Assembly: GCF_016107575.1 (NCBI RefSeq) | Contig: NZ_JABAST010000008.1 | Location: forward strand, 1-64,000 | Length of the DNA: 64,000 nucleotides | Direction of reading: 5' to 3' | Source of the DNA: Psychrobacter faecalis | Lineage (GTDB): Bacteria > Pseudomonadota > Gammaproteobacteria > Pseudomonadales > Moraxellaceae | Shown here: in pieces, positions 1-64,000 of the stretch | Numbering within the stretch: the stretch's first letter is position 1 | Layout: every line of letters begins with the position of its first letter | Translations under genes and position numbers: made by a program | The notes under the pieces: model-generated | Told to the model about the DNA's origin: nothing | Databases searched by the model: none | Seen by the model: only the letters and a program-made list of their open reading frames with translations

Positions 1-2
1 CA

Positions 3-53
3 ACGCTAAATCCTGTAAAAGAGCAACAACAGCAAAGATTACAAGCCGCTTAA
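3..53 (+). pseudogene. Possible C-terminal tail of a transposase (IS3 OrfB-like), cut by window edge
   Basis: An open frame enters from the left edge and stops with TAA at 51-53. Its last residues (TLNPVKEQQQQRLQAA) resemble the final LSPVxFEQQ-type stretch of IS3-family OrfB transposases. It ends roughly 40 bp before the point where the IS256-like reading frame on the opposite strand is interrupted. This fits the right end of a second insertion sequence that landed inside the IS256-like gene. Only 17 codons are visible, so this is a weak call. Confidence 0.3.
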
Positions 54-89
54 TTTAGCTTGATGGTGACAACTACCTTGAAAAACTCC

Positions 90-236
90 GCCAAGATGGT
101 CTTCCATCTCAGCTTCTAAGGCAGTGTCGATAAAAGATTGCATGAGCTGCTTTTGAAAGTCTTTGATGTCATCAAAGCTGTTCATGCTACCAGCCATTTG
201 CTCGGCCAGTTTTTTAAGGTCAGATTGAGTAGTCAT
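90..236 (-). pseudogene. IS256-family transposase, N-terminal fragment
   Basis: The first 50 or so residues, including the segment LMQSFIDTALEAEMEDHLG, match the conserved start of IS256-family (mutator-type) transposases, which run to about 400 residues. The similarity stops near position 90, and the frame then continues into unrelated sequence until 39, so the gene is truncated. A ribosome site (CAGGAGAAT) precedes the ATG at 236. Upstream, the minus-strand sequence starting near 292 (GGGAGTTTCCC followed by CTGTGTAA) looks like the terminal inverted repeat of such an element. It cannot encode an active enzyme. Confidence 0.7.
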
Positions 237-355
237 TGCTTATTCTCCTGTTAGTGGATTATAAGCAGTTACACAGAGTTTGGGAAACTCCCGAAGTTTG
301 TGATGCATTAAAGATGGATATAAAGGATTTAATTTGACATTATATTCTCAAAAGA

Positions 356-397
356 ACTAGGTTTGTTATCGATACATGATTAGATAACAAACCTAGT
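356..397 (-). terminator. Perfect 15-bp inverted repeat, probable terminator of the type III operon
   Basis: The arms 356-370 (ACTAGGTTTGTTATC) and 383-397 are perfect reverse complements around a 12-nt loop. The hairpin lies 22 bp beyond the stop codon of the last gene in the mod-res-ATPase operon. In the minus direction it is followed by a moderately T-rich stretch (TCTTTTG). The stem is AT-rich, so terminator strength is uncertain. Confidence 0.6.
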
Positions 398-419
398 GTT
401 TAGTAGTCTTCTCAACAAA

Positions 420-3185
420 TCAAAAATTATATTTTTGTTCTCTTAATTTGAAGGCAGTATTCCCCCCTTCGAGAATTTCACAAACATGTTCTTTTATGGT
501 TTTAGATTCTAAAATAGATGCATGTTCAGAATTAGACTTAACGTCCGACTCAATACTACCAAGCTTATATTCAAACTTTTTACCGTTATTATTAGGAGTT
601 TTAGATCCGTGTTGATTCGCAACAATAATCTGCTCACTATCAGCGTTAACCACAACATTCGCATTATGTGTTACTAGAATGATTTGTCTTTTGGATTTCT
701 TCTCTTTAATGTATGTTACAAGTTCTGTATAAATTGCTCTGTTATCCAAATCATCTTCAGGTTGATCTATTATTATTGGACATTTTCTTTCGCTGCATTC
801 TAGGCTTAATTTTAAAACTACAAAAGCTTTTTTGCCTTGTGACATCTCAATATAACTATCGCCTTCATAGAGAACATCATAGCTAAGCTTAAACCAAGTC
901 GTAGTTAAGAAGTCGGAATGAAAATTCTCTTCTGTAAAGCCTGATTTCAGCTTAATCGAACCCTTTTTCAATGCTTCACTGATATCGATAAAACCCACAA
1001 ATAGAGCTTCTACATCAAGAAATTGTAAATTTGCATAGTTTTGTGCTTTTTCTGGTTGTTGATTAATATACTTGACTATAAACTCATTAAACTTGTCGCT
1101 CTGAAACTTTGGAATAGGTGATATTTCTAAGCTATTATCCTCAAGCACTTCAATCTCTTCAGTTAGAAGTAAAGGCTCCTTATTTATTAAACTCCAATTA
1201 TCATGAGCTTTAGTTAAAATTATGCTAGATTCATGTCTAATTTCATTGATCTCATCTTCTAACTGCGTGATAACTTCAAGCTTTTGATTTTCTCTAGTTT
1301 TTTGGATTATTAATGGCTTTATCGACTCAGTAGCTTTAAGGTACTGCTCTATTTGGATAAACTCACTATCTGTATCTATTAAAGAAATTTGCTCCTCATA
1401 ATAATCCTTAGTATTATCTAGAGCTAGTTTTGCTGCTTGCTTTAACTCTTCAATTTGGGCTTCAACAAACGTTTCGATATTATTAAGCTTTTCTTCTGTA
1501 GTGTTTTTTACATATTGGTAAAATGGATTATCTAAAAATGGATTGCTAATTTCTAATACATTTTCTACGGATAGATTACTTATATCCTCTATAGTGCTTT
1601 TAAGAGTGGTGAGATCATACTCCAGCTTTTTCAAAGCAGCTTGTTTTTTACTATGCTCTTCAAGATCATGCTGAGTATAGCTTCCAACACTAGACTTGTT
1701 TATTAACTGATTTAATCTGTCAATCTGCTGTGAAATATCGCTTTTATTTCCAATGCTATTTGACTGTTCAAGCTTTTGGTTGATAAGTTCTTGATTACTA
1801 AAATAGATCGAAAGCTGACTAGCATTTTTTTGTCTCAACCCTGCAATTTTTTTATCACTATCTTCATAGACTTTCGGGTTTAATTGGAACAGGATATCTT
1901 TAACTATACTTTCAATACCTTCTTCATGTGTTTTATGAAACATATGACCTTGATAAAAATAATCTATAGACCTTGTATCATCTTCCTTGTTATCCTGCCA
2001 AATTATTTTAATACAATCTGAAATTTCTTGAACATGATTTTCTGGTTCACCATTTTTCAGAGAACTAGGAGCAACCTTGTTAGCGATACACTGGACTAAG
2101 GTAGATTTGCCAGAAGAACGTCCACCAATAATAGCATTAAGGTTTGGATTCAAATAAAGAACGTTAGTACCTATGTTTTCATGATTGATTTCAATTCTAT
2201 CAATCACCTCATAGTCTGTCTTAGGTTCTGGTCTATTTAAACCTATATATACACGAGTTTCAGGCTCATGTAATATCTGTTTCAGACCTTCAAAAGATGG
2301 TTCAGCCTTAATCCAACAATATCGTTGTTTATCTGGTTCAAATAATTTGTCAAGATTATGTGCATCACTACCATGAATACAAGGTTTAAATGAGCCAAGT
2401 TTTTTTAAGAATTCATCTTTATTTTCACTTTCTTTACCTAGGAAAAAATTTATATCTTTAGGGTTTGGTGAAAAAATTACATCAGATAATTTATAGATTG
2501 ATTCTCGGAGCTTACTCAGAGTAGAGTTTTCGGATTTTTGAAAAAATCTTTCATGACCTTGATATGATGAATTACCATCCTTATTGGAATTAGCGACCGT
2601 AATAATACAATTATCTTTAAAGGTTGGCATCTCTTGAAATGCCTTTATTATGTCAGATGGGTTTAATATAAAGTTGCTAACTCCTTTTTTAAGTGCTGCT
2701 TCATCATCCAATACATAATTATTATCTACATCTTTTCCCAAGCGTATCAGATCATTCCTATCAAGGCTATAAGTCTTAGTGTCAGAGTAGATAAATTTTA
2801 ATAGTCTGGCAAACTGTGACTCGTAAACTTCGCAATAATCTGGATCTAATAGGAGATGTAGATTAATCAGTCCACCTTTATCAGTGCTAGGTGTTACTCT
2901 TAATTCAACATTTGGTATTAAGAATATTTTACCGATCCTATTTTTTTCTATATCATTAAAACTCTGATTAGTATGTACTTCAGTCTGGAAATGCTTAACT
3001 TTTTTATAATTTTCAACATTAAAATAATCAGTAATCCCTATTACTTTAATCTCTTTCTCTAAAGCCTTTTTAAATAATTCGACACAAAAATTTTCAAAAG
3101 TTATATCACCAAATTGATCGTTTTTAGCAGTTCCTTTTGTATGAACATGTAAATCCCAACGACCCCATTCTGAACCTCTATACAT
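420..3185 (-). CDS. PHP-domain and SMC-like ATPase fusion (TrlF type), probable defence protein
   Basis: The protein has about 921 residues. An N-terminal PHP-type phosphoesterase domain shows the metal-binding patterns DLHVHT (residues 11-16) and HGSDAH (271-276). It is followed by an SMC/ABC-type ATPase: Walker A GGRSSGKST at about 354-362, a long coiled-coil middle, a signature-like SQGKKA segment, Walker B IIIDQPEDDLD near 803-812 and the H-loop LVTHN near 837. I chose the ATG at 3185 because AAGGA sits 7 nt before it; the frame can also open at a TTG at 3206 with no ribosome site. It lies 73 bp downstream of res on the same strand, so it is probably the third gene of the type III restriction operon. 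The domain order matches what is annotated as TrlF-family AAA-like ATPase; its biochemical role is not known to me. A DNA or nucleotide phosphatase/nuclease coupled to ATP use is an inference. Confidence 0.8.
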   Translation of the reverse strand: MYRGSEWGRWDLHVHTKGTAKNDQFGDITFENFCVELFKKALEKEIKVIGITDYFNVENYKKVKHFQTEVHTNQSFNDIEKNRIGKIFLIPNVELRVTPSTDKGGLINLHLLLDPDYCEVYESQFARLLKFIYSDTKTYSLDRNDLIRLGKDVDNNYVLDDEAALKKGVSNFILNPSDIIKAFQEMPTFKDNCIITVANSNKDGNSSYQGHERFFQKSENSTLSKLRESIYKLSDVIFSPNPKDINFFLGKESENKDEFLKKLGSFKPCIHGSDAHNLDKLFEPDKQRYCWIKAEPSFEGLKQILHEPETRVYIGLNRPEPKTDYEVIDRIEINHENIGTNVLYLNPNLNAIIGGRSSGKSTLVQCIANKVAPSSLKNGEPENHVQEISDCIKIIWQDNKEDDTRSIDYFYQGHMFHKTHEEGIESIVKDILFQLNPKVYEDSDKKIAGLRQKNASQLSIYFSNQELINQKLEQSNSIGNKSDISQQIDRLNQLINKSSVGSYTQHDLEEHSKKQAALKKLEYDLTTLKSTIEDISNLSVENVLEISNPFLDNPFYQYVKNTTEEKLNNIETFVEAQIEELKQAAKLALDNTKDYYEEQISLIDTDSEFIQIEQYLKATESIKPLIIQKTRENQKLEVITQLEDEINEIRHESSIILTKAHDNWSLINKEPLLLTEEIEVLEDNSLEISPIPKFQSDKFNEFIVKYINQQPEKAQNYANLQFLDVEALFVGFIDISEALKKGSIKLKSGFTEENFHSDFLTTTWFKLSYDVLYEGDSYIEMSQGKKAFVVLKLSLECSERKCPIIIDQPEDDLDNRAIYTELVTYIKEKKSKRQIILVTHNANVVVNADSEQIIVANQHGSKTPNNNGKKFEYKLGSIESDVKSNSEHASILESKTIKEHVCEILEGGNTAFKLREQKYNF

Positions 3186-3258
3186 GTTAACGTCCTTATT
3201 ATCCAATGAAATGTTACAGTTATTATTTAGTTTGCTCTTATTATTGACGCATCTTCCT

Positions 3259-6213
3259 CTATCTAGCCTGATCCAACGCCTTTTTAATAATATCCTTCAC
3301 CAAATCATCTTGAAACTGGGTACTAAAACTCACACTCAGTCCATCTGACTCCATTTGATTAAATAAACGTTCAGCGTGCTTTATCTTGCGATTTTCCTCT
3401 GCTCTCAGACTATCAGACGATGAAGTGTCTTTGGTTTCAATGATTAAATTGAGCGTTTGACCTTTATCAGTCTCAACAACATAAGCAAAGTCAGGTGAGT
3501 AAGTACCACCCCCAGATATTGGTATTCTGATCGAATTTCGGGGAATCTTACTAAATACTGTAACGTGCTTTATATGCTCTTTTATATTTTCCTTTTCTAA
3601 AGACGAATCATAAAAAATATCTTCAAAAAGAAAGGCATCATCAGGCTTCCCTTCATCATAACGAACGCCAAGCTGACCAGATTTTAACTCGAGTAAAGGT
3701 GAGCCAGTTGAATCTGTATAGCTGGTGGGGTGCACTTGATTAGATATGATGTTATAGCCGATCTCAAACTTCTGCATAGCATTCTTGAACAGATATAGCT
3801 TTATCCCATCAGCAAACTTACGGATAGTCTGGATGTTCAAATAGTCATTAATGTCGAGACCTTGTTCACCTTTATCTTTTAGATGCTTGAGCGTAACGAA
3901 CGCTTTATGTAAGGTTGGCAGTTTTATGTATGTTTTTTCAGATAACTGACGTAAAAAACTACCGTAACTCATGGTGCTGATTTTTGCGAAGTCTTCCTCA
4001 TCATCATATACACTCTGATAACCAGCTTGATTATTGTGGATATGAAGCTTCGATACTTTTGTTACGAGCCCAGTCTTACTGAAATTATCAGCAGCAATCT
4101 CTTGCTTGAGATAATCCATGAGAAGCTTTTCATAGAAATTGCCCTCATCTTCAAACTGGTATTCTAAAATGGCACGCTGGTTAATCAGCTCCCATAACTC
4201 CTTAAGTTCTTCATACTTACCGACTCTAACTTTGGTTGTCGCTTTTGTGTCCTCTTTAGACTTATTCTCAATCTTGCCTTTTTTAAGTGCTTTACCAAAG
4301 GCATCAGGATAGAGGTCTTTAAGGGCTTGATAACCACCCTCTAAGAACTTCTCGTCATCATCAATTAAGTTTTGGTCATAAAGTTGATTACTGAGCTCTC
4401 TTTTACTCACTTCATAATGATTTTTGATTTGCTCAACTAACTCATTACTTAGCTCCTCTGGCACTACTTCTGAGACAGAGGTCTGATTAATCTCTTGAGT
4501 CAGCTCCTCTACAAAATCCTTTTCTGTAAAGTCGACATAATAGTTTAAGCGAAAGTCATCGGTCTTCTCCCTCGCCATGTGTTCATTAACAGGAAGACGC
4601 AGCCCTCGACCAACTTCCTGTAATTTAGAAGTCGTACTACCACTTGAACGGAGCTTACAGATTTGAAAGACGTTTGGATTATCCCATCCTTCGCGTAGTG
4701 TCCATTTAGAGAAAATAAATCGTCTAGGGTTATCTAGTGACAATAAACTTTCTTTATCATGCAAAATTTCGTTAATCTCAGCTTCAATTTTTTCATCGTT
4801 ACCCGTGTTATCTTTTGAAAAATAACCACCATGGGTCAGGCTGACATCTTTAATAGTACGTTCTAAATACTGTTTATAAAATGGATCTGTTTCTTTAGTA
4901 AGATACGACTTAGCTATTGCTAGTACCCAAGTCTCAAACTGTGTTTTTAAACTACCAGCAAGCTCATTACCGTCTCTATAACCCTCGATATCATCAATAA
5001 AGAACAAAGTTAACGGTTTGATACGAGGACTGCGGGTAAGCAGTTCTCGCTCCAGTTTAAAGTGCTCTTTGATAGCCTTTTGAATCATACTGTCTTGAAG
5101 TGATTCATGATAAGAGTATGGGTTAATACTTTCGTCTTTTTTAAGCTCAATACCGTTACTAAGCACTAAAGTAGTTTTATTTAATTTTTCAATATTTAGA
5201 CTATGTATCGCTGAATGGATGCTTGAAAGTGAATCATCACTACCAAGTATATGGCGAGTCTTAGTACCATTTTCGCTAAGCTCAAACTCGGCTTCTTTAC
5301 CATCTAATGACTTTAAAGTGAGCTTAGCGTTGTCATTACCTGATAAGGTTTCAACATAGGCGGTAACTCCTTTGACTAGGTCTTGGTTAAAGGCATCAAC
5401 AGCAGTTAGATGGTAAATGAGGTTTTTATACTCATTGTTGAAAGTTGCACCATATCGTAGCGTGAACTGAGCTTCTAAGTTCGATATACTTTTCCAAGTT
5501 TTACCAGTTTGTGGAAACTTATGCGGCTCGTCTATGATAACGACAGGGTTGATACCTGCTAAAGCATCGATGGCGCGATCGTATTTCTCTCCGAGCAGTG
5601 CTCGATCAAATCTTTCTTCTTGAATAGTAGGTGAGTTAATCATGCCTTGGTTAATCACCAAAACGTGAATTTTACTTTTGTCACCGTGACTGGCATTGAC
5701 AAACTGAGTCACAGACTCTGGCATATAGGATCTTTTGCCTTTCTTACTTTTTTTGCTTTCAACCACGTAAGTGACAATTTGCTTATCATGATATTCACCT
5801 TGAAAATCATGGCGAAAGTGCTCACGCAAAGCGTCACTCTTTAGGAAGTTTACCGTACCAGCTTTAATAGAAAGAGTAGGCACGACGACGATAAACTTAA
5901 ACAGCCCATAGATTTTGTTAAGCTCATACATGGTTTTGGTATAGGTATAAGTCTTACCTGTACCCGTTTCCATTGATATATCAAATACAGGGTCGTCACT
6001 GCGTTTATCTGTGCCAAATATACCGTTATCTTTTTGCACTTGTTCAATATCAGTGGCTAGCGCTATAGCTTTAGAACTGATCTTAGGGTTGATATATTGA
6101 TTGATGGTATAGTCTCTTGAAGAATGAAACTCTACATTCAAAAACGATTTGATTAACGCAATAATCGCTTTTTCTTGGTGAGGTAGATTTGGTTCGAAAT
6201 TAAAGCCTGCCAT
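3259..6213 (-). CDS. Type III restriction enzyme, Res subunit
   Basis: This is the helicase-nuclease subunit that cleaves DNA when two converging complexes meet at unmethylated sites. The 984-residue length is normal for the family. Superfamily 2 helicase motifs are intact: Walker A ETGTGKT at 82-88, motif II DEPH at 228-231, and a motif VI segment EVGRGLRLP near residue 540. The C-terminal PD-(D/E)XK endonuclease shows PDF at about 907-909 and ETK at about 926-928. The gene starts 47 bp after mod on the same strand. All catalytic motifs are present, so it should be functional. Confidence in the family is high; the recognition sequence cannot be read from the gene. Confidence 0.95.
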   Translation of the reverse strand: MAGFNFEPNLPHQEKAIIALIKSFLNVEFHSSRDYTINQYINPKISSKAIALATDIEQVQKDNGIFGTDKRSDDPVFDISMETGTGKTYTYTKTMYELNKIYGLFKFIVVVPTLSIKAGTVNFLKSDALREHFRHDFQGEYHDKQIVTYVVESKKSKKGKRSYMPESVTQFVNASHGDKSKIHVLVINQGMINSPTIQEERFDRALLGEKYDRAIDALAGINPVVIIDEPHKFPQTGKTWKSISNLEAQFTLRYGATFNNEYKNLIYHLTAVDAFNQDLVKGVTAYVETLSGNDNAKLTLKSLDGKEAEFELSENGTKTRHILGSDDSLSSIHSAIHSLNIEKLNKTTLVLSNGIELKKDESINPYSYHESLQDSMIQKAIKEHFKLERELLTRSPRIKPLTLFFIDDIEGYRDGNELAGSLKTQFETWVLAIAKSYLTKETDPFYKQYLERTIKDVSLTHGGYFSKDNTGNDEKIEAEINEILHDKESLLSLDNPRRFIFSKWTLREGWDNPNVFQICKLRSSGSTTSKLQEVGRGLRLPVNEHMAREKTDDFRLNYYVDFTEKDFVEELTQEINQTSVSEVVPEELSNELVEQIKNHYEVSKRELSNQLYDQNLIDDDEKFLEGGYQALKDLYPDAFGKALKKGKIENKSKEDTKATTKVRVGKYEELKELWELINQRAILEYQFEDEGNFYEKLLMDYLKQEIAADNFSKTGLVTKVSKLHIHNNQAGYQSVYDDEEDFAKISTMSYGSFLRQLSEKTYIKLPTLHKAFVTLKHLKDKGEQGLDINDYLNIQTIRKFADGIKLYLFKNAMQKFEIGYNIISNQVHPTSYTDSTGSPLLELKSGQLGVRYDEGKPDDAFLFEDIFYDSSLEKENIKEHIKHVTVFSKIPRNSIRIPISGGGTYSPDFAYVVETDKGQTLNLIIETKDTSSSDSLRAEENRKIKHAERLFNQMESDGLSVSFSTQFQDDLVKDIIKKALDQAR

Positions 6214-6260
6214 GGACGCTCTCGTATATATGGTTAAAAAAGAAAACAGCTATCAAAAAC

Positions 6261-8282
6261 TTAGTATCTGACAATAATATTGATAGTGATCTTCTTTTTG
6301 TTTTGATAGCTTTTGATGGCTTCATTTAACTCCATCTGTATAGCGGTATCGAAGTTGTAGCCATTGACTATGATTCTATCTGGCGCAAAACTTTTATCTT
6401 CATCTAACTTGTCTAACAAGCACTTCAAATTTTGAGTGCCAAAGTCAGATGCGATTAGATATAGGTTCTTATTAACCAGCTCGGCGTTATAGCCCTGTAA
6501 GCCTATACTTATAATGTCTGCAGTTAGCTCATTGTTATCGTAAAGCATCCATGTCGCTAGCAGCGCTTGGTACTGCTCATCGCTTAATACCATATCGTCA
6601 AATAAGCTTTCATTGGCAACTTCAAAATCATCATCTATCTTAGGACGAAAGTCATTTATGGTCTCAAAAACTTTAAAACCTAGATCGCCCTGATAATCTG
6701 GATTTTCTTTAGTAATTTTTTCAGCTACTTTCGTAATACGAGCTTTAGTAATATCGAAAATAGTTTTGTAACCCGCTTTATGAGGGGCCTTGGTGTTATC
6801 AGTAGGCTCTGGCAGCTGCATACAAATAAATTTCCGGTTACAGTTATCACTTATATTCAGATCCATAACAGCATGGGCAGTAGTACCTGAGCCTGCAAAA
6901 AAGTCTAAGACAATAGCATCCTGAGAGTTCTGCACCGATGCAATTAAGGTTTTGATAAGTGACGTTGATTTTGGTCTTGAAAAATAGCTCTTACCCTTAA
7001 ATAGTTTCTCTAACTCAACACCACCATCACTTTTAGTCGATAAAATCGATCTAAGAAGGAACTGTTTTACTTCTTCTAAATATGTGATTGAACTAGGCTG
7101 AGTGTTTTCGTCGGCTGCAAACCAGATTCGACCGCACATAAAACTACCATCGTGAAGCTCTTTTATATCTGTGTATTCATTGTCTATCCTTTTTGCTGCT
7201 TTATTAAAAGTATCTAACTTCCATCGCCAGCCACGATCAGGCATTTTTACTGGATTTCCTGTCTTAGGGTGAGGTATTACGTAGTCAGGCCCAAATGTAT
7301 CTTGATTTGGCCAGCTCATATTTATTTTTCCCCATAACTGATAATGCTCATCCATGGAGTTATAAAGCGTTATACCTCTATCATAATCATTTTTCTTATA
7401 AAATCTTTTTATTTCTTTTTCTGATTCTGAAATGGGTTTTTTGTCTTTCTTCAGTTTTTTCAATAACTCTTGTATATCGTCAAGCCCCTCTTTAGGCATT
7501 AAAAACTCATGTTTTAGACTTGAATTTTTTGCATAAAGCAGGATGTACTCATGAATGTTTCCAATTCCCTTATCATTTTTAGGGATTCGTTTATTCCAGC
7601 AAATACATTCAATAAAATTAACCTCACCAAAAATCTCATCACACAAAATTTTTAATTGAGAGAGCTCATTCTCGTCAATGGAGATAAAGATCACGCCATC
7701 GTCGCGCATGAGTTCACGAGCAATATACAGCCTTGGATACATAAAGGTTAACCAAGCGCTATGGCCATTCGAGCCTTTAGCATTAAAACTAAGCGTTCGT
7801 TCCGCTTCAGCTTTATCGATACCTGCTAGTCGGCTCAAATCATCTACTGTGAACTTGAAGTCATCTTTATAGACAAACCCATCTGACCCCGTATTGTAAG
7901 GAGGATCGATATATATCATCTTAATTTTTTCACGGTAGCCATTGACCAAATGCTTCAGCACTTCAAGGTTATCGCCTTTAATCAGTATATTACCGCTATC
8001 ACTGTTTTCAACGCTCTCATTATGTGTTGTATCAGGTTTTAGTAGCTTTTGAGGAGGTAAATTGGTTAACAGCCTAGCATAGGCTTTACCAAGCCAGTTT
8101 AAGCTATATGATTCCTTGACCATATCTACTTCGTTGGCTTTTACAACTTCCATCATCTTTTCAGGCTGAAAATGGCCATCCTTATCGAAACATTGAGGAA
8201 AATGTTTCTTTAAGATAGCAATTTGTTTGCTATTTGCCGTTTCAGTTTCATCAAAGAGAGTTTCGGTAGGCAGGTTGGTCAT
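6261..8282 (-). CDS. Type III restriction-modification DNA methyltransferase, Mod subunit
   Basis: This is an adenine-N6 methyltransferase that also supplies sequence recognition to Res. In the 673-residue protein the catalytic motif DPPY lies at 126-129 and the SAM-binding motif DFFAGSGTT near residue 460. This order (catalytic first, SAM second) is that of beta-class methyltransferases such as type III Mod. The region between them, roughly 230-400, is the likely target-recognition domain. The ATG at 8282 has a TAGGAAG ribosome site. It is the first gene of the operon mod-res-ATPase, transcribed away from the small gene at 8485. No simple repeat tract suggesting phase variation was seen in the coding sequence. 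Confidence 0.95.
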   Translation of the reverse strand: MTNLPTETLFDETETANSKQIAILKKHFPQCFDKDGHFQPEKMMEVVKANEVDMVKESYSLNWLGKAYARLLTNLPPQKLLKPDTTHNESVENSDSGNILIKGDNLEVLKHLVNGYREKIKMIYIDPPYNTGSDGFVYKDDFKFTVDDLSRLAGIDKAEAERTLSFNAKGSNGHSAWLTFMYPRLYIARELMRDDGVIFISIDENELSQLKILCDEIFGEVNFIECICWNKRIPKNDKGIGNIHEYILLYAKNSSLKHEFLMPKEGLDDIQELLKKLKKDKKPISESEKEIKRFYKKNDYDRGITLYNSMDEHYQLWGKINMSWPNQDTFGPDYVIPHPKTGNPVKMPDRGWRWKLDTFNKAAKRIDNEYTDIKELHDGSFMCGRIWFAADENTQPSSITYLEEVKQFLLRSILSTKSDGGVELEKLFKGKSYFSRPKSTSLIKTLIASVQNSQDAIVLDFFAGSGTTAHAVMDLNISDNCNRKFICMQLPEPTDNTKAPHKAGYKTIFDITKARITKVAEKITKENPDYQGDLGFKVFETINDFRPKIDDDFEVANESLFDDMVLSDEQYQALLATWMLYDNNELTADIISIGLQGYNAELVNKNLYLIASDFGTQNLKCLLDKLDEDKSFAPDRIIVNGYNFDTAIQMELNEAIKSYQNKKKITINIIVRY

Positions 8283-8484
8283 GATACTTCCTAGGGTGTA
8301 AGGTAAAAGGAGCGCTTATGTAACTGCTTTGGCATTATGACAAAGCCAATCCATCCAAACAATGATAAAGATATTTTAAGCGACATATACTGACGCATGT
8401 GCGTGGCTGATATGCACTGCAAACAGATTAACCTGATATTATAACTTTATAAAAATCGATAGTCATGAAATAGGAGTAGATAAG
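8283..8484. promoter_or_regulatory. Divergent promoter region between the type III operon and the TIR-like operon
   Basis: This 202-bp AT-rich spacer separates mod (leftward) from the small gene and TIR-like gene (rightward). It contains a palindrome at 8393-8404 (ACGCA-TG-TGCGT) and an AT-rich stretch with TATTATAAC near 8440 that could hold a rightward -10 box. No regulator gene sits next to it. Promoter positions are not firm. Confidence 0.4.
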
Positions 8485-8733
8485 ATGATTGAGATAAAAG
8501 GGCTGGATCAACTGGACAAGACATTAAGTGAGTTGGGCAAAGTAACTAGTGAGCTTGAAGGTGAACTAGGAGGCATACAGTTCGATGCGGAAAGTGCTGA
8601 AAGCATTGAGTTAGCTATCGTTGAAATGGAAAACATGGTTGATAAAAAGTTCGAAAATTACGCTTCAAATCCTGTGGCTATCGACATGGCTGACGGTATC
8701 AAGGCAGAATATAGGCAGAATATAGGCAGATGA
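8485..8733 (+). pseudogene. Small partner gene of the TIR-like protein, C-terminus frameshifted by an 11-bp duplication
   Basis: The visible 82-residue protein begins MIEIKGLDQLDKTLSEL and has a predicted helical middle. Small genes of this style are, from memory, often found directly before TIR-like nucleotide-binding genes, but I do not know a function. The frame ends early inside a tandem 11-bp duplication (8703-8724). Removing one copy restores a frame that continues MIVDKASEARIQADSEENKNGR and stops at 8796-8798, overlapping the start of the next gene at 8788. The ancestral protein was therefore about 100 residues and translationally coupled to the TIR-like gene. The truncated form may still work, since only the tail is lost. 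Confidence 0.65.
8703..8730 (+). repeat. Tandem 11-bp duplication causing a frameshift
   Basis: The unit GGCAGAATATA occurs at 8703-8713 and again at 8714-8724, followed by a partial GGCAGA at 8725-8730. Eleven is not a multiple of three, so the extra unit shifts the frame of the small gene and creates the TGA at 8731-8733. Confidence 0.85.
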
Positions 8734-8787
8734 TTGTAGATAAAGCAAGTGAAGCAAGAATACAGGCTGATAGTGAGGAGAATAAAA

Positions 8788-9717
8788 ATGGCCGTTGATC
8801 TATTCAAAAAAATTGATAATACCGTGTTAGATCTCCAAGCCTCACAAAGCCAAACCTATGAAGGGTTGCTTGAAAAGCTAGCTCAGTTGTTACGCCATGA
8901 AGACTTACAGCCTTTTAATAAAATACTTACTAAAAATATTAATTTAGAACAATTTCTAGAGGCGAGCTATGCCACTCAGCAAGGAATGTTTGGCACTAGC
9001 AGACTACAGTGGACTGGTAACGATGAACAAGACCTGGGACTAAAGTATGCATTAGTTCAAAAACTAGGTGATGATACAAGTTATGCGTCAAATTTTGCAT
9101 ACGAATTTTTTAGTAGCCGCGACAATAAAATAATCTCCTCTATTCACAACTTAGTTAGAGGGCTAATAATTCCCTTTGTGCGCGACTACAAAGAATATGT
9201 TGCTTCAAATAGCAAAATAGAGCCTGAGCTTAAGACACATGATGCTAACGCTGTAGCTCAATTTAATAGAAAAGTATTTGTCGTTCATGGGCATGACGAT
9301 CATGCAAAAGAAATGATGGCGCGTTTTCTAGAAAAAAATGATTTTGAAGCTATTATTCTTCATGAACAGGCAAGTGGTAATAAAACGATTATTGAAAAAA
9401 TTGAGCATTATGCGGATGTGGGGTTTGCAATTATATTACTGACTCCAGATGATATGGGTAAATCGAAAGATGCAGATAATTATCAACCTCGAGCACGTCA
9501 AAATGTGATTCTAGAGTTAGGTTACTTTATGGGCAAACTCGGTCGGAACAGGGTATGTGCATTTAGATCAGGTGATTTAGAAATTCCGACAGATTTTAGC
9601 GGTGTTATTTGGAACCCATTAGATAATGCTGGTGCTTGGAAACAGTTACTATCAAAAGAGCTTAGTGAAGCAGGCTATGATTTAGACAGTAATAAGCTTT
9701 TAAAGTCCTTAGGGTAG
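8788..9717 (+). CDS. TIR-like nucleotide-binding protein (CAP12/Pycsar-effector type TIR domain)
   Basis: The 309-residue protein has an uncharacterised N-terminal half (1-155) and a C-terminal TIR-like domain (about 162-290). The domain begins VFVVHGHDDHAKE at 163-175, then HEQASGNKTIIEK at 192-204, LLTPDDMG at 217-224 and NVILELGYFMG at 239-249. This pattern is that of the predicted nucleotide-binding TIR-like family (Pfam CAP12/Pycsar effector TIR), whose members are proposed NAD-degrading defence effectors. I chose the ATG at 8788 because GAGGAG lies 8 nt upstream and because the restored small gene overlaps it; the frame is open further upstream without a good ribosome site. No cyclase gene for a cyclic nucleotide signal is adjacent, so the trigger is unknown. 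Confidence 0.85.
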   Translation: MAVDLFKKIDNTVLDLQASQSQTYEGLLEKLAQLLRHEDLQPFNKILTKNINLEQFLEASYATQQGMFGTSRLQWTGNDEQDLGLKYALVQKLGDDTSYASNFAYEFFSSRDNKIISSIHNLVRGLIIPFVRDYKEYVASNSKIEPELKTHDANAVAQFNRKVFVVHGHDDHAKEMMARFLEKNDFEAIILHEQASGNKTIIEKIEHYADVGFAIILLTPDDMGKSKDADNYQPRARQNVILELGYFMGKLGRNRVCAFRSGDLEIPTDFSGVIWNPLDNAGAWKQLLSKELSEAGYDLDSNKLLKSLG

Positions 9718-9854
9718 ATAAGTTTATCTCGAAAACAGGCTATCTAGATCCACTTTCTGGAACGGGTAGCTTATACAGTTTGCTATAGCTAAGTACTGAA
9801 GGCTATCTAAGTCTTTGCAGTTATCATTGGTACTCATCAACGGAGAGTCACGTA

Positions 9855-10475
9855 GTGAAAAGTACAGGTCACCATATAGCATACGAAGCATCTCTATCAA
9901 TTTCTGATGGTTATACAGGATTACAGAGTAGAGATGAGTATAACGCTGCTATTATGCATATCTTTGATTTGATAAAAGCTTCATATACCTTATTAATGAC
10001 TGACAGTGCAGCACCTTCGCTATTTTTATCTATTACTGTATTCGAAGAAATTGCTAAAGTTCACGCTGGGCACATGCGCTCAAGAGGAGAGCTAGAAACG
10101 AAGCAAAGAGTAAAGCGATCGAAAGACCCTCTCTTTAATCATGGCAAAAAGCATAGGATCTCTATCGACCCTTTATTTTTATCTTCTGAACGCTTATATA
10201 ACAGTATTGGTAAAGAGAGAGTTGAAGAGATAATAATGAACTATGAAACAGGGAAATACTCAGCTCTTAGAGAAAAGTCGTTGTATTTTAGTCGAACTAA
10301 TGAAGGTTTGCATATACCCTCTAAATTCATAAGCATTAATTTATCAGCTGAACACCTACTGATAGCTATTGAGCTATTTGGTGAATTATTTTGGGGTATG
10401 ACAGCTGTTGCTTCTATAGCAAGTGATGAAACTGATGCGATTTTTTTAAGAGTGACAAAAATACTCATTCAATGA
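9855..10475 (+). CDS. AbiV-like HEPN protein, probable abortive-infection protein
   Basis: This is a 206-residue helical protein starting at a GTG with GGAGAG upstream. The segment SLFLSITVFEEIAKVHAGHM resembles the EE-I-K helix of AbiV-family HEPN proteins, and REKSLYFS near residue 140 matches their second conserved stretch. AbiV of Lactococcus blocks phage by interfering with translation. HEPN families often act as ribonucleases, but I do not see a clear R-x4-6-H motif here, so catalysis is uncertain. It is convergent with tnsE (43 bp between the stop codons) and lies in the transposon cargo beside other defence genes, which supports a defence role. Confidence 0.65.
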   Translation: MKSTGHHIAYEASLSISDGYTGLQSRDEYNAAIMHIFDLIKASYTLLMTDSAAPSLFLSITVFEEIAKVHAGHMRSRGELETKQRVKRSKDPLFNHGKKHRISIDPLFLSSERLYNSIGKERVEEIIMNYETGKYSALREKSLYFSRTNEGLHIPSKFISINLSAEHLLIAIELFGELFWGMTAVASIASDETDAIFLRVTKILIQ

Positions 10476-10518
10476 AAATTATATAATTATGCTCGTTTTT
10501 TATATTAAGCATCCGCAA

Positions 10519-12087
10519 TCATTCAGCCAAACCTAGAACTGTATCCAATCGCTTTTGCCATCGTATAAAATCGTCACTACTTTCAGTAAGTTCGAGCATA
10601 CTTTTAGGATGGTTCAAGGTGTACACATCGTCAAATTTTTTTAAATAACTGGCCTTAGGCCAACGCAGTGATCTCTTAACAACTAAGCTCAGAAACTCAT
10701 CCATATGATCGTCCCAGTAATCTAAATCATTGATTTTTATTATTAAGGTCGATATTGGCTTAGAGTTGTCAGTAGTATCTATCTCTAAAATGACGAACTG
10801 AGAAGTGTCAGTTTTGACTCTTACTTCAAGTAAAGACCGTCTATTGCCGTCCATCGTTCTATGTAGCCTAGAGCGCCCAACAGCAGGTAAAAAATGTAGT
10901 TTTTCAGTACAGTCAGTCTTAGGTCGTTCTGATAGCCTCTTGATTAGTAGCTTAAAGGCTTCAAATCGTTGCATATACAGTTCTAAAACATCGCTGTCAT
11001 CCTCAAGCCCAGAGAAGTCTGCTTGGCATGCTGTGCCGTCAATTGTGGCCTCATCTGTACCAAGATCTAGTTCTACTAACTCTTCATAATCTTCAGTCTC
11101 TGCTCCTTGTGCGCCTGGAACTCTTTTTTTGACAACTTTTCGAGTTTCTATTGGAGTTGCAAAGCTAAAGGAAGTTGTTGGCACCTCTATCGTTTTCGGT
11201 TTAGTGTCAATATCTGCTTCTTGCTGATCATCAATAGTATCACTACTTACTGAACCATTTGGCTTAGCTACGTTACTTGTACCGCCGCCTCTCGTACCAG
11301 CTTTGAATTTCTCACTATAAAATGGCACTTTTTTGGGCAAAGAGGAGAGAATATTACTGATGCCTATAATTTCATGAACATAGTAATTGCCAGTATCCTT
11401 GTGCATCCAACCTCTAGTGTCTAGTGAGAGGTTATCAAGCCGTGGCGGACTAAATTTAAAGCACCATGTCTTCTTGTCTTCAGTTTCCTGAGCTTCTTCA
11501 ATAAAATTTTTGGCAATACTTTCATAGGAAGAACGCGCATTTTCATCTATTAGTATCCAAGCCAGTAAGCGTCTCTGTCCTTCGTGATCAAAAGTTTTTA
11601 AAGGTAGAGAGCTTATAGGCAAAACATTTACCAATACTGAATCATTTGGCATGTCTTGAATCCAAAACTCTCTATTGAGTAATCCGTGATCAATACAGTT
11701 TCGAGCAAGATAGGCATTATGAAAAAATAACACTCGTGCAAACTCAATCTGAGGTATATGGACTGTTACTGTTGACTCATCTGGTCTGATATAGTCAAAC
11801 ACAAAGGTATTACCGCCACTTTCTGAATCAATGCCTACTTGCCAATTAGCAGTAGAGACATTACTCAAAACAAATGGGTAGCCACCTTTACGAGACTGCC
11901 CATCTGAAGGGTTTATGACTCTTCTTTTCGCGAGAGCTGGTAGATTTGATAGTCTAGTATGTAATATTTGATTTTTCCTAGTGCTTGTTACGTATAGCTC
12001 AAGATTCCATGTCTTTAAGTGTTTAAACTTGAAAATATTAGCAACGTACATTATTTTCGAGTCTTCAGGGAAACCTTTAGCGATCAT
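10519..12087 (-). CDS. tnsE: Tn7-type transposition protein TnsE
   Basis: TnsE directs Tn7 into conjugating plasmids by binding the sliding clamp and 3' recessed ends on the lagging strand. The 522 residues are close to Tn7 TnsE (538). Recognisable segments include an N-terminal HIPQIEFARVLFFHNAYLARNC-type stretch near residue 130, the WCFKFSPPRLD segment near 205, and the conserved C-terminal core with PAVGRSRLHR (about 408-417) and the NHPKSMLEL tail. An acidic, low-complexity linker (about 260-375) separates the halves, as in Tn7. The start overlaps the tnsD stop by 4 bp. Its presence with tnsD predicts both site-specific and plasmid-directed pathways. Confidence 0.92.
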   Translation of the reverse strand: MIAKGFPEDSKIMYVANIFKFKHLKTWNLELYVTSTRKNQILHTRLSNLPALAKRRVINPSDGQSRKGGYPFVLSNVSTANWQVGIDSESGGNTFVFDYIRPDESTVTVHIPQIEFARVLFFHNAYLARNCIDHGLLNREFWIQDMPNDSVLVNVLPISSLPLKTFDHEGQRRLLAWILIDENARSSYESIAKNFIEEAQETEDKKTWCFKFSPPRLDNLSLDTRGWMHKDTGNYYVHEIIGISNILSSLPKKVPFYSEKFKAGTRGGGTSNVAKPNGSVSSDTIDDQQEADIDTKPKTIEVPTTSFSFATPIETRKVVKKRVPGAQGAETEDYEELVELDLGTDEATIDGTACQADFSGLEDDSDVLELYMQRFEAFKLLIKRLSERPKTDCTEKLHFLPAVGRSRLHRTMDGNRRSLLEVRVKTDTSQFVILEIDTTDNSKPISTLIIKINDLDYWDDHMDEFLSLVVKRSLRWPKASYLKKFDDVYTLNHPKSMLELTESSDDFIRWQKRLDTVLGLAE

Positions 12088-13631
12088 ATACTCACCTTGT
12101 TTATTCGCATATTTGTAATACTGTATGCATGCTCTAGAAACCTACTAGACTCAGGAGTAATTCGCTCATCACTCAATTTAGCCAGTCGTAATATCTCCCA
12201 GCGCTGTAAAGTTTGATTGTTCGATATACTATCAATTAATACCTGGCTTAACCGTCTTATTTGATAGTTACTAACGTCTTCACTATATCTATCCAAAAAT
12301 GCTGAGACTAGAGGCAGCTTATCTTGATTCTTTTCAATCATTGAGACTGAATCAGTTTGATTCATCCACCACTTTTTTGATTTACGAGGTAATGTTAAGT
12401 CGAAACATGTGTGATCGTTTATTTTGATCAAAGACCTCACAAACTCGTTATCTCGCTTTTGCCAATCTACAGTAAATCCTTTAGGTATGTGACGTTGATG
12501 GTAGTTTTTGTTTGTATTAATAAACCATGTCTTATCGTTACGATATAGCCATGCATAAAGAGCTTTATTAACTTTTCTAGCTTCTTTAATCGATTGGTGT
12601 TCTTTAATCAAGTCTAACCATAGGTTTCGATTTGACTTTATCAATTCACTGTCGGGCTTTATGGTATTTTTCGCTTTTGTAATTTTACCAGATAGGGTGG
12701 TTTTCTGGCTTTTCACCTGCATTATTATTTCTTCAAAAGTCCATTCTTGCTCCAATAATGAACTAATAGCGATAATATGTTCAAGATAACTGAACGATTT
12801 ACGATGTTTACGAAAAATACCGCGAAGCCAACCTGTTTCACTGTTAAGTCTATGAAGATTGTTCGTTTCCAATAACTCTAATGGCCATCTATTTTTTACC
12901 TTTTCTAGTATACGAAGGTGGTCGATATGTTTAGACCCTCTTATACAGTTACTAGATCGAGCTAAACCGTGGTAAAAAGCAGTCCACTGCTCAAAAGTCG
13001 GAGAAGATTGTTCAGCTAAGGATAAAAGCTCAGTTATTTTAGAAATGAGGAACCTATTATTTTCATTGACACTTCCTTGTGGATTTATATTACAGTTATG
13101 TGGAGTAGGGGCAATAAAATCATGACGGGAGTTAGGACGATATTCAACTGAAGAATCCGCTAATGATCCATGCTTGCTACAACAAGTTATGCCTGGAATT
13201 TGCCACATACGTGACCAATACCATTCACCATAATCTTTAAACTGCTCATTAAAACATTGTGGGCAGTAACGGATATATTTTACTGAGGGCAGTCTTGATG
13301 CATTATTCCCTATTGCTAAGTGAATAGCGCCTTGCGAATGATTAGCCATCCATCTCAAACATTCTTGTCGCCTAGACTCAGGGATAAAAGGAGCATACAA
13401 AGGAAAAAGCGTATGCTGGTATGCAATATAATTCAGATTAAAACGGTTATGAGGATAGTGATTCGCTATTTTAGATAAATGGCATGGCAAATCAACAGTT
13501 GCAACTACTCCTCTATCTTCAAAAACATCATCTAATAACTGCTTTGGACTAATCAATCCAGCTCTAATCTTATACCTAGCAACTGTGCTATAGATCAATT
13601 CTTGAGGGTATGGCATAGGAAGATTAATCAT
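12084..13631 (-). CDS. tnsD: Tn7-type target selector TnsD (TniQ family)
   Basis: TnsD binds the conserved 3' end of glmS and recruits TnsC, fixing the insertion point just downstream. The 515-residue length equals that of full TnsD proteins (Tn7: 508), much longer than the short TniQ of CRISPR-associated elements. The N-terminal PYPQELIYSTVARY motif and the zinc-binding CPQC (about 124-127) with a downstream CCSKH are typical. The start lies 1 bp after the tnsC stop codon, so translation is probably coupled. The element's actual location beyond glmS agrees with this gene being the targeting factor. Confidence 0.92.
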   Translation of the reverse strand: MINLPMPYPQELIYSTVARYKIRAGLISPKQLLDDVFEDRGVVATVDLPCHLSKIANHYPHNRFNLNYIAYQHTLFPLYAPFIPESRRQECLRWMANHSQGAIHLAIGNNASRLPSVKYIRYCPQCFNEQFKDYGEWYWSRMWQIPGITCCSKHGSLADSSVEYRPNSRHDFIAPTPHNCNINPQGSVNENNRFLISKITELLSLAEQSSPTFEQWTAFYHGLARSSNCIRGSKHIDHLRILEKVKNRWPLELLETNNLHRLNSETGWLRGIFRKHRKSFSYLEHIIAISSLLEQEWTFEEIIMQVKSQKTTLSGKITKAKNTIKPDSELIKSNRNLWLDLIKEHQSIKEARKVNKALYAWLYRNDKTWFINTNKNYHQRHIPKGFTVDWQKRDNEFVRSLIKINDHTCFDLTLPRKSKKWWMNQTDSVSMIEKNQDKLPLVSAFLDRYSEDVSNYQIRRLSQVLIDSISNNQTLQRWEILRLAKLSDERITPESSRFLEHAYSITNMRINKVSI

Positions 13632-13632
13632 A

Positions 13633-15354
13633 CTAACTCACCTTAGGTAGCCAGTCATTAATATCAAATATTAGCGATGTAAAATCTTTTAAGTGCTCAT
13701 AAAATGAATTATCTTTTTCCTTTTGAGTGAACTGATAACGTAAATCTTCAGAGTCAAGCGTATGCCAATCCTTTGGTTTGATATAATTCGATTTTTTGGT
13801 ACGATTAATCGTTTGAGAATCATCTTTTAAATTGCTGCTTCCAACTTTAACCTCTTTCGACCATTCTAAAATAATAGACATCAACTCGGGCATAGAGGCT
13901 TCAGGTAGCTCAGAAACTGCTTTTTTAACTGTAGGAACTAGTACAGGGGAGTCTTTCCCCATATCGACTAACATACGATGTAATCTAATGCTTAGTTCGC
14001 ACCCCTGATATTCTGATACCTCATCGAACTCAGACTTCTTTTGATGTAGCTTACTTTGGAGCTGCAGTAACTTTTTATCGATGTCGGGTATTACTAGATC
14101 TGAAAACTCGGCAATTTTATCTGCTCTACCAGATTGCAAGGCTTCTATCATAGGATGTATAGGTCTTAGATCTTCATCGTAAGTGGTCTGCAGTAGTTTA
14201 ACCGTAATACGTTCTATCCCTGAATCTATAGCTCTGAGCTGAGCTAGTACAAAAAGCTTAACTACGATATCTAAAATACCTTGTGACAGATCATACCAAC
14301 GACTTCTTACATCGTCAGATAAGACAACATCTGCTTTTCTCAACCATTGATACTTCCACAAATTATCCGTAAACCTGTTCCATTCAGATTTATATGTTTT
14401 GCCATCTGCTAAAACTATATTTGGTTCTTGTGCCATCTGCTCCCAAAAAACTGAGCCAAAACCTGCTCCACGTCGAGCTGATCTTAAGTCTCCTTCAAAT
14501 ATAAATCTAGCTTTTGGTGTTCCAACCATAACGACAGGAAGACCTACCGTATTTACTAGCGTCACAAAAAAATTCAACATTTTCTCAGCACCGCCAGACT
14601 TATTAACACTGAGATGTTGTATTTCGTCTATTACTAACAGTCCGATAGCATGGTGATTAGAAATCTGACGCATCAAATTCAATAAAGTTTCAATACTATG
14701 TCGTTTTAGCGCATACTTTTTTTCATAATTAGAGTCTAAAGCTTGGTCGATTGCTCTAAAAAAGTGAAGGCATAGGCTTTTAAGTGAGCCATCGTGTGGA
14801 CAATCTACTCTTAAGTAAACAATTTGAGTGAAGTTTAATTCTGAATGATAAATAACTTGAGGATAAGTTGATAGAATTTTATTAAGAGTGGTCGTTTTAC
14901 CACTACCTGAGCAGCCTATAAATGCCAAGCTACGAGCTGTAGAAGTCGCTGTAGGAAACCTAATCACATCGTCCTCACCAGACATTAAACGCTCATAGCC
15001 ATTTTGAAGATGAGTATTTAAAGAGCCGTCTTTAGGATTGCGTCCAACATACCCTTCACGAATCATTATTGATAACTTCTTCTCAAGATCAATATGACGG
15101 TTGATAGGCTGAAAAAACAGACCCATCATTTGAGATATCAAATGTGCTCTAATAGAAGAGGAAGCCTGACAGTAAGAATGATTGAGCTTTATACTACCTT
15201 TAAGTTTTTTGACCACTTGTTCTGGTTCTAGAATGTCAGGCAGTGCCTCAATAAAGGGGTTCCCTTTGTAAGAACCAAAGCTTTCTTTATAAACTGCATT
15301 AATTATTACTGTCTCCAACATTCTGTAATCAGTCATCTTCAGATAAAATATCAT
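13633..15354 (-). CDS. tnsC: Tn7-type AAA+ regulator TnsC
   Basis: TnsC is the ATP-dependent filament that connects the target selectors to the TnsAB transposase and confers target immunity. The 573-residue frame has Walker A GCSGSGKTT at 147-155 and Walker B LLVIDEIQHL at about 239-248, with the AAA+ segment SARRGAGFG further on. The frame overlaps tnsB by 26 bp. Several starts are possible: alignment by eye with Tn7 TnsC puts the natural start at residue 12 (ATG at 15321), while an ATG at 15336 overlaps the tnsB stop codon. The longest form is given here. Confidence 0.93.
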   Translation of the reverse strand: MIFYLKMTDYRMLETVIINAVYKESFGSYKGNPFIEALPDILEPEQVVKKLKGSIKLNHSYCQASSSIRAHLISQMMGLFFQPINRHIDLEKKLSIMIREGYVGRNPKDGSLNTHLQNGYERLMSGEDDVIRFPTATSTARSLAFIGCSGSGKTTTLNKILSTYPQVIYHSELNFTQIVYLRVDCPHDGSLKSLCLHFFRAIDQALDSNYEKKYALKRHSIETLLNLMRQISNHHAIGLLVIDEIQHLSVNKSGGAEKMLNFFVTLVNTVGLPVVMVGTPKARFIFEGDLRSARRGAGFGSVFWEQMAQEPNIVLADGKTYKSEWNRFTDNLWKYQWLRKADVVLSDDVRSRWYDLSQGILDIVVKLFVLAQLRAIDSGIERITVKLLQTTYDEDLRPIHPMIEALQSGRADKIAEFSDLVIPDIDKKLLQLQSKLHQKKSEFDEVSEYQGCELSIRLHRMLVDMGKDSPVLVPTVKKAVSELPEASMPELMSIILEWSKEVKVGSSNLKDDSQTINRTKKSNYIKPKDWHTLDSEDLRYQFTQKEKDNSFYEHLKDFTSLIFDINDWLPKVS

Positions 15355-17434
15355 GATAAACTGGGAACTTAAGCGCTAGCTCTTCATCATCCAGTTCACT
15401 TTGACTTCTCGTGCTTTTTTTGGTCGTAGGCAGTTGAATTAACTCACCTTTTTTAAACTTGCTTTTCTGCCTGTCCTGTCGCTCCTCATCTTTAGCTAAC
15501 CTTTTGTTATCATTGATATTAGCTAACTGAGCTGACTTGCTTTTAAATGCTGTTGGTTTAGCCTTCATAGCTTCTTTTATGATTTTTTCATTTTCTCGTT
15601 CAAGGGTTTCTAATGCGAAACTACTTTTAAGCTCTTGATTGGCAGCTGTTTTTTTCTGCTCTTCTTGTATTTGCCACACCTCCCAAAAACTACAGCCCTT
15701 AAACTCTCTTGATCTATCGGATAAATGGGCTTTCCAATAATTGAGGCTACCTTGTTCATAAAAGATAAAAATTGTATTTGCATCTAAAGGATCGTAAGCA
15801 ACTTTAATCGATTTAGGTCTATTGATTGTGTTTTTCCGATGAAGCCAGCCTTTTTCTCTTATTTCAGCACAAATATAGTAATTACCAAAGAGCTTGATAC
15901 CTAAATCTGAAATGCTGGCTTTTTTTTGAGGTAATAGCGCTATGTATAAAGCATCCGCTGAGACAGCACGAAGCCTACCTGTTCGATGTTGTAACCCCCA
16001 CTTCCATAATTCAATAGGAACTAGAGGTAAGTCAGATGGCATATCACTATCTCTATCATAGTGACTTAATTGATGAGCATTGTTATGCATCAAAATTGAA
16101 TTAATAAGAATTTTTTTTAAATCTGAAATTGTCAAAGCAGCATCTAATCGGTAGTCGTTGCCACCTTTTTTCTTCTCTTTAACCCCTGTGACTACTCCTG
16201 GCGCAAATGGTTTGAACTTTGCCTGCATGGTTTTAAAGTAACGCTCCACAATAGGCTTTAAGTCGCCACGATAAGGAGGGGTATTCTCTACTCGAACTGA
16301 AAAGCTTTTTTCCAAGGTCTCAATTTGATGACCTAGTAATTCTCCACGATCTGCGAGAATTGCATCTGGCAAGCCTATACATGGCCAATCGTCAGCTGTG
16401 ATATTAATACCATTATTTTTACAGTAACTTTGTTTATCCGCTACTGCCATCTCTAAGGCTTGAATACTCGTGGCATAGGAAGGGTTTTCAAATCCAATAT
16501 AAAAACCTGCTACCATGCGGCTAAACACATCTGTAACGAAGTAAATAACTGGACGACCTACAATACTCTGCCTATCTGAATCAGATACTAGATAAATATC
16601 TGCAATAGTAGCGTCGATCTCATAGCGTGAACCAGGGCCAAGAACTTGAGTGTTAACAGTCGAGCTTAACTGTCTCACATCTTTGTTATAACTGATTTTA
16701 TTATATCTGGCTTTGAGTTTTTGAACGGAAGTAAAGTTCTTGTCATAAAAGTATTTAAACTGCCAGATACTAGGAAAGTCCTCTTCTTTAACATCTGGAT
16801 TTAAAGAGCGATACATTGTTTTAAATTTTCGGTAAGCATAGACGACTGTATGCTTGCTATCGTTTAATAAGTACTTATTTATAGTGATTGAGAAGAGCCT
16901 TTCTACATCTTCATTAATAACGGCAGTAACCCCTTCCTTATAGAGCCTAGGCCTACCTAGCTCTTTATCTTTAGCAATACGCTTTTTTCCTTTCGCTCCA
17001 GAATTTTTATAGTTCGGAAGTAGAGCATTAGGTACTTGGCCTTTTTGCCAATACCTACGAAGTAACCGATATAGCGTTTGCTTTGTACTTCTTTTAGAGT
17101 CAACAATCTCATTAATGAAATTTGCACGTTCCTCTGGAAGGTAATATAAAGGGTGACTTACAATAGGCTTAATAAGCTCATAACTCTCATCTCGTTTTAA
17201 CTGAGCTTTACTGCCATCTTTTGGAGTTTGTAACAGTAAACTCTGATGAGGGTCGTCAGTGATATAACACACACCCTCTTCAATCAGATTCACTAGATCC
17301 TTCATAAGTACAAGTTCAGGCAATGCGGATGTACGATCAATCTCAATCCAAACAACTTGCTCTGGTAAAAGGCTTAGTATTCTATACGTTGAACCTTGAT
17401 TACTATAGACATCATTGATTCGCAACATATCCAA
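15329..17434 (-). CDS. tnsB: Tn7-type DDE transposase TnsB
   Basis: TnsB binds the end repeats, cuts the 3' ends and joins them to target DNA. The 701 residues are essentially Tn7 length (702). The DDE catalytic triad reads as D274 (YEIDATIAD), D362 (AILADRGELLG) and E397 (PIVERYFK), each one residue from the Tn7 positions 273, 361 and 396. N-terminal helix-turn-helix segments for end binding lie at about 100-200, and the basic C-terminal tail is where Tn7 TnsB contacts TnsC. It overlaps tnsA by 23 bp and tnsC by 26 bp. The triad is intact, so the transposase should be active. Confidence 0.95.
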   Translation of the reverse strand: MDMLRINDVYSNQGSTYRILSLLPEQVVWIEIDRTSALPELVLMKDLVNLIEEGVCYITDDPHQSLLLQTPKDGSKAQLKRDESYELIKPIVSHPLYYLPEERANFINEIVDSKRSTKQTLYRLLRRYWQKGQVPNALLPNYKNSGAKGKKRIAKDKELGRPRLYKEGVTAVINEDVERLFSITINKYLLNDSKHTVVYAYRKFKTMYRSLNPDVKEEDFPSIWQFKYFYDKNFTSVQKLKARYNKISYNKDVRQLSSTVNTQVLGPGSRYEIDATIADIYLVSDSDRQSIVGRPVIYFVTDVFSRMVAGFYIGFENPSYATSIQALEMAVADKQSYCKNNGINITADDWPCIGLPDAILADRGELLGHQIETLEKSFSVRVENTPPYRGDLKPIVERYFKTMQAKFKPFAPGVVTGVKEKKKGGNDYRLDAALTISDLKKILINSILMHNNAHQLSHYDRDSDMPSDLPLVPIELWKWGLQHRTGRLRAVSADALYIALLPQKKASISDLGIKLFGNYYICAEIREKGWLHRKNTINRPKSIKVAYDPLDANTIFIFYEQGSLNYWKAHLSDRSREFKGCSFWEVWQIQEEQKKTAANQELKSSFALETLERENEKIIKEAMKAKPTAFKSKSAQLANINDNKRLAKDEERQDRQKSKFKKGELIQLPTTKKSTRSQSELDDEELALKFPVYHDILSEDD

Positions 17435-18227
17435 GCTCCTCAGTCATTAAGTCCCAATAATGAGAGTTACTTATTTGAATGTCGCTACACTTTAGCTTTC
17501 TGAAGCCTATGCGAAGGTCGAATGTGAAGAACCTCAGCCCTAATAGCGTTCTCAACTCATTAAGCGAACTGCCTACCTCACTGAAATATGCAGTATCAAT
17601 ATCTTTGCACACAGCGATAATGCTTTTTTCAGGATATTTGGTAAATTCCTTAGCGTAAAAATTCAGACTGTCTTGAGTATCAACTGACCTATTTAGAGTA
17701 GTTTCTGGATATAGCCATTTAATGTTATTTTGAACGTCTATAGGTATGTCTTTTTCAGTGATTATCTGCCACGAAATGCCTTTAGAGTGCCAGTATCGAC
17801 GCTCTATCTCTAGTTTCTCTAGAGTTCTGGGCTTCATTAGATCTTTTGAATATTTTGCCTGCAAAACAAATTGGCTAAGCTCTTTATCAGAGCTCACAAC
17901 ATAAAAGTCTGATGTCATAACATGAGTATTGCCTCTAATAGCAGGATGCTTTACTTGCATATTCTCTGCAATCTGAAGGGTTTCATCAAATTTAAGAGGA
18001 AATTGCTCTCGAATATCTATTATTTCTTGACTCCATTCAAGAAATAGAAATGTTGCTAGCTCTAAATCAGACATTAAATGGTGAGTACGTCTTGTTTTGT
18101 GACCGAAAACCCTATGGGATCGACCTGACGACGATATATCAGATATTTTTATCCAAGGTTTGTACTCGGCAAACTCCCCCTGACCTCTACCTTCTTTAAG
18201 CCACTTTTCTTGTTTTTTTGAAAGCAT
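17412..18227 (-). CDS. tnsA: Tn7-type endonuclease TnsA
   Basis: TnsA cuts the 5' ends of the element, which makes transposition cut-and-paste rather than replicative. The 271-residue protein shows the KEGRGQG start motif, the SSGRSHR segment and the catalytic residues E56 (DLELA), D107 (MTSDFY) and K125 (LQAKYS). These correspond to Tn7 E63, D114 and K132 with a constant offset of seven. The ATG at 18227 comes 6 nt after the hairpin described separately; AGGGG in the 3' arm of that hairpin is the ribosome site. The protein is the first product of the tns operon. Confidence 0.95.
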   Translation of the reverse strand: MLSKKQEKWLKEGRGQGEFAEYKPWIKISDISSSGRSHRVFGHKTRRTHHLMSDLELATFLFLEWSQEIIDIREQFPLKFDETLQIAENMQVKHPAIRGNTHVMTSDFYVVSSDKELSQFVLQAKYSKDLMKPRTLEKLEIERRYWHSKGISWQIITEKDIPIDVQNNIKWLYPETTLNRSVDTQDSLNFYAKEFTKYPEKSIIAVCKDIDTAYFSEVGSSLNELRTLLGLRFFTFDLRIGFRKLKCSDIQISNSHYWDLMTEELGYVANQ

Positions 18228-18233
18228 AAAAAA

Positions 18234-18266
18234 CCCCTGCTAAAGTTATATAAACTTTAGCAGGGG
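18234..18266 (-). terminator. Hairpin with T-run directly before tnsA: terminator that also hides the ribosome site
   Basis: The arms 18234-18247 (CCCCTGCTAAAGTT) and 18253-18266 are perfect 14-bp reverse complements with a 5-nt loop. On the minus strand the hairpin is followed by six Ts and then the tnsA ATG, so it has the full form of an intrinsic terminator reading toward tnsA. The AGGGG ribosome site of tnsA is in the downstream arm. An RNA started upstream, for example from glmS, would contain both arms and either terminate or have its ribosome site paired. Confidence 0.8.
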
Positions 18267-18282
18267 GTAATAGCGGAGTCAA
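18254..18282 (-). promoter_or_regulatory. tnsABCDE promoter, -10 box inside the hairpin arm
   Basis: On the minus strand, TTGACT (18282-18277) is a near-consensus -35 box. It is followed by a 17-bp spacer and TAAAGT (18259-18254) as the -10 box, preceded by TGC to give an extended -10. The start point predicted about 7 nt downstream lies at the loop of the hairpin, so this transcript would lack the upstream arm. The -35 box directly abuts the third TnsB-type repeat, which suggests repression by TnsB. Confidence 0.65.
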
Positions 18283-18350
18283 CAGTATGATACTTTATTA
18301 CTCAGTATGTATCTTTATTACTTAGTATGATACTTTATTACTCGCGTACA
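18283..18350 (-). repeat. Transposon right end with three tandem 20-bp TnsB-type repeats
   Basis: Reading inward on the minus strand, the end TGTACGCG (18350-18343) is followed by three directly abutting units at 18342-18323, 18322-18303 and 18302-18283. Each has the form AGTAATAAAG followed by TATCATACTR or ATACATACTG. Tn7 has four overlapping 22-bp TnsB sites in its right end, so three contiguous sites here is a variation. The last unit touches the -35 box of the tns promoter. Confidence 0.85.
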
Positions 18351-18412
18351 AAGCTTTCAGAATCAATCACTTATCCTACTCGACCGTGACTGATTTTGCG
18401 AGATTACGTGGC
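18351..18412. other. attTn7 site: insertion point and predicted TnsD-binding segment in the 3' end of glmS
   Basis: The element boundary falls between 18350 and 18351, 25 bp from the last base of the glmS stop codon. In Tn7, TnsD recognises the last 30-odd bases of glmS coding sequence, which here would be about 18376-18412. The presumed 5-bp target duplication is 18351-18355. Confidence 0.75.
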
Positions 18413-20220
18413 TGATCGACATCCGTACCACGCATCACTGCTACATGATAAGACAGCAGTTGCACAGGTACGCTATAAACGATAGGGGCAAGCGTCTCGC
18501 AAACCTCGGGGACATAAACCACGTGCATTCTATCTTCTGCGACCATCTTGCTTTCTTCACTAGCAAATACAAACAGCTCACCGTGACGCGCATGTACTTC
18601 TTGCATGTTGGCTTTTAGCTTATCAAACATACTGTCTTTTGGCGCGAGCACCACGATTGGCATGTCTTTATCGACCAACGCCAATGGACCGTGCTTTAGC
18701 TCACCTGCCGCATAGCCTTCTGCGTGAATATAAGAGATTTCTTTTAGTTTCAGCGCGCCTTCTAAGGCGATTGGAAACTGTAAGCCACGACCTAAGAATA
18801 AGCAGCTTTTCTTATACTCAAAATGCTCACTCATGACTTTGATAGGCGCATCGAGTTGTAAGCTGGCATGTAGTTGCCCGCGTAGCTCTTGTAATTTGCC
18901 TAACAAGGTGGTTAATTTTTCACCTGTCATACGCGCTTGTACAACACCCACTTTTAACACCAGTAACATCAACGCGGCAAGCTGAGTGGTAAAGGCTTTG
19001 GTCGAGGCAACGCCAATCTCAGGGCCGGCAAGCGTTGGTAAAAAGATATCGGTTTCACGCACCAAAGATGAGGTCGGTACATTACATAAAGCCAAGCTGA
19101 CGAGGCCTGCTGGCGTGTGCTTTTGAATATCACGAAGTGCCGATAAGGTATCCGCCGTTTCGCCCGATTGCGAGATGCAAATGACCAAGGTGTCATCGAC
19201 GACCACTGGATTGCGGTAGCGGAACTCACTAGCAACCTCAACCGAACACGGCAAACGGGTTAGGCTTTCAAACCAATATTTCGCGACCAAACCTGAATGA
19301 TAGCTGGTCCCACAAGCGATGACTTGAACGTTCTTGATACCTTTTAACTGTGCTTCATGACGCTGCAAAAAGTCATCGCGCAGCTTAGATGGCGCATCAC
19401 TATCTAAAGCCATCTCAATCGTACGGGCAACTGCATCTGGCTGCTCATAGATTTCTTTAAGCATGTAATGCTTAAATTCACCTTTATCAGCATTATGCTG
19501 GGCGGCATCAATCTCATGTATCTGACGTTTTACTTTTACGCCATCGGCATAAACTTCAATACTATTACGGGTTAATTTGGCGATATCGCCTTCTTCTAGA
19601 TACATAAAGCGATTGGTCACGGGCAAAAGCGCCAATTGATCAGAGGCAATAAAGTTCTCACCGATACCTACACCGATGACCAAAGGCGAACCTAGACGCA
19701 CGGTAATCAGCTCGTCTGGGCAATCAATGTGCAAAATGCCAAGGGCAAACGCGCCATGTAATAAAGGAATAACGGCACGCACAGCTTCCAGTAAATCAGG
19801 CGTATTTTTGTAGATATCATTGATTAAATGGGCGACGACTTCGGTATCAGTTTGCGAGGTAAACTCGTAGCCTTTAGCAATCAGCTCTTCTTTTAGCTCA
19901 GCATAGTTCTCAACGATACCATTATGGACCACGGCAATTTTACCAGATACGTGCGGATGAGCGTTGCGCTGCGCAGGTTCGCCATGCGTGGCCCAGCGCG
20001 TATGTGCAATACCGATATGACCATCGAAAAATTCAGGATTGACGGCGACGGCATCGACCAGCGCTTGTACTTTGCCCACTTGGCGCTCACGATGCAGCTC
20101 GCCATCACGGATAACCGTCAGACCAGCAGAGTCATAACCACGGTATTCTAGGCGTTTAAGGCCTTCAAGTAAGATATTGGCAATATTCCGCTCAGCAACT
20201 GCTCCAACGATTCCGCACAT
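18376..20220 (-). CDS. glmS: Glutamine-fructose-6-phosphate aminotransferase GlmS
   Basis: It makes glucosamine-6-phosphate from fructose-6-phosphate and glutamine, the first step toward UDP-GlcNAc for cell wall and lipid A. The 614-residue protein starts MCGIVGA, giving the catalytic N-terminal cysteine. The glutaminase domain includes the HTRWATHG segment, followed by two SIS sugar-isomerase domains, with SQSGETADT near residue 355 and the C-terminus ending KSVTVE. A good ribosome site (AAGGAATAATT before ATG) is present. It lies 165 bp downstream of glmU on the same strand. Its 3' end is the target of the Tn7-like element, which leaves the coding sequence intact. Confidence 0.97.
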   Translation of the reverse strand: MCGIVGAVAERNIANILLEGLKRLEYRGYDSAGLTVIRDGELHRERQVGKVQALVDAVAVNPEFFDGHIGIAHTRWATHGEPAQRNAHPHVSGKIAVVHNGIVENYAELKEELIAKGYEFTSQTDTEVVAHLINDIYKNTPDLLEAVRAVIPLLHGAFALGILHIDCPDELITVRLGSPLVIGVGIGENFIASDQLALLPVTNRFMYLEEGDIAKLTRNSIEVYADGVKVKRQIHEIDAAQHNADKGEFKHYMLKEIYEQPDAVARTIEMALDSDAPSKLRDDFLQRHEAQLKGIKNVQVIACGTSYHSGLVAKYWFESLTRLPCSVEVASEFRYRNPVVVDDTLVICISQSGETADTLSALRDIQKHTPAGLVSLALCNVPTSSLVRETDIFLPTLAGPEIGVASTKAFTTQLAALMLLVLKVGVVQARMTGEKLTTLLGKLQELRGQLHASLQLDAPIKVMSEHFEYKKSCLFLGRGLQFPIALEGALKLKEISYIHAEGYAAGELKHGPLALVDKDMPIVVLAPKDSMFDKLKANMQEVHARHGELFVFASEESKMVAEDRMHVVYVPEVCETLAPIVYSVPVQLLSYHVAVMRGTDVDQPRNLAKSVTVE

Positions 20221-20385
20221 AATTATTCCTTAAATTTTATGTTCTCATACCATGTGATTTTGAAAGATACTGATACATGGACAATCATTAATCTATAAAT
20301 ATAAATAAGCAGCACCACAAATCATTGTCGTACTGCTTTAGTGGTCTTACCATCATTTTTATCAAGTTAACTATCAGCGCCGCCT

Positions 20386-21762
20386 TTATTTTTTAGTCGG
20401 ACGCTGAAAGTCATCTTTCTGGGTTTGGCGCGCACGTCCAAAGGCTAAGGCGTTATCATCGACGTTTTTGGTAATCACTGAGCCTGCCGCAACCGTAGCG
20501 GTATCACCAATAGTAACTGGCGCAACCAAGCTGGCGTTAGAGCCGATAAAGGCATTGTCTTCGATGATGGTTTGCGATTTATTGACGCCGTCGTAATTAC
20601 AGGTAATCACGCCCGCACCGATATTGACATTTGTTCCAACCGTCGCATCACCCACATAACTTAAATGATTGACCTTGCTACCTTGGCCGATAATCGATTT
20701 TTTAATCTCGACAAAATTGCCTACTTTACTGTTATTAGACAAAACAGTATCAGGGCGCAAGTGGGCGAAAGGTCCAATATCGACGCCGTTTCCAATTTGA
20801 GCACTGTCAATGACGCAGTACGGCTTTAGGTGACAGGCATTGCCAATGTGCGCATTTTTAATCACACAGCCAGCTTCGATATAAACGTTATCGCCTAAGA
20901 CGCAATCACCTTCAAAGACCACGCCCACATCGACGAATACATCTTGTCCTGCGCTCAAGCTACCACGAATATCGACGCGAGTAGGGTCTGCAAACTGCAC
21001 GCCAGCTTCTTGTAAGTCTGCAACCAACTTACCTTGCCATGTACGCTCTAAGCTGGCAAGCTGCTGGCGGTTATTGACGCCTTCAATCTCAAAGCCATGC
21101 TCAGGCTCAATCGCGACAATATTAATCCCTTCAGCGACGGCCATTTTAACGATATCGGTGAGATAATATTCTTTTTGCGCATTGTCGTTAGTCAGCTTCG
21201 GCAGATATTTATGCAATAACGCATTATCAACGCAGTAAATACCGCTATTAATCTCTTGGATTTTTTGTTCATCGGCGCTGGCATCTTTTTGCTCAACGAT
21301 GGCTTCAATATTGCCGTCTTTATCACGTTTGATACGGCCGAGACCAAAGGGATTTTCTACCGTCAAGGTCAACATTGACATACCGTCAGTATTGGCAGAT
21401 TTTAAAGCTGTTAACGTCTGGCAGCTGACCAATGGCACATCGCCATAGAGAATCAGACTTTGGCCTTCTTTTGGTAATTCGGACAGGGTGACTTTTACTG
21501 CATGGCCCGTTCCTAACTGTTCAGTCTGGGCAACCCACGTAATCGGCAAATGCGCATATTGCTCATTAATATCTGCTTGCACTTGCTCGCCGCCAAAACC
21601 ATGGACGATGATGGTGTCATCAACGGTCAATTGATGACAAGTATCAAGCACATGACCGAGTAACGACTTGCCAGCCAGTGTCTGTAGCACTTTTGGCTTG
21701 GCTGATTGCATACGCGTGCCTTTACCAGCCGCGAGGATAATTACTGAAAGAGGAGCTGTCAT
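20386..21762 (-). CDS. glmU: Bifunctional UDP-N-acetylglucosamine pyrophosphorylase / GlcN-1-P acetyltransferase GlmU
   Basis: It acetylates glucosamine-1-phosphate and then couples it to UTP, giving UDP-GlcNAc. Of its 458 residues, the N-terminal nucleotidyltransferase domain starts with LAAGKGTRMQS (11-21) and has the QLGTGHAV segment. The C-terminal left-handed beta-helix from about 255 carries the acetyltransferase site (GPFAHLRP and the KKSIIGQGSKVNHLSYVGD segment). AGGAATACT precedes the ATG. It is upstream of glmS in the same direction, so the two steps of amino-sugar synthesis are probably co-transcribed. Confidence 0.97.
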   Translation of the reverse strand: MTAPLSVIILAAGKGTRMQSAKPKVLQTLAGKSLLGHVLDTCHQLTVDDTIIVHGFGGEQVQADINEQYAHLPITWVAQTEQLGTGHAVKVTLSELPKEGQSLILYGDVPLVSCQTLTALKSANTDGMSMLTLTVENPFGLGRIKRDKDGNIEAIVEQKDASADEQKIQEINSGIYCVDNALLHKYLPKLTNDNAQKEYYLTDIVKMAVAEGINIVAIEPEHGFEIEGVNNRQQLASLERTWQGKLVADLQEAGVQFADPTRVDIRGSLSAGQDVFVDVGVVFEGDCVLGDNVYIEAGCVIKNAHIGNACHLKPYCVIDSAQIGNGVDIGPFAHLRPDTVLSNNSKVGNFVEIKKSIIGQGSKVNHLSYVGDATVGTNVNIGAGVITCNYDGVNKSQTIIEDNAFIGSNASLVAPVTIGDTATVAAGSVITKNVDDNALAFGRARQTQKDDFQRPTKK

Positions 21763-22015
21763 AGTATTCCTAAAAAAGAGCCTACAAATGTAACAAAATA
21801 TACTTCTGAATTATAACGCAAATTACGATTTAACCAAAACGCTATGTCGTGACATCTTTGTAAACTGATTATGACATTAGCTGTCTATAGATATAAATTA
21901 AACAGCAGGCGTTCAGAAAATCTAACCGCTAAATAGGTGAGCGATATAAAAGGCGATAAAGCAGAAGTATTTATGGTAAAAACGTTTATTTGAGGCTTAA
22001 AGGATAAGCTTAAGA

Positions 22016-22606
22016 TTAAAAGGTAAAAGAGAAGATAAAGGTATAAATAATTACCCAAACGGCTGCTGCCATCACTCCCGCAATAATATCATCGAGCATA
22101 ATACCGAGGCCGCCTGCGACTTTTTTATCTGCCCAACCAATCGGCGGCGGCTTAATAATGTCAAAAAAGCGGAATAATATAAAGGCGATAATAATCGCTA
22201 CGATAGTAGGTATTTGGATGATATTTTGCCAAAAGCTGCCGTTAGCGATACCCATATAAGACAGCGGCAGTAGGGTAAGCCACATACCAGCCCACTCATC
22301 CCAAACAATATGCGGATTATCGTGACCGCCCATCAGCTCTGAGGTACGACCGCATATCGCATTACCAAGGAAACAAGCTAAAATAGTAATCATCAAAAAC
22401 GGCACAAAACCTAAGCTAAGCAGCGGTATAGCGACTATTAATCCACCAACTGTACCCCAAGTACCGGGTGCACGGCGCGGCAGACCGCTGCCTAGACCGA
22501 TACCAAGCCAATAAACCAAACGATCAAGCGCACTGGCATTGGCGGGTAGAGGCGGGCAATCATTGGCTTGTCGGATATCAGGCTTAGATAGGTTGTGATC
22601 AATCAT
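22016..22606 (-). CDS. pgpA: Phosphatidylglycerophosphatase A
   Basis: It removes the phosphate from phosphatidylglycerol-phosphate at the inner membrane in phospholipid synthesis. In the 196-residue protein the segment GSGLPRRAPGTWGT (about 39-52) is the family hallmark, followed by several hydrophobic helices and the conserved DEWAGMW motif in the middle. The C-terminal DDIIAGVMAA segment is also typical. It starts 3 bp after thiL ends, in the nusB-thiL-pgpA operon seen in many gammaproteobacteria. Confidence 0.93.
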   Translation of the reverse strand: MIDHNLSKPDIRQANDCPPLPANASALDRLVYWLGIGLGSGLPRRAPGTWGTVGGLIVAIPLLSLGFVPFLMITILACFLGNAICGRTSELMGGHDNPHIVWDEWAGMWLTLLPLSYMGIANGSFWQNIIQIPTIVAIIIAFILFRFFDIIKPPPIGWADKKVAGGLGIMLDDIIAGVMAAAVWVIIYTFIFSFTF

Positions 22607-22609
22607 GGG

Positions 22610-23650
22610 TTAACCTGCAAAATGTTGGTAACCCGTCAGATTGGGCCAAGTAGGAAATGGGGCGGGATGCGTCGCTGTGACTGGCTGTCCTTGATAAAAA
22701 ATCTCTGGTTGTACATTTTTAGCACCATCTGTCTTATTTACGGCTATGACTTCACCGATACAGGTGACATGCGTGTCGCTATTATTATTAATCGGTGGCT
22801 CGATATGGGCAGGCAAGGTAAAAGCCAGCTCATAATCATCGCCGCCCGCCAACTGACATAATAAGCGCTCAGATAGACCAACGCTTGATAATGCTTTACT
22901 GGTAGGCAGCTGCTCAAGGTGAATGCGCATACCAATGATACTTTGCTCACAGATATGGCTAAGGTCTTGATACAGACCATCAGAGATATCTATCATCGAA
23001 GTTGCGCCAATTGTCGCCACTGCTGCCCCTAAGGCAATACGTGGCGTTGGCATATGCAGCCGATGGGCAAGCTCAATACCGATAGCATTATTAGGATGCT
23101 GTAGCGCATAAGCAGCATCGCCAAGCGACCCCGAAACATAGATTTTATCGCCGACTTGCGCGCCCGAGCGGTAAACAGCTGGCGTAGCCGCATCAAGCAA
23201 TCCTTGCGCGCTGACACTGAGCACTAAGTTATCACTGCGCGTGGTATCACCACCAATAAGCGTGACACCAAATAGCTGGCAGGCGTGAAATAAACCTTTA
23301 GCAAATTCAGTCAGCCATTGCTCATTCGCCAAACGCTCAGGTAAGGCCAATGCCAATAGAATACTATGCGGCGTTGCGCCCATCGCGGCAATGTCGGAAA
23401 CGTTAACCGCGACCGCTTTATAGCCGATTTGAAAGGCTAACTGGTTTACGTCATTCCAATCAGCACTAAAGTGCCGCCCTTGAACGAGGGTATCAATACA
23501 GCTAACCAAGCGCGCACCTACAGGCAAGCTCATTACTGCCGCATCATCGCCAATGCCTTTTTCGACATTGCGTGCTTCGGCAGTGCTGGACGATGACGGT
23601 GCAGCTTGCATTTGCGAAAATATACGCTCAATCAGCTCAAACTCGTTCAT
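22610..23650 (-). CDS. thiL: Thiamine-monophosphate kinase ThiL
   Basis: It phosphorylates thiamine monophosphate to thiamine pyrophosphate, the last step of cofactor synthesis. The 346-residue protein belongs to the PurM/SelD-fold family. It begins MNEFELIERIF and carries the IGDDAAV motif for nucleotide and metal binding near residue 32, then GGDTTRS near 140 and the GGDDYEL motif near 265. It follows nusB after 2 bp and precedes pgpA by 3 bp. Confidence 0.95.
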   Translation of the reverse strand: MNEFELIERIFSQMQAAPSSSSTAEARNVEKGIGDDAAVMSLPVGARLVSCIDTLVQGRHFSADWNDVNQLAFQIGYKAVAVNVSDIAAMGATPHSILLALALPERLANEQWLTEFAKGLFHACQLFGVTLIGGDTTRSDNLVLSVSAQGLLDAATPAVYRSGAQVGDKIYVSGSLGDAAYALQHPNNAIGIELAHRLHMPTPRIALGAAVATIGATSMIDISDGLYQDLSHICEQSIIGMRIHLEQLPTSKALSSVGLSERLLCQLAGGDDYELAFTLPAHIEPPINNNSDTHVTCIGEVIAVNKTDGAKNVQPEIFYQGQPVTATHPAPFPTWPNLTGYQHFAG

Positions 23651-23652
23651 GG

Positions 23653-24672
23653 CTAGTCTTTATTGTTTTCATTAGGAGTAACAAGGTTTGAATCATGTAA
23701 GCCTACGTCAGCTGCGTCACTATTCTCATCATAGCTAACATCATTGGTAGATGTGTTTTCTTCTACAGCGCTTTCTTCTGCAGATTTGTCATTAACAATA
23801 TTATTTGGCGCTTCATTTTTTGCGGCGTCATTTTTCTTATTGATCTTATAGTCCATAATATTCGCTAGCGCTTTACTCGCGCTATTACGTTTAACACTGG
23901 CATTATTGGCACTGATACGTGGTTTGTTTGAAGCAGTTGCAGTTGACGTACTATCGATATCAGATTCAGCAGTGCTTTGACTAGCTTCTTCAACAGCTGC
24001 AGATTGAACTTCAGCCTGCTTAGCATTTGCTTGAGTCGCCGCTTTTTGTGAGGTGCGCAGATTGGCTTTGCTATCGGCATCGACTTCAAGCGCGCGCAAT
24101 TCAATCGCCATTTTATCAAGGACAGCATTAATTAATTTATGGGCGTCAGTAGCGCCAAAGTGATTGTTTAGCTTCATCGCTTCATCAAGCACGACTTTGT
24201 AGGGAATCTCTAAGCGGTTTTGTAGCTCATACGCCCCAATCAATAAAATAGCATGTTCAACAGTGTCCAATTTATCAATGTCACGATCAAGATGCCGACT
24301 GATTAGCGCATCGAGAGCGTCAATCTGCTCTGGAATATCGCGCATCATTTCATGATAGTAGCCAATATGAACGGTATGCATGGCGTTGCTCGCGCGCGTA
24401 CGGGCAGCGATATCATGCGGCGCATTGTCCTTCCAGCCAAGCTTACCATCTTTATCAAAACGGCGGTCGGTGACCAACCACTCATATAGGCCTTGCATTG
24501 CAAAGCGTCGAGCCTTACGCACAGCGGTGTGGCTAGTCTTATAAGTCGTTTCACTCATATCAAAGGTTTGCTCACCCGCACTACTGCTCGCGATACGAGT
24601 AGCTTCAGCTTGTGCATCATTGGCTTGGGCGGTTTGTGCAGCGTTAATGGCGCGCTTGAGTTGGTCAGTCAT
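23653..24672 (-). CDS. nusB: Transcription antitermination protein NusB with unusual long tails
   Basis: NusB binds boxA RNA with ribosomal protein S10 to support rRNA transcription. The recognisable NusB fold runs from about residue 50 ([16 protein letters not shown]) to about 197, and includes [13 protein letters not shown]. Typical NusB is 140-160 residues; this one has 339. There is an N-terminal extension of about 50 residues rich in Ala, Gln and Thr. A C-terminal extension of about 140 residues rich in Ser, Ala, Asn, Asp and Glu is probably disordered. The gene heads nusB-thiL-pgpA, 279 bp downstream of ribH. The frame is continuous with no sign of sequencing error, so the tail seems real. 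Confidence 0.92.
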
Positions 24673-24869
24673 AGGGGGTCAATACCTAAATTTTAAATAA
24701 CTATCATTTTAAACATCTATCTTGGCGCAAATAACAGGCTTGGCAAAGACAGCAAGTTGTAAGAAATAGTATAAAGGTTGTTAAATAGTAGACGACTGGC
24801 AGGCTGTGACAGTCGGATATTAAAACGGTGTTTTATAGAACTGTTTATAGTGCTTTTTACTATCATATT

Positions 24870-24911
24870 GGCACTGCGGTCTATATCAAAGGTGATATAA
24901 GCCGCAGTGCC
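24870..24911. terminator. Long hairpin between ribH and nusB
   Basis: The arms GGCACTGCGG (24870-24879) and CCGCAGTGCC (24902-24911) pair perfectly. The inner stretches continue the stem with one mismatch and one wobble to a 4-nt loop, about 19 bp in all. The hairpin lies 40 bp past the ribH stop. No strong T-run follows on the minus strand, so it may be a terminator, an RNA-processing site or an attenuator between ribH and nusB. Confidence 0.5.
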
Positions 24912-24951
24912 ATTTAAATGACAAATAACCGTTTATAAAATGAAGACTTAA

Positions 24952-25482
24952 TTACGCGTCATCACTATTATCATAGTCATCAGCAATATCTAGCTGTGAT
25001 AGAACCGCTAGCATCTCAAGCACCACCATCGCCGCTTCTGAGCCTTTGTTACCGGCTTTGGTACCAGAGCGCTCAATCGCTTGCTCGATGCTGTCAGTGG
25101 TTAATACACCATTAGCAACAGGGATATTATAATCAATTGCAACGCTGCTTAAACCTTTGGCAGATTCGCTAGCGACAAAATCAAAATGCGGCGTACTACC
25201 ACGGATAATCGCGCCTAATGCAATGATGGCATCAAAGCGATCAGATTCAGCGGCGCGCTGAGCAACGAGTGGCAACTCAAACGCACCCGGTACGCGAATC
25301 ACGGTAATGTTGCTACCCAATACGCCATGACGCAGTAGGGCATCGATTGCACCATCTACCAATGACTCAACGACAAAACCGTTAAAACGACCGACGACGA
25401 TACCAATGCGCGCATCTTCGTTTTGATGTAAATTGCCATCGATATGGGTAATATCATTGCGCTGCTGTTGTAAATTTGACAT
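24952..25482 (-). CDS. ribH: 6,7-dimethyl-8-ribityllumazine synthase RibH
   Basis: It condenses the pyrimidinedione intermediate with dihydroxybutanone phosphate to make the riboflavin precursor lumazine, as an icosahedral or pentameric shell. The ATG at 25482 (protein MSNLQQQ) has a good AAAGGAT ribosome site; the frame is open further upstream but lacks one. Key segments are [34 protein letters not shown] with the catalytic His, and [11 protein letters not shown]. The 176-residue length includes a short acidic C-terminal tail. The usual partner nusB follows after 279 bp. Confidence 0.95.
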
Positions 25483-25628
25483 AAGAAAATCCTTTGAGTA
25501 AGTAGCGTTTAAAACAAAATTTTTATGTAAAATCTCGATTGTTTTCAATAGTTAACTGACAAAAATAAATAAGTAGCGCTATGATACCATTTTTTGCACA
25601 GGCATTGATATTTTAGCAATCTTAAAGA

Positions 25629-26411
25629 TTAAAGACGCATCTGTATGCCTTGTGCGGCCATATAAGCTTTGGCCTCTTGCACGGTATATTCGCCAAAGTG
25701 AAAAATACTGGCCGCAAGTACGGCATCGACGCCGCCTTCTATTACGCCTTCGGCCAAATGTTGCAAGTTACCAACGCCGCCTGAAGCAATAACCGGCACA
25801 TTTACGCGGCTGGTAATTTGCTGCATTAAGACCAAATCATAGCCTTTTTTGGTACCATCACCATCCATTGAGGTCACCAATAATTCGCCAGCGCCGAGAG
25901 CAGCCATTTTACTTGCCCAAGCCACGGCATCAATACCGGTTGGTTTACGCCCGCCGTGAGTAAAGATTTCCCAACGCGGCATGATGATGCCATCAACCAT
26001 TATATCTGCAACGCGTTTGGCATCGATAGCCACGACGATACATTGATTACCAAATTTCTGTGCCGCCTCCCCAACGAACTCAGGGGTAAATACCGCTGCT
26101 GAATTAATCGCTACTTTATCCGCGCCTGCATTGAGCAAATTACGAATATCAGCGATTTTACGCACACCGCCACCAACTGTGAGCGGTACAAACACGGTTT
26201 CAGCCATACGCTCAACGGTATGATAAGTGGTATCGCGATCATCATTGGTCGCGGTAATGTCTAAAAAAGTAATCTCATCAGCACCTTGCTCGTTATAGCG
26301 CTTAGCGACTTCGACAGGGTCGCCGGCGTCTTTAATATCGACAAATTGCACGCCTTTGACCACACGGCCATTATCCACATCCAAACAAGGGATGATACGC
26401 TTTGCTAACAT
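25629..26411 (-). CDS. hisF: Imidazole glycerol phosphate synthase cyclase subunit HisF
   Basis: It uses ammonia from HisH to close the imidazole ring in histidine synthesis and releases AICAR. This 260-residue TIM barrel starts [13 protein letters not shown], with the catalytic Asp in that motif and a second in the [15 protein letters not shown] segment. I chose the ATG at 26411 with AAGGTG upstream; a GTG four codons earlier is possible but not conserved. Other his genes are not adjacent here. Confidence 0.95.
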
Positions 26412-26598
26412 AGGGTCTTTCACCTTATAATCAATTTATCCGTAAGCGCTAGTCTAGCAAAATCGCCGCCATATCAGGCAGCTTTTCGCAAGATTATTAT
26501 GCTTTTAACCAAAGTTTGCTCATGCGCGGTACAATCACTGTCATTACCGTCGATATTTATCCTATTTACCTTCTTTTAATTGCCATAAGTGAGATGTC

Positions 26599-27786
26599 AT
26601 GTCCGTCTATACCCAGTTAACCGATGACCAGTTTGCCGCTTTTTGCCAGCGTTTTGGCGTCTCATTTGCGCGTGCCATTCCGATTACCCAAGGTATCAAA
26701 AACTCTAACTGGTTTATTCAGACGACTGACGATGTAGATGGCGCGCACTCTTATGTATTTACCTTATTTGAAGAGCGTCCACCAGAAGACATCGAAAAAA
26801 TGGCGGTTATCCTCAATCAATTGGATGGTAAATTGCCAGTAGCGGCGCCGTTAGCATTGCTTGATTTAGGCGCTGATAGCGCAGAAAAACGCTATGTCAT
26901 ACGCTATGATAATAAAGCAATTACCCTCGTACCTTGTTTGGCTGGCGCGCATCCACAGCAAACCACGCAAGCGATGTGTTATGAGATTGGCGCCGCTTTA
27001 GCCATGCTGCATGAGACCTTACAAGCACTGCAACCTGCGGAAGAATATGGCGTGCCTTTATACCCATGGGCGGAAGTACGCGACCGTGAAATGCAGTTTA
27101 TGCCCGGTGACGAAGCCAAGCTCATGAGCGATATTTGGCGCGCTTACTCAGATTTGCCGCTTGCGACGTTGCCAAAAGGCTTATGTCATTTAGACATGTT
27201 CGCTGATAATACCTTATGGGACTTATCGTTAAATAATAGCCAAAAAGGCGCAGCGCGTTTAACGGGATTGCTAGACTTTACCGAAGTCAGCGTTGAGCAT
27301 TATGTGATGGATATTGCCATTACCATTAATGATTTTTGTACGACGTGGGGCGATGCCGAGCAAGGCGAAACCGTCAATTTTGACCGCAGTAAAATGGCGG
27401 CTTTTTTGCAAGGCTATGAGTCGAAACGTGCGCTTGGCGAAGATGAAAAACGCGCTTTACCAGTGATGCTCGCCAAGGCGGCGGTGATTTTTTGGCTATT
27501 ACGTTTAAACGTTATCCACTATAACCGTACCGAAGGTCGGACTGGTGATAACATCATGGTCAAAAATCCTGACCTGATGAAACGCTTGGCGGCTTATCAT
27601 TGGTCACATGTTGAAAAAGAACAAAATACGGTCTTTGTATTGTTAGATAATGAATCGGCGATGCAAAAAAGCACTCAGATAATCGGTATTTTTAGCAATA
27701 TCACCCAAGCTGAGCAAGCACGTGATAAATTAAGTAATAGCAGTGATTTTGCAATCAAAGAATATACGCTCGACCAATTGGCATAG
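26599..27786 (+). CDS. thrB: Homoserine kinase ThrB (APH-fold type) with an extra C-terminal domain
   Basis: It phosphorylates homoserine in threonine synthesis. The protein has the aminoglycoside-phosphotransferase/choline-kinase fold of the Pseudomonas-type ThrB. It shows GIKNSNWFI near residue 28, the catalytic-loop segment LCHLDMFADNTLW (about 195-207) and LLDFTEV for metal binding. Typical members have about 316 residues; this one has 395. The extra 70 residues end in a small alpha-beta segment (IIGIFSNITQAEQARDKL) that resembles the stress-protein-like repeats found in small regulatory domains. The gene is followed 49 bp later by a DUF2007-like gene. Confidence 0.88.
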   Translation: MSVYTQLTDDQFAAFCQRFGVSFARAIPITQGIKNSNWFIQTTDDVDGAHSYVFTLFEERPPEDIEKMAVILNQLDGKLPVAAPLALLDLGADSAEKRYVIRYDNKAITLVPCLAGAHPQQTTQAMCYEIGAALAMLHETLQALQPAEEYGVPLYPWAEVRDREMQFMPGDEAKLMSDIWRAYSDLPLATLPKGLCHLDMFADNTLWDLSLNNSQKGAARLTGLLDFTEVSVEHYVMDIAITINDFCTTWGDAEQGETVNFDRSKMAAFLQGYESKRALGEDEKRALPVMLAKAAVIFWLLRLNVIHYNRTEGRTGDNIMVKNPDLMKRLAAYHWSHVEKEQNTVFVLLDNESAMQKSTQIIGIFSNITQAEQARDKLSNSSDFAIKEYTLDQLA

Positions 27787-27835
27787 ATTGTTATTTTTCG
27801 ACCATTCCTGTATCAAAACCATAAAGGCAAATCCC

Positions 27836-28144
27836 ATGACCGATCAAGTTGATAACTGGCACAAACTGGCGCGCTACGATACCAATATGCAAGGCGAGCT
27901 GCATGCCAATCTGCTGCGTAACAATGGCATTACGGTGTCACTGCAACCGCTGAGTGCCATGCCCGGTATGAATTCTGGGATAGTGCTGTGGATACAAGAT
28001 ACAGATTTGGCGCATGCGCAGCGTATTTTGGCGAATATTGACACCGATGGGGCCACGCCTTATGAGATGTTTGATGAAGTATCAGAAGCTACTCTAAACC
28101 CTCCTTTAAATTCTGCAAAAGACAACAACGGCGGTGAAGTATAA
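27836..28144 (+). CDS. DUF2007-like small protein
   Basis: This 102-residue protein starts MTDQVDNWHKLARY. The early segment, with GELHANLLRNNGI, and the IVLWIQDTDLAHAQRIL segment match the DUF2007 fold, a small alpha-beta domain called putative signal transducing protein. The C-terminal 25 residues look disordered. The ATG at 27836 lies after thrB, and its stop codon directly abuts the next ATG, so it is probably co-transcribed with the amidotransferase. Function unknown. Confidence 0.7.
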   Translation: MTDQVDNWHKLARYDTNMQGELHANLLRNNGITVSLQPLSAMPGMNSGIVLWIQDTDLAHAQRILANIDTDGATPYEMFDEVSEATLNPPLNSAKDNNGGEV

Positions 28145-29053
28145 ATGTGTCAACTCTTAGGAATGAACTGTAATACCCCAACCGATATTGGCTTTAGCTT
28201 TGCAGGATTTCGTCGTCGCGGCGGCATGACCGACAGTCATGAAGATGGCTTTGGTATTGCGTTTTTTGAGCGCAGTGAATGTGCCAATAATGATAAAACA
28301 GCCAATGCTTCGACTGGTTTGCGACTGTTTCATGACAATCGCCCAAGCCATTTATCACCTGTTGCCGACTTGGTGAATAATTATCCGATTAAAGCGATGA
28401 ATGTCATTGCCCATATCCGTAAAGCAACTCAAGGGCAGAACTGCTTAGCCAATACCCATCCTTTCGTCCGCGAAGTGTGGGGCGAGCAGTGGGTTTTTGC
28501 CCATAACGGGCAGATGAATAGCGAATTTATCAAACGCTGTCAGCGCCTGCAAGACAATGGCAATGCCTCACATTGTCAGCCAGTTGGTAACACCGATTCT
28601 GAAATGGCGTTTTGCTATTTGGTCAATCGCCTAAAAAGCAGCTTTAAAACCCGCCCAGATGATCAAACGCTGTTTAATTTTTTAACCACCCAATGTCGCT
28701 ACCTTTCTGCCAACGGTTTGTTTAATTGCCTAATCTCAAACGGTCGGTGGCAGCTGGCTTATGCTGGTAGCTTATTGTTTTATCTCACGCGCAAAGCACC
28801 GTTTGGCGAAGCAAAATTAGCAGATGATGATTTGGCCATTAACTTTGGTGATGTGACTACCGACAGCGACAAAGTGACGATATTGGTCACCGTGCCATTG
28901 ACTGAAAATGAAAAATGGCAACAGTTGGCGGTCAATGAGTGCTTAATATTCCAAGAAGGTGATGTTATTTATAAAGACAGTCCAAGTCAGCGTAAGTTTT
29001 TAACCATTGAAGAAGGAATTGCGGTAGCACGCGCGGTTGGAGCGAGTGTTTAG
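28145..29053 (+). CDS. Class II glutamine amidotransferase (YafJ-like)
   Basis: The protein starts MCQLLGMNC, giving an N-terminal nucleophile cysteine. It has the RRRGGMTDSHEDGFGIAFF segment, HIRKATQG and the FAHNGQMN motif typical of stand-alone glutamine amidotransferases of the YafJ/Gn_AT_II type. The 302-residue length is somewhat above the E. coli YafJ size of about 255. No synthetase domain is attached, so the ammonia acceptor is unknown; a peptidase or hydrolase use of the fold is possible. It follows the DUF2007-like gene with no spacer. Confidence 0.85.
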   Translation: MCQLLGMNCNTPTDIGFSFAGFRRRGGMTDSHEDGFGIAFFERSECANNDKTANASTGLRLFHDNRPSHLSPVADLVNNYPIKAMNVIAHIRKATQGQNCLANTHPFVREVWGEQWVFAHNGQMNSEFIKRCQRLQDNGNASHCQPVGNTDSEMAFCYLVNRLKSSFKTRPDDQTLFNFLTTQCRYLSANGLFNCLISNGRWQLAYAGSLLFYLTRKAPFGEAKLADDDLAINFGDVTTDSDKVTILVTVPLTENEKWQQLAVNECLIFQEGDVIYKDSPSQRKFLTIEEGIAVARAVGASV

Positions 29054-29087
29054 GAGTGGCAAGTATTTAACGTTGATTAAATATCAG

Positions 29088-29651
29088 TTAGATATAAGCG
29101 CCACAACAGCGCTTAAATTTTTCACCTGAGCCACAAATACACGGCTGTTTTTGCGTGACAGTCATAGAAACACTCGGGTCGAGGAAATACCAACGCGCAT
29201 CGTTGTTCGCTTTGTCTGTTACTTTTACAAAGGCAGATAATTCATGATGCGCCTGTATGCCGTCATCTTTATTATCAGAGATATTAAAGTAAGCCTTAAA
29301 CTCAACTTGCGCATGGCGTTTACCTAGCTTTGGCGTATGCGTAATGATTTCTAATCCTGCCCAATCTGTCTCTTTTGCCCAAGACTCAATCGCCTGAATA
29401 TCTAGTAAATTTTGCTGCGCAGGCAAAGTGGTTTTGACGATATATTCTGGTTTAACTAAGACAAAGGCGCTATAACGCGACCGCATTAGACGCTCAGCAG
29501 AGTCTGGCTTTGCACCGTCAATTTTATCAGCTTCGTTATTTAAAAGCCCGTCATGATAAGGCTGGCAGCAATCTTGATAAAGTAGCGGTACGCCAATAGC
29601 ATTTGAGGCTGGGTTAATTTGGCAAGGGCAGATTGGTAGGGAAATTGACAT
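29088..29651 (-). CDS. YchJ-like SEC-C motif protein
   Basis: The 187-residue protein has an N-terminal CPC and CC motif pair, the SAERLMRSRYSAFV segment conserved in the YchJ (UPF0225) family, and a C-terminal SEC-C zinc motif (PCICGSGEKFKRCCG). YchJ proteins have an NTF2-like core, and their role is unknown. It is convergent with the amidotransferase, with 34 bp between the stop codons. Confidence 0.9.
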   Translation of the reverse strand: MSISLPICPCQINPASNAIGVPLLYQDCCQPYHDGLLNNEADKIDGAKPDSAERLMRSRYSAFVLVKPEYIVKTTLPAQQNLLDIQAIESWAKETDWAGLEIITHTPKLGKRHAQVEFKAYFNISDNKDDGIQAHHELSAFVKVTDKANNDARWYFLDPSVSMTVTQKQPCICGSGEKFKRCCGAYI

Positions 29652-29694
29652 TATTTACTCATGTATTATTCATTTTTTAACGGTTCTATAAATT

Positions 29695-30411
29695 TTAATT
29701 GAGCCAGTTTTTTATCAATTCTGGCCATAGTCCCAGTTTAAGCTTTGCCCAAGGTTCGGGGTCACGCAGCTGCTGCCAAAACTCAGCAAATGGCGGCGCA
29801 AAATAGACCAAGAGCGCAAGGATGACGTACAGGAGCAGATACCACCATTTATCTTTATGCTGATAAAACTTCATCGCTGTACCCGATGAGCGCTTCATTT
29901 TCATATTGGACAAATTCACACTATATAGCTCATCCAATGCCAAATGTACCATGGCGCCGCCGAATAAAAACAAGCCATAAAACCAACTGACAGTTAGCGG
30001 TAAGGCTAAAATATCGTAGCTGACGTAGGTCATTCCAAGCCCTAGTATGGCCATGTAGGGCACCGAATGAATGACGCCGCGGTGTACGGTCATATTGGTA
30101 AAAATTGAAAATACCACATAACGCATAAAGCCGTAGCCCGCCAACCATAAAGCTATCAGCGCCAGTAAACTCAGCTCACTGCGCCAATGCATGACCAGAC
30201 CAAAGGCAAAAATAAACGAGGTAATATTAAACCCAAGCTTAATCGGCGTCGAGTTATCAGAATCCAAATCAGGCAGCAGCCCACCGATAGTGCCGAGTGC
30301 CACGCACATCAAAAACCCTGAATCATCAATCAAGCCTGCTTTATAAACCGCAAGACTCATCGTACCACTTGCCATGAATGCAACATTTAAGTGGGTGTTA
30401 AAATTTGCCAT
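29695..30411 (-). CDS. YdjM-like inner-membrane metal-dependent hydrolase family protein
   Basis: The 238-residue protein begins MANFNTHL and contains GGLLPDLDSD near residue 45 and HRGVIHSVPY near 115, the metal-binding pattern of the YdjM (DUF457) family. Five or so hydrophobic segments indicate an inner-membrane protein. E. coli YdjM is LexA-regulated, but I see no clear LexA box (CTG-N10-CAG) just upstream here. Enzymatic activity has not been established for the family to my knowledge. Confidence 0.85.
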   Translation of the reverse strand: MANFNTHLNVAFMASGTMSLAVYKAGLIDDSGFLMCVALGTIGGLLPDLDSDNSTPIKLGFNITSFIFAFGLVMHWRSELSLLALIALWLAGYGFMRYVVFSIFTNMTVHRGVIHSVPYMAILGLGMTYVSYDILALPLTVSWFYGLFLFGGAMVHLALDELYSVNLSNMKMKRSSGTAMKFYQHKDKWWYLLLYVILALLVYFAPPFAEFWQQLRDPEPWAKLKLGLWPELIKNWLN

Positions 30412-30525
30412 AAAAACTCATCAATAAATAGCGCACGAAATCTGTATTTCGAGCGGCTTGTCTAGCTGTAAAAAAGCGCTCCATGATACCATAGCCACGC
30501 CAGTCGTCTAATAGAGATAATCAAT

Positions 30526-31539
30526 ATGACCGCCACTGATTTACCTGCCAAGCCTTATCGAAATACTGCTTTTGATGCATCTATTAATAACCCGTCTGCA
30601 TACGCCAGCACGCTTGATGACAGCTTTGCTGCTATTGATTGGCAAGCGTCGTGGCTGTGTCACTTAAACCAGTTAGGCTATATAAGTAAAAGCATCAGCC
30701 AGCTAAGAGGCTTAAAAAATGACCCTGCTCAGACAGACAAACTCGAACATACGCCTGATATCATCGCCAAGGTTTTGAATACCGCATTACAGAAGCATGC
30801 TGACGCCTTACAACAGTCATTACCGCAAACCAAACCTGCGCTAAACAATCAAGCCCAAACCTTAAAATTCGTTTCACAAAATGAGCTGCCAGAAGGCGAA
30901 GCGTACGAGCGCTTTATCGGCACCACCGGTAATATCCCGACCCGTGATAATTTGCATGATTTATTTAACGGTAGTATTTGGCTCACCTTTCCAAAGACCA
31001 AAGCGCTGCTCAATTATTATCATATGCTTGAGATTAAGGAGCAAGGTATTGGCGCCAGTCGCGGCCGTGTCCGCGATACCATTACCGTTTTTGATGAAAA
31101 TGGCGCGATATTGGTCACCGCTGAGTCTAGTATCGGTAAGGCATTGGTTGATTTTGATTGGCAGGAAAGTTTGGTTGCACCACGTGACAAATGGGACGAG
31201 CCAAAGCAACTTAATAAACAAGCTCAGGCAGCAGTTTATATTTTTGGTCATGCACTGTTAGAGAAGCTACTGCACCCACGCAAAGCATTATGCGCCCATA
31301 GTATCGTGATAAATGTCACGCAAGATTTTTTTACCTTGTCGCTATCTGAGCGTATCAATCATTTGGATCAAAAAGTGGCCGATTATATGGACGCGTTATT
31401 ATCAGAGCCAGATGTTTCCCCGCGCAAACTGTCGCCATTGCCCATTTTGGGCGTGCCACACTATTGGGCAGAAAATGTCCAGCCGAGCTTTTATGAGGAC
31501 AGCCAAGTCTTTCGGAGCGGTCGTCGTAGTCAAAGTTAA
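30526..31539 (+). CDS. DUF3025 family protein
   Basis: The 337-residue soluble protein matches DUF3025. Its core has GEAYERFIGTTGNIPTRDNLHDLFNG near residues 125-150 and the WLTFPKTKALLNYYH segment just after, both family hallmarks. No catalytic residue is known to me. It is a single gene, preceded on the other strand by the YdjM-like gene (divergent, 114 bp) and followed by a 428-bp spacer before acnA. Confidence 0.85.
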   Translation: MTATDLPAKPYRNTAFDASINNPSAYASTLDDSFAAIDWQASWLCHLNQLGYISKSISQLRGLKNDPAQTDKLEHTPDIIAKVLNTALQKHADALQQSLPQTKPALNNQAQTLKFVSQNELPEGEAYERFIGTTGNIPTRDNLHDLFNGSIWLTFPKTKALLNYYHMLEIKEQGIGASRGRVRDTITVFDENGAILVTAESSIGKALVDFDWQESLVAPRDKWDEPKQLNKQAQAAVYIFGHALLEKLLHPRKALCAHSIVINVTQDFFTLSLSERINHLDQKVADYMDALLSEPDVSPRKLSPLPILGVPHYWAENVQPSFYEDSQVFRSGRRSQS

Positions 31540-31967
31540 AAGATATGGGCACACCTTGTCCGGTAAACGTTGAATTTTAACTGCTAAAGCATTGTCGTGG
31601 TTACGATTGTGCCACGATTCAACACCATCTAGTCGTTAACAAAGTGCTGCTTATTTGTTATGGTAAAAGGACGTTACAGTTAAACGCTAAACAGATGCAT
31701 ATATCTTTTGTTAACGGCGATTTCGTTCACCTCACCGTTATCAATAAATATTTATTCAAATAAAAGCACCGTTAACTATTGTACTTAGCACTTGTTAAAA
31801 ACGAGCGTTTATTAAAAAATAGTTGTCGCCATTCGATTTAAGCACATTCATTTAAATTAAGAAGAAATAAGCCACCAGTTATCAGCATAAATTGCCATGC
31901 ATTCACAGTCGTATTAATGGCATAAGGATTTATGCTTAGGATCTATAACAACGATAAGGAAGCTACC
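31540..31967. other. 428-bp spacer upstream of acnA
   Basis: This AT-rich non-coding stretch has no open frame of note. It contains a spaced inverted repeat TAACGG/CCGTTA near 31708-31740 and an A/T-rich run at 31780-31870 that may hold the acnA promoter. No terminator with a clear T-run was seen for the DUF3025 gene. Confidence 0.5.
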
Positions 31968-34754
31968 ATGAGTGATATTTTTAATGTAAAAGATACGATT
32001 GACGTCGCTGGCAAGGAGCACGTTTATTATAGCTTGCCAAAGCTGACTGACACTTACGAGAACATCAGCAAACTGCCATTTTGCATGAAAATCGTCTTAG
32101 AAAACCTACTGCGTAATGAAGACGACGGGCAATCTGTCGGCAAAAACCACATCGAAGCCGTTGCCAATTGGGACGCTGGGGCAGAAGCGTCAAAAGAAAT
32201 CGCCTTTATGCCAGCGCGTGTCGTCCTGCAAGATTTTACCGGTGTACCATCAGTGGTGGATTTGGCAGCGATGCGTGATGCGGTGGTTGAGCTTGGCGGT
32301 CGTGCTGAGCAGATTAACCCCTTTATCCCAAGTGAATTGGTCGTTGACCACTCTGTACAGGTCGACGCTTATGGCCGCGAAGATGCACTAGACTTAAACG
32401 AGAAAATTGAATTTAAGCGTAATAACGAGCGTTATGAGTTTTTACATTGGGGCAAAAACGCCTTTAAAAACTTTGTCGTTGTGCCACCAGCAACCGGTAT
32501 TGTGCATCAGGTTAACTTAGAATATTTAGCGCGTGTAGTAATGGCTGCTGAAGTAGACGGAGAGCTGACCGCGTATCCAGATACGGTATTTGGTACAGAC
32601 AGTCACACCACCATGATTAATGGTATTGGCGTACTTGGTTGGGGTGTTGGTGGTATCGAAGCGGAAGCGGCGATGCTTGGTCAGCCATCCTCAATGCTCA
32701 TTCCACAAGTGGTCGGTTTTGAGCTCAAAGGCAAATTGACCGAAGGCGTGACCGCAACGGATTTGGTACTACGCGTCGTTGAGATGTTACGCGCTCACGG
32801 TGTGGTAGGTAAATTCGTCGAATTTTACGGCGAAGGCTTACACAGTATGCCACTCGCTGACCGTGCAACCATTGCCAACATGTCACCAGAATACGGCGCA
32901 ACCTGTGGTATTTTCCCGATTGACCAAATGGCTATTGATTATCTGCGTCTGTCAGGTCGTGAAGAAAGTCAGATTGAGCTGGTTGAAAAATATGCCAAAG
33001 CGCAAGGCTTATGGCATGATGCCGATACGCCGGCTGCGACATATTCAAGTAAGCTTGAGCTGGACTTATCATCGGTGAAACCAGCCCTTGCCGGTCCGAA
33101 CTTGCCGCAGCAGCGTATCAATTTGTCTGATATGCATGAGAAGTTTGGCGAAACGCTAGAGAAAATGACCAAAGACCGTAAGTCAGAAATTGATGGTAAA
33201 GTGCGCTTTGACCAAGAAGGTGCGCAGCAAGAGCAAGCCGATAGACTGTATGCCAAGCCTAATGTCTTCTCTGACGTTAATATCGATGATAAGAGCCACA
33301 AACTGCGTGATGGTTCGGTGGTTATCGCCGCGATTACCTCTTGTACCAACACCTCAAACCCTGCGGTGATGATTGGCGCTGGTTTGGTGGCGAAAAAAGC
33401 CGCTGCCAAAGGTTTAAAAGCCAAGCCTTGGGTAAAAACCTCATTGGCACCAGGCTCAAAAGTTGTTACCGATTATCTTGAAAAAACCAAACTGATGGAT
33501 GAGCTAGAGAAAACAGGCTTCTATTTGGTTGGTTATGGTTGTACGACATGTATCGGTAACTCAGGCCCACTCTTAGAGTCGATTGAACAAGGTATCAAAG
33601 AAAACGATTTGGTTGCCGCTGCGGTGTTATCGGGTAACCGTAACTTTGAAGGGCGTATTCACTCGCACGTCAAGGCCAGTTACTTGGCGTCGCCACCGCT
33701 GGTGGTTGCTTATGCGCTGGCAGGGACGGTCGATATTGACTTGACCACCCATCCGCTAGGACAAGACCAAGACGGTAACGATGTCTACCTAAAGGATATT
33801 TGGCCAACGTCCGATGAAATTAATGAACTAATTGCCAATAATATCGACGCCGATATGTTCCGTAAAAACTACGGCGAAGTGTTTGACGGTAGTGCTGCAT
33901 GGAACGCCATTAGCTCAGCCGATAGTCAGCTGTATCCATGGAGCGAGAAGTCTACTTATATCAAAAACCCACCGTTCTTTGATGGCATGACCATGGAGCC
34001 AGAAGGCATTCCTGATATCGAAGGCGCGCGTATCTTGGGTCTATTTGGCGATTCAATCACCACTGACCATATCTCGCCAGCTGGTAATATCGATGCTAAT
34101 TCTCCTGCGGGTAAGTACTTGCAAGAGCGCGGTGTGATGCCAGCCGACTTTAATAGTTATGGCTCACGCCGTGGTAACGATGCGGTCATGACCCGCGGTA
34201 CTTTTGCCAATATCCGTATCAAAAACCAGATGATGGGCGGTAAAGAAGGCGGCTATACTTACTACTTTAAAGGCGACAACGCCACGCTTCAAGACGGCGA
34301 AGAAATGGCCATCTATGACGCGGCGATGAAGTATAAAGAAGATCAGCGCCCACTTGTGGTACTTGGCGGTGCAGAGTATGGCTCTGGTTCTAGCCGTGAC
34401 TGGGCCGCGAAGGGTACGATTTTGCTCGGCGTAAAAGCGGTATTGACCAGCTCGTTTGAGCGTATTCACCGCTCAAACCTAGTCGGTATGGGCGTGTTGC
34501 CATTAACCTTTAAAGGTGATGAAAACGCCGATACTTATCACCTAGACGGTTCTGAAGTACTAAGTATCACAGGCCTTGATAATGGCGAAAGTAAAACCGC
34601 AACAGTGACGGCGACCCGTGCTGATGGTTCAACTGAAACCTTTGAGGTAAACGTCATGCTACAGACGCCAAAAGAGCGCGAATACGTGCGTCATGGCGGC
34701 GTATTGCACTATGTACTACGTCAATTGGCAGCTGAGAGTAAAAACGCAGCGTAA
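31968..34754 (+). CDS. acnA: Aconitate hydratase AcnA
   Basis: It interconverts citrate and isocitrate in the TCA cycle with a 4Fe-4S cluster. The 928-residue length and domain order are those of the AcnA/IRP1 type. Cluster ligands are seen in SCTNTSNP near residue 450 and YGCTTCIGN near 520. The swivel-domain motif GSGSSRDWAAKG lies near 810. I chose the ATG at 31968 (MSDIFNV) with AAGGAAG 6 nt upstream; the frame opens 12 codons earlier without a good ribosome site. It is a single-gene unit with its own terminator. Confidence 0.96.
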   Translation: MSDIFNVKDTIDVAGKEHVYYSLPKLTDTYENISKLPFCMKIVLENLLRNEDDGQSVGKNHIEAVANWDAGAEASKEIAFMPARVVLQDFTGVPSVVDLAAMRDAVVELGGRAEQINPFIPSELVVDHSVQVDAYGREDALDLNEKIEFKRNNERYEFLHWGKNAFKNFVVVPPATGIVHQVNLEYLARVVMAAEVDGELTAYPDTVFGTDSHTTMINGIGVLGWGVGGIEAEAAMLGQPSSMLIPQVVGFELKGKLTEGVTATDLVLRVVEMLRAHGVVGKFVEFYGEGLHSMPLADRATIANMSPEYGATCGIFPIDQMAIDYLRLSGREESQIELVEKYAKAQGLWHDADTPAATYSSKLELDLSSVKPALAGPNLPQQRINLSDMHEKFGETLEKMTKDRKSEIDGKVRFDQEGAQQEQADRLYAKPNVFSDVNIDDKSHKLRDGSVVIAAITSCTNTSNPAVMIGAGLVAKKAAAKGLKAKPWVKTSLAPGSKVVTDYLEKTKLMDELEKTGFYLVGYGCTTCIGNSGPLLESIEQGIKENDLVAAAVLSGNRNFEGRIHSHVKASYLASPPLVVAYALAGTVDIDLTTHPLGQDQDGNDVYLKDIWPTSDEINELIANNIDADMFRKNYGEVFDGSAAWNAISSADSQLYPWSEKSTYIKNPPFFDGMTMEPEGIPDIEGARILGLFGDSITTDHISPAGNIDANSPAGKYLQERGVMPADFNSYGSRRGNDAVMTRGTFANIRIKNQMMGGKEGGYTYYFKGDNATLQDGEEMAIYDAAMKYKEDQRPLVVLGGAEYGSGSSRDWAAKGTILLGVKAVLTSSFERIHRSNLVGMGVLPLTFKGDENADTYHLDGSEVLSITGLDNGESKTATVTATRADGSTETFEVNVMLQTPKEREYVRHGGVLHYVLRQLAAESKNAA

Positions 34755-34777
34755 TATTTAATTAAAGTGAGAATAAG

Positions 34778-34808
34778 AAAAGCCCAGTCGTGATAACTGG
34801 GCTTTTTT
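34778..34808 (+). terminator. acnA terminator
   Basis: The stem AAAAGCCCAG/CTGGGCTTTT has a 9-nt loop and a run of six Ts. It lies 24 bp after the acnA stop codon. Two related hairpins occur at 35652 and 37124. Confidence 0.85.
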
Positions 34809-34842
34809 ATGCGCAATGCTTTTTAATTCGTTATTTTTACCT

Positions 34843-35496
34843 TTAACCCTTCTCAGTCAACAGTTTAATCCCCAAGCCAATAAACACCACACCACTAATT
34901 TTATTTAAAATAGATTCGATAGTTGGATTCTCTCGCAGCTTTTCACTGAATTTTGACGCCAGTAATGCCAAACATAAACACCATATAAAACCAGTGACGG
35001 CAAAGGTCAATCCTAAAATGATGAACGACACCATGCTATTGGCATAATTAGGATTGATAAATTGCGGGAAGAACGCCAAAAAGAATAATGCGACTTTTGG
35101 ATTAAAGGTATTGGTAAGCACGCCCTGTTTATAGATTTGTCCATAATCTAAAAAACTAGTACGAGTAGGATGATCATGGCTGGATAAATTATCGGCCATT
35201 AAAGCATCTGGTTTCGTTAGCAGCATCTTTAGGCCTAAATAGCATAGGTAGCTGGCACCAATATATTTAACGACCATAAATGCAGTAGGGGAGTTGGCCA
35301 ATAAGACGGATAAGCCCAGCGCCGCCAATAACGTATGCACTAAAATCCCTGAGATAATACCGAGCACGGAATAAAAACCCGCCGTTTGCCCCTGTGAAAT
35401 ACTGCGGGTAACGATATACATGCTATCGCTGCCAGGGATCAGGTTTAACAAGATGGCTGCCATGACAAACCCTAGGTAATTCTCAATACCGAACAT
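34843..35496 (-). CDS. LysE-family amino-acid exporter
   Basis: This inner-membrane protein of about 217 residues has six predicted helices. It shows the family pattern in PGSDSMYIVTRSISQG near residue 22 (NxxPGP-like) and GVLTNTFNPKVALFFLAFFPQF in the middle. LysE/RhtB proteins export amino acids such as lysine, homoserine or threonine; the substrate cannot be told. An ATG at 35496 and a TTG two codons earlier are both possible starts. It is a stand-alone gene, convergent with acnA. Confidence 0.88.
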   Translation of the reverse strand: MFGIENYLGFVMAAILLNLIPGSDSMYIVTRSISQGQTAGFYSVLGIISGILVHTLLAALGLSVLLANSPTAFMVVKYIGASYLCYLGLKMLLTKPDALMADNLSSHDHPTRTSFLDYGQIYKQGVLTNTFNPKVALFFLAFFPQFINPNYANSMVSFIILGLTFAVTGFIWCLCLALLASKFSEKLRENPTIESILNKISGVVFIGLGIKLLTEKG

Positions 35497-35651
35497 CGCC
35501 AACGTGCCTTTTAGATAATAGGAGAGGCTCTTAGTATAGGCTTGTGCGCGGCGAAATGTCTAGTTTTTCAAGTTCTATTCTTTCAGACTTAAAGTGTTAT
35601 TAATAAAAAATGGTATCAATAAAACGTGTTGCCAATAAAAAACGCTAGGCG

Positions 35652-35691
35652 AAAAAAAGCCCAATCACGATATAGTGTGACTGGGCTTTTT
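35652..35691 (-). terminator. Terminator after the four-helix membrane protein gene
   Basis: The hairpin AAAAAGCCCAGTCACAC (minus strand) pairs with GTGATTGGGCTTTTTTT, with one G-T wobble. It is 54 bp past the stop codon of the gene at 35745. It is closely related to the hairpins at 34778 and 37124. Confidence 0.8.
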
Positions 35692-35744
35692 GACAAAGTT
35701 TAATAAGTATATTGTTCCTTACTTATTTTAGTTCATTTGGCCTT

Positions 35745-36785
35745 TTAGCGAACGTTATCACCAAGAGTAACGATAGGCTTGTCTAAACGATGGTTGGCTG
35801 CTGCACTTCTTGCGCCCATAATAGCAGCGATAAAAGTTAAGATAGTGCTGATTAACCAAAATAGACCACTATATAAAGCTGCTTTACGAGCAACCTCTTC
35901 CGCTTGTTGTAATTTTTGTTCAGCGGCTGCTTTTGCTTCAGCGATATTTTGCTCAGTTTTTATTTTATATTCGTTAAATGACTGCTGAACCTCGGTACGA
36001 ACTTCGATAGCTTGCGCTTCTGTTAGACCTTCTTGTTGCAAACGGGTGATGAGCTCAGGACCTTTTAAGGTCTGCTCGATTGCTGCCATACGCTGTTTTG
36101 CATAGTCATCAATATTGCGCCACGTGTCGATATCGGTAAAGTCCATATTGGCTACTTGTGTCTTAGTACCATTGACCAAATCTTTAACCACACGACTGGT
36201 TGCTGCGACTTGCTGTTCGCTTAAGTTTTGCGTATTTTTTGCTACCATTGCTTGGATATCTTCTTCACTGATATCTCCTGAAACGCGCTGATAAATCTCC
36301 TGCGCTTTTTGCTGTACGCCGTCGTTTTGTGCGGCTTGACCAGCAGCGGCTGCACCGACGGTCGCTGTTGTGGCAGCCGTTTTAGCGACCGTACCAACGG
36401 TAGAACCTACCGCATTACCAGCTGTGGTTAAAATCCCAGTTGCGCTACTTAATGTAAAAAAAGTAGTAAACAGTACAATCAAAGCGGCGGTTAGCATACC
36501 CGTTAAGGTAGCATCTCTTGGATCTACATCGGTACCATCACCAAATAATGCTTCTGGCGCTGAGAATTTAATTGCAAAGTGACCTGCTACAAAAGCACTG
36601 ATCAAAGCGGTAATAACCGCATATATACCGCCCGCGATACTGGTACCTTTTAAATCAAACGGTAAAAATGAGCTTAGCACTAAAGCCAAGGCAACCATTG
36701 CCATCACGATAATCAATCCCATGACCAAACCGGCAAGTACACCGCGCCAGGAGGGGCGTCTTTGAGGAGTATAAGTAGTTAACAT
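35745..36785 (-). CDS. Membrane protein of unknown function with a coiled middle
   Basis: I do not recognise a named family. The 346-residue protein (ATG at 36785, AAGGA upstream) has three N-terminal membrane helices (about 15-40, 48-72 and 92-112). After these come an Ala/Thr/Gly-rich linker, a soluble helical region of about 170 residues with heptad-like charged repeats (AEAKAAAEQKLQQAEEV), and a fourth helix near 310-330. The soluble part lies on one side of the membrane and may oligomerise. An inverted repeat lies about 90-150 bp upstream of the start. A role in envelope stress is a guess and is not claimed. Confidence 0.6.
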   Translation of the reverse strand: MLTTYTPQRRPSWRGVLAGLVMGLIIVMAMVALALVLSSFLPFDLKGTSIAGGIYAVITALISAFVAGHFAIKFSAPEALFGDGTDVDPRDATLTGMLTAALIVLFTTFFTLSSATGILTTAGNAVGSTVGTVAKTAATTATVGAAAAGQAAQNDGVQQKAQEIYQRVSGDISEEDIQAMVAKNTQNLSEQQVAATSRVVKDLVNGTKTQVANMDFTDIDTWRNIDDYAKQRMAAIEQTLKGPELITRLQQEGLTEAQAIEVRTEVQQSFNEYKIKTEQNIAEAKAAAEQKLQQAEEVARKAALYSGLFWLISTILTFIAAIMGARSAAANHRLDKPIVTLGDNVR

Positions 36786-37123
36786 AACCATTCCTTTTTT
36801 AAAATTTCCTAATTTTGTATGGGTATTTATAGTTTTCACTCTATGCTTAGAGCAGTTGTACACGTACTTAAATTCACAACCATTGATTGATATTTATCGT
36901 TTATTGTTTTTTGCCATCAATTAAAGGTTGTGAACATAATATAAGCATAAGGAATAGAAAGACTTATTAATAATACTGTTAAGTAGAAAAGCATGAGGAA
37001 TGTGTATTAGAATGTTAAAATAAGTGACAAAATCAACGAAATGTAAGTGTAAGTAAGAAAGAATTAAGCAATTAATATTTGTCTCGTAATGATTTTTTAA
37101 AATAGGCGACAAAAAATACAGAC
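36786..37123. other. 338-bp AT-rich spacer with a 9-bp inverted repeat
   Basis: This is non-coding sequence between the membrane-protein gene and the tRNA-region terminator. The arms TTCACAACC (36873-36881) and GGTTGTGAA (36926-36934) are perfect reverse complements 44 bp apart, with further partial pairing inside (TTGAT/ATCAA). They lie 88-149 bp upstream of the membrane-protein start and may be an operator pair or an RNA hairpin. The remainder shows nothing I can name. Confidence 0.45.
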
Positions 37124-37162
37124 AAAAAAAGCCCAGTCACCATATGATGACTGGGCTTTTTT
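37124..37162 (-). terminator. Terminator after the tRNA-Ala/tRNA-Glu unit
   Basis: The stem AAAAAAGCCCAGTCA/TGACTGGGCTTTTTT has an 8-nt loop and T-runs on both strands, so it can act in both directions. It lies 72 bp past the 3' end of tRNA-Glu. Confidence 0.85.
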
Positions 37163-37234
37163 ATTGTGCGCTTATTAGTCTAATCTAATACTTAAAGGTA
37201 CTAAGCAAAAGTGCTAATAAGTGACGCCGAATAG

Positions 37235-37310
37235 TGGCGTCCCCAGGGGGATTCGAACCCCCGTTACCGCCGTGAAAGGGCGGTGTCCTAGGCCTCTAGA
37301 CGATGGGGAC
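37235..37310 (-). tRNA. tRNA-Glu (anticodon TTC)
   Basis: This is a 76-nt cloverleaf. The acceptor GTCCCCA pairs with TGGGGAC, the anticodon stem is CCGCC/GGCGG with loop CTTTCAC, and the T-arm has GTTCGAATC. The 3' CCA is encoded (37235-37237 on the minus strand reads CCA). Confidence 0.97.
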
Positions 37311-37474
37311 GCATAGAGTGTCATAACCACTATTTTACAATAGCATTACAACGGTACTTCACAATATCAGAGTGCTTATCTATTAATAGAGCAAGCCTTG
37401 CCTAGGTGCTGATATCGTCCTACTAGCGAGTATTTATTCAGGTTTCAGTAAACTGAACGTTGCGATAAATAGTA

Positions 37475-37550
37475 TGGTGGAGCTAAACGGAGTCGAACCG
37501 TTGACCCCTTGCATGCCATGCAAGTGCTCTACCAACTGAGCTATAGCCCC
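37475..37550 (-). tRNA. tRNA-Ala (anticodon GGC)
   Basis: This is a 76-nt cloverleaf. The acceptor GGGGCTA pairs with TAGCTCC (one G-T), the anticodon stem is CTTGC/GCAAG with loop ATGGCAT, and the T-arm has GTTCGACTC. The 3' CCA is encoded. It lies upstream of tRNA-Glu on the same strand, 164 bp away, and downstream of gltX. Confidence 0.97.
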
Positions 37551-37690
37551 TCGCTAAGAGTGTGCGTATTTTAGGTAAGACCAGCAGTCTTGTCAACCGC
37601 TATTTTAAAAATAATGCATAAATTTGCAAAAAAAGTTAGTAAAAGTATTTAAATGGCTAATTCTGGGCATTTAAGTACGGAGATTAATAT

Positions 37691-37725
37691 AAAAAAAGGG
37701 TCAGTATTAGCCTGACCCTTTTTTA
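37691..37725 (-). terminator. gltX terminator
   Basis: The stem AAGGGTCAG (37696-37704) pairs with CTGACCCTT (37712-37720) around a 7-nt loop. It is flanked by an A-run on one side and a T-run on the other, so it works in both directions. It lies between gltX and the tRNA-Ala gene. Confidence 0.85.
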
Positions 37726-37779
37726 TTAATTATCCATTCTACTCTTAATTAACCAGTACAAGGTTATTTAGCAGCCAAA

Positions 37780-39315
37780 CTATTCAGCCGCCAAGAAGTC
37801 TGGCAACTCTGCCGCTTGTTTCTCAAGTTTTTTCAGTTTCTTTTTGCCAAGGCCACCCAGTACATCAACCGCATGGCGTAAACGGGTCAGGGTCATATCA
37901 GCGCCGATAATCGCCATAGAGTTCATGACTGGCGTCGATGAGGTGCTACCAGCGATAGCGATAAAGAACGGCGCCATAAAGTCACGCATTTTAATATCAA
38001 GATGAGCAGCAAGGCCTTTTAGCGTGGCATAAATATTTTCTTCCGTCCACGTCGGCAAGGTTTCTAGCTGCCAAAGCGCCAGTTGTAGCATCTCGGTAAT
38101 TTGTTCAGGCGTCAGCGACTTATGGGTAAAGCTTTCAGCGGTGATAGCAGGCAGGTTTTGAAAATAAAAGCCGCCCCAGTTAACCGCATCAGACAGCAGT
38201 TCAATACGTGGTTGAATTGCGGCGGCAATCGCGGTTAGTTTATCGCTGTCACTTGCCCAGTCGAGGATTTTGTTTTTAAGCTCTTCAGGGCTAAGCGCAC
38301 GTAGCCATTCCGCATTTAGCCAGTTGAGTTTTTCGATATCGAAAATAGGACCGCCAAGCGACACACGCTGAATATCAAAGCTGGCAATCATCTCATCCAA
38401 GGTGAACTTTTCCGCTTCGTCAGGCATTGAGTAGCCCATACGGCCAAGGTAGTTGAGCAGCGCTTCTGGTAACACGCCGGCATCACGATAGTAGGTAATA
38501 GAGGTTGGGTTTTTACGTTTTGACAGCTTTGATTTATCAGGGTTACGCAATAATGGCATATGACAAAGAACGGGCATCTCCCAACCAAAATACTCATAAA
38601 GCAGCTGATGCTTCGGTGCAGAGTTGAGCCATTCTTCACCGCGCATAACATGACTGATTTCCATCAAATGGTCGTCGACGACGTTGGCCAAATGATAGGT
38701 TGGCATACCGTCAGTTTTTAGCAGCACTTGCATATCGACTTGCGTCCATGGAATCTCAACCGTACCGCGTAGCATGTCATGTATTTGGCAGACGCCTTCG
38801 GTTGGCACGCGCATACGAATAACGTGCGGTTTGCATTCAGCGACTAATTGCGCGGTTTTCTCTGGTGCTAAATGTGCGCAGCGACCGTCATAGCGCGGCG
38901 TTTCGCCATTGGCCATTTGCTCAGCGCGCATGGTATCAAGCTCTTCAGGGGTACAAAAACAGCGAAACGCATGATCGCTTGCTATCAGCTGCTCGGCATG
39001 TTTTTTATAAATATCACTACGCTCGCTTTGACGATACGGTGCGTGCGGACCGCCGATATCTGGACCTTCTGCCCAGTCAAGACCGACCCAACGCAGCGCA
39101 TCCAAAATCATTTGTTCAGATTGCTCGGTTGAGCGCGTTTGATCGGTATCTTCAATACGTAAAATAAACTCGCCGCCGTGGGCTTTGGCAAAGGCTAAAT
39201 TAAATAGGGCGATATAAGCGGTGCCGACATGCGGAAAACCAGTCGGTGAGGGCGCAATACGCGTACGAATAGGACGCTTGCTATCAAGGTTGGCTTGGGA
39301 TGATGTTTGGGTCAT
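37780..39315 (-). CDS. gltX: Glutamyl-tRNA synthetase GltX
   Basis: It charges tRNA-Glu with glutamate. The protein has 511 residues from the ATG at 39315 (MTQTSSQ). The class I signature appears as [13 protein letters not shown] (HIGH-type) near residue 22, and [10 protein letters not shown] (KMSKS-type) near 265. The frame is open 19 codons further upstream without support. The C-terminal anticodon-binding domain ends with a Lys-rich [12 protein letters not shown] segment. A cognate tRNA-Glu gene lies about 470 bp downstream. Confidence 0.95.
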
Positions 39316-39612
39316 AAAAATCTCAGAATATGCTAGTGAATGAATAAAATGGTGAGAAAAGTTAAAGCTCAAGGCGAATAAGGAGATTGTATAAAAAATA
39401 CGGGTGAAACAGTCGCCGTCACAGTAGAAAAATAGCGTAAAATATAGCCCTAGTATAACAGAGAGCTGAGATATTTTTAACGAAAAGCCTCTCTAGCGCT
39501 TGACTCGCCGTATATCCTTGCGATAATAATGCTAGGTGAGTCATAACTTGTTTATTTTCATCTTATTTTTTACTATTACTGGCCAAAAAGGTCATCATCT
39601 ACTGAGTCGTTT
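39316..39612. promoter_or_regulatory. Divergent spacer upstream of gltX and rsmH
   Basis: This 297-bp non-coding stretch lies between gltX (leftward) and the cell-division cluster (rightward). No mraZ gene is present in front of rsmH, unlike the E. coli arrangement. Promoters for both directions should lie here, but I could not place them firmly. Confidence 0.4.
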
Positions 39613-40755
39613 GTGTCCATATCGAATCCAAAGTCAAAAAACACGTTAAATTCTAAAGAAACCCCTTCTTCAGTCATTGATAGTTCTGAGTCAGAAGTCA
39701 ATTCGTCTATTGTTGAAAACGATTCTGCTCAAGAGCCCGTCATAGAGCAAGCAGGTGCTGATGAATTAAATTTTGTTCATGACGCCGTGCTACTACAAGA
39801 AACGGTGGCGGCGGTATTGGGTGTCAAATCGCTGCCCAAACAAACAGATGACAGCCGTCAGAATAGCTTACAAAAAAGTGGCATTTATGTGGATGCAACT
39901 TTTGGGCGCGGCGGGCATAGCCGCCTGCTATTAAGCCAGCTTGCCGATGATGCAACCTTGATTGTGTTTGATAAAGACCCAACAGCCATTAGCGTTGCGC
40001 AAGAATTAGCAAAGTCTGATAGCCGCGTCAAAGTGGTGCATGATAGCTTTGCAACCTTGACCGATAGCCTAGCGGCAATGGGTATCACAAAAGTGGACGG
40101 CTTAATGGCGGATTTGGGTATTTCCTCGCCGCAGATTGATGACGGTAGCCGTGGTTTTAGTTTTATGCGCGATGGTGCGGTCGATATGCGCATGGACACC
40201 AGTCGCGGACAGTCGGTTGCCGAGTGGCTCGAGATGGTCGATGATGAAACCTTGGCCAATGTGCTTTATGAGTTTGGCGAAGAGCGTCATAGCCGCCGTA
40301 TTGCTCGTGCGATTAAGCAGATGGACAGTTATGAGTCGACGCTTGCGCTGGCAGAAGTGATCAAAGCAGCGCATCCAAATTGGCAGCGCGGTAAGCACCC
40401 AGCGACTCAAAGCTTTCAGGCCATGCGCATTTTTATCAATAATGAGCTTGGTGATGTCGACGACTTTTTAGCACAAAGTATTCCGATTTTAAAGTCGGGC
40501 GGACAGCTGGCGGTGATTAGTTTTCACTCGTTGGAAGATCGCCGTATCAAGCAATTTTTGCAGCGCCATAGCAAAGGTCAGTATCCAGAAGATGAAAACT
40601 TGCCGATGCCGCCCAAGCGTCCGCGTTATTTTAGTAAACCAAAACGTGTTGGCCCCAGTCAGGCTGAGATAAGCAATAATCCGCGCGCGCGTAGTGCGTG
40701 GCTGCGCATGGCGACTCGTAGCGATACGGATTATAAAGCAGATGATAATTCTTAA
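39613..40755 (+). CDS. rsmH: 16S rRNA (cytosine-1402-N4) methyltransferase RsmH
   Basis: It methylates C1402 in the ribosomal decoding site. The core starts FVHDAVLLQETV near residue 53 and has the SAM-binding YVDATFGRGGHS near 92, FDKDPTAI and the ISFHSLEDRRIK motif near 298. The 380-residue length exceeds the usual 310 because of an N-terminal Ser/Glu-rich tail of about 50 residues. The GTG start at 39613 has a weak ribosome site, so a later start is possible. It heads the cell-division and wall cluster. Confidence 0.93.
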   Translation: MSISNPKSKNTLNSKETPSSVIDSSESEVNSSIVENDSAQEPVIEQAGADELNFVHDAVLLQETVAAVLGVKSLPKQTDDSRQNSLQKSGIYVDATFGRGGHSRLLLSQLADDATLIVFDKDPTAISVAQELAKSDSRVKVVHDSFATLTDSLAAMGITKVDGLMADLGISSPQIDDGSRGFSFMRDGAVDMRMDTSRGQSVAEWLEMVDDETLANVLYEFGEERHSRRIARAIKQMDSYESTLALAEVIKAAHPNWQRGKHPATQSFQAMRIFINNELGDVDDFLAQSIPILKSGGQLAVISFHSLEDRRIKQFLQRHSKGQYPEDENLPMPPKRPRYFSKPKRVGPSQAEISNNPRARSAWLRMATRSDTDYKADDNS

Positions 40756-41002
40756 GCTAAGTCTTAAAACTTGCTATTCAGTTATGTGGGTAAAATATGA
40801 CTGAATGTTTTAATGATTACGCGGCTGTTAAAAAGCTGTAAACATTCTCTGCTAGGCTCAGCAGTTACTTTTTGCTTGGTTATGTGTTTATTGATTTTAT
40901 TGGTAGTTATTTTTATTGATGGTGCTGATGGCTCATGAGGGTGTGTTCACTCGCAAATCTTAGCGCTTTTTTTATTTTGAAGTTCACTTTTTTGAGATCG
41001 TC

Positions 41003-41473
41003 ATGGCAATATCTGACAAACCTGTAAACCGCCGCGCCGCAATGCCTCCTAATACTGATGTTGGCGAATTATTCGTGCGCCGATTTAACGTAGTCAGTAT
41101 ATACGTGGTCATATTAGTGTTACTGGCGGCGGCTATTATCTGGAGCGGCATCAAGACGGCAGAGGGCGTGCAGCAATATCATCAGGATTATAAAACCTTG
41201 CAAGACATGAAAAAACAAGAGCGTAAGCTACAAGTTGAGCACCAACGTCTATTGATTGAACAGCAAACCTTTAGTGCGACCCCGCAAATTGCCAGTCGCG
41301 CCGTTGCTGAATTGGGTATGTTTTCGCCAACCCTTAAAGATAAGCTGATTATTCAGCCGGGTGCGGCAGTTGCCGTCGCGCCAGTGCTCGAGGACGATGG
41401 CACAGATGCTGCCGCTGCCAATGAAACAGATTTTTTTGAGGCAGATGCTAACGCTGCGGAGGCAGGACGATGA
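41003..41473 (+). CDS. ftsL: Cell division protein FtsL
   Basis: FtsL is part of the FtsQLB divisome complex. The 156-residue bitopic protein has a membrane helix at about residues 30-50 (SIYVVILVLLAAAIIWS), then a periplasmic coiled coil with many Lys/Glu/Gln and the ELGM segment typical of FtsL. A disordered acidic C-terminal tail of about 35 residues is unusual. It overlaps ftsI by 4 bp. Its position between rsmH and ftsI supports the call more than sequence alone. Confidence 0.9.
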   Translation: MAISDKPVNRRAAMPPNTDVGELFVRRFNVVSIYVVILVLLAAAIIWSGIKTAEGVQQYHQDYKTLQDMKKQERKLQVEHQRLLIEQQTFSATPQIASRAVAELGMFSPTLKDKLIIQPGAAVAVAPVLEDDGTDAAAANETDFFEADANAAEAGR

Positions 41474-43575
41474 CTGATAAAAAGCCCACTGCCAAAAACG
41501 ATAAAGCGGCCAAAAATAACAGCAAAAAATCCGCCAGCGGCAAAGTCACTAAGCCGCTACGCCGTGCCAGTGTTGCCAAATCTGGACAAACAAGCGGCAA
41601 AGCTGACAATAAAGCGGCCGATAACCGCAAAGCTAAGCTATTTAGCCGCCTAAAAAAGAACGAAGAGCAGGGCGCTTATACCAGTGTAAAAACCCAAAAA
41701 AGCAAAAGAGCCTTTTTGGGTAAAGCCTCTGGGGCATCGTCGCGCGGCGGTGTTGAGCTAGACAAAAACCGCTTTCGCACGATTTGGGCAATATCGTTAG
41801 TCATTTTAGGCTTATTAATTGGCCGTGCTTATTATTTACAAGTCGCCAATGCGCAGTTTTATCAAGATAAAGGCAATGAGCTGATTACCAGCGTGCGTAC
41901 GCAAAAATCCTATCGCGGCATGATTACCGATCGTAATGATTTGCCTTTAGCCGTCAGTGCGCCGCTTGCGACCGTGTCGTTTAGCCCGCACGATTATGCG
42001 CGCGAATATTATGAGCTGAAACGTATTATATTGACCAATCCTGAAAGTCCGCAGCTTGTCGCGCGTATGCAAAAGCGTTTAGATAATATGGATTTAACCA
42101 CGCTTGCAGCAGCGGCCAATATCTCAGTTACTGAGCTGAAAAAAGTCACAGCTATCGATGACAGTATTGACGTCACCGATGAAGAAGCGGTGAAGGCGGC
42201 GTTGCCATCGGGCGCAGGTTCACATTATCTGCCACTCCTTAATAAAGTCACGCCTGAGATTGCCCAAAGCGTCAGCTCGCTCGATTTCCCGGGTGTCTAT
42301 GAGAAAAACTTCTTTCAGCGCTATTATCCGCAGCCGCAACCAAACTCGCAGCTATTAGGTTTTATGGGGCAGAACGCCAATGATCCTGAAGGCGGTTATG
42401 AAGGCCGTGCTGGTATTGAGCGTCAGTATGAAACGGCGCTGGCGGGTGAAGACGGTAAGGTGCTGGTATTAAAAGACGCCAAGCAAAACAGCTTAAAAGA
42501 AATCAAGCAAGTCGAGCCAGAAGTACCGGGTAAAGATGTCGCCTTAACGATTGATTCGCGCTTACAGTACTTGCTTTATAAAGAGCTTGAAAAAGCCGGT
42601 CGCCTGCAAAAAGCGCGCTGGTCGACCGGTATGATTGTTGATGTGCAAACGGGCGAAGTGCTAGCGCTATCGACGTGGCCATCCTTTAACTCTAATAATC
42701 TGAACGAGATGACGGGTGAAAACCAGCGTAACCGTGCGTTGCTCGACGTCTTTGAGCCGGGTTCGGTCATGAAGCCATTTACCGTGGCAGCCGCATTGGA
42801 TTCCGGTAAATACACGACGACCTCATTGATTGATACCAATCCAGGCTCTATTCGTGTGCGTGGTTATACCATTCGTGACCACAATAACTTGGGACGCATT
42901 ACGCTTGCGACATTGCTACAAAAATCTAGTAACGTCGCCTCAACCAAGATTGCGTTATCCTTGCCGCCTGATGCCATTACCAATATGCAAAGACAGTTTG
43001 GCTTCGGGGCAAAAACTCCGCTGCAATTCCCCGGTGAGGGCAGTGGACTTGTGGTCACGCCAAAAGAAAAAGAAACGTCAAGACGAGCAACGGTCAGTTA
43101 TGGTTATGGTCTACAAGTGACCTTAGCGCAGGTCGCACAAGCGTATTCGGCGCTTGCCGCTGGCGGGGTGATGCATCCATTAACCTTAATTAAAGACGAC
43201 AAAAAACAGCCCAGCAAACGTATCATGGCGCACGAACAAGCTATGTCTATCGTACAGATGCTAGAAAGTGTCACCGAGCCGGGCGGTACCGCCAAAGCCG
43301 CGGCTATTGATGGCTATCGTGTGGCGGGTAAAACAGGTACCTCACGCCGTATCAACCCAAAAGGCGGCTACTATAGCGACCAGTACCGTAACGTTTTTGC
43401 CGGTATGGCGCCAGCGTCCAATCCTAAGCTGGTCGGGGTGATGCTTATCGAAGACCCACGCGGTCAGATTTATGCTGGCTTAACGGTAGCGCCTGTCTTT
43501 CATAACGTCATGAAAGAGGCGCTGCGTTTATATAATGTGCCGTTAGATAAGCCATTAAAAACCGAAGAGCCGTAG
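41470..43575 (+). CDS. ftsI: Septal peptidoglycan transpeptidase FtsI (PBP3)
   Basis: It crosslinks septal peptidoglycan. The 701-residue protein has a Lys/Ala-rich cytoplasmic tail of about 100 residues and a membrane anchor near 106-125 (TIWAISLVILGLLIG). The pedestal domain and transpeptidase domain follow. The transpeptidase motifs are SxxK in EPGSVMKPF near 430, SSN near 483 and KTGT near 620. E. coli FtsI has 588 residues, so most of the extra length is the N-terminal tail. It overlaps ftsL and precedes murE by 106 bp. Confidence 0.95.
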   Translation: MTDKKPTAKNDKAAKNNSKKSASGKVTKPLRRASVAKSGQTSGKADNKAADNRKAKLFSRLKKNEEQGAYTSVKTQKSKRAFLGKASGASSRGGVELDKNRFRTIWAISLVILGLLIGRAYYLQVANAQFYQDKGNELITSVRTQKSYRGMITDRNDLPLAVSAPLATVSFSPHDYAREYYELKRIILTNPESPQLVARMQKRLDNMDLTTLAAAANISVTELKKVTAIDDSIDVTDEEAVKAALPSGAGSHYLPLLNKVTPEIAQSVSSLDFPGVYEKNFFQRYYPQPQPNSQLLGFMGQNANDPEGGYEGRAGIERQYETALAGEDGKVLVLKDAKQNSLKEIKQVEPEVPGKDVALTIDSRLQYLLYKELEKAGRLQKARWSTGMIVDVQTGEVLALSTWPSFNSNNLNEMTGENQRNRALLDVFEPGSVMKPFTVAAALDSGKYTTTSLIDTNPGSIRVRGYTIRDHNNLGRITLATLLQKSSNVASTKIALSLPPDAITNMQRQFGFGAKTPLQFPGEGSGLVVTPKEKETSRRATVSYGYGLQVTLAQVAQAYSALAAGGVMHPLTLIKDDKKQPSKRIMAHEQAMSIVQMLESVTEPGGTAKAAAIDGYRVAGKTGTSRRINPKGGYYSDQYRNVFAGMAPASNPKLVGVMLIEDPRGQIYAGLTVAPVFHNVMKEALRLYNVPLDKPLKTEEP

Positions 43576-43681
43576 CTAAAAAGTAAGTTCCATGGTTAAG
43601 TTTTATGACTAATTTCCATGACTAAGCTCCATGTTTCAGCTGTTAACTATTTGATGCGTTTTAACCGTTTAGGATTTGCCA

Positions 43682-45391
43682 ATGTCTCTGTCTACCTCGC
43701 CAAAAAGCAACGCCGCAGTCACCTTACAACAGCTGATTGAAACCAGTAGCAACGATAGAGATAGGCAAAGCCATAGCTTAACGCAAGCATTAACAACGCT
43801 GGTAAGCGCATCTAGCAGTCAACTACCGAAAGCAAAAACTTCGATTGCTCATATTCCCTTTGAGCAATTCTGCTTAGACAGCCGTCAGTTAGCAGCAAAC
43901 GATGTCTTTATATTATTAAAAAGTCAGACACCAAATTGCCAAAAAAGTCGCGACTACTTATATCAAGCCGCTGAGCAGGCGGCGTTTATCCTGTCGGAAA
44001 TTGATCCAATCGCTTTGCTGTCTACCGCTAATGTGCCGCCACACGCCAATATTTCCTTCACAAACGATAGTGATCGCTCTAAAGCGCAGCAGCAATTAGC
44101 AGCACTGCCTTGTCCAGTAGTATACGTACCCCATATTCGTGATTTTTTAGGTGACTTGATTCAAGCGCGCTTACAGCATCAGCAGCCTGTGACCTTACCG
44201 ACGGTCGTTGCGGTGACTGGTACCAATGGCAAAACCACCATCAGCCAATTGGTGGCGCAGTTGACGCAGCTGACGGGTATGAGTAGCGCGGTGATGGGAA
44301 CAGCAGGTAATGGTAGACTCGGCGCGTTGGTGCAAGCCAGCCATACCACCGGCGATGCCTTAGCGGTGCAGCAGTTTTTATATCAAATGGGTTTGGAGAA
44401 GGCGCAATTATTGGCCTTAGAAGCAAGCTCGCACGGTCTCGATCAGCAGCGTTTACAAGGTATGCCAGTGTCGGTGGCGATTTATACCAATTTGAGCCGT
44501 GACCACCTCGATTATCATGCTGATATGGCAGAGTATGCGGCGGCAAAAGCCAAGCTGTTTGATAAAGCGCGTTTCCCCGAGTTAACCCACGCCATTATCA
44601 ATATCGATGACGAGCATGCCCAGATTATGCTTGATACGGCGCATGCCAGTGGTTTGACCGTTTGGAGCTATAGTTTAGACCCAGCAAAATCTGCAACCTT
44701 TGTTGCCGCTGATATCAAGCCAAGCTTGCAAGGAGTTGAGATTGCGCTGTGTACGGATTTTAAAAATAAAGAAACCAAGAGCATTAATATCATTAGCCCA
44801 TTACTCGGGCATTTTAACGTTGCCAATTTACTGGCTGCTATCGCCACTGTTATGGCTTTAGGAATTAACCTTGAGCGTATTGCTGATGTTATCCCGCAAC
44901 TGCAAGGGGCGGTAGGGCGCATGCAGCGTGTGCCCTCCAATGATGGCTGTTTTATCGTCGATTATGCCCATACGCCCGATGCATTAAGCCAAGTACTTGC
45001 CAGTCTAAAAACCCATTGTAAAGGTCAGCTATGGGCAGTATTTGGTTGCGGCGGTGATCGTGATGGCGGCAAACGTCCATTAATGGCGCAGGCTGGATTG
45101 GCGGGCGCCGATAAAGTGGTATTGACGGCGGACAATCCGCGTACCGAAGACCCAAATTTAATCTTGCAAGATATGCAAGCGGGCATGACCAACGAGCAGT
45201 ATCAGCGTACCCATATCGAGCCTGCGCGCAAAACCGCCATCGAATATGCGGTCAAGCAAGCAGCGCCTGCTGATATCGTTGTTATCGCGGGCAAAGGTCA
45301 TGAAACCTATCAAGAGATTAACCACGTGCGTTATGATTTTGACGACAGCGTTATTTTGCGACATGCCCTTAAGCAAGCCGGACGCTTATAG
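43682..45391 (+). CDS. murE: UDP-MurNAc-L-Ala-D-Glu:meso-diaminopimelate ligase MurE
   Basis: It adds meso-diaminopimelate to the peptidoglycan stem peptide in the cytoplasm. In the 569-residue protein the ATP-binding loop VTGTNGKTT lies near residue 178. The DNPR motif (TADNPRTEDP) near 483 marks specificity for diaminopimelate rather than lysine. The ATG at 43682 has AGGA upstream; a TTG two codons earlier is less likely. The N-terminal domain is longer than in E. coli (495 residues). Confidence 0.95.
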   Translation: MSLSTSPKSNAAVTLQQLIETSSNDRDRQSHSLTQALTTLVSASSSQLPKAKTSIAHIPFEQFCLDSRQLAANDVFILLKSQTPNCQKSRDYLYQAAEQAAFILSEIDPIALLSTANVPPHANISFTNDSDRSKAQQQLAALPCPVVYVPHIRDFLGDLIQARLQHQQPVTLPTVVAVTGTNGKTTISQLVAQLTQLTGMSSAVMGTAGNGRLGALVQASHTTGDALAVQQFLYQMGLEKAQLLALEASSHGLDQQRLQGMPVSVAIYTNLSRDHLDYHADMAEYAAAKAKLFDKARFPELTHAIINIDDEHAQIMLDTAHASGLTVWSYSLDPAKSATFVAADIKPSLQGVEIALCTDFKNKETKSINIISPLLGHFNVANLLAAIATVMALGINLERIADVIPQLQGAVGRMQRVPSNDGCFIVDYAHTPDALSQVLASLKTHCKGQLWAVFGCGGDRDGGKRPLMAQAGLAGADKVVLTADNPRTEDPNLILQDMQAGMTNEQYQRTHIEPARKTAIEYAVKQAAPADIVVIAGKGHETYQEINHVRYDFDDSVILRHALKQAGRL

Positions 45392-45498
45392 TATTTATAG
45401 CGAAGTAATAGCGCCTGCCATTCATTTTTTGTACGTTTTAAAAAACGTACGCTGAAAAATATCAAAGATAAGTAGTCATCATATATAAGGTAATCATT

Positions 45499-46947
45499 AT
45501 GACAGCCGACAACGATAACAGCATTCAGTCGCAAGGGCTGTATGTTTGGCAAGCAGACAATCTGCTTGCGGCAACCAAAGTAGTGGGTGGCCATTGGCAA
45601 TTTGGGGCAGTACCTATAGAGCCAAACAATAACGCAAACAAACCCATTAGCAGTACACGTATCGCTACCGATACGCGTACTATAAAAACCGGTGATATCT
45701 TTTTAGCCTTGACGGGTGATAATTTTGACGGACATGATTATCTGGATATTGCTATAGAAAAAGGTGCGGTTGCGGCTATCGTTTCACGTCCGATTGCTGC
45801 TGATATTGCGCAATTGGTTGTCAATGATACGCGTTTGGCGCTCGGTCAATTGGCGGCCTATCGACGGCAGCAGCACAAAGATTTGACCGTCATTGCCATT
45901 ACGGGCTCGAGCGGCAAAACCACCTGTAAAGAGATGCTCGGTAGTATCTTTGGACGCTTGGCGCCAACGCTGATTACCCGTGGCAACCTAAATAATGATT
46001 TGGGCGTGCCAATGATGCTACTCGAATTATCCGATCATCATCGCTATGCTATTTTGGAGCTGGGCGCCAACCATATCGGTGAAATTGCTTATACCACTGA
46101 GATTGTGCAGCCTGATGTTGCGTGTATCTTAAATATTGGTACCGCACATTTGGGAGAATTTGGCAGCCGCGAAGGCATTTGCCAAACCAAAGCTGAAATT
46201 TACCATACCTTACATGATAACCAATTTGCCATAGTTCCTGATAAAGATGATTTTACCAATCAATTACGCCGTATCGCTGAAAAGCATACCCCAAACGTTA
46301 TAGGCTTTGGCAATACCGATGTCAGTGCCAGTCATTTAGATGTTGAGCCTGAGCGCAGTGAGTTTAAGCTGCATATTGGTAGCCAAGTCCATGATATTAA
46401 TTTGCCTTTAGCAGGCGAGCATAATGTCAATAATGCGTTGGCGGCTGCTGCTTGTGCCCATGCGCTAAATATCGATATTAGCGATATCGTCGTCGGGCTT
46501 GAAAACGCCCGTCCTGCAAAAGGGCGTTTGAATAGTCAGCTCCTTGGTATGCATCGCTTGATTGATGATACGTATAACGCCAATCCGCATTCGGTGCGCG
46601 CAGCTGCTAAAGTGCTGGCGGCGCAAACGGGTACGCAGGTGATGGTACTTGGCGATATCGGCGAGCTAGGAGAGGCGGCGATCAGTGAGCACCAAAGCTT
46701 AGGTCGTACCATTGCGACCACTGGCATCAATGTGCTGCTGTGCGTTGGTCAATATGCGCCATATACGGTGGCGGGCGCGCAAGAGATTTCTGCTATCAAT
46801 GCCCATGCCTTTGCTGATAAAGACAGCTTACTGTCCTATTTGCAGTCTTATTTACAGGCACAGCAGGCGCAGCCTTGTACGGTGCTGTTTAAAGGCTCAC
46901 GTTCCATGCAGATGGAAACCCTTATCAATGCGCTAGTCGAGGAGTAG
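45499..46947 (+). CDS. murF: UDP-MurNAc-tripeptide:D-Ala-D-Ala ligase MurF
   Basis: It adds the D-Ala-D-Ala dipeptide, completing the UDP-MurNAc-pentapeptide. In the 482-residue protein, DTRTIKTGDIFLAL near residue 57 is the N-terminal substrate-binding segment. ITGSSGKTTCKEM near 133 is the ATP loop, and LIDDTYNANPHS near 350 is the C-terminal domain motif. It follows murE by 107 bp, and its stop is separated from mraY by 3 bp. Confidence 0.95.
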   Translation: MTADNDNSIQSQGLYVWQADNLLAATKVVGGHWQFGAVPIEPNNNANKPISSTRIATDTRTIKTGDIFLALTGDNFDGHDYLDIAIEKGAVAAIVSRPIAADIAQLVVNDTRLALGQLAAYRRQQHKDLTVIAITGSSGKTTCKEMLGSIFGRLAPTLITRGNLNNDLGVPMMLLELSDHHRYAILELGANHIGEIAYTTEIVQPDVACILNIGTAHLGEFGSREGICQTKAEIYHTLHDNQFAIVPDKDDFTNQLRRIAEKHTPNVIGFGNTDVSASHLDVEPERSEFKLHIGSQVHDINLPLAGEHNVNNALAAAACAHALNIDISDIVVGLENARPAKGRLNSQLLGMHRLIDDTYNANPHSVRAAAKVLAAQTGTQVMVLGDIGELGEAAISEHQSLGRTIATTGINVLLCVGQYAPYTVAGAQEISAINAHAFADKDSLLSYLQSYLQAQQAQPCTVLFKGSRSMQMETLINALVEE

Positions 46948-46950
46948 GCG

Positions 46951-48069
46951 GTGTTAGTTTGGTTGTTTGGCTGGCTTGGTCAGTATTATACGCCGTTTTC
47001 TGCGGTTTCTTCGTTGACGCTACGGGCGTTGTTGGCGGTTATTACTGCGCTGGCGTTCAGTATGGTGTTTGGCAGTCGCGTCATCAATCGCCTGCGTGCA
47101 TTGAAATACGGTCAGGCGATTCGTAACGATGGTCCGCAGTCGCATTTGGTCAAAACCGGTACGCCAACCATGGGTGGGGTGCTAATTTTGAGCGCAATTG
47201 GCGTATCGACGTTACTGTGGGCGCGATTAAACAATCCGTATGTGTGGATTTTGCTCATCGTGATGATTATCTTTGGCGCGGTTGGCTGGGCGGATGATTG
47301 GCTTAAAATCAAATATAAAGATCCCAAAGGTCTGATCGCGCGTAAAAAATACTTTTGGCTGTCGATGGGCGCGTTATTCGTCGGGGTTTCTTTATATTAC
47401 ATTGCTACCTTGCAGCCAGATATAGCGACCACGCGTGAGATGCAGGACTTGCTGTTACCGATTTTCAAAGATTGGATGATTCCTTTTTCGGCCGTCCCGT
47501 TTGGGATTGGCTTTATTATCTTTACCTATTTTGTGATTAATGGTGCCTCAAACGCCGTTAACTTAACCGATGGCTTAGATGGTTTGGCGATTTTGCCCGT
47601 GGTCTTGGTGGCGGCAGGTTTAGGCGCCATGGCTTATGTCTCAGGCGACGTACGCTTTGCTGATTATTTACATGTGCCTTATATTGCTTATAACTCAGAA
47701 GTGATTATTGTTTGCGGCGCGATGATTGGCGCAGGGTTAGGTTTTTTATGGTTTAACGCTCATCCAGCGCAAGTATTTATGGGTGATGTTGGGGCGCTGG
47801 CATTGGGCGCGATGCTCGGTACGATTGCGGTTATGACCCGTCAAGAGATTGCCTTTGCCATTATGGGCGGTTTATTTGTCGCCGAAGCCTTGTCGGTGAT
47901 GCTACAAGTTGGCTCGTATAAGCTGCGTAAAAAACGCGTCTTTCGCATGGCGCCACTGCATCATCACTTTGAAGAGATTGGTTGGAAAGAAACCCAAGTG
48001 GTGGCACGATTTTGGATTATTGCCATTATCCTTGTGATTCTTGGCTTAATGACCTTAAAACTGCGTTAA
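46951..48069 (+). CDS. mraY: Phospho-MurNAc-pentapeptide translocase MraY
   Basis: It transfers phospho-MurNAc-pentapeptide to undecaprenyl phosphate, forming lipid I at the inner membrane. The 372-residue protein has about ten membrane helices. Conserved motifs include GTPTMGG near 70, [14 protein letters not shown] near 113, [13 protein letters not shown] near 200 and the MAPLHHHFE segment near 332. It starts with GTG, coupled to murF, and is followed by a strong terminator. Later cluster genes (murD, ftsW, murG) do not follow here. Confidence 0.96.
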
Positions 48070-48107
48070 GTTGTCAAACAGGTTTAAATCAAAAAATTTT
48101 CAAATCA

Positions 48108-48140
48108 AAAGCCATCTTAAAAGTTAAGATGGCTTTTTTA
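48108..48140 (+). terminator. Terminator after mraY
   Basis: The stem AAAGCCATCTTAA (48108-48120) pairs with TTAAGATGGCTTT (48124-48136) around a 3-nt loop and is followed by Ts. It ends the wall-synthesis transcription unit. Confidence 0.85.
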
Positions 48141-48237
48141 GGTCTTATGCGAACTTCTTTTTGTTGCGGCATTTATCCCTTACTTAGCCGGAACTTTGTT
48201 AAAATGGCAGCCATATTGCGCTAACGTTGAGATACTT

Positions 48238-49182
48238 GTGAGCTTATTTATTTGTCCCCTTTGTCAATCACCTCTGCATCCAGCTGCTGATACGTGGCGC
48301 TGTGATGGCAGCTTGAATCCTAAGCAAACCGCTCATCCATTTGATGTGGCGCGTCAGGGTTATGTCAATCTATTACCGGTGCAACAAAAAAAATCCAAAG
48401 CACCGGGCGACAGTCAGCAATCTATTGAGGCGCGCAAACGGTTTTTAAATGCCGGACACTATCAGCCACTAAATGACCTAATTTGCCAAAAGATGACAAC
48501 GTTATTGATGGCAAAAAAAGCCAGTCTTAAGCAAAAAAATAAACCCATTAATTGGCTAGATATTGGCTGCGGAGAGGGCTATTACACGCAGGCAATGGCG
48601 CAAACGGGTATGGATGTGCTTATCGCTGCCGATATCAGTAAACCTGCTGTTGTAGAGCTGGCGAGAACCAGTAAGGCTTTAGGTCGTCTTTGGTACCAAG
48701 AGGCTAAGGAGGCTAAGGAAGATGGGACTTATGCAGCAGCTATTTATCCGCTGGTGACTAGCGCGGCGCATTTGCCGCTACGCGCGCATAGTATCGATGG
48801 TATTAGCAGTATTTTTAGTCCGATTTTGCCAGAAGCATTTAATGAAGTGTTAAGCGATGAGGGCTATATGATCATTGCCAAGCCCGATGTTGGGCATTTG
48901 GCGACGATGCGTGAGGCGTTATTTGATGACGTCCGCGAGCATGATTCTGATAAGTTTTTGGACGAATTAGCGCCTTATTTTCAGTTGTTAGAGACTCATC
49001 ATGTCAGTAGTAAGCTCAGTTTAGCGGCAGAGGCATTGGCAGATTTAATGACCATGACCCCTTATGCCTATCGGGCGCGCAGCGAAAAAAGGCAGACGCT
49101 ACTAGCAGAGGTGGCAGCACAACCTTTTGCGACAGAAGCTAAGTTTGTTATCTATATTTTGCAAAAAATGCCCGCTCATTAA
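48238..49182 (+). CDS. rlmA: 23S rRNA (guanine-745-N1) methyltransferase RlmA
   Basis: The N-terminal zinc motif CPLCQSPL followed by WRCDGSLNPKQTAHPFDVARQGYVNLL is typical of RlmA, which methylates G745 in 23S rRNA helix 35. The SAM-binding motif WLDIGCGEGYYT lies near residue 105. I chose the GTG at 48238 (VSLFICPLC); the frame opens at a TTG 14 codons earlier without a ribosome site. The protein is 314 residues, a little longer than E. coli RlmA (269). Confidence 0.88.
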   Translation: MSLFICPLCQSPLHPAADTWRCDGSLNPKQTAHPFDVARQGYVNLLPVQQKKSKAPGDSQQSIEARKRFLNAGHYQPLNDLICQKMTTLLMAKKASLKQKNKPINWLDIGCGEGYYTQAMAQTGMDVLIAADISKPAVVELARTSKALGRLWYQEAKEAKEDGTYAAAIYPLVTSAAHLPLRAHSIDGISSIFSPILPEAFNEVLSDEGYMIIAKPDVGHLATMREALFDDVREHDSDKFLDELAPYFQLLETHHVSSKLSLAAEALADLMTMTPYAYRARSEKRQTLLAEVAAQPFATEAKFVIYILQKMPAH

Positions 49183-49208
49183 TAGGCGGCAATAGGCTAA
49201 AGGTCCAC

Positions 49209-50660
49209 TTATAAAATCGGTCCCATGGTGGCGACGACATTATTCCAAATCCGATACGGCAACGGCCAGTTGTTAACCTCTTCAAGCGTTACTTCATCAG
49301 AATCAGCGATATACTGATATTGGCGCTCCATAATATCGGCGGTCAGTTTGTTATCACTAAAGACGATATTGTTTTCATAATTCAAATGAAAACTGCGTAA
49401 ATCCAAATTGGTTGAGCCAATCAAGCTGATTTCACCATCGACGGTCAGGGTTTTGGTGTGTAGCAGCCCCGGCCTATACTCGTAGATTTTTACGCCAGCC
49501 TCAAGCAATTCCCAATAGTAGCTATGACTGGTCGCAGCAACGATAAAGGAGTCATTTTTTTTCGGAAAAATCATCGTTACTTCAACCCCGCGATAGGCGG
49601 TCGCACATAGGATACTGACCAGCGAATAATCAGGCACGAAATAAGGGGTAGAAATTATCAGGGTATGCTGGGCTTGGCTAATTAAAGCACCCAAAAACTG
49701 CGGGGTGTTACCATGACGCTGGGTCGGTCCATCAGAGAAAACTTGCGCAGCAAAATCATTGAGCGGCAGGTTTGGCTGTAAATCGGTGCTATACGGAAAG
49801 CTGTCGAGCGGCGTATCAGGGTTTTCAGTTAGCCAATCACTGGCAAATAGCATCTGATTTTGCGCAACGATGGGCCCTTCGATACGCAGCATAATATCGA
49901 CCCAAGGGGCGTATTTGGGCTTTACGCGAAACTCAGGGTCGGCGCAGTTACGGCTACCAAAATAGCCGATTTTGCCATCAATCACGGTAATTTTGCGGTG
50001 ATTGCGCAAGTCAATACGGCTAAAGAGCATAACCTTTATGATATTGGTTAATGGTAGCGCCACACTGAGCTGCACACCCGCGTCCTTCATTTCTTGCCAT
50101 AACTTTGAGCTGACCATTTTGCGCGAGCCCATGCCATCGACCATCGCTCGGCAGGTGACGCCGCGCTTTGCTGCCCGAATCAGCGCTTCTGCGGTAGCCG
50201 TACCCATGCCATCGACCAGCCAAATATAATACAGCACGTGGATATGGTTGGTTGCCGCATCAAAGTCGTCAATCATACGTTTGCGCGTCTCATTGGCATC
50301 TGCCATTAGCTTAGCGCGATTGCCAACTGTCGTCTGAAAGCCAGTGGCTTTTGCTGAATAAGCAAAGGCTGCGCGGTACTCAGGTTTAACGGCATGTAAT
50401 AACGCCACATTGCTACCAAGTACCTCTGGGCGATGGCGATGTAATTTATCGATAATTTTCTGACGTTCGCGTGTGAAGTTGCGTCCTAAATGTACCTCAC
50501 CGAACATCCAATAAACTAGGACGCCAAAATAAGGCAAAAGAAATAAAATCACCAACCAAGCCAAACGCGCCGGCGCCGTTAAGTCATGGCGCGCAAGGAC
50601 GCGCAAGGATATCAGCACCAATAATATAAAGTGAATGGTTAATAAAATATCGACGAGCAT
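49209..50660 (-). CDS. cls: Cardiolipin synthase
   Basis: It joins two phosphatidylglycerol molecules into cardiolipin at the inner membrane. The 483-residue phospholipase D-type protein has two N-terminal membrane helices. Its two HKD motifs are NHRKITVIDG near residue 220 and HTKTLTVDG near 403, each with the downstream GS-N signature. It is convergent with rlmA. The ClsA-type domain order makes the call secure, though which cls paralogue it is cannot be told. Confidence 0.93.
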   Translation of the reverse strand: MLVDILLTIHFILLVLISLRVLARHDLTAPARLAWLVILFLLPYFGVLVYWMFGEVHLGRNFTRERQKIIDKLHRHRPEVLGSNVALLHAVKPEYRAAFAYSAKATGFQTTVGNRAKLMADANETRKRMIDDFDAATNHIHVLYYIWLVDGMGTATAEALIRAAKRGVTCRAMVDGMGSRKMVSSKLWQEMKDAGVQLSVALPLTNIIKVMLFSRIDLRNHRKITVIDGKIGYFGSRNCADPEFRVKPKYAPWVDIMLRIEGPIVAQNQMLFASDWLTENPDTPLDSFPYSTDLQPNLPLNDFAAQVFSDGPTQRHGNTPQFLGALISQAQHTLIISTPYFVPDYSLVSILCATAYRGVEVTMIFPKKNDSFIVAATSHSYYWELLEAGVKIYEYRPGLLHTKTLTVDGEISLIGSTNLDLRSFHLNYENNIVFSDNKLTADIMERQYQYIADSDEVTLEEVNNWPLPYRIWNNVVATMGPIL

Positions 50661-50762
50661 AGCGGAATCCGTTGTTATTATATTTATGAAGGCTATAGTC
50701 GTTCTTAGTTATATTGCAGGACTAAATTATTGGCCGAGTTGCCTTATTGATGGCCTTTATCA

Positions 50763-51557
50763 TTAATACTCACCAAACAGCCAACCACTAACGAAGGCAA
50801 AATACTCACGAAACCAAGCATTGTAGCGAATCGATAGCGGCGTCGGGCTGGCGAGCAAAATAGGTCGCTGATAGCCTTGATGCTTGGCAATGGCAGCCAC
50901 ACGAATGGTATGAAAATCACTGGTCACAATGGCAATAGGCGCCGTGATAGGCACTTCTTTTGCTGCCAAAATGACTTGGCTATAAATTAAGTTTTCGGCG
51001 GTACTAGTGCTATTACCTTCTTGCAAAATGTGCTCAAGAGCAATGCCATGCTTCTCATGTAAATAGCGCGCCATAATACTGGCTTCGCTATGTGTCTGCC
51101 CCATACCAATGCCACCACTGGTCAACGCTAATGCCTCGGGCTGTGCTTTAATCAGCGGTGCCGCCGTATCTAAACGCTGAGCAAGCGTCGGTGTTGGCTT
51201 ACCGGCGATAGTACCTGACCCTAATACAATAATCGCCGCGACCTCCGATACAGGCTGCGAGCTCTTTTTAATTTGCTGCTGCAATGAGAAAATAAATAAC
51301 CCAAAGCTTATCAGCCAAATAAAAAATAGCAGCCATAGCGTGTACCAAAGACGATTGCGAAATGGGTTTTGCCTAGTAAACTTGCGGATGGCATGCCAAA
51401 ATATCCCATGGGCGACAAATGCGCTGCCCAATAAAAACGGCACGACAGTACCAAAGTTAATTTTGCCAACCGTCATTAACACGGCACAATCAACCATGAT
51501 AACGGCACCGATAACGACCAATCCAACTCGCGTTATAATGAGTAGTTTTTTTGCCAT
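50763..51557 (-). CDS. DUF218 (SanA/YdcF-like) membrane protein
   Basis: The 264-residue protein has three N-terminal hydrophobic segments within the first 90 residues. A DUF218 domain follows, starting AAIIVLGSGT near residue 105, with TPTLAQRLDTA, TSGGIGMGQTHSEA and VTSDFHTIRV. The family includes SanA and ElyC, linked to envelope integrity and undecaprenyl-phosphate use. Substrate unknown. It is divergent from arsC. Confidence 0.87.
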   Translation of the reverse strand: MAKKLLIITRVGLVVIGAVIMVDCAVLMTVGKINFGTVVPFLLGSAFVAHGIFWHAIRKFTRQNPFRNRLWYTLWLLFFIWLISFGLFIFSLQQQIKKSSQPVSEVAAIIVLGSGTIAGKPTPTLAQRLDTAAPLIKAQPEALALTSGGIGMGQTHSEASIMARYLHEKHGIALEHILQEGNSTSTAENLIYSQVILAAKEVPITAPIAIVTSDFHTIRVAAIAKHQGYQRPILLASPTPLSIRYNAWFREYFAFVSGWLFGEY

Positions 51558-51718
51558 AGTTTTAAATTTATTATGTTTAGGTAAAAATGCTGTAGTTTAG
51601 GGTTTATTCAATCAAGTGCTTATTTATCTATTAATTATACGTTGTTTTAATTGCATGGCGGTTTGGTCATATCAAGACATACTAAATCTAATCCCTTTAA
51701 CGTAAAGAGGAAAACCTT

Positions 51719-52126
51719 ATGACGCCAATGATTTTTCATAATCCAAAATGTGGCACTTCTCGTAATACCCTTGCCATTATGCAGGCCTCAGGTGAGACGC
51801 CAGATGTGGTGGAATACCTAAAAACACCGCCATCTCGTGAGTACTTGGTTGAGCTGTTGGCATTGATGCAGAGTACCCCGCGCGAGCTTTTACGCAGTAA
51901 AGAGAGTATTTATACCGAGCTTGGTTTAGACAATCCAGCATTGACGGACGCGCAACTGATTGATGCCATGATAGCGCACCCTATTTTAATCAATCGTCCT
52001 ATTGTTGTTACCGATAAAGGCGCGGCGCTGTGCCGACCGTCTGAAAAAGTGTTTGAATTACTGCAAAATCCGGTCAATAGTTTCACAAAAGAGAATGGGG
52101 AAGTGGTGAAGCATGTTACAGAATAA
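51719..52126 (+). CDS. arsC: Glutaredoxin-coupled arsenate reductase ArsC
   Basis: It reduces arsenate to arsenite for export. The 135-residue protein starts with [13 protein letters not shown], which holds the catalytic Cys, and has the [11 protein letters not shown] and ALCRPSE segments whose arginines bind arsenate in the plasmid R773 enzyme. AGAGGAAAA lies upstream of the ATG. It overlaps arsH by 14 bp, so the two are translated together. Confidence 0.93.
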
Positions 52127-52925
52127 AGAAACTAAAGCCTTAGTGACAGACAATATTGCTAGTAAAAGTACTAGTAATATTGGCGCTACTGATTCACCCG
52201 CTGCTGATTCACTTAATAACGATTTACCCAATGTTGATTTTGATCAAATACAAGCCATTGATATTGAGTCTTTGGTCGGTAAAGATGACCCACGCCATGC
52301 GCCAAGAATATTGGTGTTATATGGCTCCCTGCGTGCGCGTTCATTTTCTAGATTGGCCGCTGAGGAAGCAAGTCGTCTATTGCGTTGGTACGGCTGCGAG
52401 GTGCGCATGTTTAACCCATCAGGTTTGCCACTGCCAGATGACGCCGATAGCGACCACCCAAAGGTACAAGAGTTACGCGAGCTGGCACAGTGGTCAGAGG
52501 GTATGTTGTGGGTCAGTCCAGAACGCCATGGTAGTATCACCAGTATTATGAAGGCGCAAATTGACTGGATTCCGTTGGCGCTCGGCGGCGTACGTCCGAC
52601 CCAAGGTAAAACGCTGGCTATCATGCAAGTCAGTGGCGGCAGCCAAAGTTTTAATACCGTCAATCAATTACGTATTCTTGGGCGCTGGATGCGCATGATT
52701 ACCATCCCCAATCAATCTTCTATCCCCAAAGCGTTTTTGGAATTTGACGATAATGACCGCATGAAAATGTCACCATTATATTTGCGAGTGGTCGATGTTT
52801 GCGAAGAGTTGGTCAAATTTACCTGGCTTACCCGTGGGCGCTCGGCGTATCTGACCGATCGCTATTCAGAACGGGTCGAAAGCGTTGCAGAAGTCTCCCA
52901 ACGCGTCAATCAAAAATCGCTCTAA
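52113..52925 (+). CDS. arsH: ArsH, NADPH-dependent FMN reductase of arsenic operons
   Basis: ArsH is a flavoprotein that oxidises trivalent organoarsenicals. The flavodoxin-like core starts [15 protein letters not shown] near residue 65 and has [21 protein letters not shown] near 150 and [17 protein letters not shown] near 185. The N-terminal 55 residues form a Ser/Asp-rich tail. The 270-residue length is slightly above the usual 230-250. It lies between arsC and arsB. Confidence 0.92.
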
Positions 52926-52991
52926 CTTCTTTGTTTTATTATTGCCCTTATTAATATTTCATTGCTTCAATTGCCCCATTAAGGTTACTTC

Positions 52992-54302
52992 ATGCTCGCA
53001 TTCGCTATTTTTATCGTAACTCTGATCTTAGTCATCTGGCAGCCGAAAGGGCTTGGCATTGGTTGGAGTGCGATGGGCGGCGCTTTGGTTGCTTTAGTAT
53101 TTGGTGTGGTGCAATGGTCTGACGTTGGTATTGTCTGGGATATTGTTTGGGACGCCACTTTTACCTTTGTCGCCCTGATTATCATCTCCCTTATTTTAGA
53201 TGAAGCGGGATTTTTTGGCTGGGCGGCGTTACACGTTGCTCGGCTTGGTAATGGGCGCGGGCGTTTGCTATTTCCGATGATTGTACTATTAGGGGCGTTT
53301 ATCTCCGCCTTCTTTGCCAATGACGGCGCGGCATTATTACTGACACCGATTGTGATTGCTATTCTGCTGCGCCTTGATTTTGCCCCCAAATCTGCTTTAG
53401 CTTTTATTATTGCCACTGGCTTTATCGCCGATACCGCAAGCTTGCCGTTGGTGACTTCTAATCTGGTCAATATCGTCAGCGCTAATTATTTTGATATTGG
53501 TTTTGGTCGCTACGCGGCGGTGATGGTACCGGTAAATATCGTCTCTGTCCTAGCGACGCTATCGGTATTGTGGCTTGCTTATGCGCGGTACATTCCGAGG
53601 CACTACTCAACGGCAAATCTTAGCGCACCTCAATCGGCTATCAAAGATCCGCTGGTATTTCGGGCGGCTTTTCCACTATTAGTATTATTATTAGTGGCGT
53701 ATTTCGCGACTGAATCGCTCGGGCTGGTTATCTCAGTGGTGACTAGTGTCGCGGCGCTTATCCTAATGGCCATAGCTGGACGCTGGTGGCAAGGCGGGCG
53801 TGATGCTAAGTTTTCTATCGTCAATATTCTTAAAAAAGCACCGTGGCAAATTGTATTATTTTCAATCGGTATGTATTTAGTGGTTTATGGTTTGGGCAAT
53901 GCAGGACTTACCGCCTATGGCGCACGAATACTTAATTGGCTAGGTCAACAAGGCGCGCTCGTTGCGACGGTCGGCACGGGGTTTTTATCCGCCATCGTAG
54001 CGTCTGTGATGAATAATATGCCGTCGACGCTAATAGGAGCGCTGGCGATTGATAGCGCCCAAGTGCCCGCTGCTACTCGAGAGTTGATGATTTATGCCAA
54101 TGTCATTGGCAATGACTTGGGACCAAAATTCACGCCTATTGGTAGTTTGGCGACGCTATTGTGGTTACACGTATTGGCTGAAAAGGATTATAAAATCAGC
54201 TGGGGGCAATATATGAAGGTCGGACTGCTGATAACGCCGCCGGTATTATTAGCCACGCTATTGGCGTTGGTATTTTGGCTGCCTAAATTGCCGAGTGTTT
54301 AA
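52992..54302 (+). CDS. arsB: Arsenite efflux pump ArsB
   Basis: This 436-residue inner-membrane antiporter with about 12 helices expels arsenite (and antimonite). Typical segments are [17 protein letters not shown] near residue 110, [21 protein letters not shown] near 150 and the C-terminal [20 protein letters not shown] near 375. It belongs to the ArsB family rather than Acr3. It is the last gene of arsC-arsH-arsB. No arsR regulator was found in the window. Confidence 0.95.
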
Positions 54303-54364
54303 GGAGTTTGTGAAAAAGTAGAAAAAGATAGGAAAACTGCGGGCTTTGATTGAGCAGAATAAGA

Positions 54365-54394
54365 TTGGCGGTGAAGGAGGGATTCGAACTCTGG
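54365..54394 (-). other. 3' fragment of a serine-type tRNA gene, probable island attachment site
   Basis: On the minus strand this reads as a T-arm and acceptor end: GTTCGAATCCCTC, then CTTCACC, a G discriminator and CCA. The G discriminator and the CACCGCCA ending fit tRNA-Ser. There is no anticodon or D arm, and the 5' half of the T-stem (CAGAG) no longer pairs fully, so it is not a working tRNA. Such fragments are left by tyrosine-integrase islands. The CCA side faces arsB, so the integrated DNA lies toward higher coordinates. Confidence 0.7.
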
Positions 54395-54843
54395 ATATAA
54401 GTTTTTGATTTATTTAGTAATTTCTTTGTAATTAAAAGGTCTAGACCAACTAATAAACCAACACATTCCAAGTATTGGATGCAAAGCAGATAATGGGATT
54501 TATCTCACAATATATTGTAACTAAATATTTCTAAACCACTATGTAGTCTCAAACATATACTATCACTAAAAAAGCATCTTCTGCTTCAGTGTATTCCATT
54601 TGTCATCGAACAGATGATACTCGACTTCGAAAATCTAAGTCGATGCAATTTTTTATCAGCTGAAGAGTGAGGGCTAAATGAGTTATTTGATCTTTGAATG
54701 CTTGCATCATCTTCTAAGCTATTCTTAAAATACAAAATTACTTTATGCGATTGAGATCCATGTTGCAACTGTGCGTAGCAAGTGTTTTGAGGAATATTCA
54801 GATTTTAGTGTGGGTTGTTAGTATGAATATCTCACCGAGTGAA
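54395..54843. other. 449-bp non-coding stretch at the presumed island edge
   Basis: This is AT-rich sequence between the tRNA fragment and the terminator of the sugar-acid operon. Short open frames exist but show no recognisable protein, ribosome site or codon bias. No integrase remnant could be recognised. The first 100 bp beside the tRNA fragment may include integrase arm sites, which I cannot define. Confidence 0.5.
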
Positions 54844-54873
54844 AAAAAAGAGACCATTGTCTGGTCTCTTTTT
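54844..54873 (-). terminator. Terminator of the sugar-acid operon
   Basis: The stem AAAAGAGACCA pairs with TGGTCTCTTTT around a 5-nt loop (TTGTC), with T-runs on both strands. It lies just past the stop codon of the semialdehyde dehydrogenase gene. Confidence 0.85.
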
Positions 54874-54880
54874 ATTTACT

Positions 54881-56455
54881 TTAAATTTTATTTCGAGTCA
54901 TTTCACCGTTAACTAGTCTCAGGATATTGAATGGATTCTCATCCTTCAATGCTTCTGGTAATAAGCTTTGAGGATAGTTTTGATAACACACAGGGCGTAG
55001 ATAACGGTCAATTGCCAGCGTTCCGACTGAAGTGCCGCGTGCATCCGAAGTTGCAGGATAAGGCCCGCCATGAACCATTGCTTCACAGACCTCCACACCT
55101 GTTGGATAACCGTTTAATAGTAAGCGTCCGGCTTTCTCTTCTAATACAGGTACGACATCTGCGAATTCAGAAAAATCGGCTTCATCCGCAATCAAAGCTG
55201 CTGTCAGTTGGCCGTTCATGCTACTGAGTGCTTGAATCAGCTGTGCCTTATCTGTGACTTCAATGACTATCGTAGCAGGACCAAAAATCTCTTCTTGTAG
55301 CAGCTGATTGCCTGCCAGCAGTAATTCCACGTCTGCTTTAAACAATTGCGGCTGCGCTTGATCCCCTTGCTGAGTCTGCCCTGCTAAATGCTGGAACCCT
55401 TTATGCGCCATCAAATCCTCTAGACCTGATGAGTAGCTTTTTAATGTACCTGCATTCAACATGGTTTGTGCGGGTTTGGCATCGATAACAGTTGTTAATT
55501 TTTCAATGAATTGACTGTATTCAGGCGATTTAATCCCAATGATTAAACCAGGGTTGGTACAAAACTGCCCACAGCCCATTACGACAGAATCTGCTAAGTC
55601 TTGAGCAATTTCATCACCACGGTTTTTAAGTGCAGCTGGCAGCATAAGCATAGGATTGATACTGCTCATTTCGGCAAATACTGGTATGGGGTTAGGGCGC
55701 GCTGCAGCCATAGCAGCTAGGGCTTGACCACCTTTCAATGATCCTGTAAACCCTACTGCTTGTATTAATGGATGTTTTACTAGTGTTTCACCAACACGAT
55801 TACCATAAACCATATTGAAGACACCCTTGGGCATACTGGTTTTTTCTACGGCTTTTTCAATGGCTTGAGCTACTTGGTCAGCCGTTACCATATGGCCGCT
55901 ATGAGCTTTGACAACCACAGGGCAGCCTGCGGCTAAGGCAGAGGCGGTATCACCACCCGCTGTTGAAAATGCTAAAGGAAAGTTACTTGCCCCAAACACA
56001 GCAATGGGGCCCACGCCTATTTTAACTTGACGTAAATCTACACGCGGCATAGGCTCACGTTCAGGCAATGCAGTATCGATACGCGCCCCTAAATAGTCAC
56101 CGCGGCGTAGTACTTTAGCAAATAAGCGCATTTGACCACTAGTACGGCCACGCTCACCTTGTAAGCGTGCAAGTGGCAACGCTGTTTCTTGGGAAATATT
56201 TTCAAGGAAATTTTGTCCAAGCGCATCAAGCTCATCGGCAATGGCCTCAAGAAATAAAGCCCGTTGTTCAGGTGTCGTATTACGATAGCTTTTAAACGCT
56301 TTACTGGCTGCTTCGCATGCCTGATTGACTTCTTCTTCAGTGGCTTGATGAAACTCATAAGCCAAGGCTTCTCCTGTAGTCGCATTAAAGCTTTGTAAGA
56401 CTTTACTGCCCAGCGCACTGCGTTGACCTGCAATAAAATTTTGTCCGATAATCAT
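54881..56455 (-). CDS. 2-oxoglutarate semialdehyde (2,5-dioxovalerate) dehydrogenase
   Basis: It oxidises 2-oxoglutarate semialdehyde to 2-oxoglutarate, the last step of the Weimberg-type pentose-acid route. The 524-residue aldehyde dehydrogenase has FGASNFPLAFSTAGGDTASALAAGCPVVVKAH near 155-185, which is typical of this subfamily. The catalytic Glu lies in FAEMSSINP near 266 and the catalytic Cys in GCGQFCTNPG near 296. The ATG at 56455 has AAGGAGAATACT upstream. It is the third gene of the leftward operon transporter-AraD1-dehydrogenase. Confidence 0.88.
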   Translation of the reverse strand: MIIGQNFIAGQRSALGSKVLQSFNATTGEALAYEFHQATEEEVNQACEAASKAFKSYRNTTPEQRALFLEAIADELDALGQNFLENISQETALPLARLQGERGRTSGQMRLFAKVLRRGDYLGARIDTALPEREPMPRVDLRQVKIGVGPIAVFGASNFPLAFSTAGGDTASALAAGCPVVVKAHSGHMVTADQVAQAIEKAVEKTSMPKGVFNMVYGNRVGETLVKHPLIQAVGFTGSLKGGQALAAMAAARPNPIPVFAEMSSINPMLMLPAALKNRGDEIAQDLADSVVMGCGQFCTNPGLIIGIKSPEYSQFIEKLTTVIDAKPAQTMLNAGTLKSYSSGLEDLMAHKGFQHLAGQTQQGDQAQPQLFKADVELLLAGNQLLQEEIFGPATIVIEVTDKAQLIQALSSMNGQLTAALIADEADFSEFADVVPVLEEKAGRLLLNGYPTGVEVCEAMVHGGPYPATSDARGTSVGTLAIDRYLRPVCYQNYPQSLLPEALKDENPFNILRLVNGEMTRNKI

Positions 56456-56465
56456 AGTATTCTCC

Positions 56466-57464
56466 TTAGAGTGTTTTAACTGAACCGATCGGTAGTTCAG
56501 GTTGAGTATGTGCAATCGTATTTTTTAGAGACTGGCCAAATTCTTTCATCTCAATTTCGAATTCGTCACCCACTTGGGTTTGTATACCGTCTGCAAATGA
56601 CAGCGTCGCCGTACCAAAATAATGAATATGCACATCACCTGGTTTTAAGAATTGCTGATATTTAAAATGGTGGTATTCAAGATTGGTTAGGCTATGACAC
56701 ATATTGTCTTCACCTGATAAAAATTCTTTTTCCCAAATCACGTCACCCTCACGGCGTAGGCGGCTGGTGCCGACCAAATGTTTTGGTAGATCGCCTGTGC
56801 GTAACTCTGGTCCATAACTGCAGAAACGTAATTTAGAGTGTGCAAGATACAAATAGTTTTGACGTTCTACTATGTGATCAGAAAATTCATTACCAATGGC
56901 AAAGCCAATTCGATAAGGTTTTGAATCTGGGCCAATCACATATAAACCGGCAATTTCAGGCTCTTCTCCGCCATCTTCTGCAAAGTTAGGTAAGGGTAGG
57001 TCTGCACCAGGACGGACCACAATAGAACCGTCCCCTTTATAGAACCATTCAGGTTGTGCGCCCACTTCACCCTCGGCGGGTTTGCCCTTTTCAATACCCA
57101 ATTGAAATATACGCATGGTGTCGGTCACTGAGGCGGTATCCGTTGCGTTCTGCTGATGCATTTTGTCACGAGTAGAGGCGGAGCCTAGGTGGGTCAAACC
57201 CGTACCTGATACAAAACAATGCGCGGTATCTGGATGATCTAAAGGAGGGAGTACCTGTAGATTTTCCAGTAGCTGTGCGTAGTTATAGTTCTCAGAGGCA
57301 AATCCTAACTGTTCGATCTGTTGCTCTAAGCTCAATTTATTTTCGATCGCCATTAATGCCAAGTCTCGAACTGTTTCAACCTGGTTGACTGGTTTGACAG
57401 TATTATTTTCGACAATGCCAACCGCACGGTGACTGTCTTGAGTTTCAAATTGAATGATGTTCAT
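56466..57464 (-). CDS. AraD1/GguC-type FAH-family 2-keto-3-deoxy-pentonate dehydratase
   Basis: The 332-residue protein belongs to the AraD1 (GguC) branch of the fumarylacetoacetate-hydrolase superfamily. Features include CFVSGTGLTHLGSA near residue 85, GAQPEWFYKGDGS near 135 and GNEFSDHIVERQNYLYLAHSKLR near 188. A likely role is dehydrating 2-keto-3-deoxy-L-arabonate (or a stereoisomer) to 2-oxoglutarate semialdehyde, the substrate of the adjacent dehydrogenase. The ATG at 57464 has AAGGA upstream. Neighbours support the pathway assignment; the exact sugar acid is not determined. Confidence 0.82.
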   Translation of the reverse strand: MNIIQFETQDSHRAVGIVENNTVKPVNQVETVRDLALMAIENKLSLEQQIEQLGFASENYNYAQLLENLQVLPPLDHPDTAHCFVSGTGLTHLGSASTRDKMHQQNATDTASVTDTMRIFQLGIEKGKPAEGEVGAQPEWFYKGDGSIVVRPGADLPLPNFAEDGGEEPEIAGLYVIGPDSKPYRIGFAIGNEFSDHIVERQNYLYLAHSKLRFCSYGPELRTGDLPKHLVGTSRLRREGDVIWEKEFLSGEDNMCHSLTNLEYHHFKYQQFLKPGDVHIHYFGTATLSFADGIQTQVGDEFEIEMKEFGQSLKNTIAHTQPELPIGSVKTL

Positions 57465-57475
57465 AATCAATGTCC

Positions 57476-58783
57476 TTAGTATGCTTGTTCGCTAATATTT
57501 ATTTTTTGAGTTTTCTTTTTTTCAAATTTGGCATAGACGAGATAGGTGAGGAGTAAACCAAACACCATAACCACAGAGAGGAAATACAAGCCTGCGGCCA
57601 TGTGGCCTGTGTATTCCTTCAATAAGCCAATGCCATAAGGTCCCAAATAACCGCCCAAGTTACCTACAGAGTTGATCAACGCAATACCAGCTGCCGCACT
57701 GCTGCCTGTTAAGAAGCGGCCCGGTAGTGTCCAAAAAACAGCCGTTGTTGAAAACAAGCAAAAAGCGACAGTAGATAGGGCAACTAACTGCAAGACAGGA
57801 GAGGTGAGCCAAGCACTTAAGAACATGGCAAAAGCACCTACCGCATAAAGAAAACCAAGATGCCCATAACGATCATTTAAACGGTCACTACTGCGCGGAA
57901 TAATTAAAAGTCCGACGACACCAAAAAGATAAGGAATACTCGATAAAAAGCCAACTCGTAAATCGCTGCCACCACCAAACTGCTTGATAATAGTGGGTAG
58001 CCATAAATTTAAGCCATAAATACTCAAGGTAACAGGCAGGTAATACAGTGCAAGAAGTAATACACGTTTGTCTTTTAACGCATGTAAAGGATTGGCATGC
58101 CTTGTTTGCTCATACTCAGATTCATCTTTAACCAATTCACTTTGCAGCCAGTTTTTTTGCTCTGCGGTTAACCAGTTGGCGGTTTTGATATCATCTGGCA
58201 AATACAAATAAGTCGGTAGAGCCAAGAGAACAGCAGGTAAGCCGACGGCTATAAACAACCACTGCCAGCCATGCATGTTTGCCATCCCATCCATACCTAG
58301 TAAAGCACCAGATAACGGGCCTGCAATTACCATTGCAATAGGCTGCGATAGAACGAACATCCCCATGATTTTTCCGCGGTGACGGACTGGGAACCATTGG
58401 GTAATCAGATATAAGACACCAGGAAAAAAACCTGCCTCAGCAACACCGAGCAAGAACCTAAGTGCGTAAAAGCTCTTAGGGCCTTGTATGAGCGCCATCG
58501 CCATGGTAATCAAACCCCATGTCAATAAAATGCGAGTGAACCACTTACGCGCCCCAAACTTGGCTAAAAGTAAGTTACTTGGCACTTCAAACATGAAGTA
58601 ACCAATAAAGAATAAGCCTGCGCCAAATCCATAAGCAGCGTCACCTATACCAACATCAGCGCCCATATGTAGATGGGCAAAGCCGACTGCACCGCGATCA
58701 ATATAAGCGACCACATAAAGCAAAATCAATGCAGGGATTAATTTGTAGGTCACTTTTCGTATAACGTTCTTTTCGAAATCCAT
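57476..58783 (-). CDS. MFS transporter, anion:cation symporter (ACS) family, probable sugar-acid importer
   Basis: The 435-residue protein has 12 predicted helices. The first segment is RKVTYKLIPALILLYVVAYIDRGAVGFAHLHM, the ACS-family signature at the first helix, followed by FEVPSNLLLAKFGARKWFTRILLTWG. ACS members carry galactonate, glucarate, tartrate and similar acids. It is the first gene of the leftward operon; GGAG precedes the ATG at 58783. It probably imports the aldonate used by the neighbouring enzymes. Confidence 0.88.
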   Translation of the reverse strand: MDFEKNVIRKVTYKLIPALILLYVVAYIDRGAVGFAHLHMGADVGIGDAAYGFGAGLFFIGYFMFEVPSNLLLAKFGARKWFTRILLTWGLITMAMALIQGPKSFYALRFLLGVAEAGFFPGVLYLITQWFPVRHRGKIMGMFVLSQPIAMVIAGPLSGALLGMDGMANMHGWQWLFIAVGLPAVLLALPTYLYLPDDIKTANWLTAEQKNWLQSELVKDESEYEQTRHANPLHALKDKRVLLLALYYLPVTLSIYGLNLWLPTIIKQFGGGSDLRVGFLSSIPYLFGVVGLLIIPRSSDRLNDRYGHLGFLYAVGAFAMFLSAWLTSPVLQLVALSTVAFCLFSTTAVFWTLPGRFLTGSSAAAGIALINSVGNLGGYLGPYGIGLLKEYTGHMAAGLYFLSVVMVFGLLLTYLVYAKFEKKKTQKINISEQAY

Positions 58784-58999
58784 ATCCGACTCCACGTTCC
58801 ATGTGGTAATTCTCAAGCACCACGCCAAAGAGAAATTATCTGTAATTAAATGCGTTATCAGTAGATAACTGGAATAATGTATAAAAGCTTTAACTAAAAT
58901 ATAGTAATACTATTTAAATATCAACCCTTTTAAAAAGATAGATTTTAGTGTATTTTGATTATTATTGTTTAAATAGTAATACTATATAAGGATATAGAC
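58784..58999. promoter_or_regulatory. Divergent control region with two inverted operator copies
   Basis: Two 19-bp sites, 58900-58918 and 58968-58986, are inverted copies of one another and agree at all but the central base. Each holds the 13-bp palindrome ATAGTA-A-TACTAT (58901-58913 and 58973-58985). Their centres are 72 bp apart. The right copy ends 14 bp before the dehydratase ATG and overlaps its leader; the left one lies 118 bp from the transporter start. They are the natural targets for the GntR regulator encoded at 60835. Confidence 0.7.
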
Positions 59000-60733
59000 A
59001 TGTCAAAAAAGAAGCCACTACGTTCAACAGCTTGGTTTGGAACAGCTGATAAAAATGGATTTATGTACCGTAGTTGGATGAAGAATCAAGGCATTCCAGA
59101 TCATGAGTTTGATGGCAGACCCATTATTGGTATTTGTAATACTTGGTCAGAACTGACACCTTGTAATGCACATTTTCGCAAAATTGCTGAGCATGTGAAA
59201 AAAGGAATTTTAGAAGCGGGTGGTTATCCTGTTGAATTCCCTGTTTTCTCCAACGGGGAATCCAACCTACGTCCAACGGCGATGCTGACGCGTAATTTGG
59301 CAAGTATGGATGTAGAAGAAGCGATTCGCGGTAACCCTATGGATGGTGTCGTGCTGTTAACAGGCTGTGATAAAACCACACCCGCCTTATTAATGGGCGC
59401 AGCCAGTTGTGATGTTCCTGCAATTGTCGTCACAGGTGGGCCCATGCTAAACGGCAAACATAAAGGAAAAGATATTGGCGCTGGCACCATCGTCTGGCAA
59501 ATGCACGAAGAGCTAAAAGCTGGCAAAATTGATCTCAATGAATTTTTATCTGCAGAATCGGGCATGTCGCGCTCAGCGGGTACGTGTAATACGATGGGTA
59601 CGGCCTCTACAATGGCTTGTATGGCTGAAGCACTAGGTACTTCTTTACCGCACAATGCCGCTATTCCAGCAGTGGATTCGCGGCGTTATGTTTTGGCGCA
59701 CTTATCAGGTATGCGTATTGTCGATATGGTCAAAGAAGATCTGACGTTATCCAAAATTTTAACCAAAGAAGCGTTTGAAAATGCGATTAAAGTCAATGCC
59801 GCAATTGGCGGTTCAACCAATGCTGTCATTCATTTAAAAGCCATTGCTGGGCGTATTGGTGTTGATTTAGAGCTAGAGGATTGGAATCGTGTTGGTCGCG
59901 GTATGCCTACCATTGTTGATTTGCAGCCATCAGGTCGATTTTTGATGGAAGAATTTTATTATAGCGGTGGCTTACCTGCGGTACTGCGCCGTATGGGTGA
60001 GCACAATCTGCTACCACATCCGCAAGCACTGACTGTGAATGGACAAAGCATTTGGGAGAATTGCAAAAGCTCGCCTATCTATAATGATGAAGTCATCCGT
60101 CAAGTGGACAATCCCCTGAGTAAAGATGGCGGTATGTGTATCTTACATGGCAACCTAGCACCGAAAGGAGCTGTGCTCAAACCGTCCGCCGCGTCAGCAG
60201 AATTGATGAAACATCGTGGTCGTGCCGTGGTGTTTGAAGACCTTGATGACTATAAAGCACGTATTGTAGATCCAAATTTGGATGTCGATGAAACTTGCAT
60301 TTTGGTACTAAAAAATGCAGGACCTAAAGGGTATCCGGGTATGGCTGAAGTCGGTAATATGGGATTGCCGCCCAAATTGTTAGAAAAAGGGATCACAGAT
60401 ATGCTGAGAATTTCTGATGCTCGCATGAGTGGTACGGCGTATGGAAGCGTGGTATTACACGTGGCACCAGAAGCCCGCGCAGGGGGGCCATTGGCTGCGG
60501 TACAAAACGGTGATTTTATTGAACTTGATGCATATGCAGGCAAATTGCACTTAGATGTTAGCGATGAAGAGCTACAGCAACGCTTAGCTAGTTTACCAGA
60601 GCCACCTAAACCTAACTTTATTGGTGGGTATCGTGAACTCTATGTCAAGCATGTACTGCAAGCTGATGAAGGCTGCGATTTCGATTTTCTTGTCGGCTGT
60701 CGCGGTTCTGAGGTTCCTCGTCATTCACACTAA
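59000..60733 (+). CDS. IlvD/Edd-family sugar-acid dehydratase (L-arabinonate dehydratase type)
   Basis: This 577-residue iron-sulfur dehydratase removes water from an aldonic acid to give a 2-keto-3-deoxy acid. Cluster-ligand cysteines are C46 (GICNTW), C123 (TGCDKT) and C196 (AGTCNTMG). The start RSTAWFGTADKNGFMYRSWM separates pentonate-type members from dihydroxy-acid dehydratase IlvD. With AraD1 and the semialdehyde dehydrogenase it completes a route from pentonate to 2-oxoglutarate. A ribosome site (AAGGATAT) precedes the ATG. D-xylonate, L-arabinonate or related substrates are possible. Confidence 0.87.
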   Translation: MSKKKPLRSTAWFGTADKNGFMYRSWMKNQGIPDHEFDGRPIIGICNTWSELTPCNAHFRKIAEHVKKGILEAGGYPVEFPVFSNGESNLRPTAMLTRNLASMDVEEAIRGNPMDGVVLLTGCDKTTPALLMGAASCDVPAIVVTGGPMLNGKHKGKDIGAGTIVWQMHEELKAGKIDLNEFLSAESGMSRSAGTCNTMGTASTMACMAEALGTSLPHNAAIPAVDSRRYVLAHLSGMRIVDMVKEDLTLSKILTKEAFENAIKVNAAIGGSTNAVIHLKAIAGRIGVDLELEDWNRVGRGMPTIVDLQPSGRFLMEEFYYSGGLPAVLRRMGEHNLLPHPQALTVNGQSIWENCKSSPIYNDEVIRQVDNPLSKDGGMCILHGNLAPKGAVLKPSAASAELMKHRGRAVVFEDLDDYKARIVDPNLDVDETCILVLKNAGPKGYPGMAEVGNMGLPPKLLEKGITDMLRISDARMSGTAYGSVVLHVAPEARAGGPLAAVQNGDFIELDAYAGKLHLDVSDEELQQRLASLPEPPKPNFIGGYRELYVKHVLQADEGCDFDFLVGCRGSEVPRHSH

Positions 60734-60765
60734 TTTACTCAAATATTCGCACTGGTTTATGCAAA

Positions 60766-60799
60766 ATACAAGACCTTGTTAATTGATAAGGTCTTGTAT
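60766..60799 (+). terminator. Hairpin after the dehydratase gene
   Basis: The arms ATACAAGACCTT (60766-60777) and AAGGTCTTGTAT (60788-60799) are perfect 12-bp reverse complements with a 10-nt loop. No T-run follows, so termination may be partial, leaving some read-through into the regulator gene 35 bp on. Confidence 0.6.
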
Positions 60800-60834
60800 A
60801 ACATACTAGTGTCAAATATGAGTAACGATAAGAT

Positions 60835-61551
60835 ATGAGCACTGCCGACTACAAGAACCCTGTCCCAAGCAAAAGCCAACATGCATTAATGGTTCAACAA
60901 TTAGGTCTAAAAATTATTTCTGGCGAATTTCCTGAAAATGAAAAATTACCTTCCTCAGCTGAGTTGTGTGAGGAGTTTCAGGTCAGTCGTCCTGTCTCTC
61001 GTGAAGCTATACGGGTACTGAACTCTAAGGGCCTGACGTACTCACGTCCAAAAGTCGGTACGGTCGTACGGCCAAAGGATGAATGGCACTTACTCGATCC
61101 AGATGTGCTTTTTTGGTTGATTCAGTCCACACCAGAAAATGATTTTTTTAAAACCCTGTCGACCGTTCGACGTGTTTTAGAGCCTGAAATGGCCTATATC
61201 GCTGCTAGTACCGCAACCGATGACGATATTGCACAGATCAAAAAAGCGTACGATGGCATGGAGAAGGCTACGAGTGCGGAAGAATTTATGCAACCTGACA
61301 TAGATTTCCATCTTGCCATTGCAAAGGCCACGCATAATGACCTACTTGCTTATATGTCGAGAATGCTGGTATTACCTCTACAGCAATCTATTCAGTTGAC
61401 CAGCCTAAGACCTAACTTACAAACGCATTCATTACCAAGACACAAAGCTATCTTAACGGCAATCGAGAGTAAAGATCCTCTATCAGCAAGACTTGCTTCT
61501 TTAGTGCAATTGGATGATACCAACGTGGCCTATACCTTAATCGAAAAGTAA
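60835..61551 (+). CDS. GntR/FadR-family (FCD) transcription regulator
   Basis: The 238-residue protein has a winged helix-turn-helix at about 15-80 (LPSSAELCEEFQVSRPVSREAIRVL) and an FCD ligand domain at about 100-230. The metal-binding residues of the FCD domain can be seen in DIDFHLAIAKATHND. FCD regulators of sugar acids are usually repressors released by the pathway substrate or a 2-keto-3-deoxy intermediate. It is downstream of the dehydratase in the same direction, with likely operators in the 58784-58999 region. Confidence 0.88.
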   Translation: MSTADYKNPVPSKSQHALMVQQLGLKIISGEFPENEKLPSSAELCEEFQVSRPVSREAIRVLNSKGLTYSRPKVGTVVRPKDEWHLLDPDVLFWLIQSTPENDFFKTLSTVRRVLEPEMAYIAASTATDDDIAQIKKAYDGMEKATSAEEFMQPDIDFHLAIAKATHNDLLAYMSRMLVLPLQQSIQLTSLRPNLQTHSLPRHKAILTAIESKDPLSARLASLVQLDDTNVAYTLIEK

Positions 61552-61813
61552 TCTTCAGTATTCACTGAGCGATAAGATACCTATCAAGTAAAATCCATCT
61601 ACATACTTTTATTTCTGTATAGGTATACAGCCTTCTGTTCTCATCATTGAGTATCTATAATAGTAATATAACCAACTTTCTGCTTGCTATTTGAAATCCT
61701 TCGTTCGCTATATAACCTTCCTGAACTGATTTCAAAACAATGACACCTCAGACCCTGCTATCATTACACCACTATAACAACCAGAAATTTTCCAGCGCGT
61801 TAAGGAATAACCA

Positions 61814-63358
61814 ATGCCTGCCAGTACCACTAATAATATTAGCAAAATCAACCAAGACGACATCAATAAAGCCGTATGGAATGCCTGTGACACGTTTCGC
61901 GGGGTCATCAGCGCCGATACGTATAAAGACTTTATCTTAACCATGCTGTTCCTAAAGTACCTATCTGATGTCTATCGCGATGAGTACAACAAGCTGGTCG
62001 AGCAGTTTGGCGGCTCTGGTAACGAGAACCCTGAGCTGATCCATGCCATGATGTCCAAGCAGCGTTTTGTACTGCCTGAGGGTGCAAGCTTTTGGGACTT
62101 GTATGAGCAGCGCCATCAGCCAGGCAACGGTCAACGTATTGACGAAGCGCTACATGCGATTGAAGAAGCCAACGGCACCAAGCTCAAAAACGTTTTCCAA
62201 GACATCAGCTTTAACACGGATAAACTCGGTCAAGAAAAGCAAAAGAACGAGCTACTACGCCATCTATTAGAAGACTTTGGCAAAGAGATCCTCAACCTAA
62301 GCGTTGAGCGAGTCGGTAGCCTTGATGTTATTGGTAATGCCTACGAGTTCTTAATCAAGCACTTTGCCGCCAGTAGCGGCGCGACGGCTGGCGAATTCTA
62401 TACGCCACCCGAAGTATCTAATTTATTAGCCACTATCCTTGAGCCTGTCGAAGGCGATGAAATCTGTGATCCTGCTTGTGGTTCAGGGTCGCTACTCATT
62501 AAGTGCGGGGCGATGGTACGCAAAAACTCAAATTCTAAGAAGTACGCGTTATACGGTCAAGAAGCCATTGGCTCGACATGGGCACTGGCCAAGATGAATA
62601 TGTTCCTACACGGTGAGGACAACCACCGAATCGAGTGGGGCGATACCATCCGTAATCCGCTGCTACTGGGCAGTGACGGTCACTTACTCCAGTTCGATGT
62701 GGTCACCGCCAACCCGCCGTTTTCACTGGATAAATGGGGTCATGAAGATGCCAACAGCGATCCCTATGGTCGCTTTCATCGCGGTGTACCGCCCAAGACC
62801 AAGGGTGACTATGCTTTTATCAGTCATATGATTGAAACGCTTAAAGCGAGCACTGGTCGTATGGGTGTGGTCGTACCGCATGGCGTGCTGTTCCGTGCGT
62901 CGTCTGAGGGCAAAATCCGTCAACAACTTATTGAAGAAAACCTACTTGATACGGTGATTGGCTTGCCAGAAAAACTGTTCTTTGGGACGGGTATTCCAGC
63001 TGCTATTTTGTTGTTTAAAAAGAATAAAACCGATGACACGGTGTTATTCATCGATGCCAGCAATGAGTTCAAATCAGGTAAAAACCAAAACCAGCTCACT
63101 GAGGACAATATTGCCAAAGTCATTGAGACCTATAAAGCGCGGGAAAGCGTTGATAAATACGCCTACCTTGCAACCTTCGATGAAATTAAAGAAAACAACT
63201 TTAATCTAAATATCCCACGCTATGTCGATACCTTTGAAGAGGAGGCGGAGATTGATTTGGAGGCGGTTCGTGCTGAGCGTTTGGCGCTTAAAGCCGAATT
63301 AAACCTGTTAGAGGATGAGATGGCAGGATATTTGAAGGAGTTGGGTTATGGTGCCTAA
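61814..63358 (+). CDS. hsdM: Type I restriction-modification methyltransferase subunit HsdM
   Basis: It methylates adenine in the type I recognition site, guided by HsdS. The 514-residue protein has the N-terminal helical HsdM domain (about 10-160), GEFYTPPEVSNLL near 195, the SAM motif DPACGSGSLL near 219 and the catalytic NPPF near 298. AAGGAAT precedes the ATG. It overlaps hsdS by 11 bp. All motifs are intact. The 262 bp before it (61552-61813) show no gene. Confidence 0.95.
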   Translation: MPASTTNNISKINQDDINKAVWNACDTFRGVISADTYKDFILTMLFLKYLSDVYRDEYNKLVEQFGGSGNENPELIHAMMSKQRFVLPEGASFWDLYEQRHQPGNGQRIDEALHAIEEANGTKLKNVFQDISFNTDKLGQEKQKNELLRHLLEDFGKEILNLSVERVGSLDVIGNAYEFLIKHFAASSGATAGEFYTPPEVSNLLATILEPVEGDEICDPACGSGSLLIKCGAMVRKNSNSKKYALYGQEAIGSTWALAKMNMFLHGEDNHRIEWGDTIRNPLLLGSDGHLLQFDVVTANPPFSLDKWGHEDANSDPYGRFHRGVPPKTKGDYAFISHMIETLKASTGRMGVVVPHGVLFRASSEGKIRQQLIEENLLDTVIGLPEKLFFGTGIPAAILLFKKNKTDDTVLFIDASNEFKSGKNQNQLTEDNIAKVIETYKARESVDKYAYLATFDEIKENNFNLNIPRYVDTFEEEAEIDLEAVRAERLALKAELNLLEDEMAGYLKELGYGA

Positions 63359-64000
63359 TGGTTGGGCTTTACTTACCGTTGGAGATATTTTTGATGTACA
63401 GCTGGGTAAGATGCTTAATAAAGAAGCTAAAAAGAAGCAGCCTCAACTTCGCTATTTAGGAAATTCAAATGTTAGGTGGGGAGAGTTTGAACTAACTGAA
63501 TTGAATTCGATGTATTTCAGCGAAAGAGAAATCAATAAATATAAACTAGAATTCAATGATATTTTAGTTTGTGAAGGCGGAGAAGTAGGACGATGCGCTA
63601 TTTGGGAACAGCATAATTCGCAAATTCTTTACCAAAAAGCTCTTCATCGATTGAGAGTAAAAGGTGAGGTTGTTCCGAAATATTTTCAAAACTATATGCA
63701 AAGTATTGCAGGTACTAAATTATTAGAAGACTATACCTCCAGAACTAGTATTGCTCATTTGACTAGAGAAAAATTACTATCACTTCCTATTAAGCTTCCA
63801 CCTCTCTCAGAACAACAAAAAATCGCCAAAATCCTATCCACTTGGGATAAAGCGATTAGCACCACCGAACGTTTGATTGAGAATAGTATCCAGCAGAAAA
63901 AAGCGTTGATGCAGCAATTATTGACAGGTAAAAATCGGTTGCTTGATGATGAGGGTAAGCGGTTTGAGGGTGAGTGGGAAGAGGTTAAGTTGGGTGAAAT
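63348..64000 (+). CDS. hsdS: Type I restriction specificity subunit HsdS, cut by window edge
   Basis: HsdS holds two target-recognition domains joined by conserved helices. The visible 217 residues start MVPNGWALLTVGDIFDVQLGK (first target-recognition domain). They reach the conserved spacer LPPLSEQQKIAKIL near residue 149, a helical segment with KKALMQQLLTGK, and the start of the second domain (GEWEEVKLGE). Translation starts inside the hsdM end (ATG at 63348). The hsdR gene is expected beyond the window. Confidence 0.92.
   Translation, partial: MVPNGWALLTVGDIFDVQLGKMLNKEAKKKQPQLRYLGNSNVRWGEFELTELNSMYFSEREINKYKLEFNDILVCEGGEVGRCAIWEQHNSQILYQKALHRLRVKGEVVPKYFQNYMQSIAGTKLLEDYTSRTSIAHLTREKLLSLPIKLPPLSEQQKIAKILSTWDKAISTTERLIENSIQQKKALMQQLLTGKNRLLDDEGKRFEGEWEEVKLGE

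Follow-up and report, generated by a model that had tools for sequence, protein, structure and literature searches.

The locus studied here raises the question of how a transposon that lies directly behind a transcribed essential gene can keep the expression of its transposition genes separate from that of its neighbour. The window, a stretch of 64,000 nt from Psychrobacter faecalis (contig NZ_JABAST010000008.1), harbors such an element next to glmS, with the following genes and right end:

18376..20220, minus strand: glmS, an open reading frame with the stop codon at 18378-18376, which matches GlmS from other genomes and points into the element.
18284..18350, no strand assigned: right end of the element, with the terminal TGT at 18350 and three 20-bp repeats resembling TnsB sites at 18284-18343.
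17412..18227, minus strand: tnsA, with its ATG from 18227 and the Pfam domains PF08722 and PF08721 above cut-off.
15329..17434, minus strand: tnsB, with a Mu-transposase C-terminal domain and its position after tnsA.
13633..15354, minus strand: tnsC, with the domains Tn7_TnsC_Int and TniB.
12084..13631, minus strand: tnsD, the attTn7 target selector, with TnsD and TniQ domains.
10519..12087, minus strand: tnsE, with the domain TnsE_C.

The order tnsA-tnsB-tnsC-tnsD together with tnsE on the minus strand, as assigned by Pfam, places the element among the TnsD-targeted members of the Tn7 family. Its right end carries three direct repeats where 0.09 such matches are expected by chance, and by analogy with Tn7 we take them to be putative TnsB-binding sites. 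The element end is 28 nt away from where the glmS stop codon begins, which fits the attTn7 position about 25 bp behind glmS. The start of tnsA agrees with other TnsA proteins, in which M1 is nearly invariant. The cargo (420-10475) is, by Pfam, a small defence cluster that includes a type III restriction-modification pair (6261-8282 and 3259-6213), a CAP12/Pycsar TIR effector (8749-9717, plus strand) and an AbiV-type HEPN protein (9855-10475, plus strand). The contig ends at window position 1 and the left end of the element lies beyond it.

Between the right-end repeats and tnsA, the leader comprises the following parts:

18282-18277, minus strand: -35 box TTGACT of the tnsA promoter, with a spacer of 17 bp to the -10 box.
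18266-18253, minus strand: arm 1, CCCCTGCTAAAGTT, which enters a read-through RNA first.
18262-18254, minus strand: extended -10 box TGC-TAAAGT, within arm 1.
18252-18248, minus strand: loop TATAT between arm 1 and arm 2.
18246..18248, minus strand: predicted tnsA transcription start (a prediction only), within the loop or where arm 2 begins, 6-8 nt past the -10 box.
18247-18234, minus strand: arm 2, AACTTTAGCAGGGG, which holds the ribosome site AGGGG at 18238-18234.
18233-18228, minus strand: T6 tract, terminator tail and spacer from the ribosome site to the start codon.

The original prediction had described a perfect 14-bp stem with a 5-nt loop, six Ts and the tnsA ATG, and every one of these elements was found as described; its placing of the -10 box in the first arm, of AGGGG in the second and of TTGACT at a distance of 17 bp was likewise exact. 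The 14 pairs of the stem, 7 of them G-C, are directly followed by T6, which is the sequence pattern of an intrinsic terminator, and the T tract lies 3' of the stem on the tnsA-sense strand only. The folding energy of the leader on the minus strand is -24.1 kcal/mol, and for 18215-18300, computed on the plus strand, a z-score of -4.68 was obtained, with none of 200 dinucleotide shuffles being equally stable. A scan of 801 bases for terminator-like sites yielded two, the tnsA hairpin among them, where 0.5 were expected. The promoter scan alone gave 2 matches versus 1.8 expected, which is not above chance, and a comparison across elements was therefore needed to decide. A known RNA family was considered and ruled out: Rfam gave just two matches, rli38 with 30.2 of 49 bits and NsiR1 with 20.6 of 39 bits, neither of which reached the gathering score.

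For the comparison, leaders were collected from the genus Psychrobacter (TnsA match in 23 of 105 genomes), from the window's family (65 of 322 genomes) and class (10 of 370 genomes), from another bacterial family, f124 (TnsA domain in 64 of 147; 60 places fetched), and from plasmids, where 8 of 509 records were opened, among them R721, which carries the Tn7 right end. This set holds 74 leaders, of which 57 are distinct, Tn7 itself included. The distinct leaders comprise 51 compact leaders adjacent to glmS, 4 that otherwise occur away from glmS on plasmids or a separate contig, and the leaders L120 and L123; the counts omit L061, which is cut by a contig end, and L121, which contains masked bases. 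Loci other than compact glmS-adjacent ones stand outside the 74 (L056, L068-L078, L086, L087, L089-L091, L133), as do the leaders away from glmS apart from L120. Broken or partial tnsA copies (L019, L021, L079, L080, L081) were retained, with only the leader being scored.

The boxes, the stem and the T tract can be read directly from these leaders, and so can their conservation. With -35 and -10 boxes scored by the E. coli consensus, a promoter pair was called in 53 of the 57 distinct leaders (100 shuffles: mean 17.5, maximum 26), the -10 box lay inside arm 1 in 50 (mean 7.7, maximum 14), and the strict form with TTG, 17 bp and the -10 box in arm 1 occurred in 41 (mean 0.5, maximum 2); the glmS-adjacent elements are mutually related and the leader counts are thus not independent. 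The exceptions are four leaders with no promoter call and three more with the -10 box outside arm 1. The predicted start is located past arm 1 in 50/57 leaders, and 48/57 show both this and a -10 box in arm 1. A Shine-Dalgarno-like site was recognised in 47/57 leaders, every time within arm 2. T runs of at least 4 within the 12 nt that precede the start codon are present in 42/57; some of the other 15, with shorter runs, could lock the ribosome site but would hardly terminate. The stem sequences differ widely and the loop length is variable: arm 1 reads CCCCTGCTAAAGTT in the window, GATCCTTTGCTATCTTGT, AATCGCCTGCTATTCTTA or AAAAAGCCCAGATATACT elsewhere and AGTCCAGTTATGCT in Tn7, with little in common beyond a -10-like word. 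The leader of Tn7 conforms with TTGTAA, 17 bp and TATGCT, and is found directly behind glmS in E. coli 1EC213; a 137-bp query from this Tn7 end matches 115 of 5,426 E. coli genomes, 109 of them with a coverage of at least 80%. It is this conservation that lifts the predicted layout of hairpin and promoter above chance, and, as judged from the leader sequences, the placement of promoter and ribosome site in opposed arms is a trait of the Tn7 family. The search for the same arm layout in related elements, which had been suggested as a check, was thus positive, also for Tn7.

The f124 set was sampled by protein domain and hence independently of the leader sequence; start codons were picked by a distance rule, except that of L099, which was re-chosen by eye after its leader had been inspected. 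In this set, 16 compact leaders adjacent to glmS show a median folding energy of -20.5 kcal/mol and a median z of -5.65, compared with -9.4 kcal/mol and -0.84 for 41 leaders of Tn7-like elements away from glmS (Mann-Whitney p 8e-8 for z, uncorrected for kinship). A z of -3 or lower was reached by 13/16 versus 2/41 leaders, and a z of -2 or lower by 16/16 versus 12/41. When L099 and the duplicate L124 were removed, the 14 remaining glmS-adjacent leaders had a median z of -5.87 (p 2e-7). The link of the hairpin to glmS is not absolute, as L120 carries the device although the 1.8 kb upstream contain no glmS, and 12 of the 41 leaders away from glmS have a z of -2 or lower. In six glmS-adjacent leaders (L098, L099, L110, L115, L124, L135), the region of the ribosome site is paired and a T tract is absent.

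In Acinetobacter, five elements (L068, L070, L075, L076, L077) have a right end of 600-1000 bp and a tnsA with no hairpin. These loci contain a terminator-like hairpin which ends 158-162 nt past the first base of the glmS stop codon. At another locus (L071), tandem right ends lie within 370 bp behind glmS: the first leader has a hairpin of the same type, a T tract and a short stretch of tnsA, and is followed by a second right end and another tnsA. The original prediction had regarded related elements with no opposed arms as evidence against it. Such elements exist, namely those with long right ends and most of those away from glmS, and we do not count them against it because the five long-right-end elements that could be scanned have a separate terminator for glmS and the others have no glmS in the fetched stretch.

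What the insertion does to glmS itself can be seen in Acinetobacter, where 30 of 60 glmS loci were opened and a TnsA match is present in 9 of these 30 genomes. Among the 21 loci from genomes with no TnsA match, 16 have an intrinsic terminator that starts 7-58 nt behind the glmS stop, and the other five show element-like end sequences as judged by eye. In L273, what appears to be the first arm of the native terminator is left before the element end, and in L050 the insertion leaves the hairpin but removes the T run. To judge from these sequences, the native terminator of glmS can be disrupted when an element inserts about 25 bp past the gene. Gay and colleagues reportedly found in 1986 that Tn7 inserts in the glmS terminator, and the glmS RNA is then said to terminate 127 bp inside Tn7. 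The Acinetobacter insertions within the native terminator agree with the title of that report, and the element of the window shares with Tn7, as reportedly described there, the insertion into the terminator region of glmS. In the Tn7 sequence, GGAC at the foot of arm 2 extends to base 127, and Ts occupy 128-131. The earlier statement that such insulation was not described for Tn7 may therefore be wrong in part, since glmS transcription reportedly ends inside the element. To our knowledge, the 1986 report covers neither the overlap with promoter and ribosome site nor conservation across the family or survival after loss of the element.

In 15 of the 105 Psychrobacter genomes tnsA adjoins glmS, and these were treated separately; G081 gave no glmS match. 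The glmS 3' flank was then surveyed in 93 of the 105 genomes, 4 of these 93 belonging to the 15. The search profiles cover the hairpin and T tract alone and derive from 16 tnsA leaders, including two interrupted genes (L019, L021) and one leader from another genus (L067), and a cut-off of 12 bits was applied. The hairpin is kept in 65 of 89 Psychrobacter genomes with no intact adjacent tnsA, although these genomes are related and the 65 remnants are not independent cases. The background stayed below the cut-off: the best of 1,780 shuffles scored 8.8 bits, the best real sequence further downstream 10.9, and nothing in another 283 kb exceeded 9.5 apart from the window's own hairpin. Four Psychrobacter genomes (G102, G103, G046, G055) have a different and closer terminator 28-37 nt behind the glmS stop, which may be native.

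Stem and promoter met different fates in these remnants. Both promoter boxes are present in 16/16 leaders with tnsA versus 12/65 remnants, and since the profiles contain the -10 columns and favour remnants that keep this box, the decay of the promoter is, if anything, underestimated by this count. Taken singly, TTG is found in 21/65 remnants, compared with 16/16 leaders with tnsA, and TAnnnT in 31/65. The stem energy is little changed, with a median of -23.3 for the 16 leaders and -20.9 for 50 distinct remnants. In an alignment of 27 distinct type-II remnants with 3 tnsA leaders, 92.0% of the pair cells are standard and 8 of 15 pairs have changed on both sides; when the partner is slid, pairing falls to 38-52%. 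Further pair types in this alignment, as a measure of covariation, were not above the shuffles (19 versus 19.3). Many type-II remnants carry CGCCATCT in place of TGCTATCTT, matched by changes in the opposite arm, so that the pairing is kept and the -10 box is gone. A start codon directly after the T run, seen in 53/65 remnants, was dropped as evidence because TTG arises from the T run itself. As the boxes decay while the stem stays paired, selection seems to act on the promoter through tnsA and on the stem through glmS. The hairpin appears to have been retained in many host species after the element was otherwise lost. In Acinetobacter, a tnsA leader remnant whose stem is paired lies about 60 nt past the stop of glmS (L270 in genome G619), and given this locus hairpin retention may not be confined to Psychrobacter.

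Because insertions cut the native terminator and hosts keep the hairpin after tnsA is gone, the hairpin is probably more than a means of self-protection and probably also serves as a terminator of glmS. Here the original interpretation has to be modified: the layout and the predicted behaviour of the two RNAs extend across the family, while self-protection is probably not the sole role. We consider it likely that the hairpin replaces the glmS terminator and at the same time incorporates promoter and ribosome site of tnsA, an arrangement that would insulate tnsA from read-through.

Several other explanations were weighed. It might be that the hairpin is a terminator only and that its overlap with the promoter and the ribosome site simply reflects lack of space in a short right end and does not serve to block translation. 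The remnants, which retain the stem in the absence of tnsA, and the five elements with long right ends, whose terminator is separate from tnsA, are both compatible with this; however, six glmS-adjacent leaders (L083, L084, L098, L099, L110, L115) lack the T tract and still have the ribosome site in the stem, and wherever a ribosome site was recognised it lies in arm 2 (47/47). We regard this explanation as unlikely.

The history might also have run the other way, with a native glmS terminator of Psychrobacter captured by the element and the copies lacking tnsA being ancestral. For 39 of the 65 remnants no TnsB-like site was recognised before the hairpin, as this origin would predict, but 26 of the 65 do have such a site between glmS and the hairpin, compared with none of 65 shuffled sequences. 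In the leaders with tnsA, moreover, the hairpin is part of the element, with the TnsB-like repeats on one side and tnsA on the other, and the device is also present in Tn7 and many elements of other families, all of which makes a reverse origin very improbable.

Hardly more credible is a regulated attenuator, with the tnsA promoter further upstream in the TnsB-site repeats or being that of glmS itself. The tnsA start is indeed a prediction, and words resembling TTG and a -10 box are common in AT-rich DNA, as the mean of 17.5 pairs among 57 shuffled leaders illustrates; yet the boxes that overlap the hairpin are complete in all leaders with tnsA and jointly present in few remnants, i.e. the internal promoter is lost together with tnsA, and its position and 17-bp spacing recur with unrelated stems. 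That the palindrome acts at the DNA level, either as the operator of a dimeric protein or as a site used in transposition, is most doubtful of all: a palindrome in one element has been examined for effects on insertion orientation in the available text of PMC10201428, but in our leaders loop lengths vary, stems are unrelated in sequence, changes are paired on both arms, G-U pairs are frequent, with one-sided ones in 19 of 15 x 30 pair cells (columns 10, 12, 1 and others), and the T tract is on one side only.

The fused terminator, promoter and ribosome site that we favour would act through two kinds of RNA. From the layout we infer the start site of tnsA, termination at the T tract and control of translation. 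RNA derived from glmS would hold both arms and mostly terminate at the T tract, and any RNA reading past this tract would have the tnsA ribosome site sequestered by pairing. A transcript from the element's own promoter would start in or after the loop, lack the stem, escape termination and be translated; the -35 box may in addition be repressed by TnsB on the adjacent repeats. In models of both RNAs, opening the ribosome site costs a median of 15.5 kcal/mol in read-through RNA versus 3.1 kcal/mol in own-promoter RNA, with the lower value for the latter in 50/50 cases, a comparison that favours the shorter own RNA by construction and is illustrative only. One short sequence would in this way provide both the 3' end of glmS and a transposase synthesis independent of host transcription. 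After the death of an element, selection on glmS would retain the stem and the T tract, and the promoter boxes would decay.

Protection of mobile elements by RNA structure has precedents. Davis, Simons and Kleckner reportedly described in 1985 that Tn10/IS10 is protected from external promoters by RNA folding. The behaviour predicted for the tnsA leader is alike: RNA from outside would fold and leave the transposase untranslated, and RNA from the own promoter would have no first arm. The tnsA leader differs in three respects: its fold has the pattern of an intrinsic terminator as well, arm 1 is built from the -10 box, and one and the same essential gene is the neighbour in every case. IS200 is said to have been studied by Beuzon in 1999. 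Terminators upstream of insertion sequence genes have been proposed to block outside transcription as "mobile attenuators", with Tn10 and IS200 cited as cases, and hosts have been proposed to reuse such terminators, according to the accessible part of Naville and Gautheret 2010 (PMC2965389); a hairpin at the ribosome site of IS200 is mentioned in an excerpt of PMC12594629. As far as these portions of the articles go, the insertion sequences share with the tnsA leader a terminator and a ribosome-site hairpin before transposase genes as well as the proposed reuse of remnants by the host. The tnsA leader belongs to another class of element and unites promoter, terminator and ribosome site in one 40-base unit. 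The reuse differs as well, as the tnsA hairpin would be the 3' terminator of an essential gene and the terminators of insertion sequences, in the same portions, become 5' attenuators. For ISPpu9, the available section of PMC8450116 describes a structure at the ribosome site and proposes its opening by an antisense RNA.

Within the Tn7 relatives, a CRISPR-associated element has a palindrome 97-107 bp inside its right end that is suspected to drive transcription of tnsABC, as stated in the part of PMC10201428 available to us. It resembles the tnsA hairpin in lying about 100 bp inside the right end and in its suspected role as tnsABC promoter, a likeness by description and not by sequence; the study concerns orientation, and that part mentions no role as terminator or at the ribosome site. 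Our search of the literature on Tn7 with promoter, terminator, hairpin or read-through found no tnsA leader hairpin, but older papers are thinly covered by it and such absence is weak evidence. The accessible portions of PMC11406308, PMC8190619, PMC2918618, PMC12823268, PMC1475584, PMC4265352 and PMC5006887 likewise contain nothing on such a hairpin. The principle of insulation is already known from insertion sequences; the fused layout of promoter, terminator and ribosome site and its afterlife in the host appear to be new.

Geneticists use Tn7 as a standard element, and mini-Tn7 vectors make use of its right end. For builders of these vectors, our results mean that one stretch of 40 bases in this right end probably contains both a terminator and a promoter start. 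If the proposed mechanism holds, it would explain how an element can reside behind an essential transcribed gene, neither harming glmS nor being activated by it, and a transposon's 5' insulator would have been turned into the 3' terminator of an essential host gene, a reuse with a built-in control in that the promoter boxes decay and the stem is kept. On balance, we are inclined to believe that the fused hairpin of the Tn7 family repairs the glmS unit broken by insertion and blocks accidental expression of the element, and that in Psychrobacter it has replaced the terminator of the host and outlived the elements, so that in most species sampled an essential gene would end in RNA donated by a transposon.
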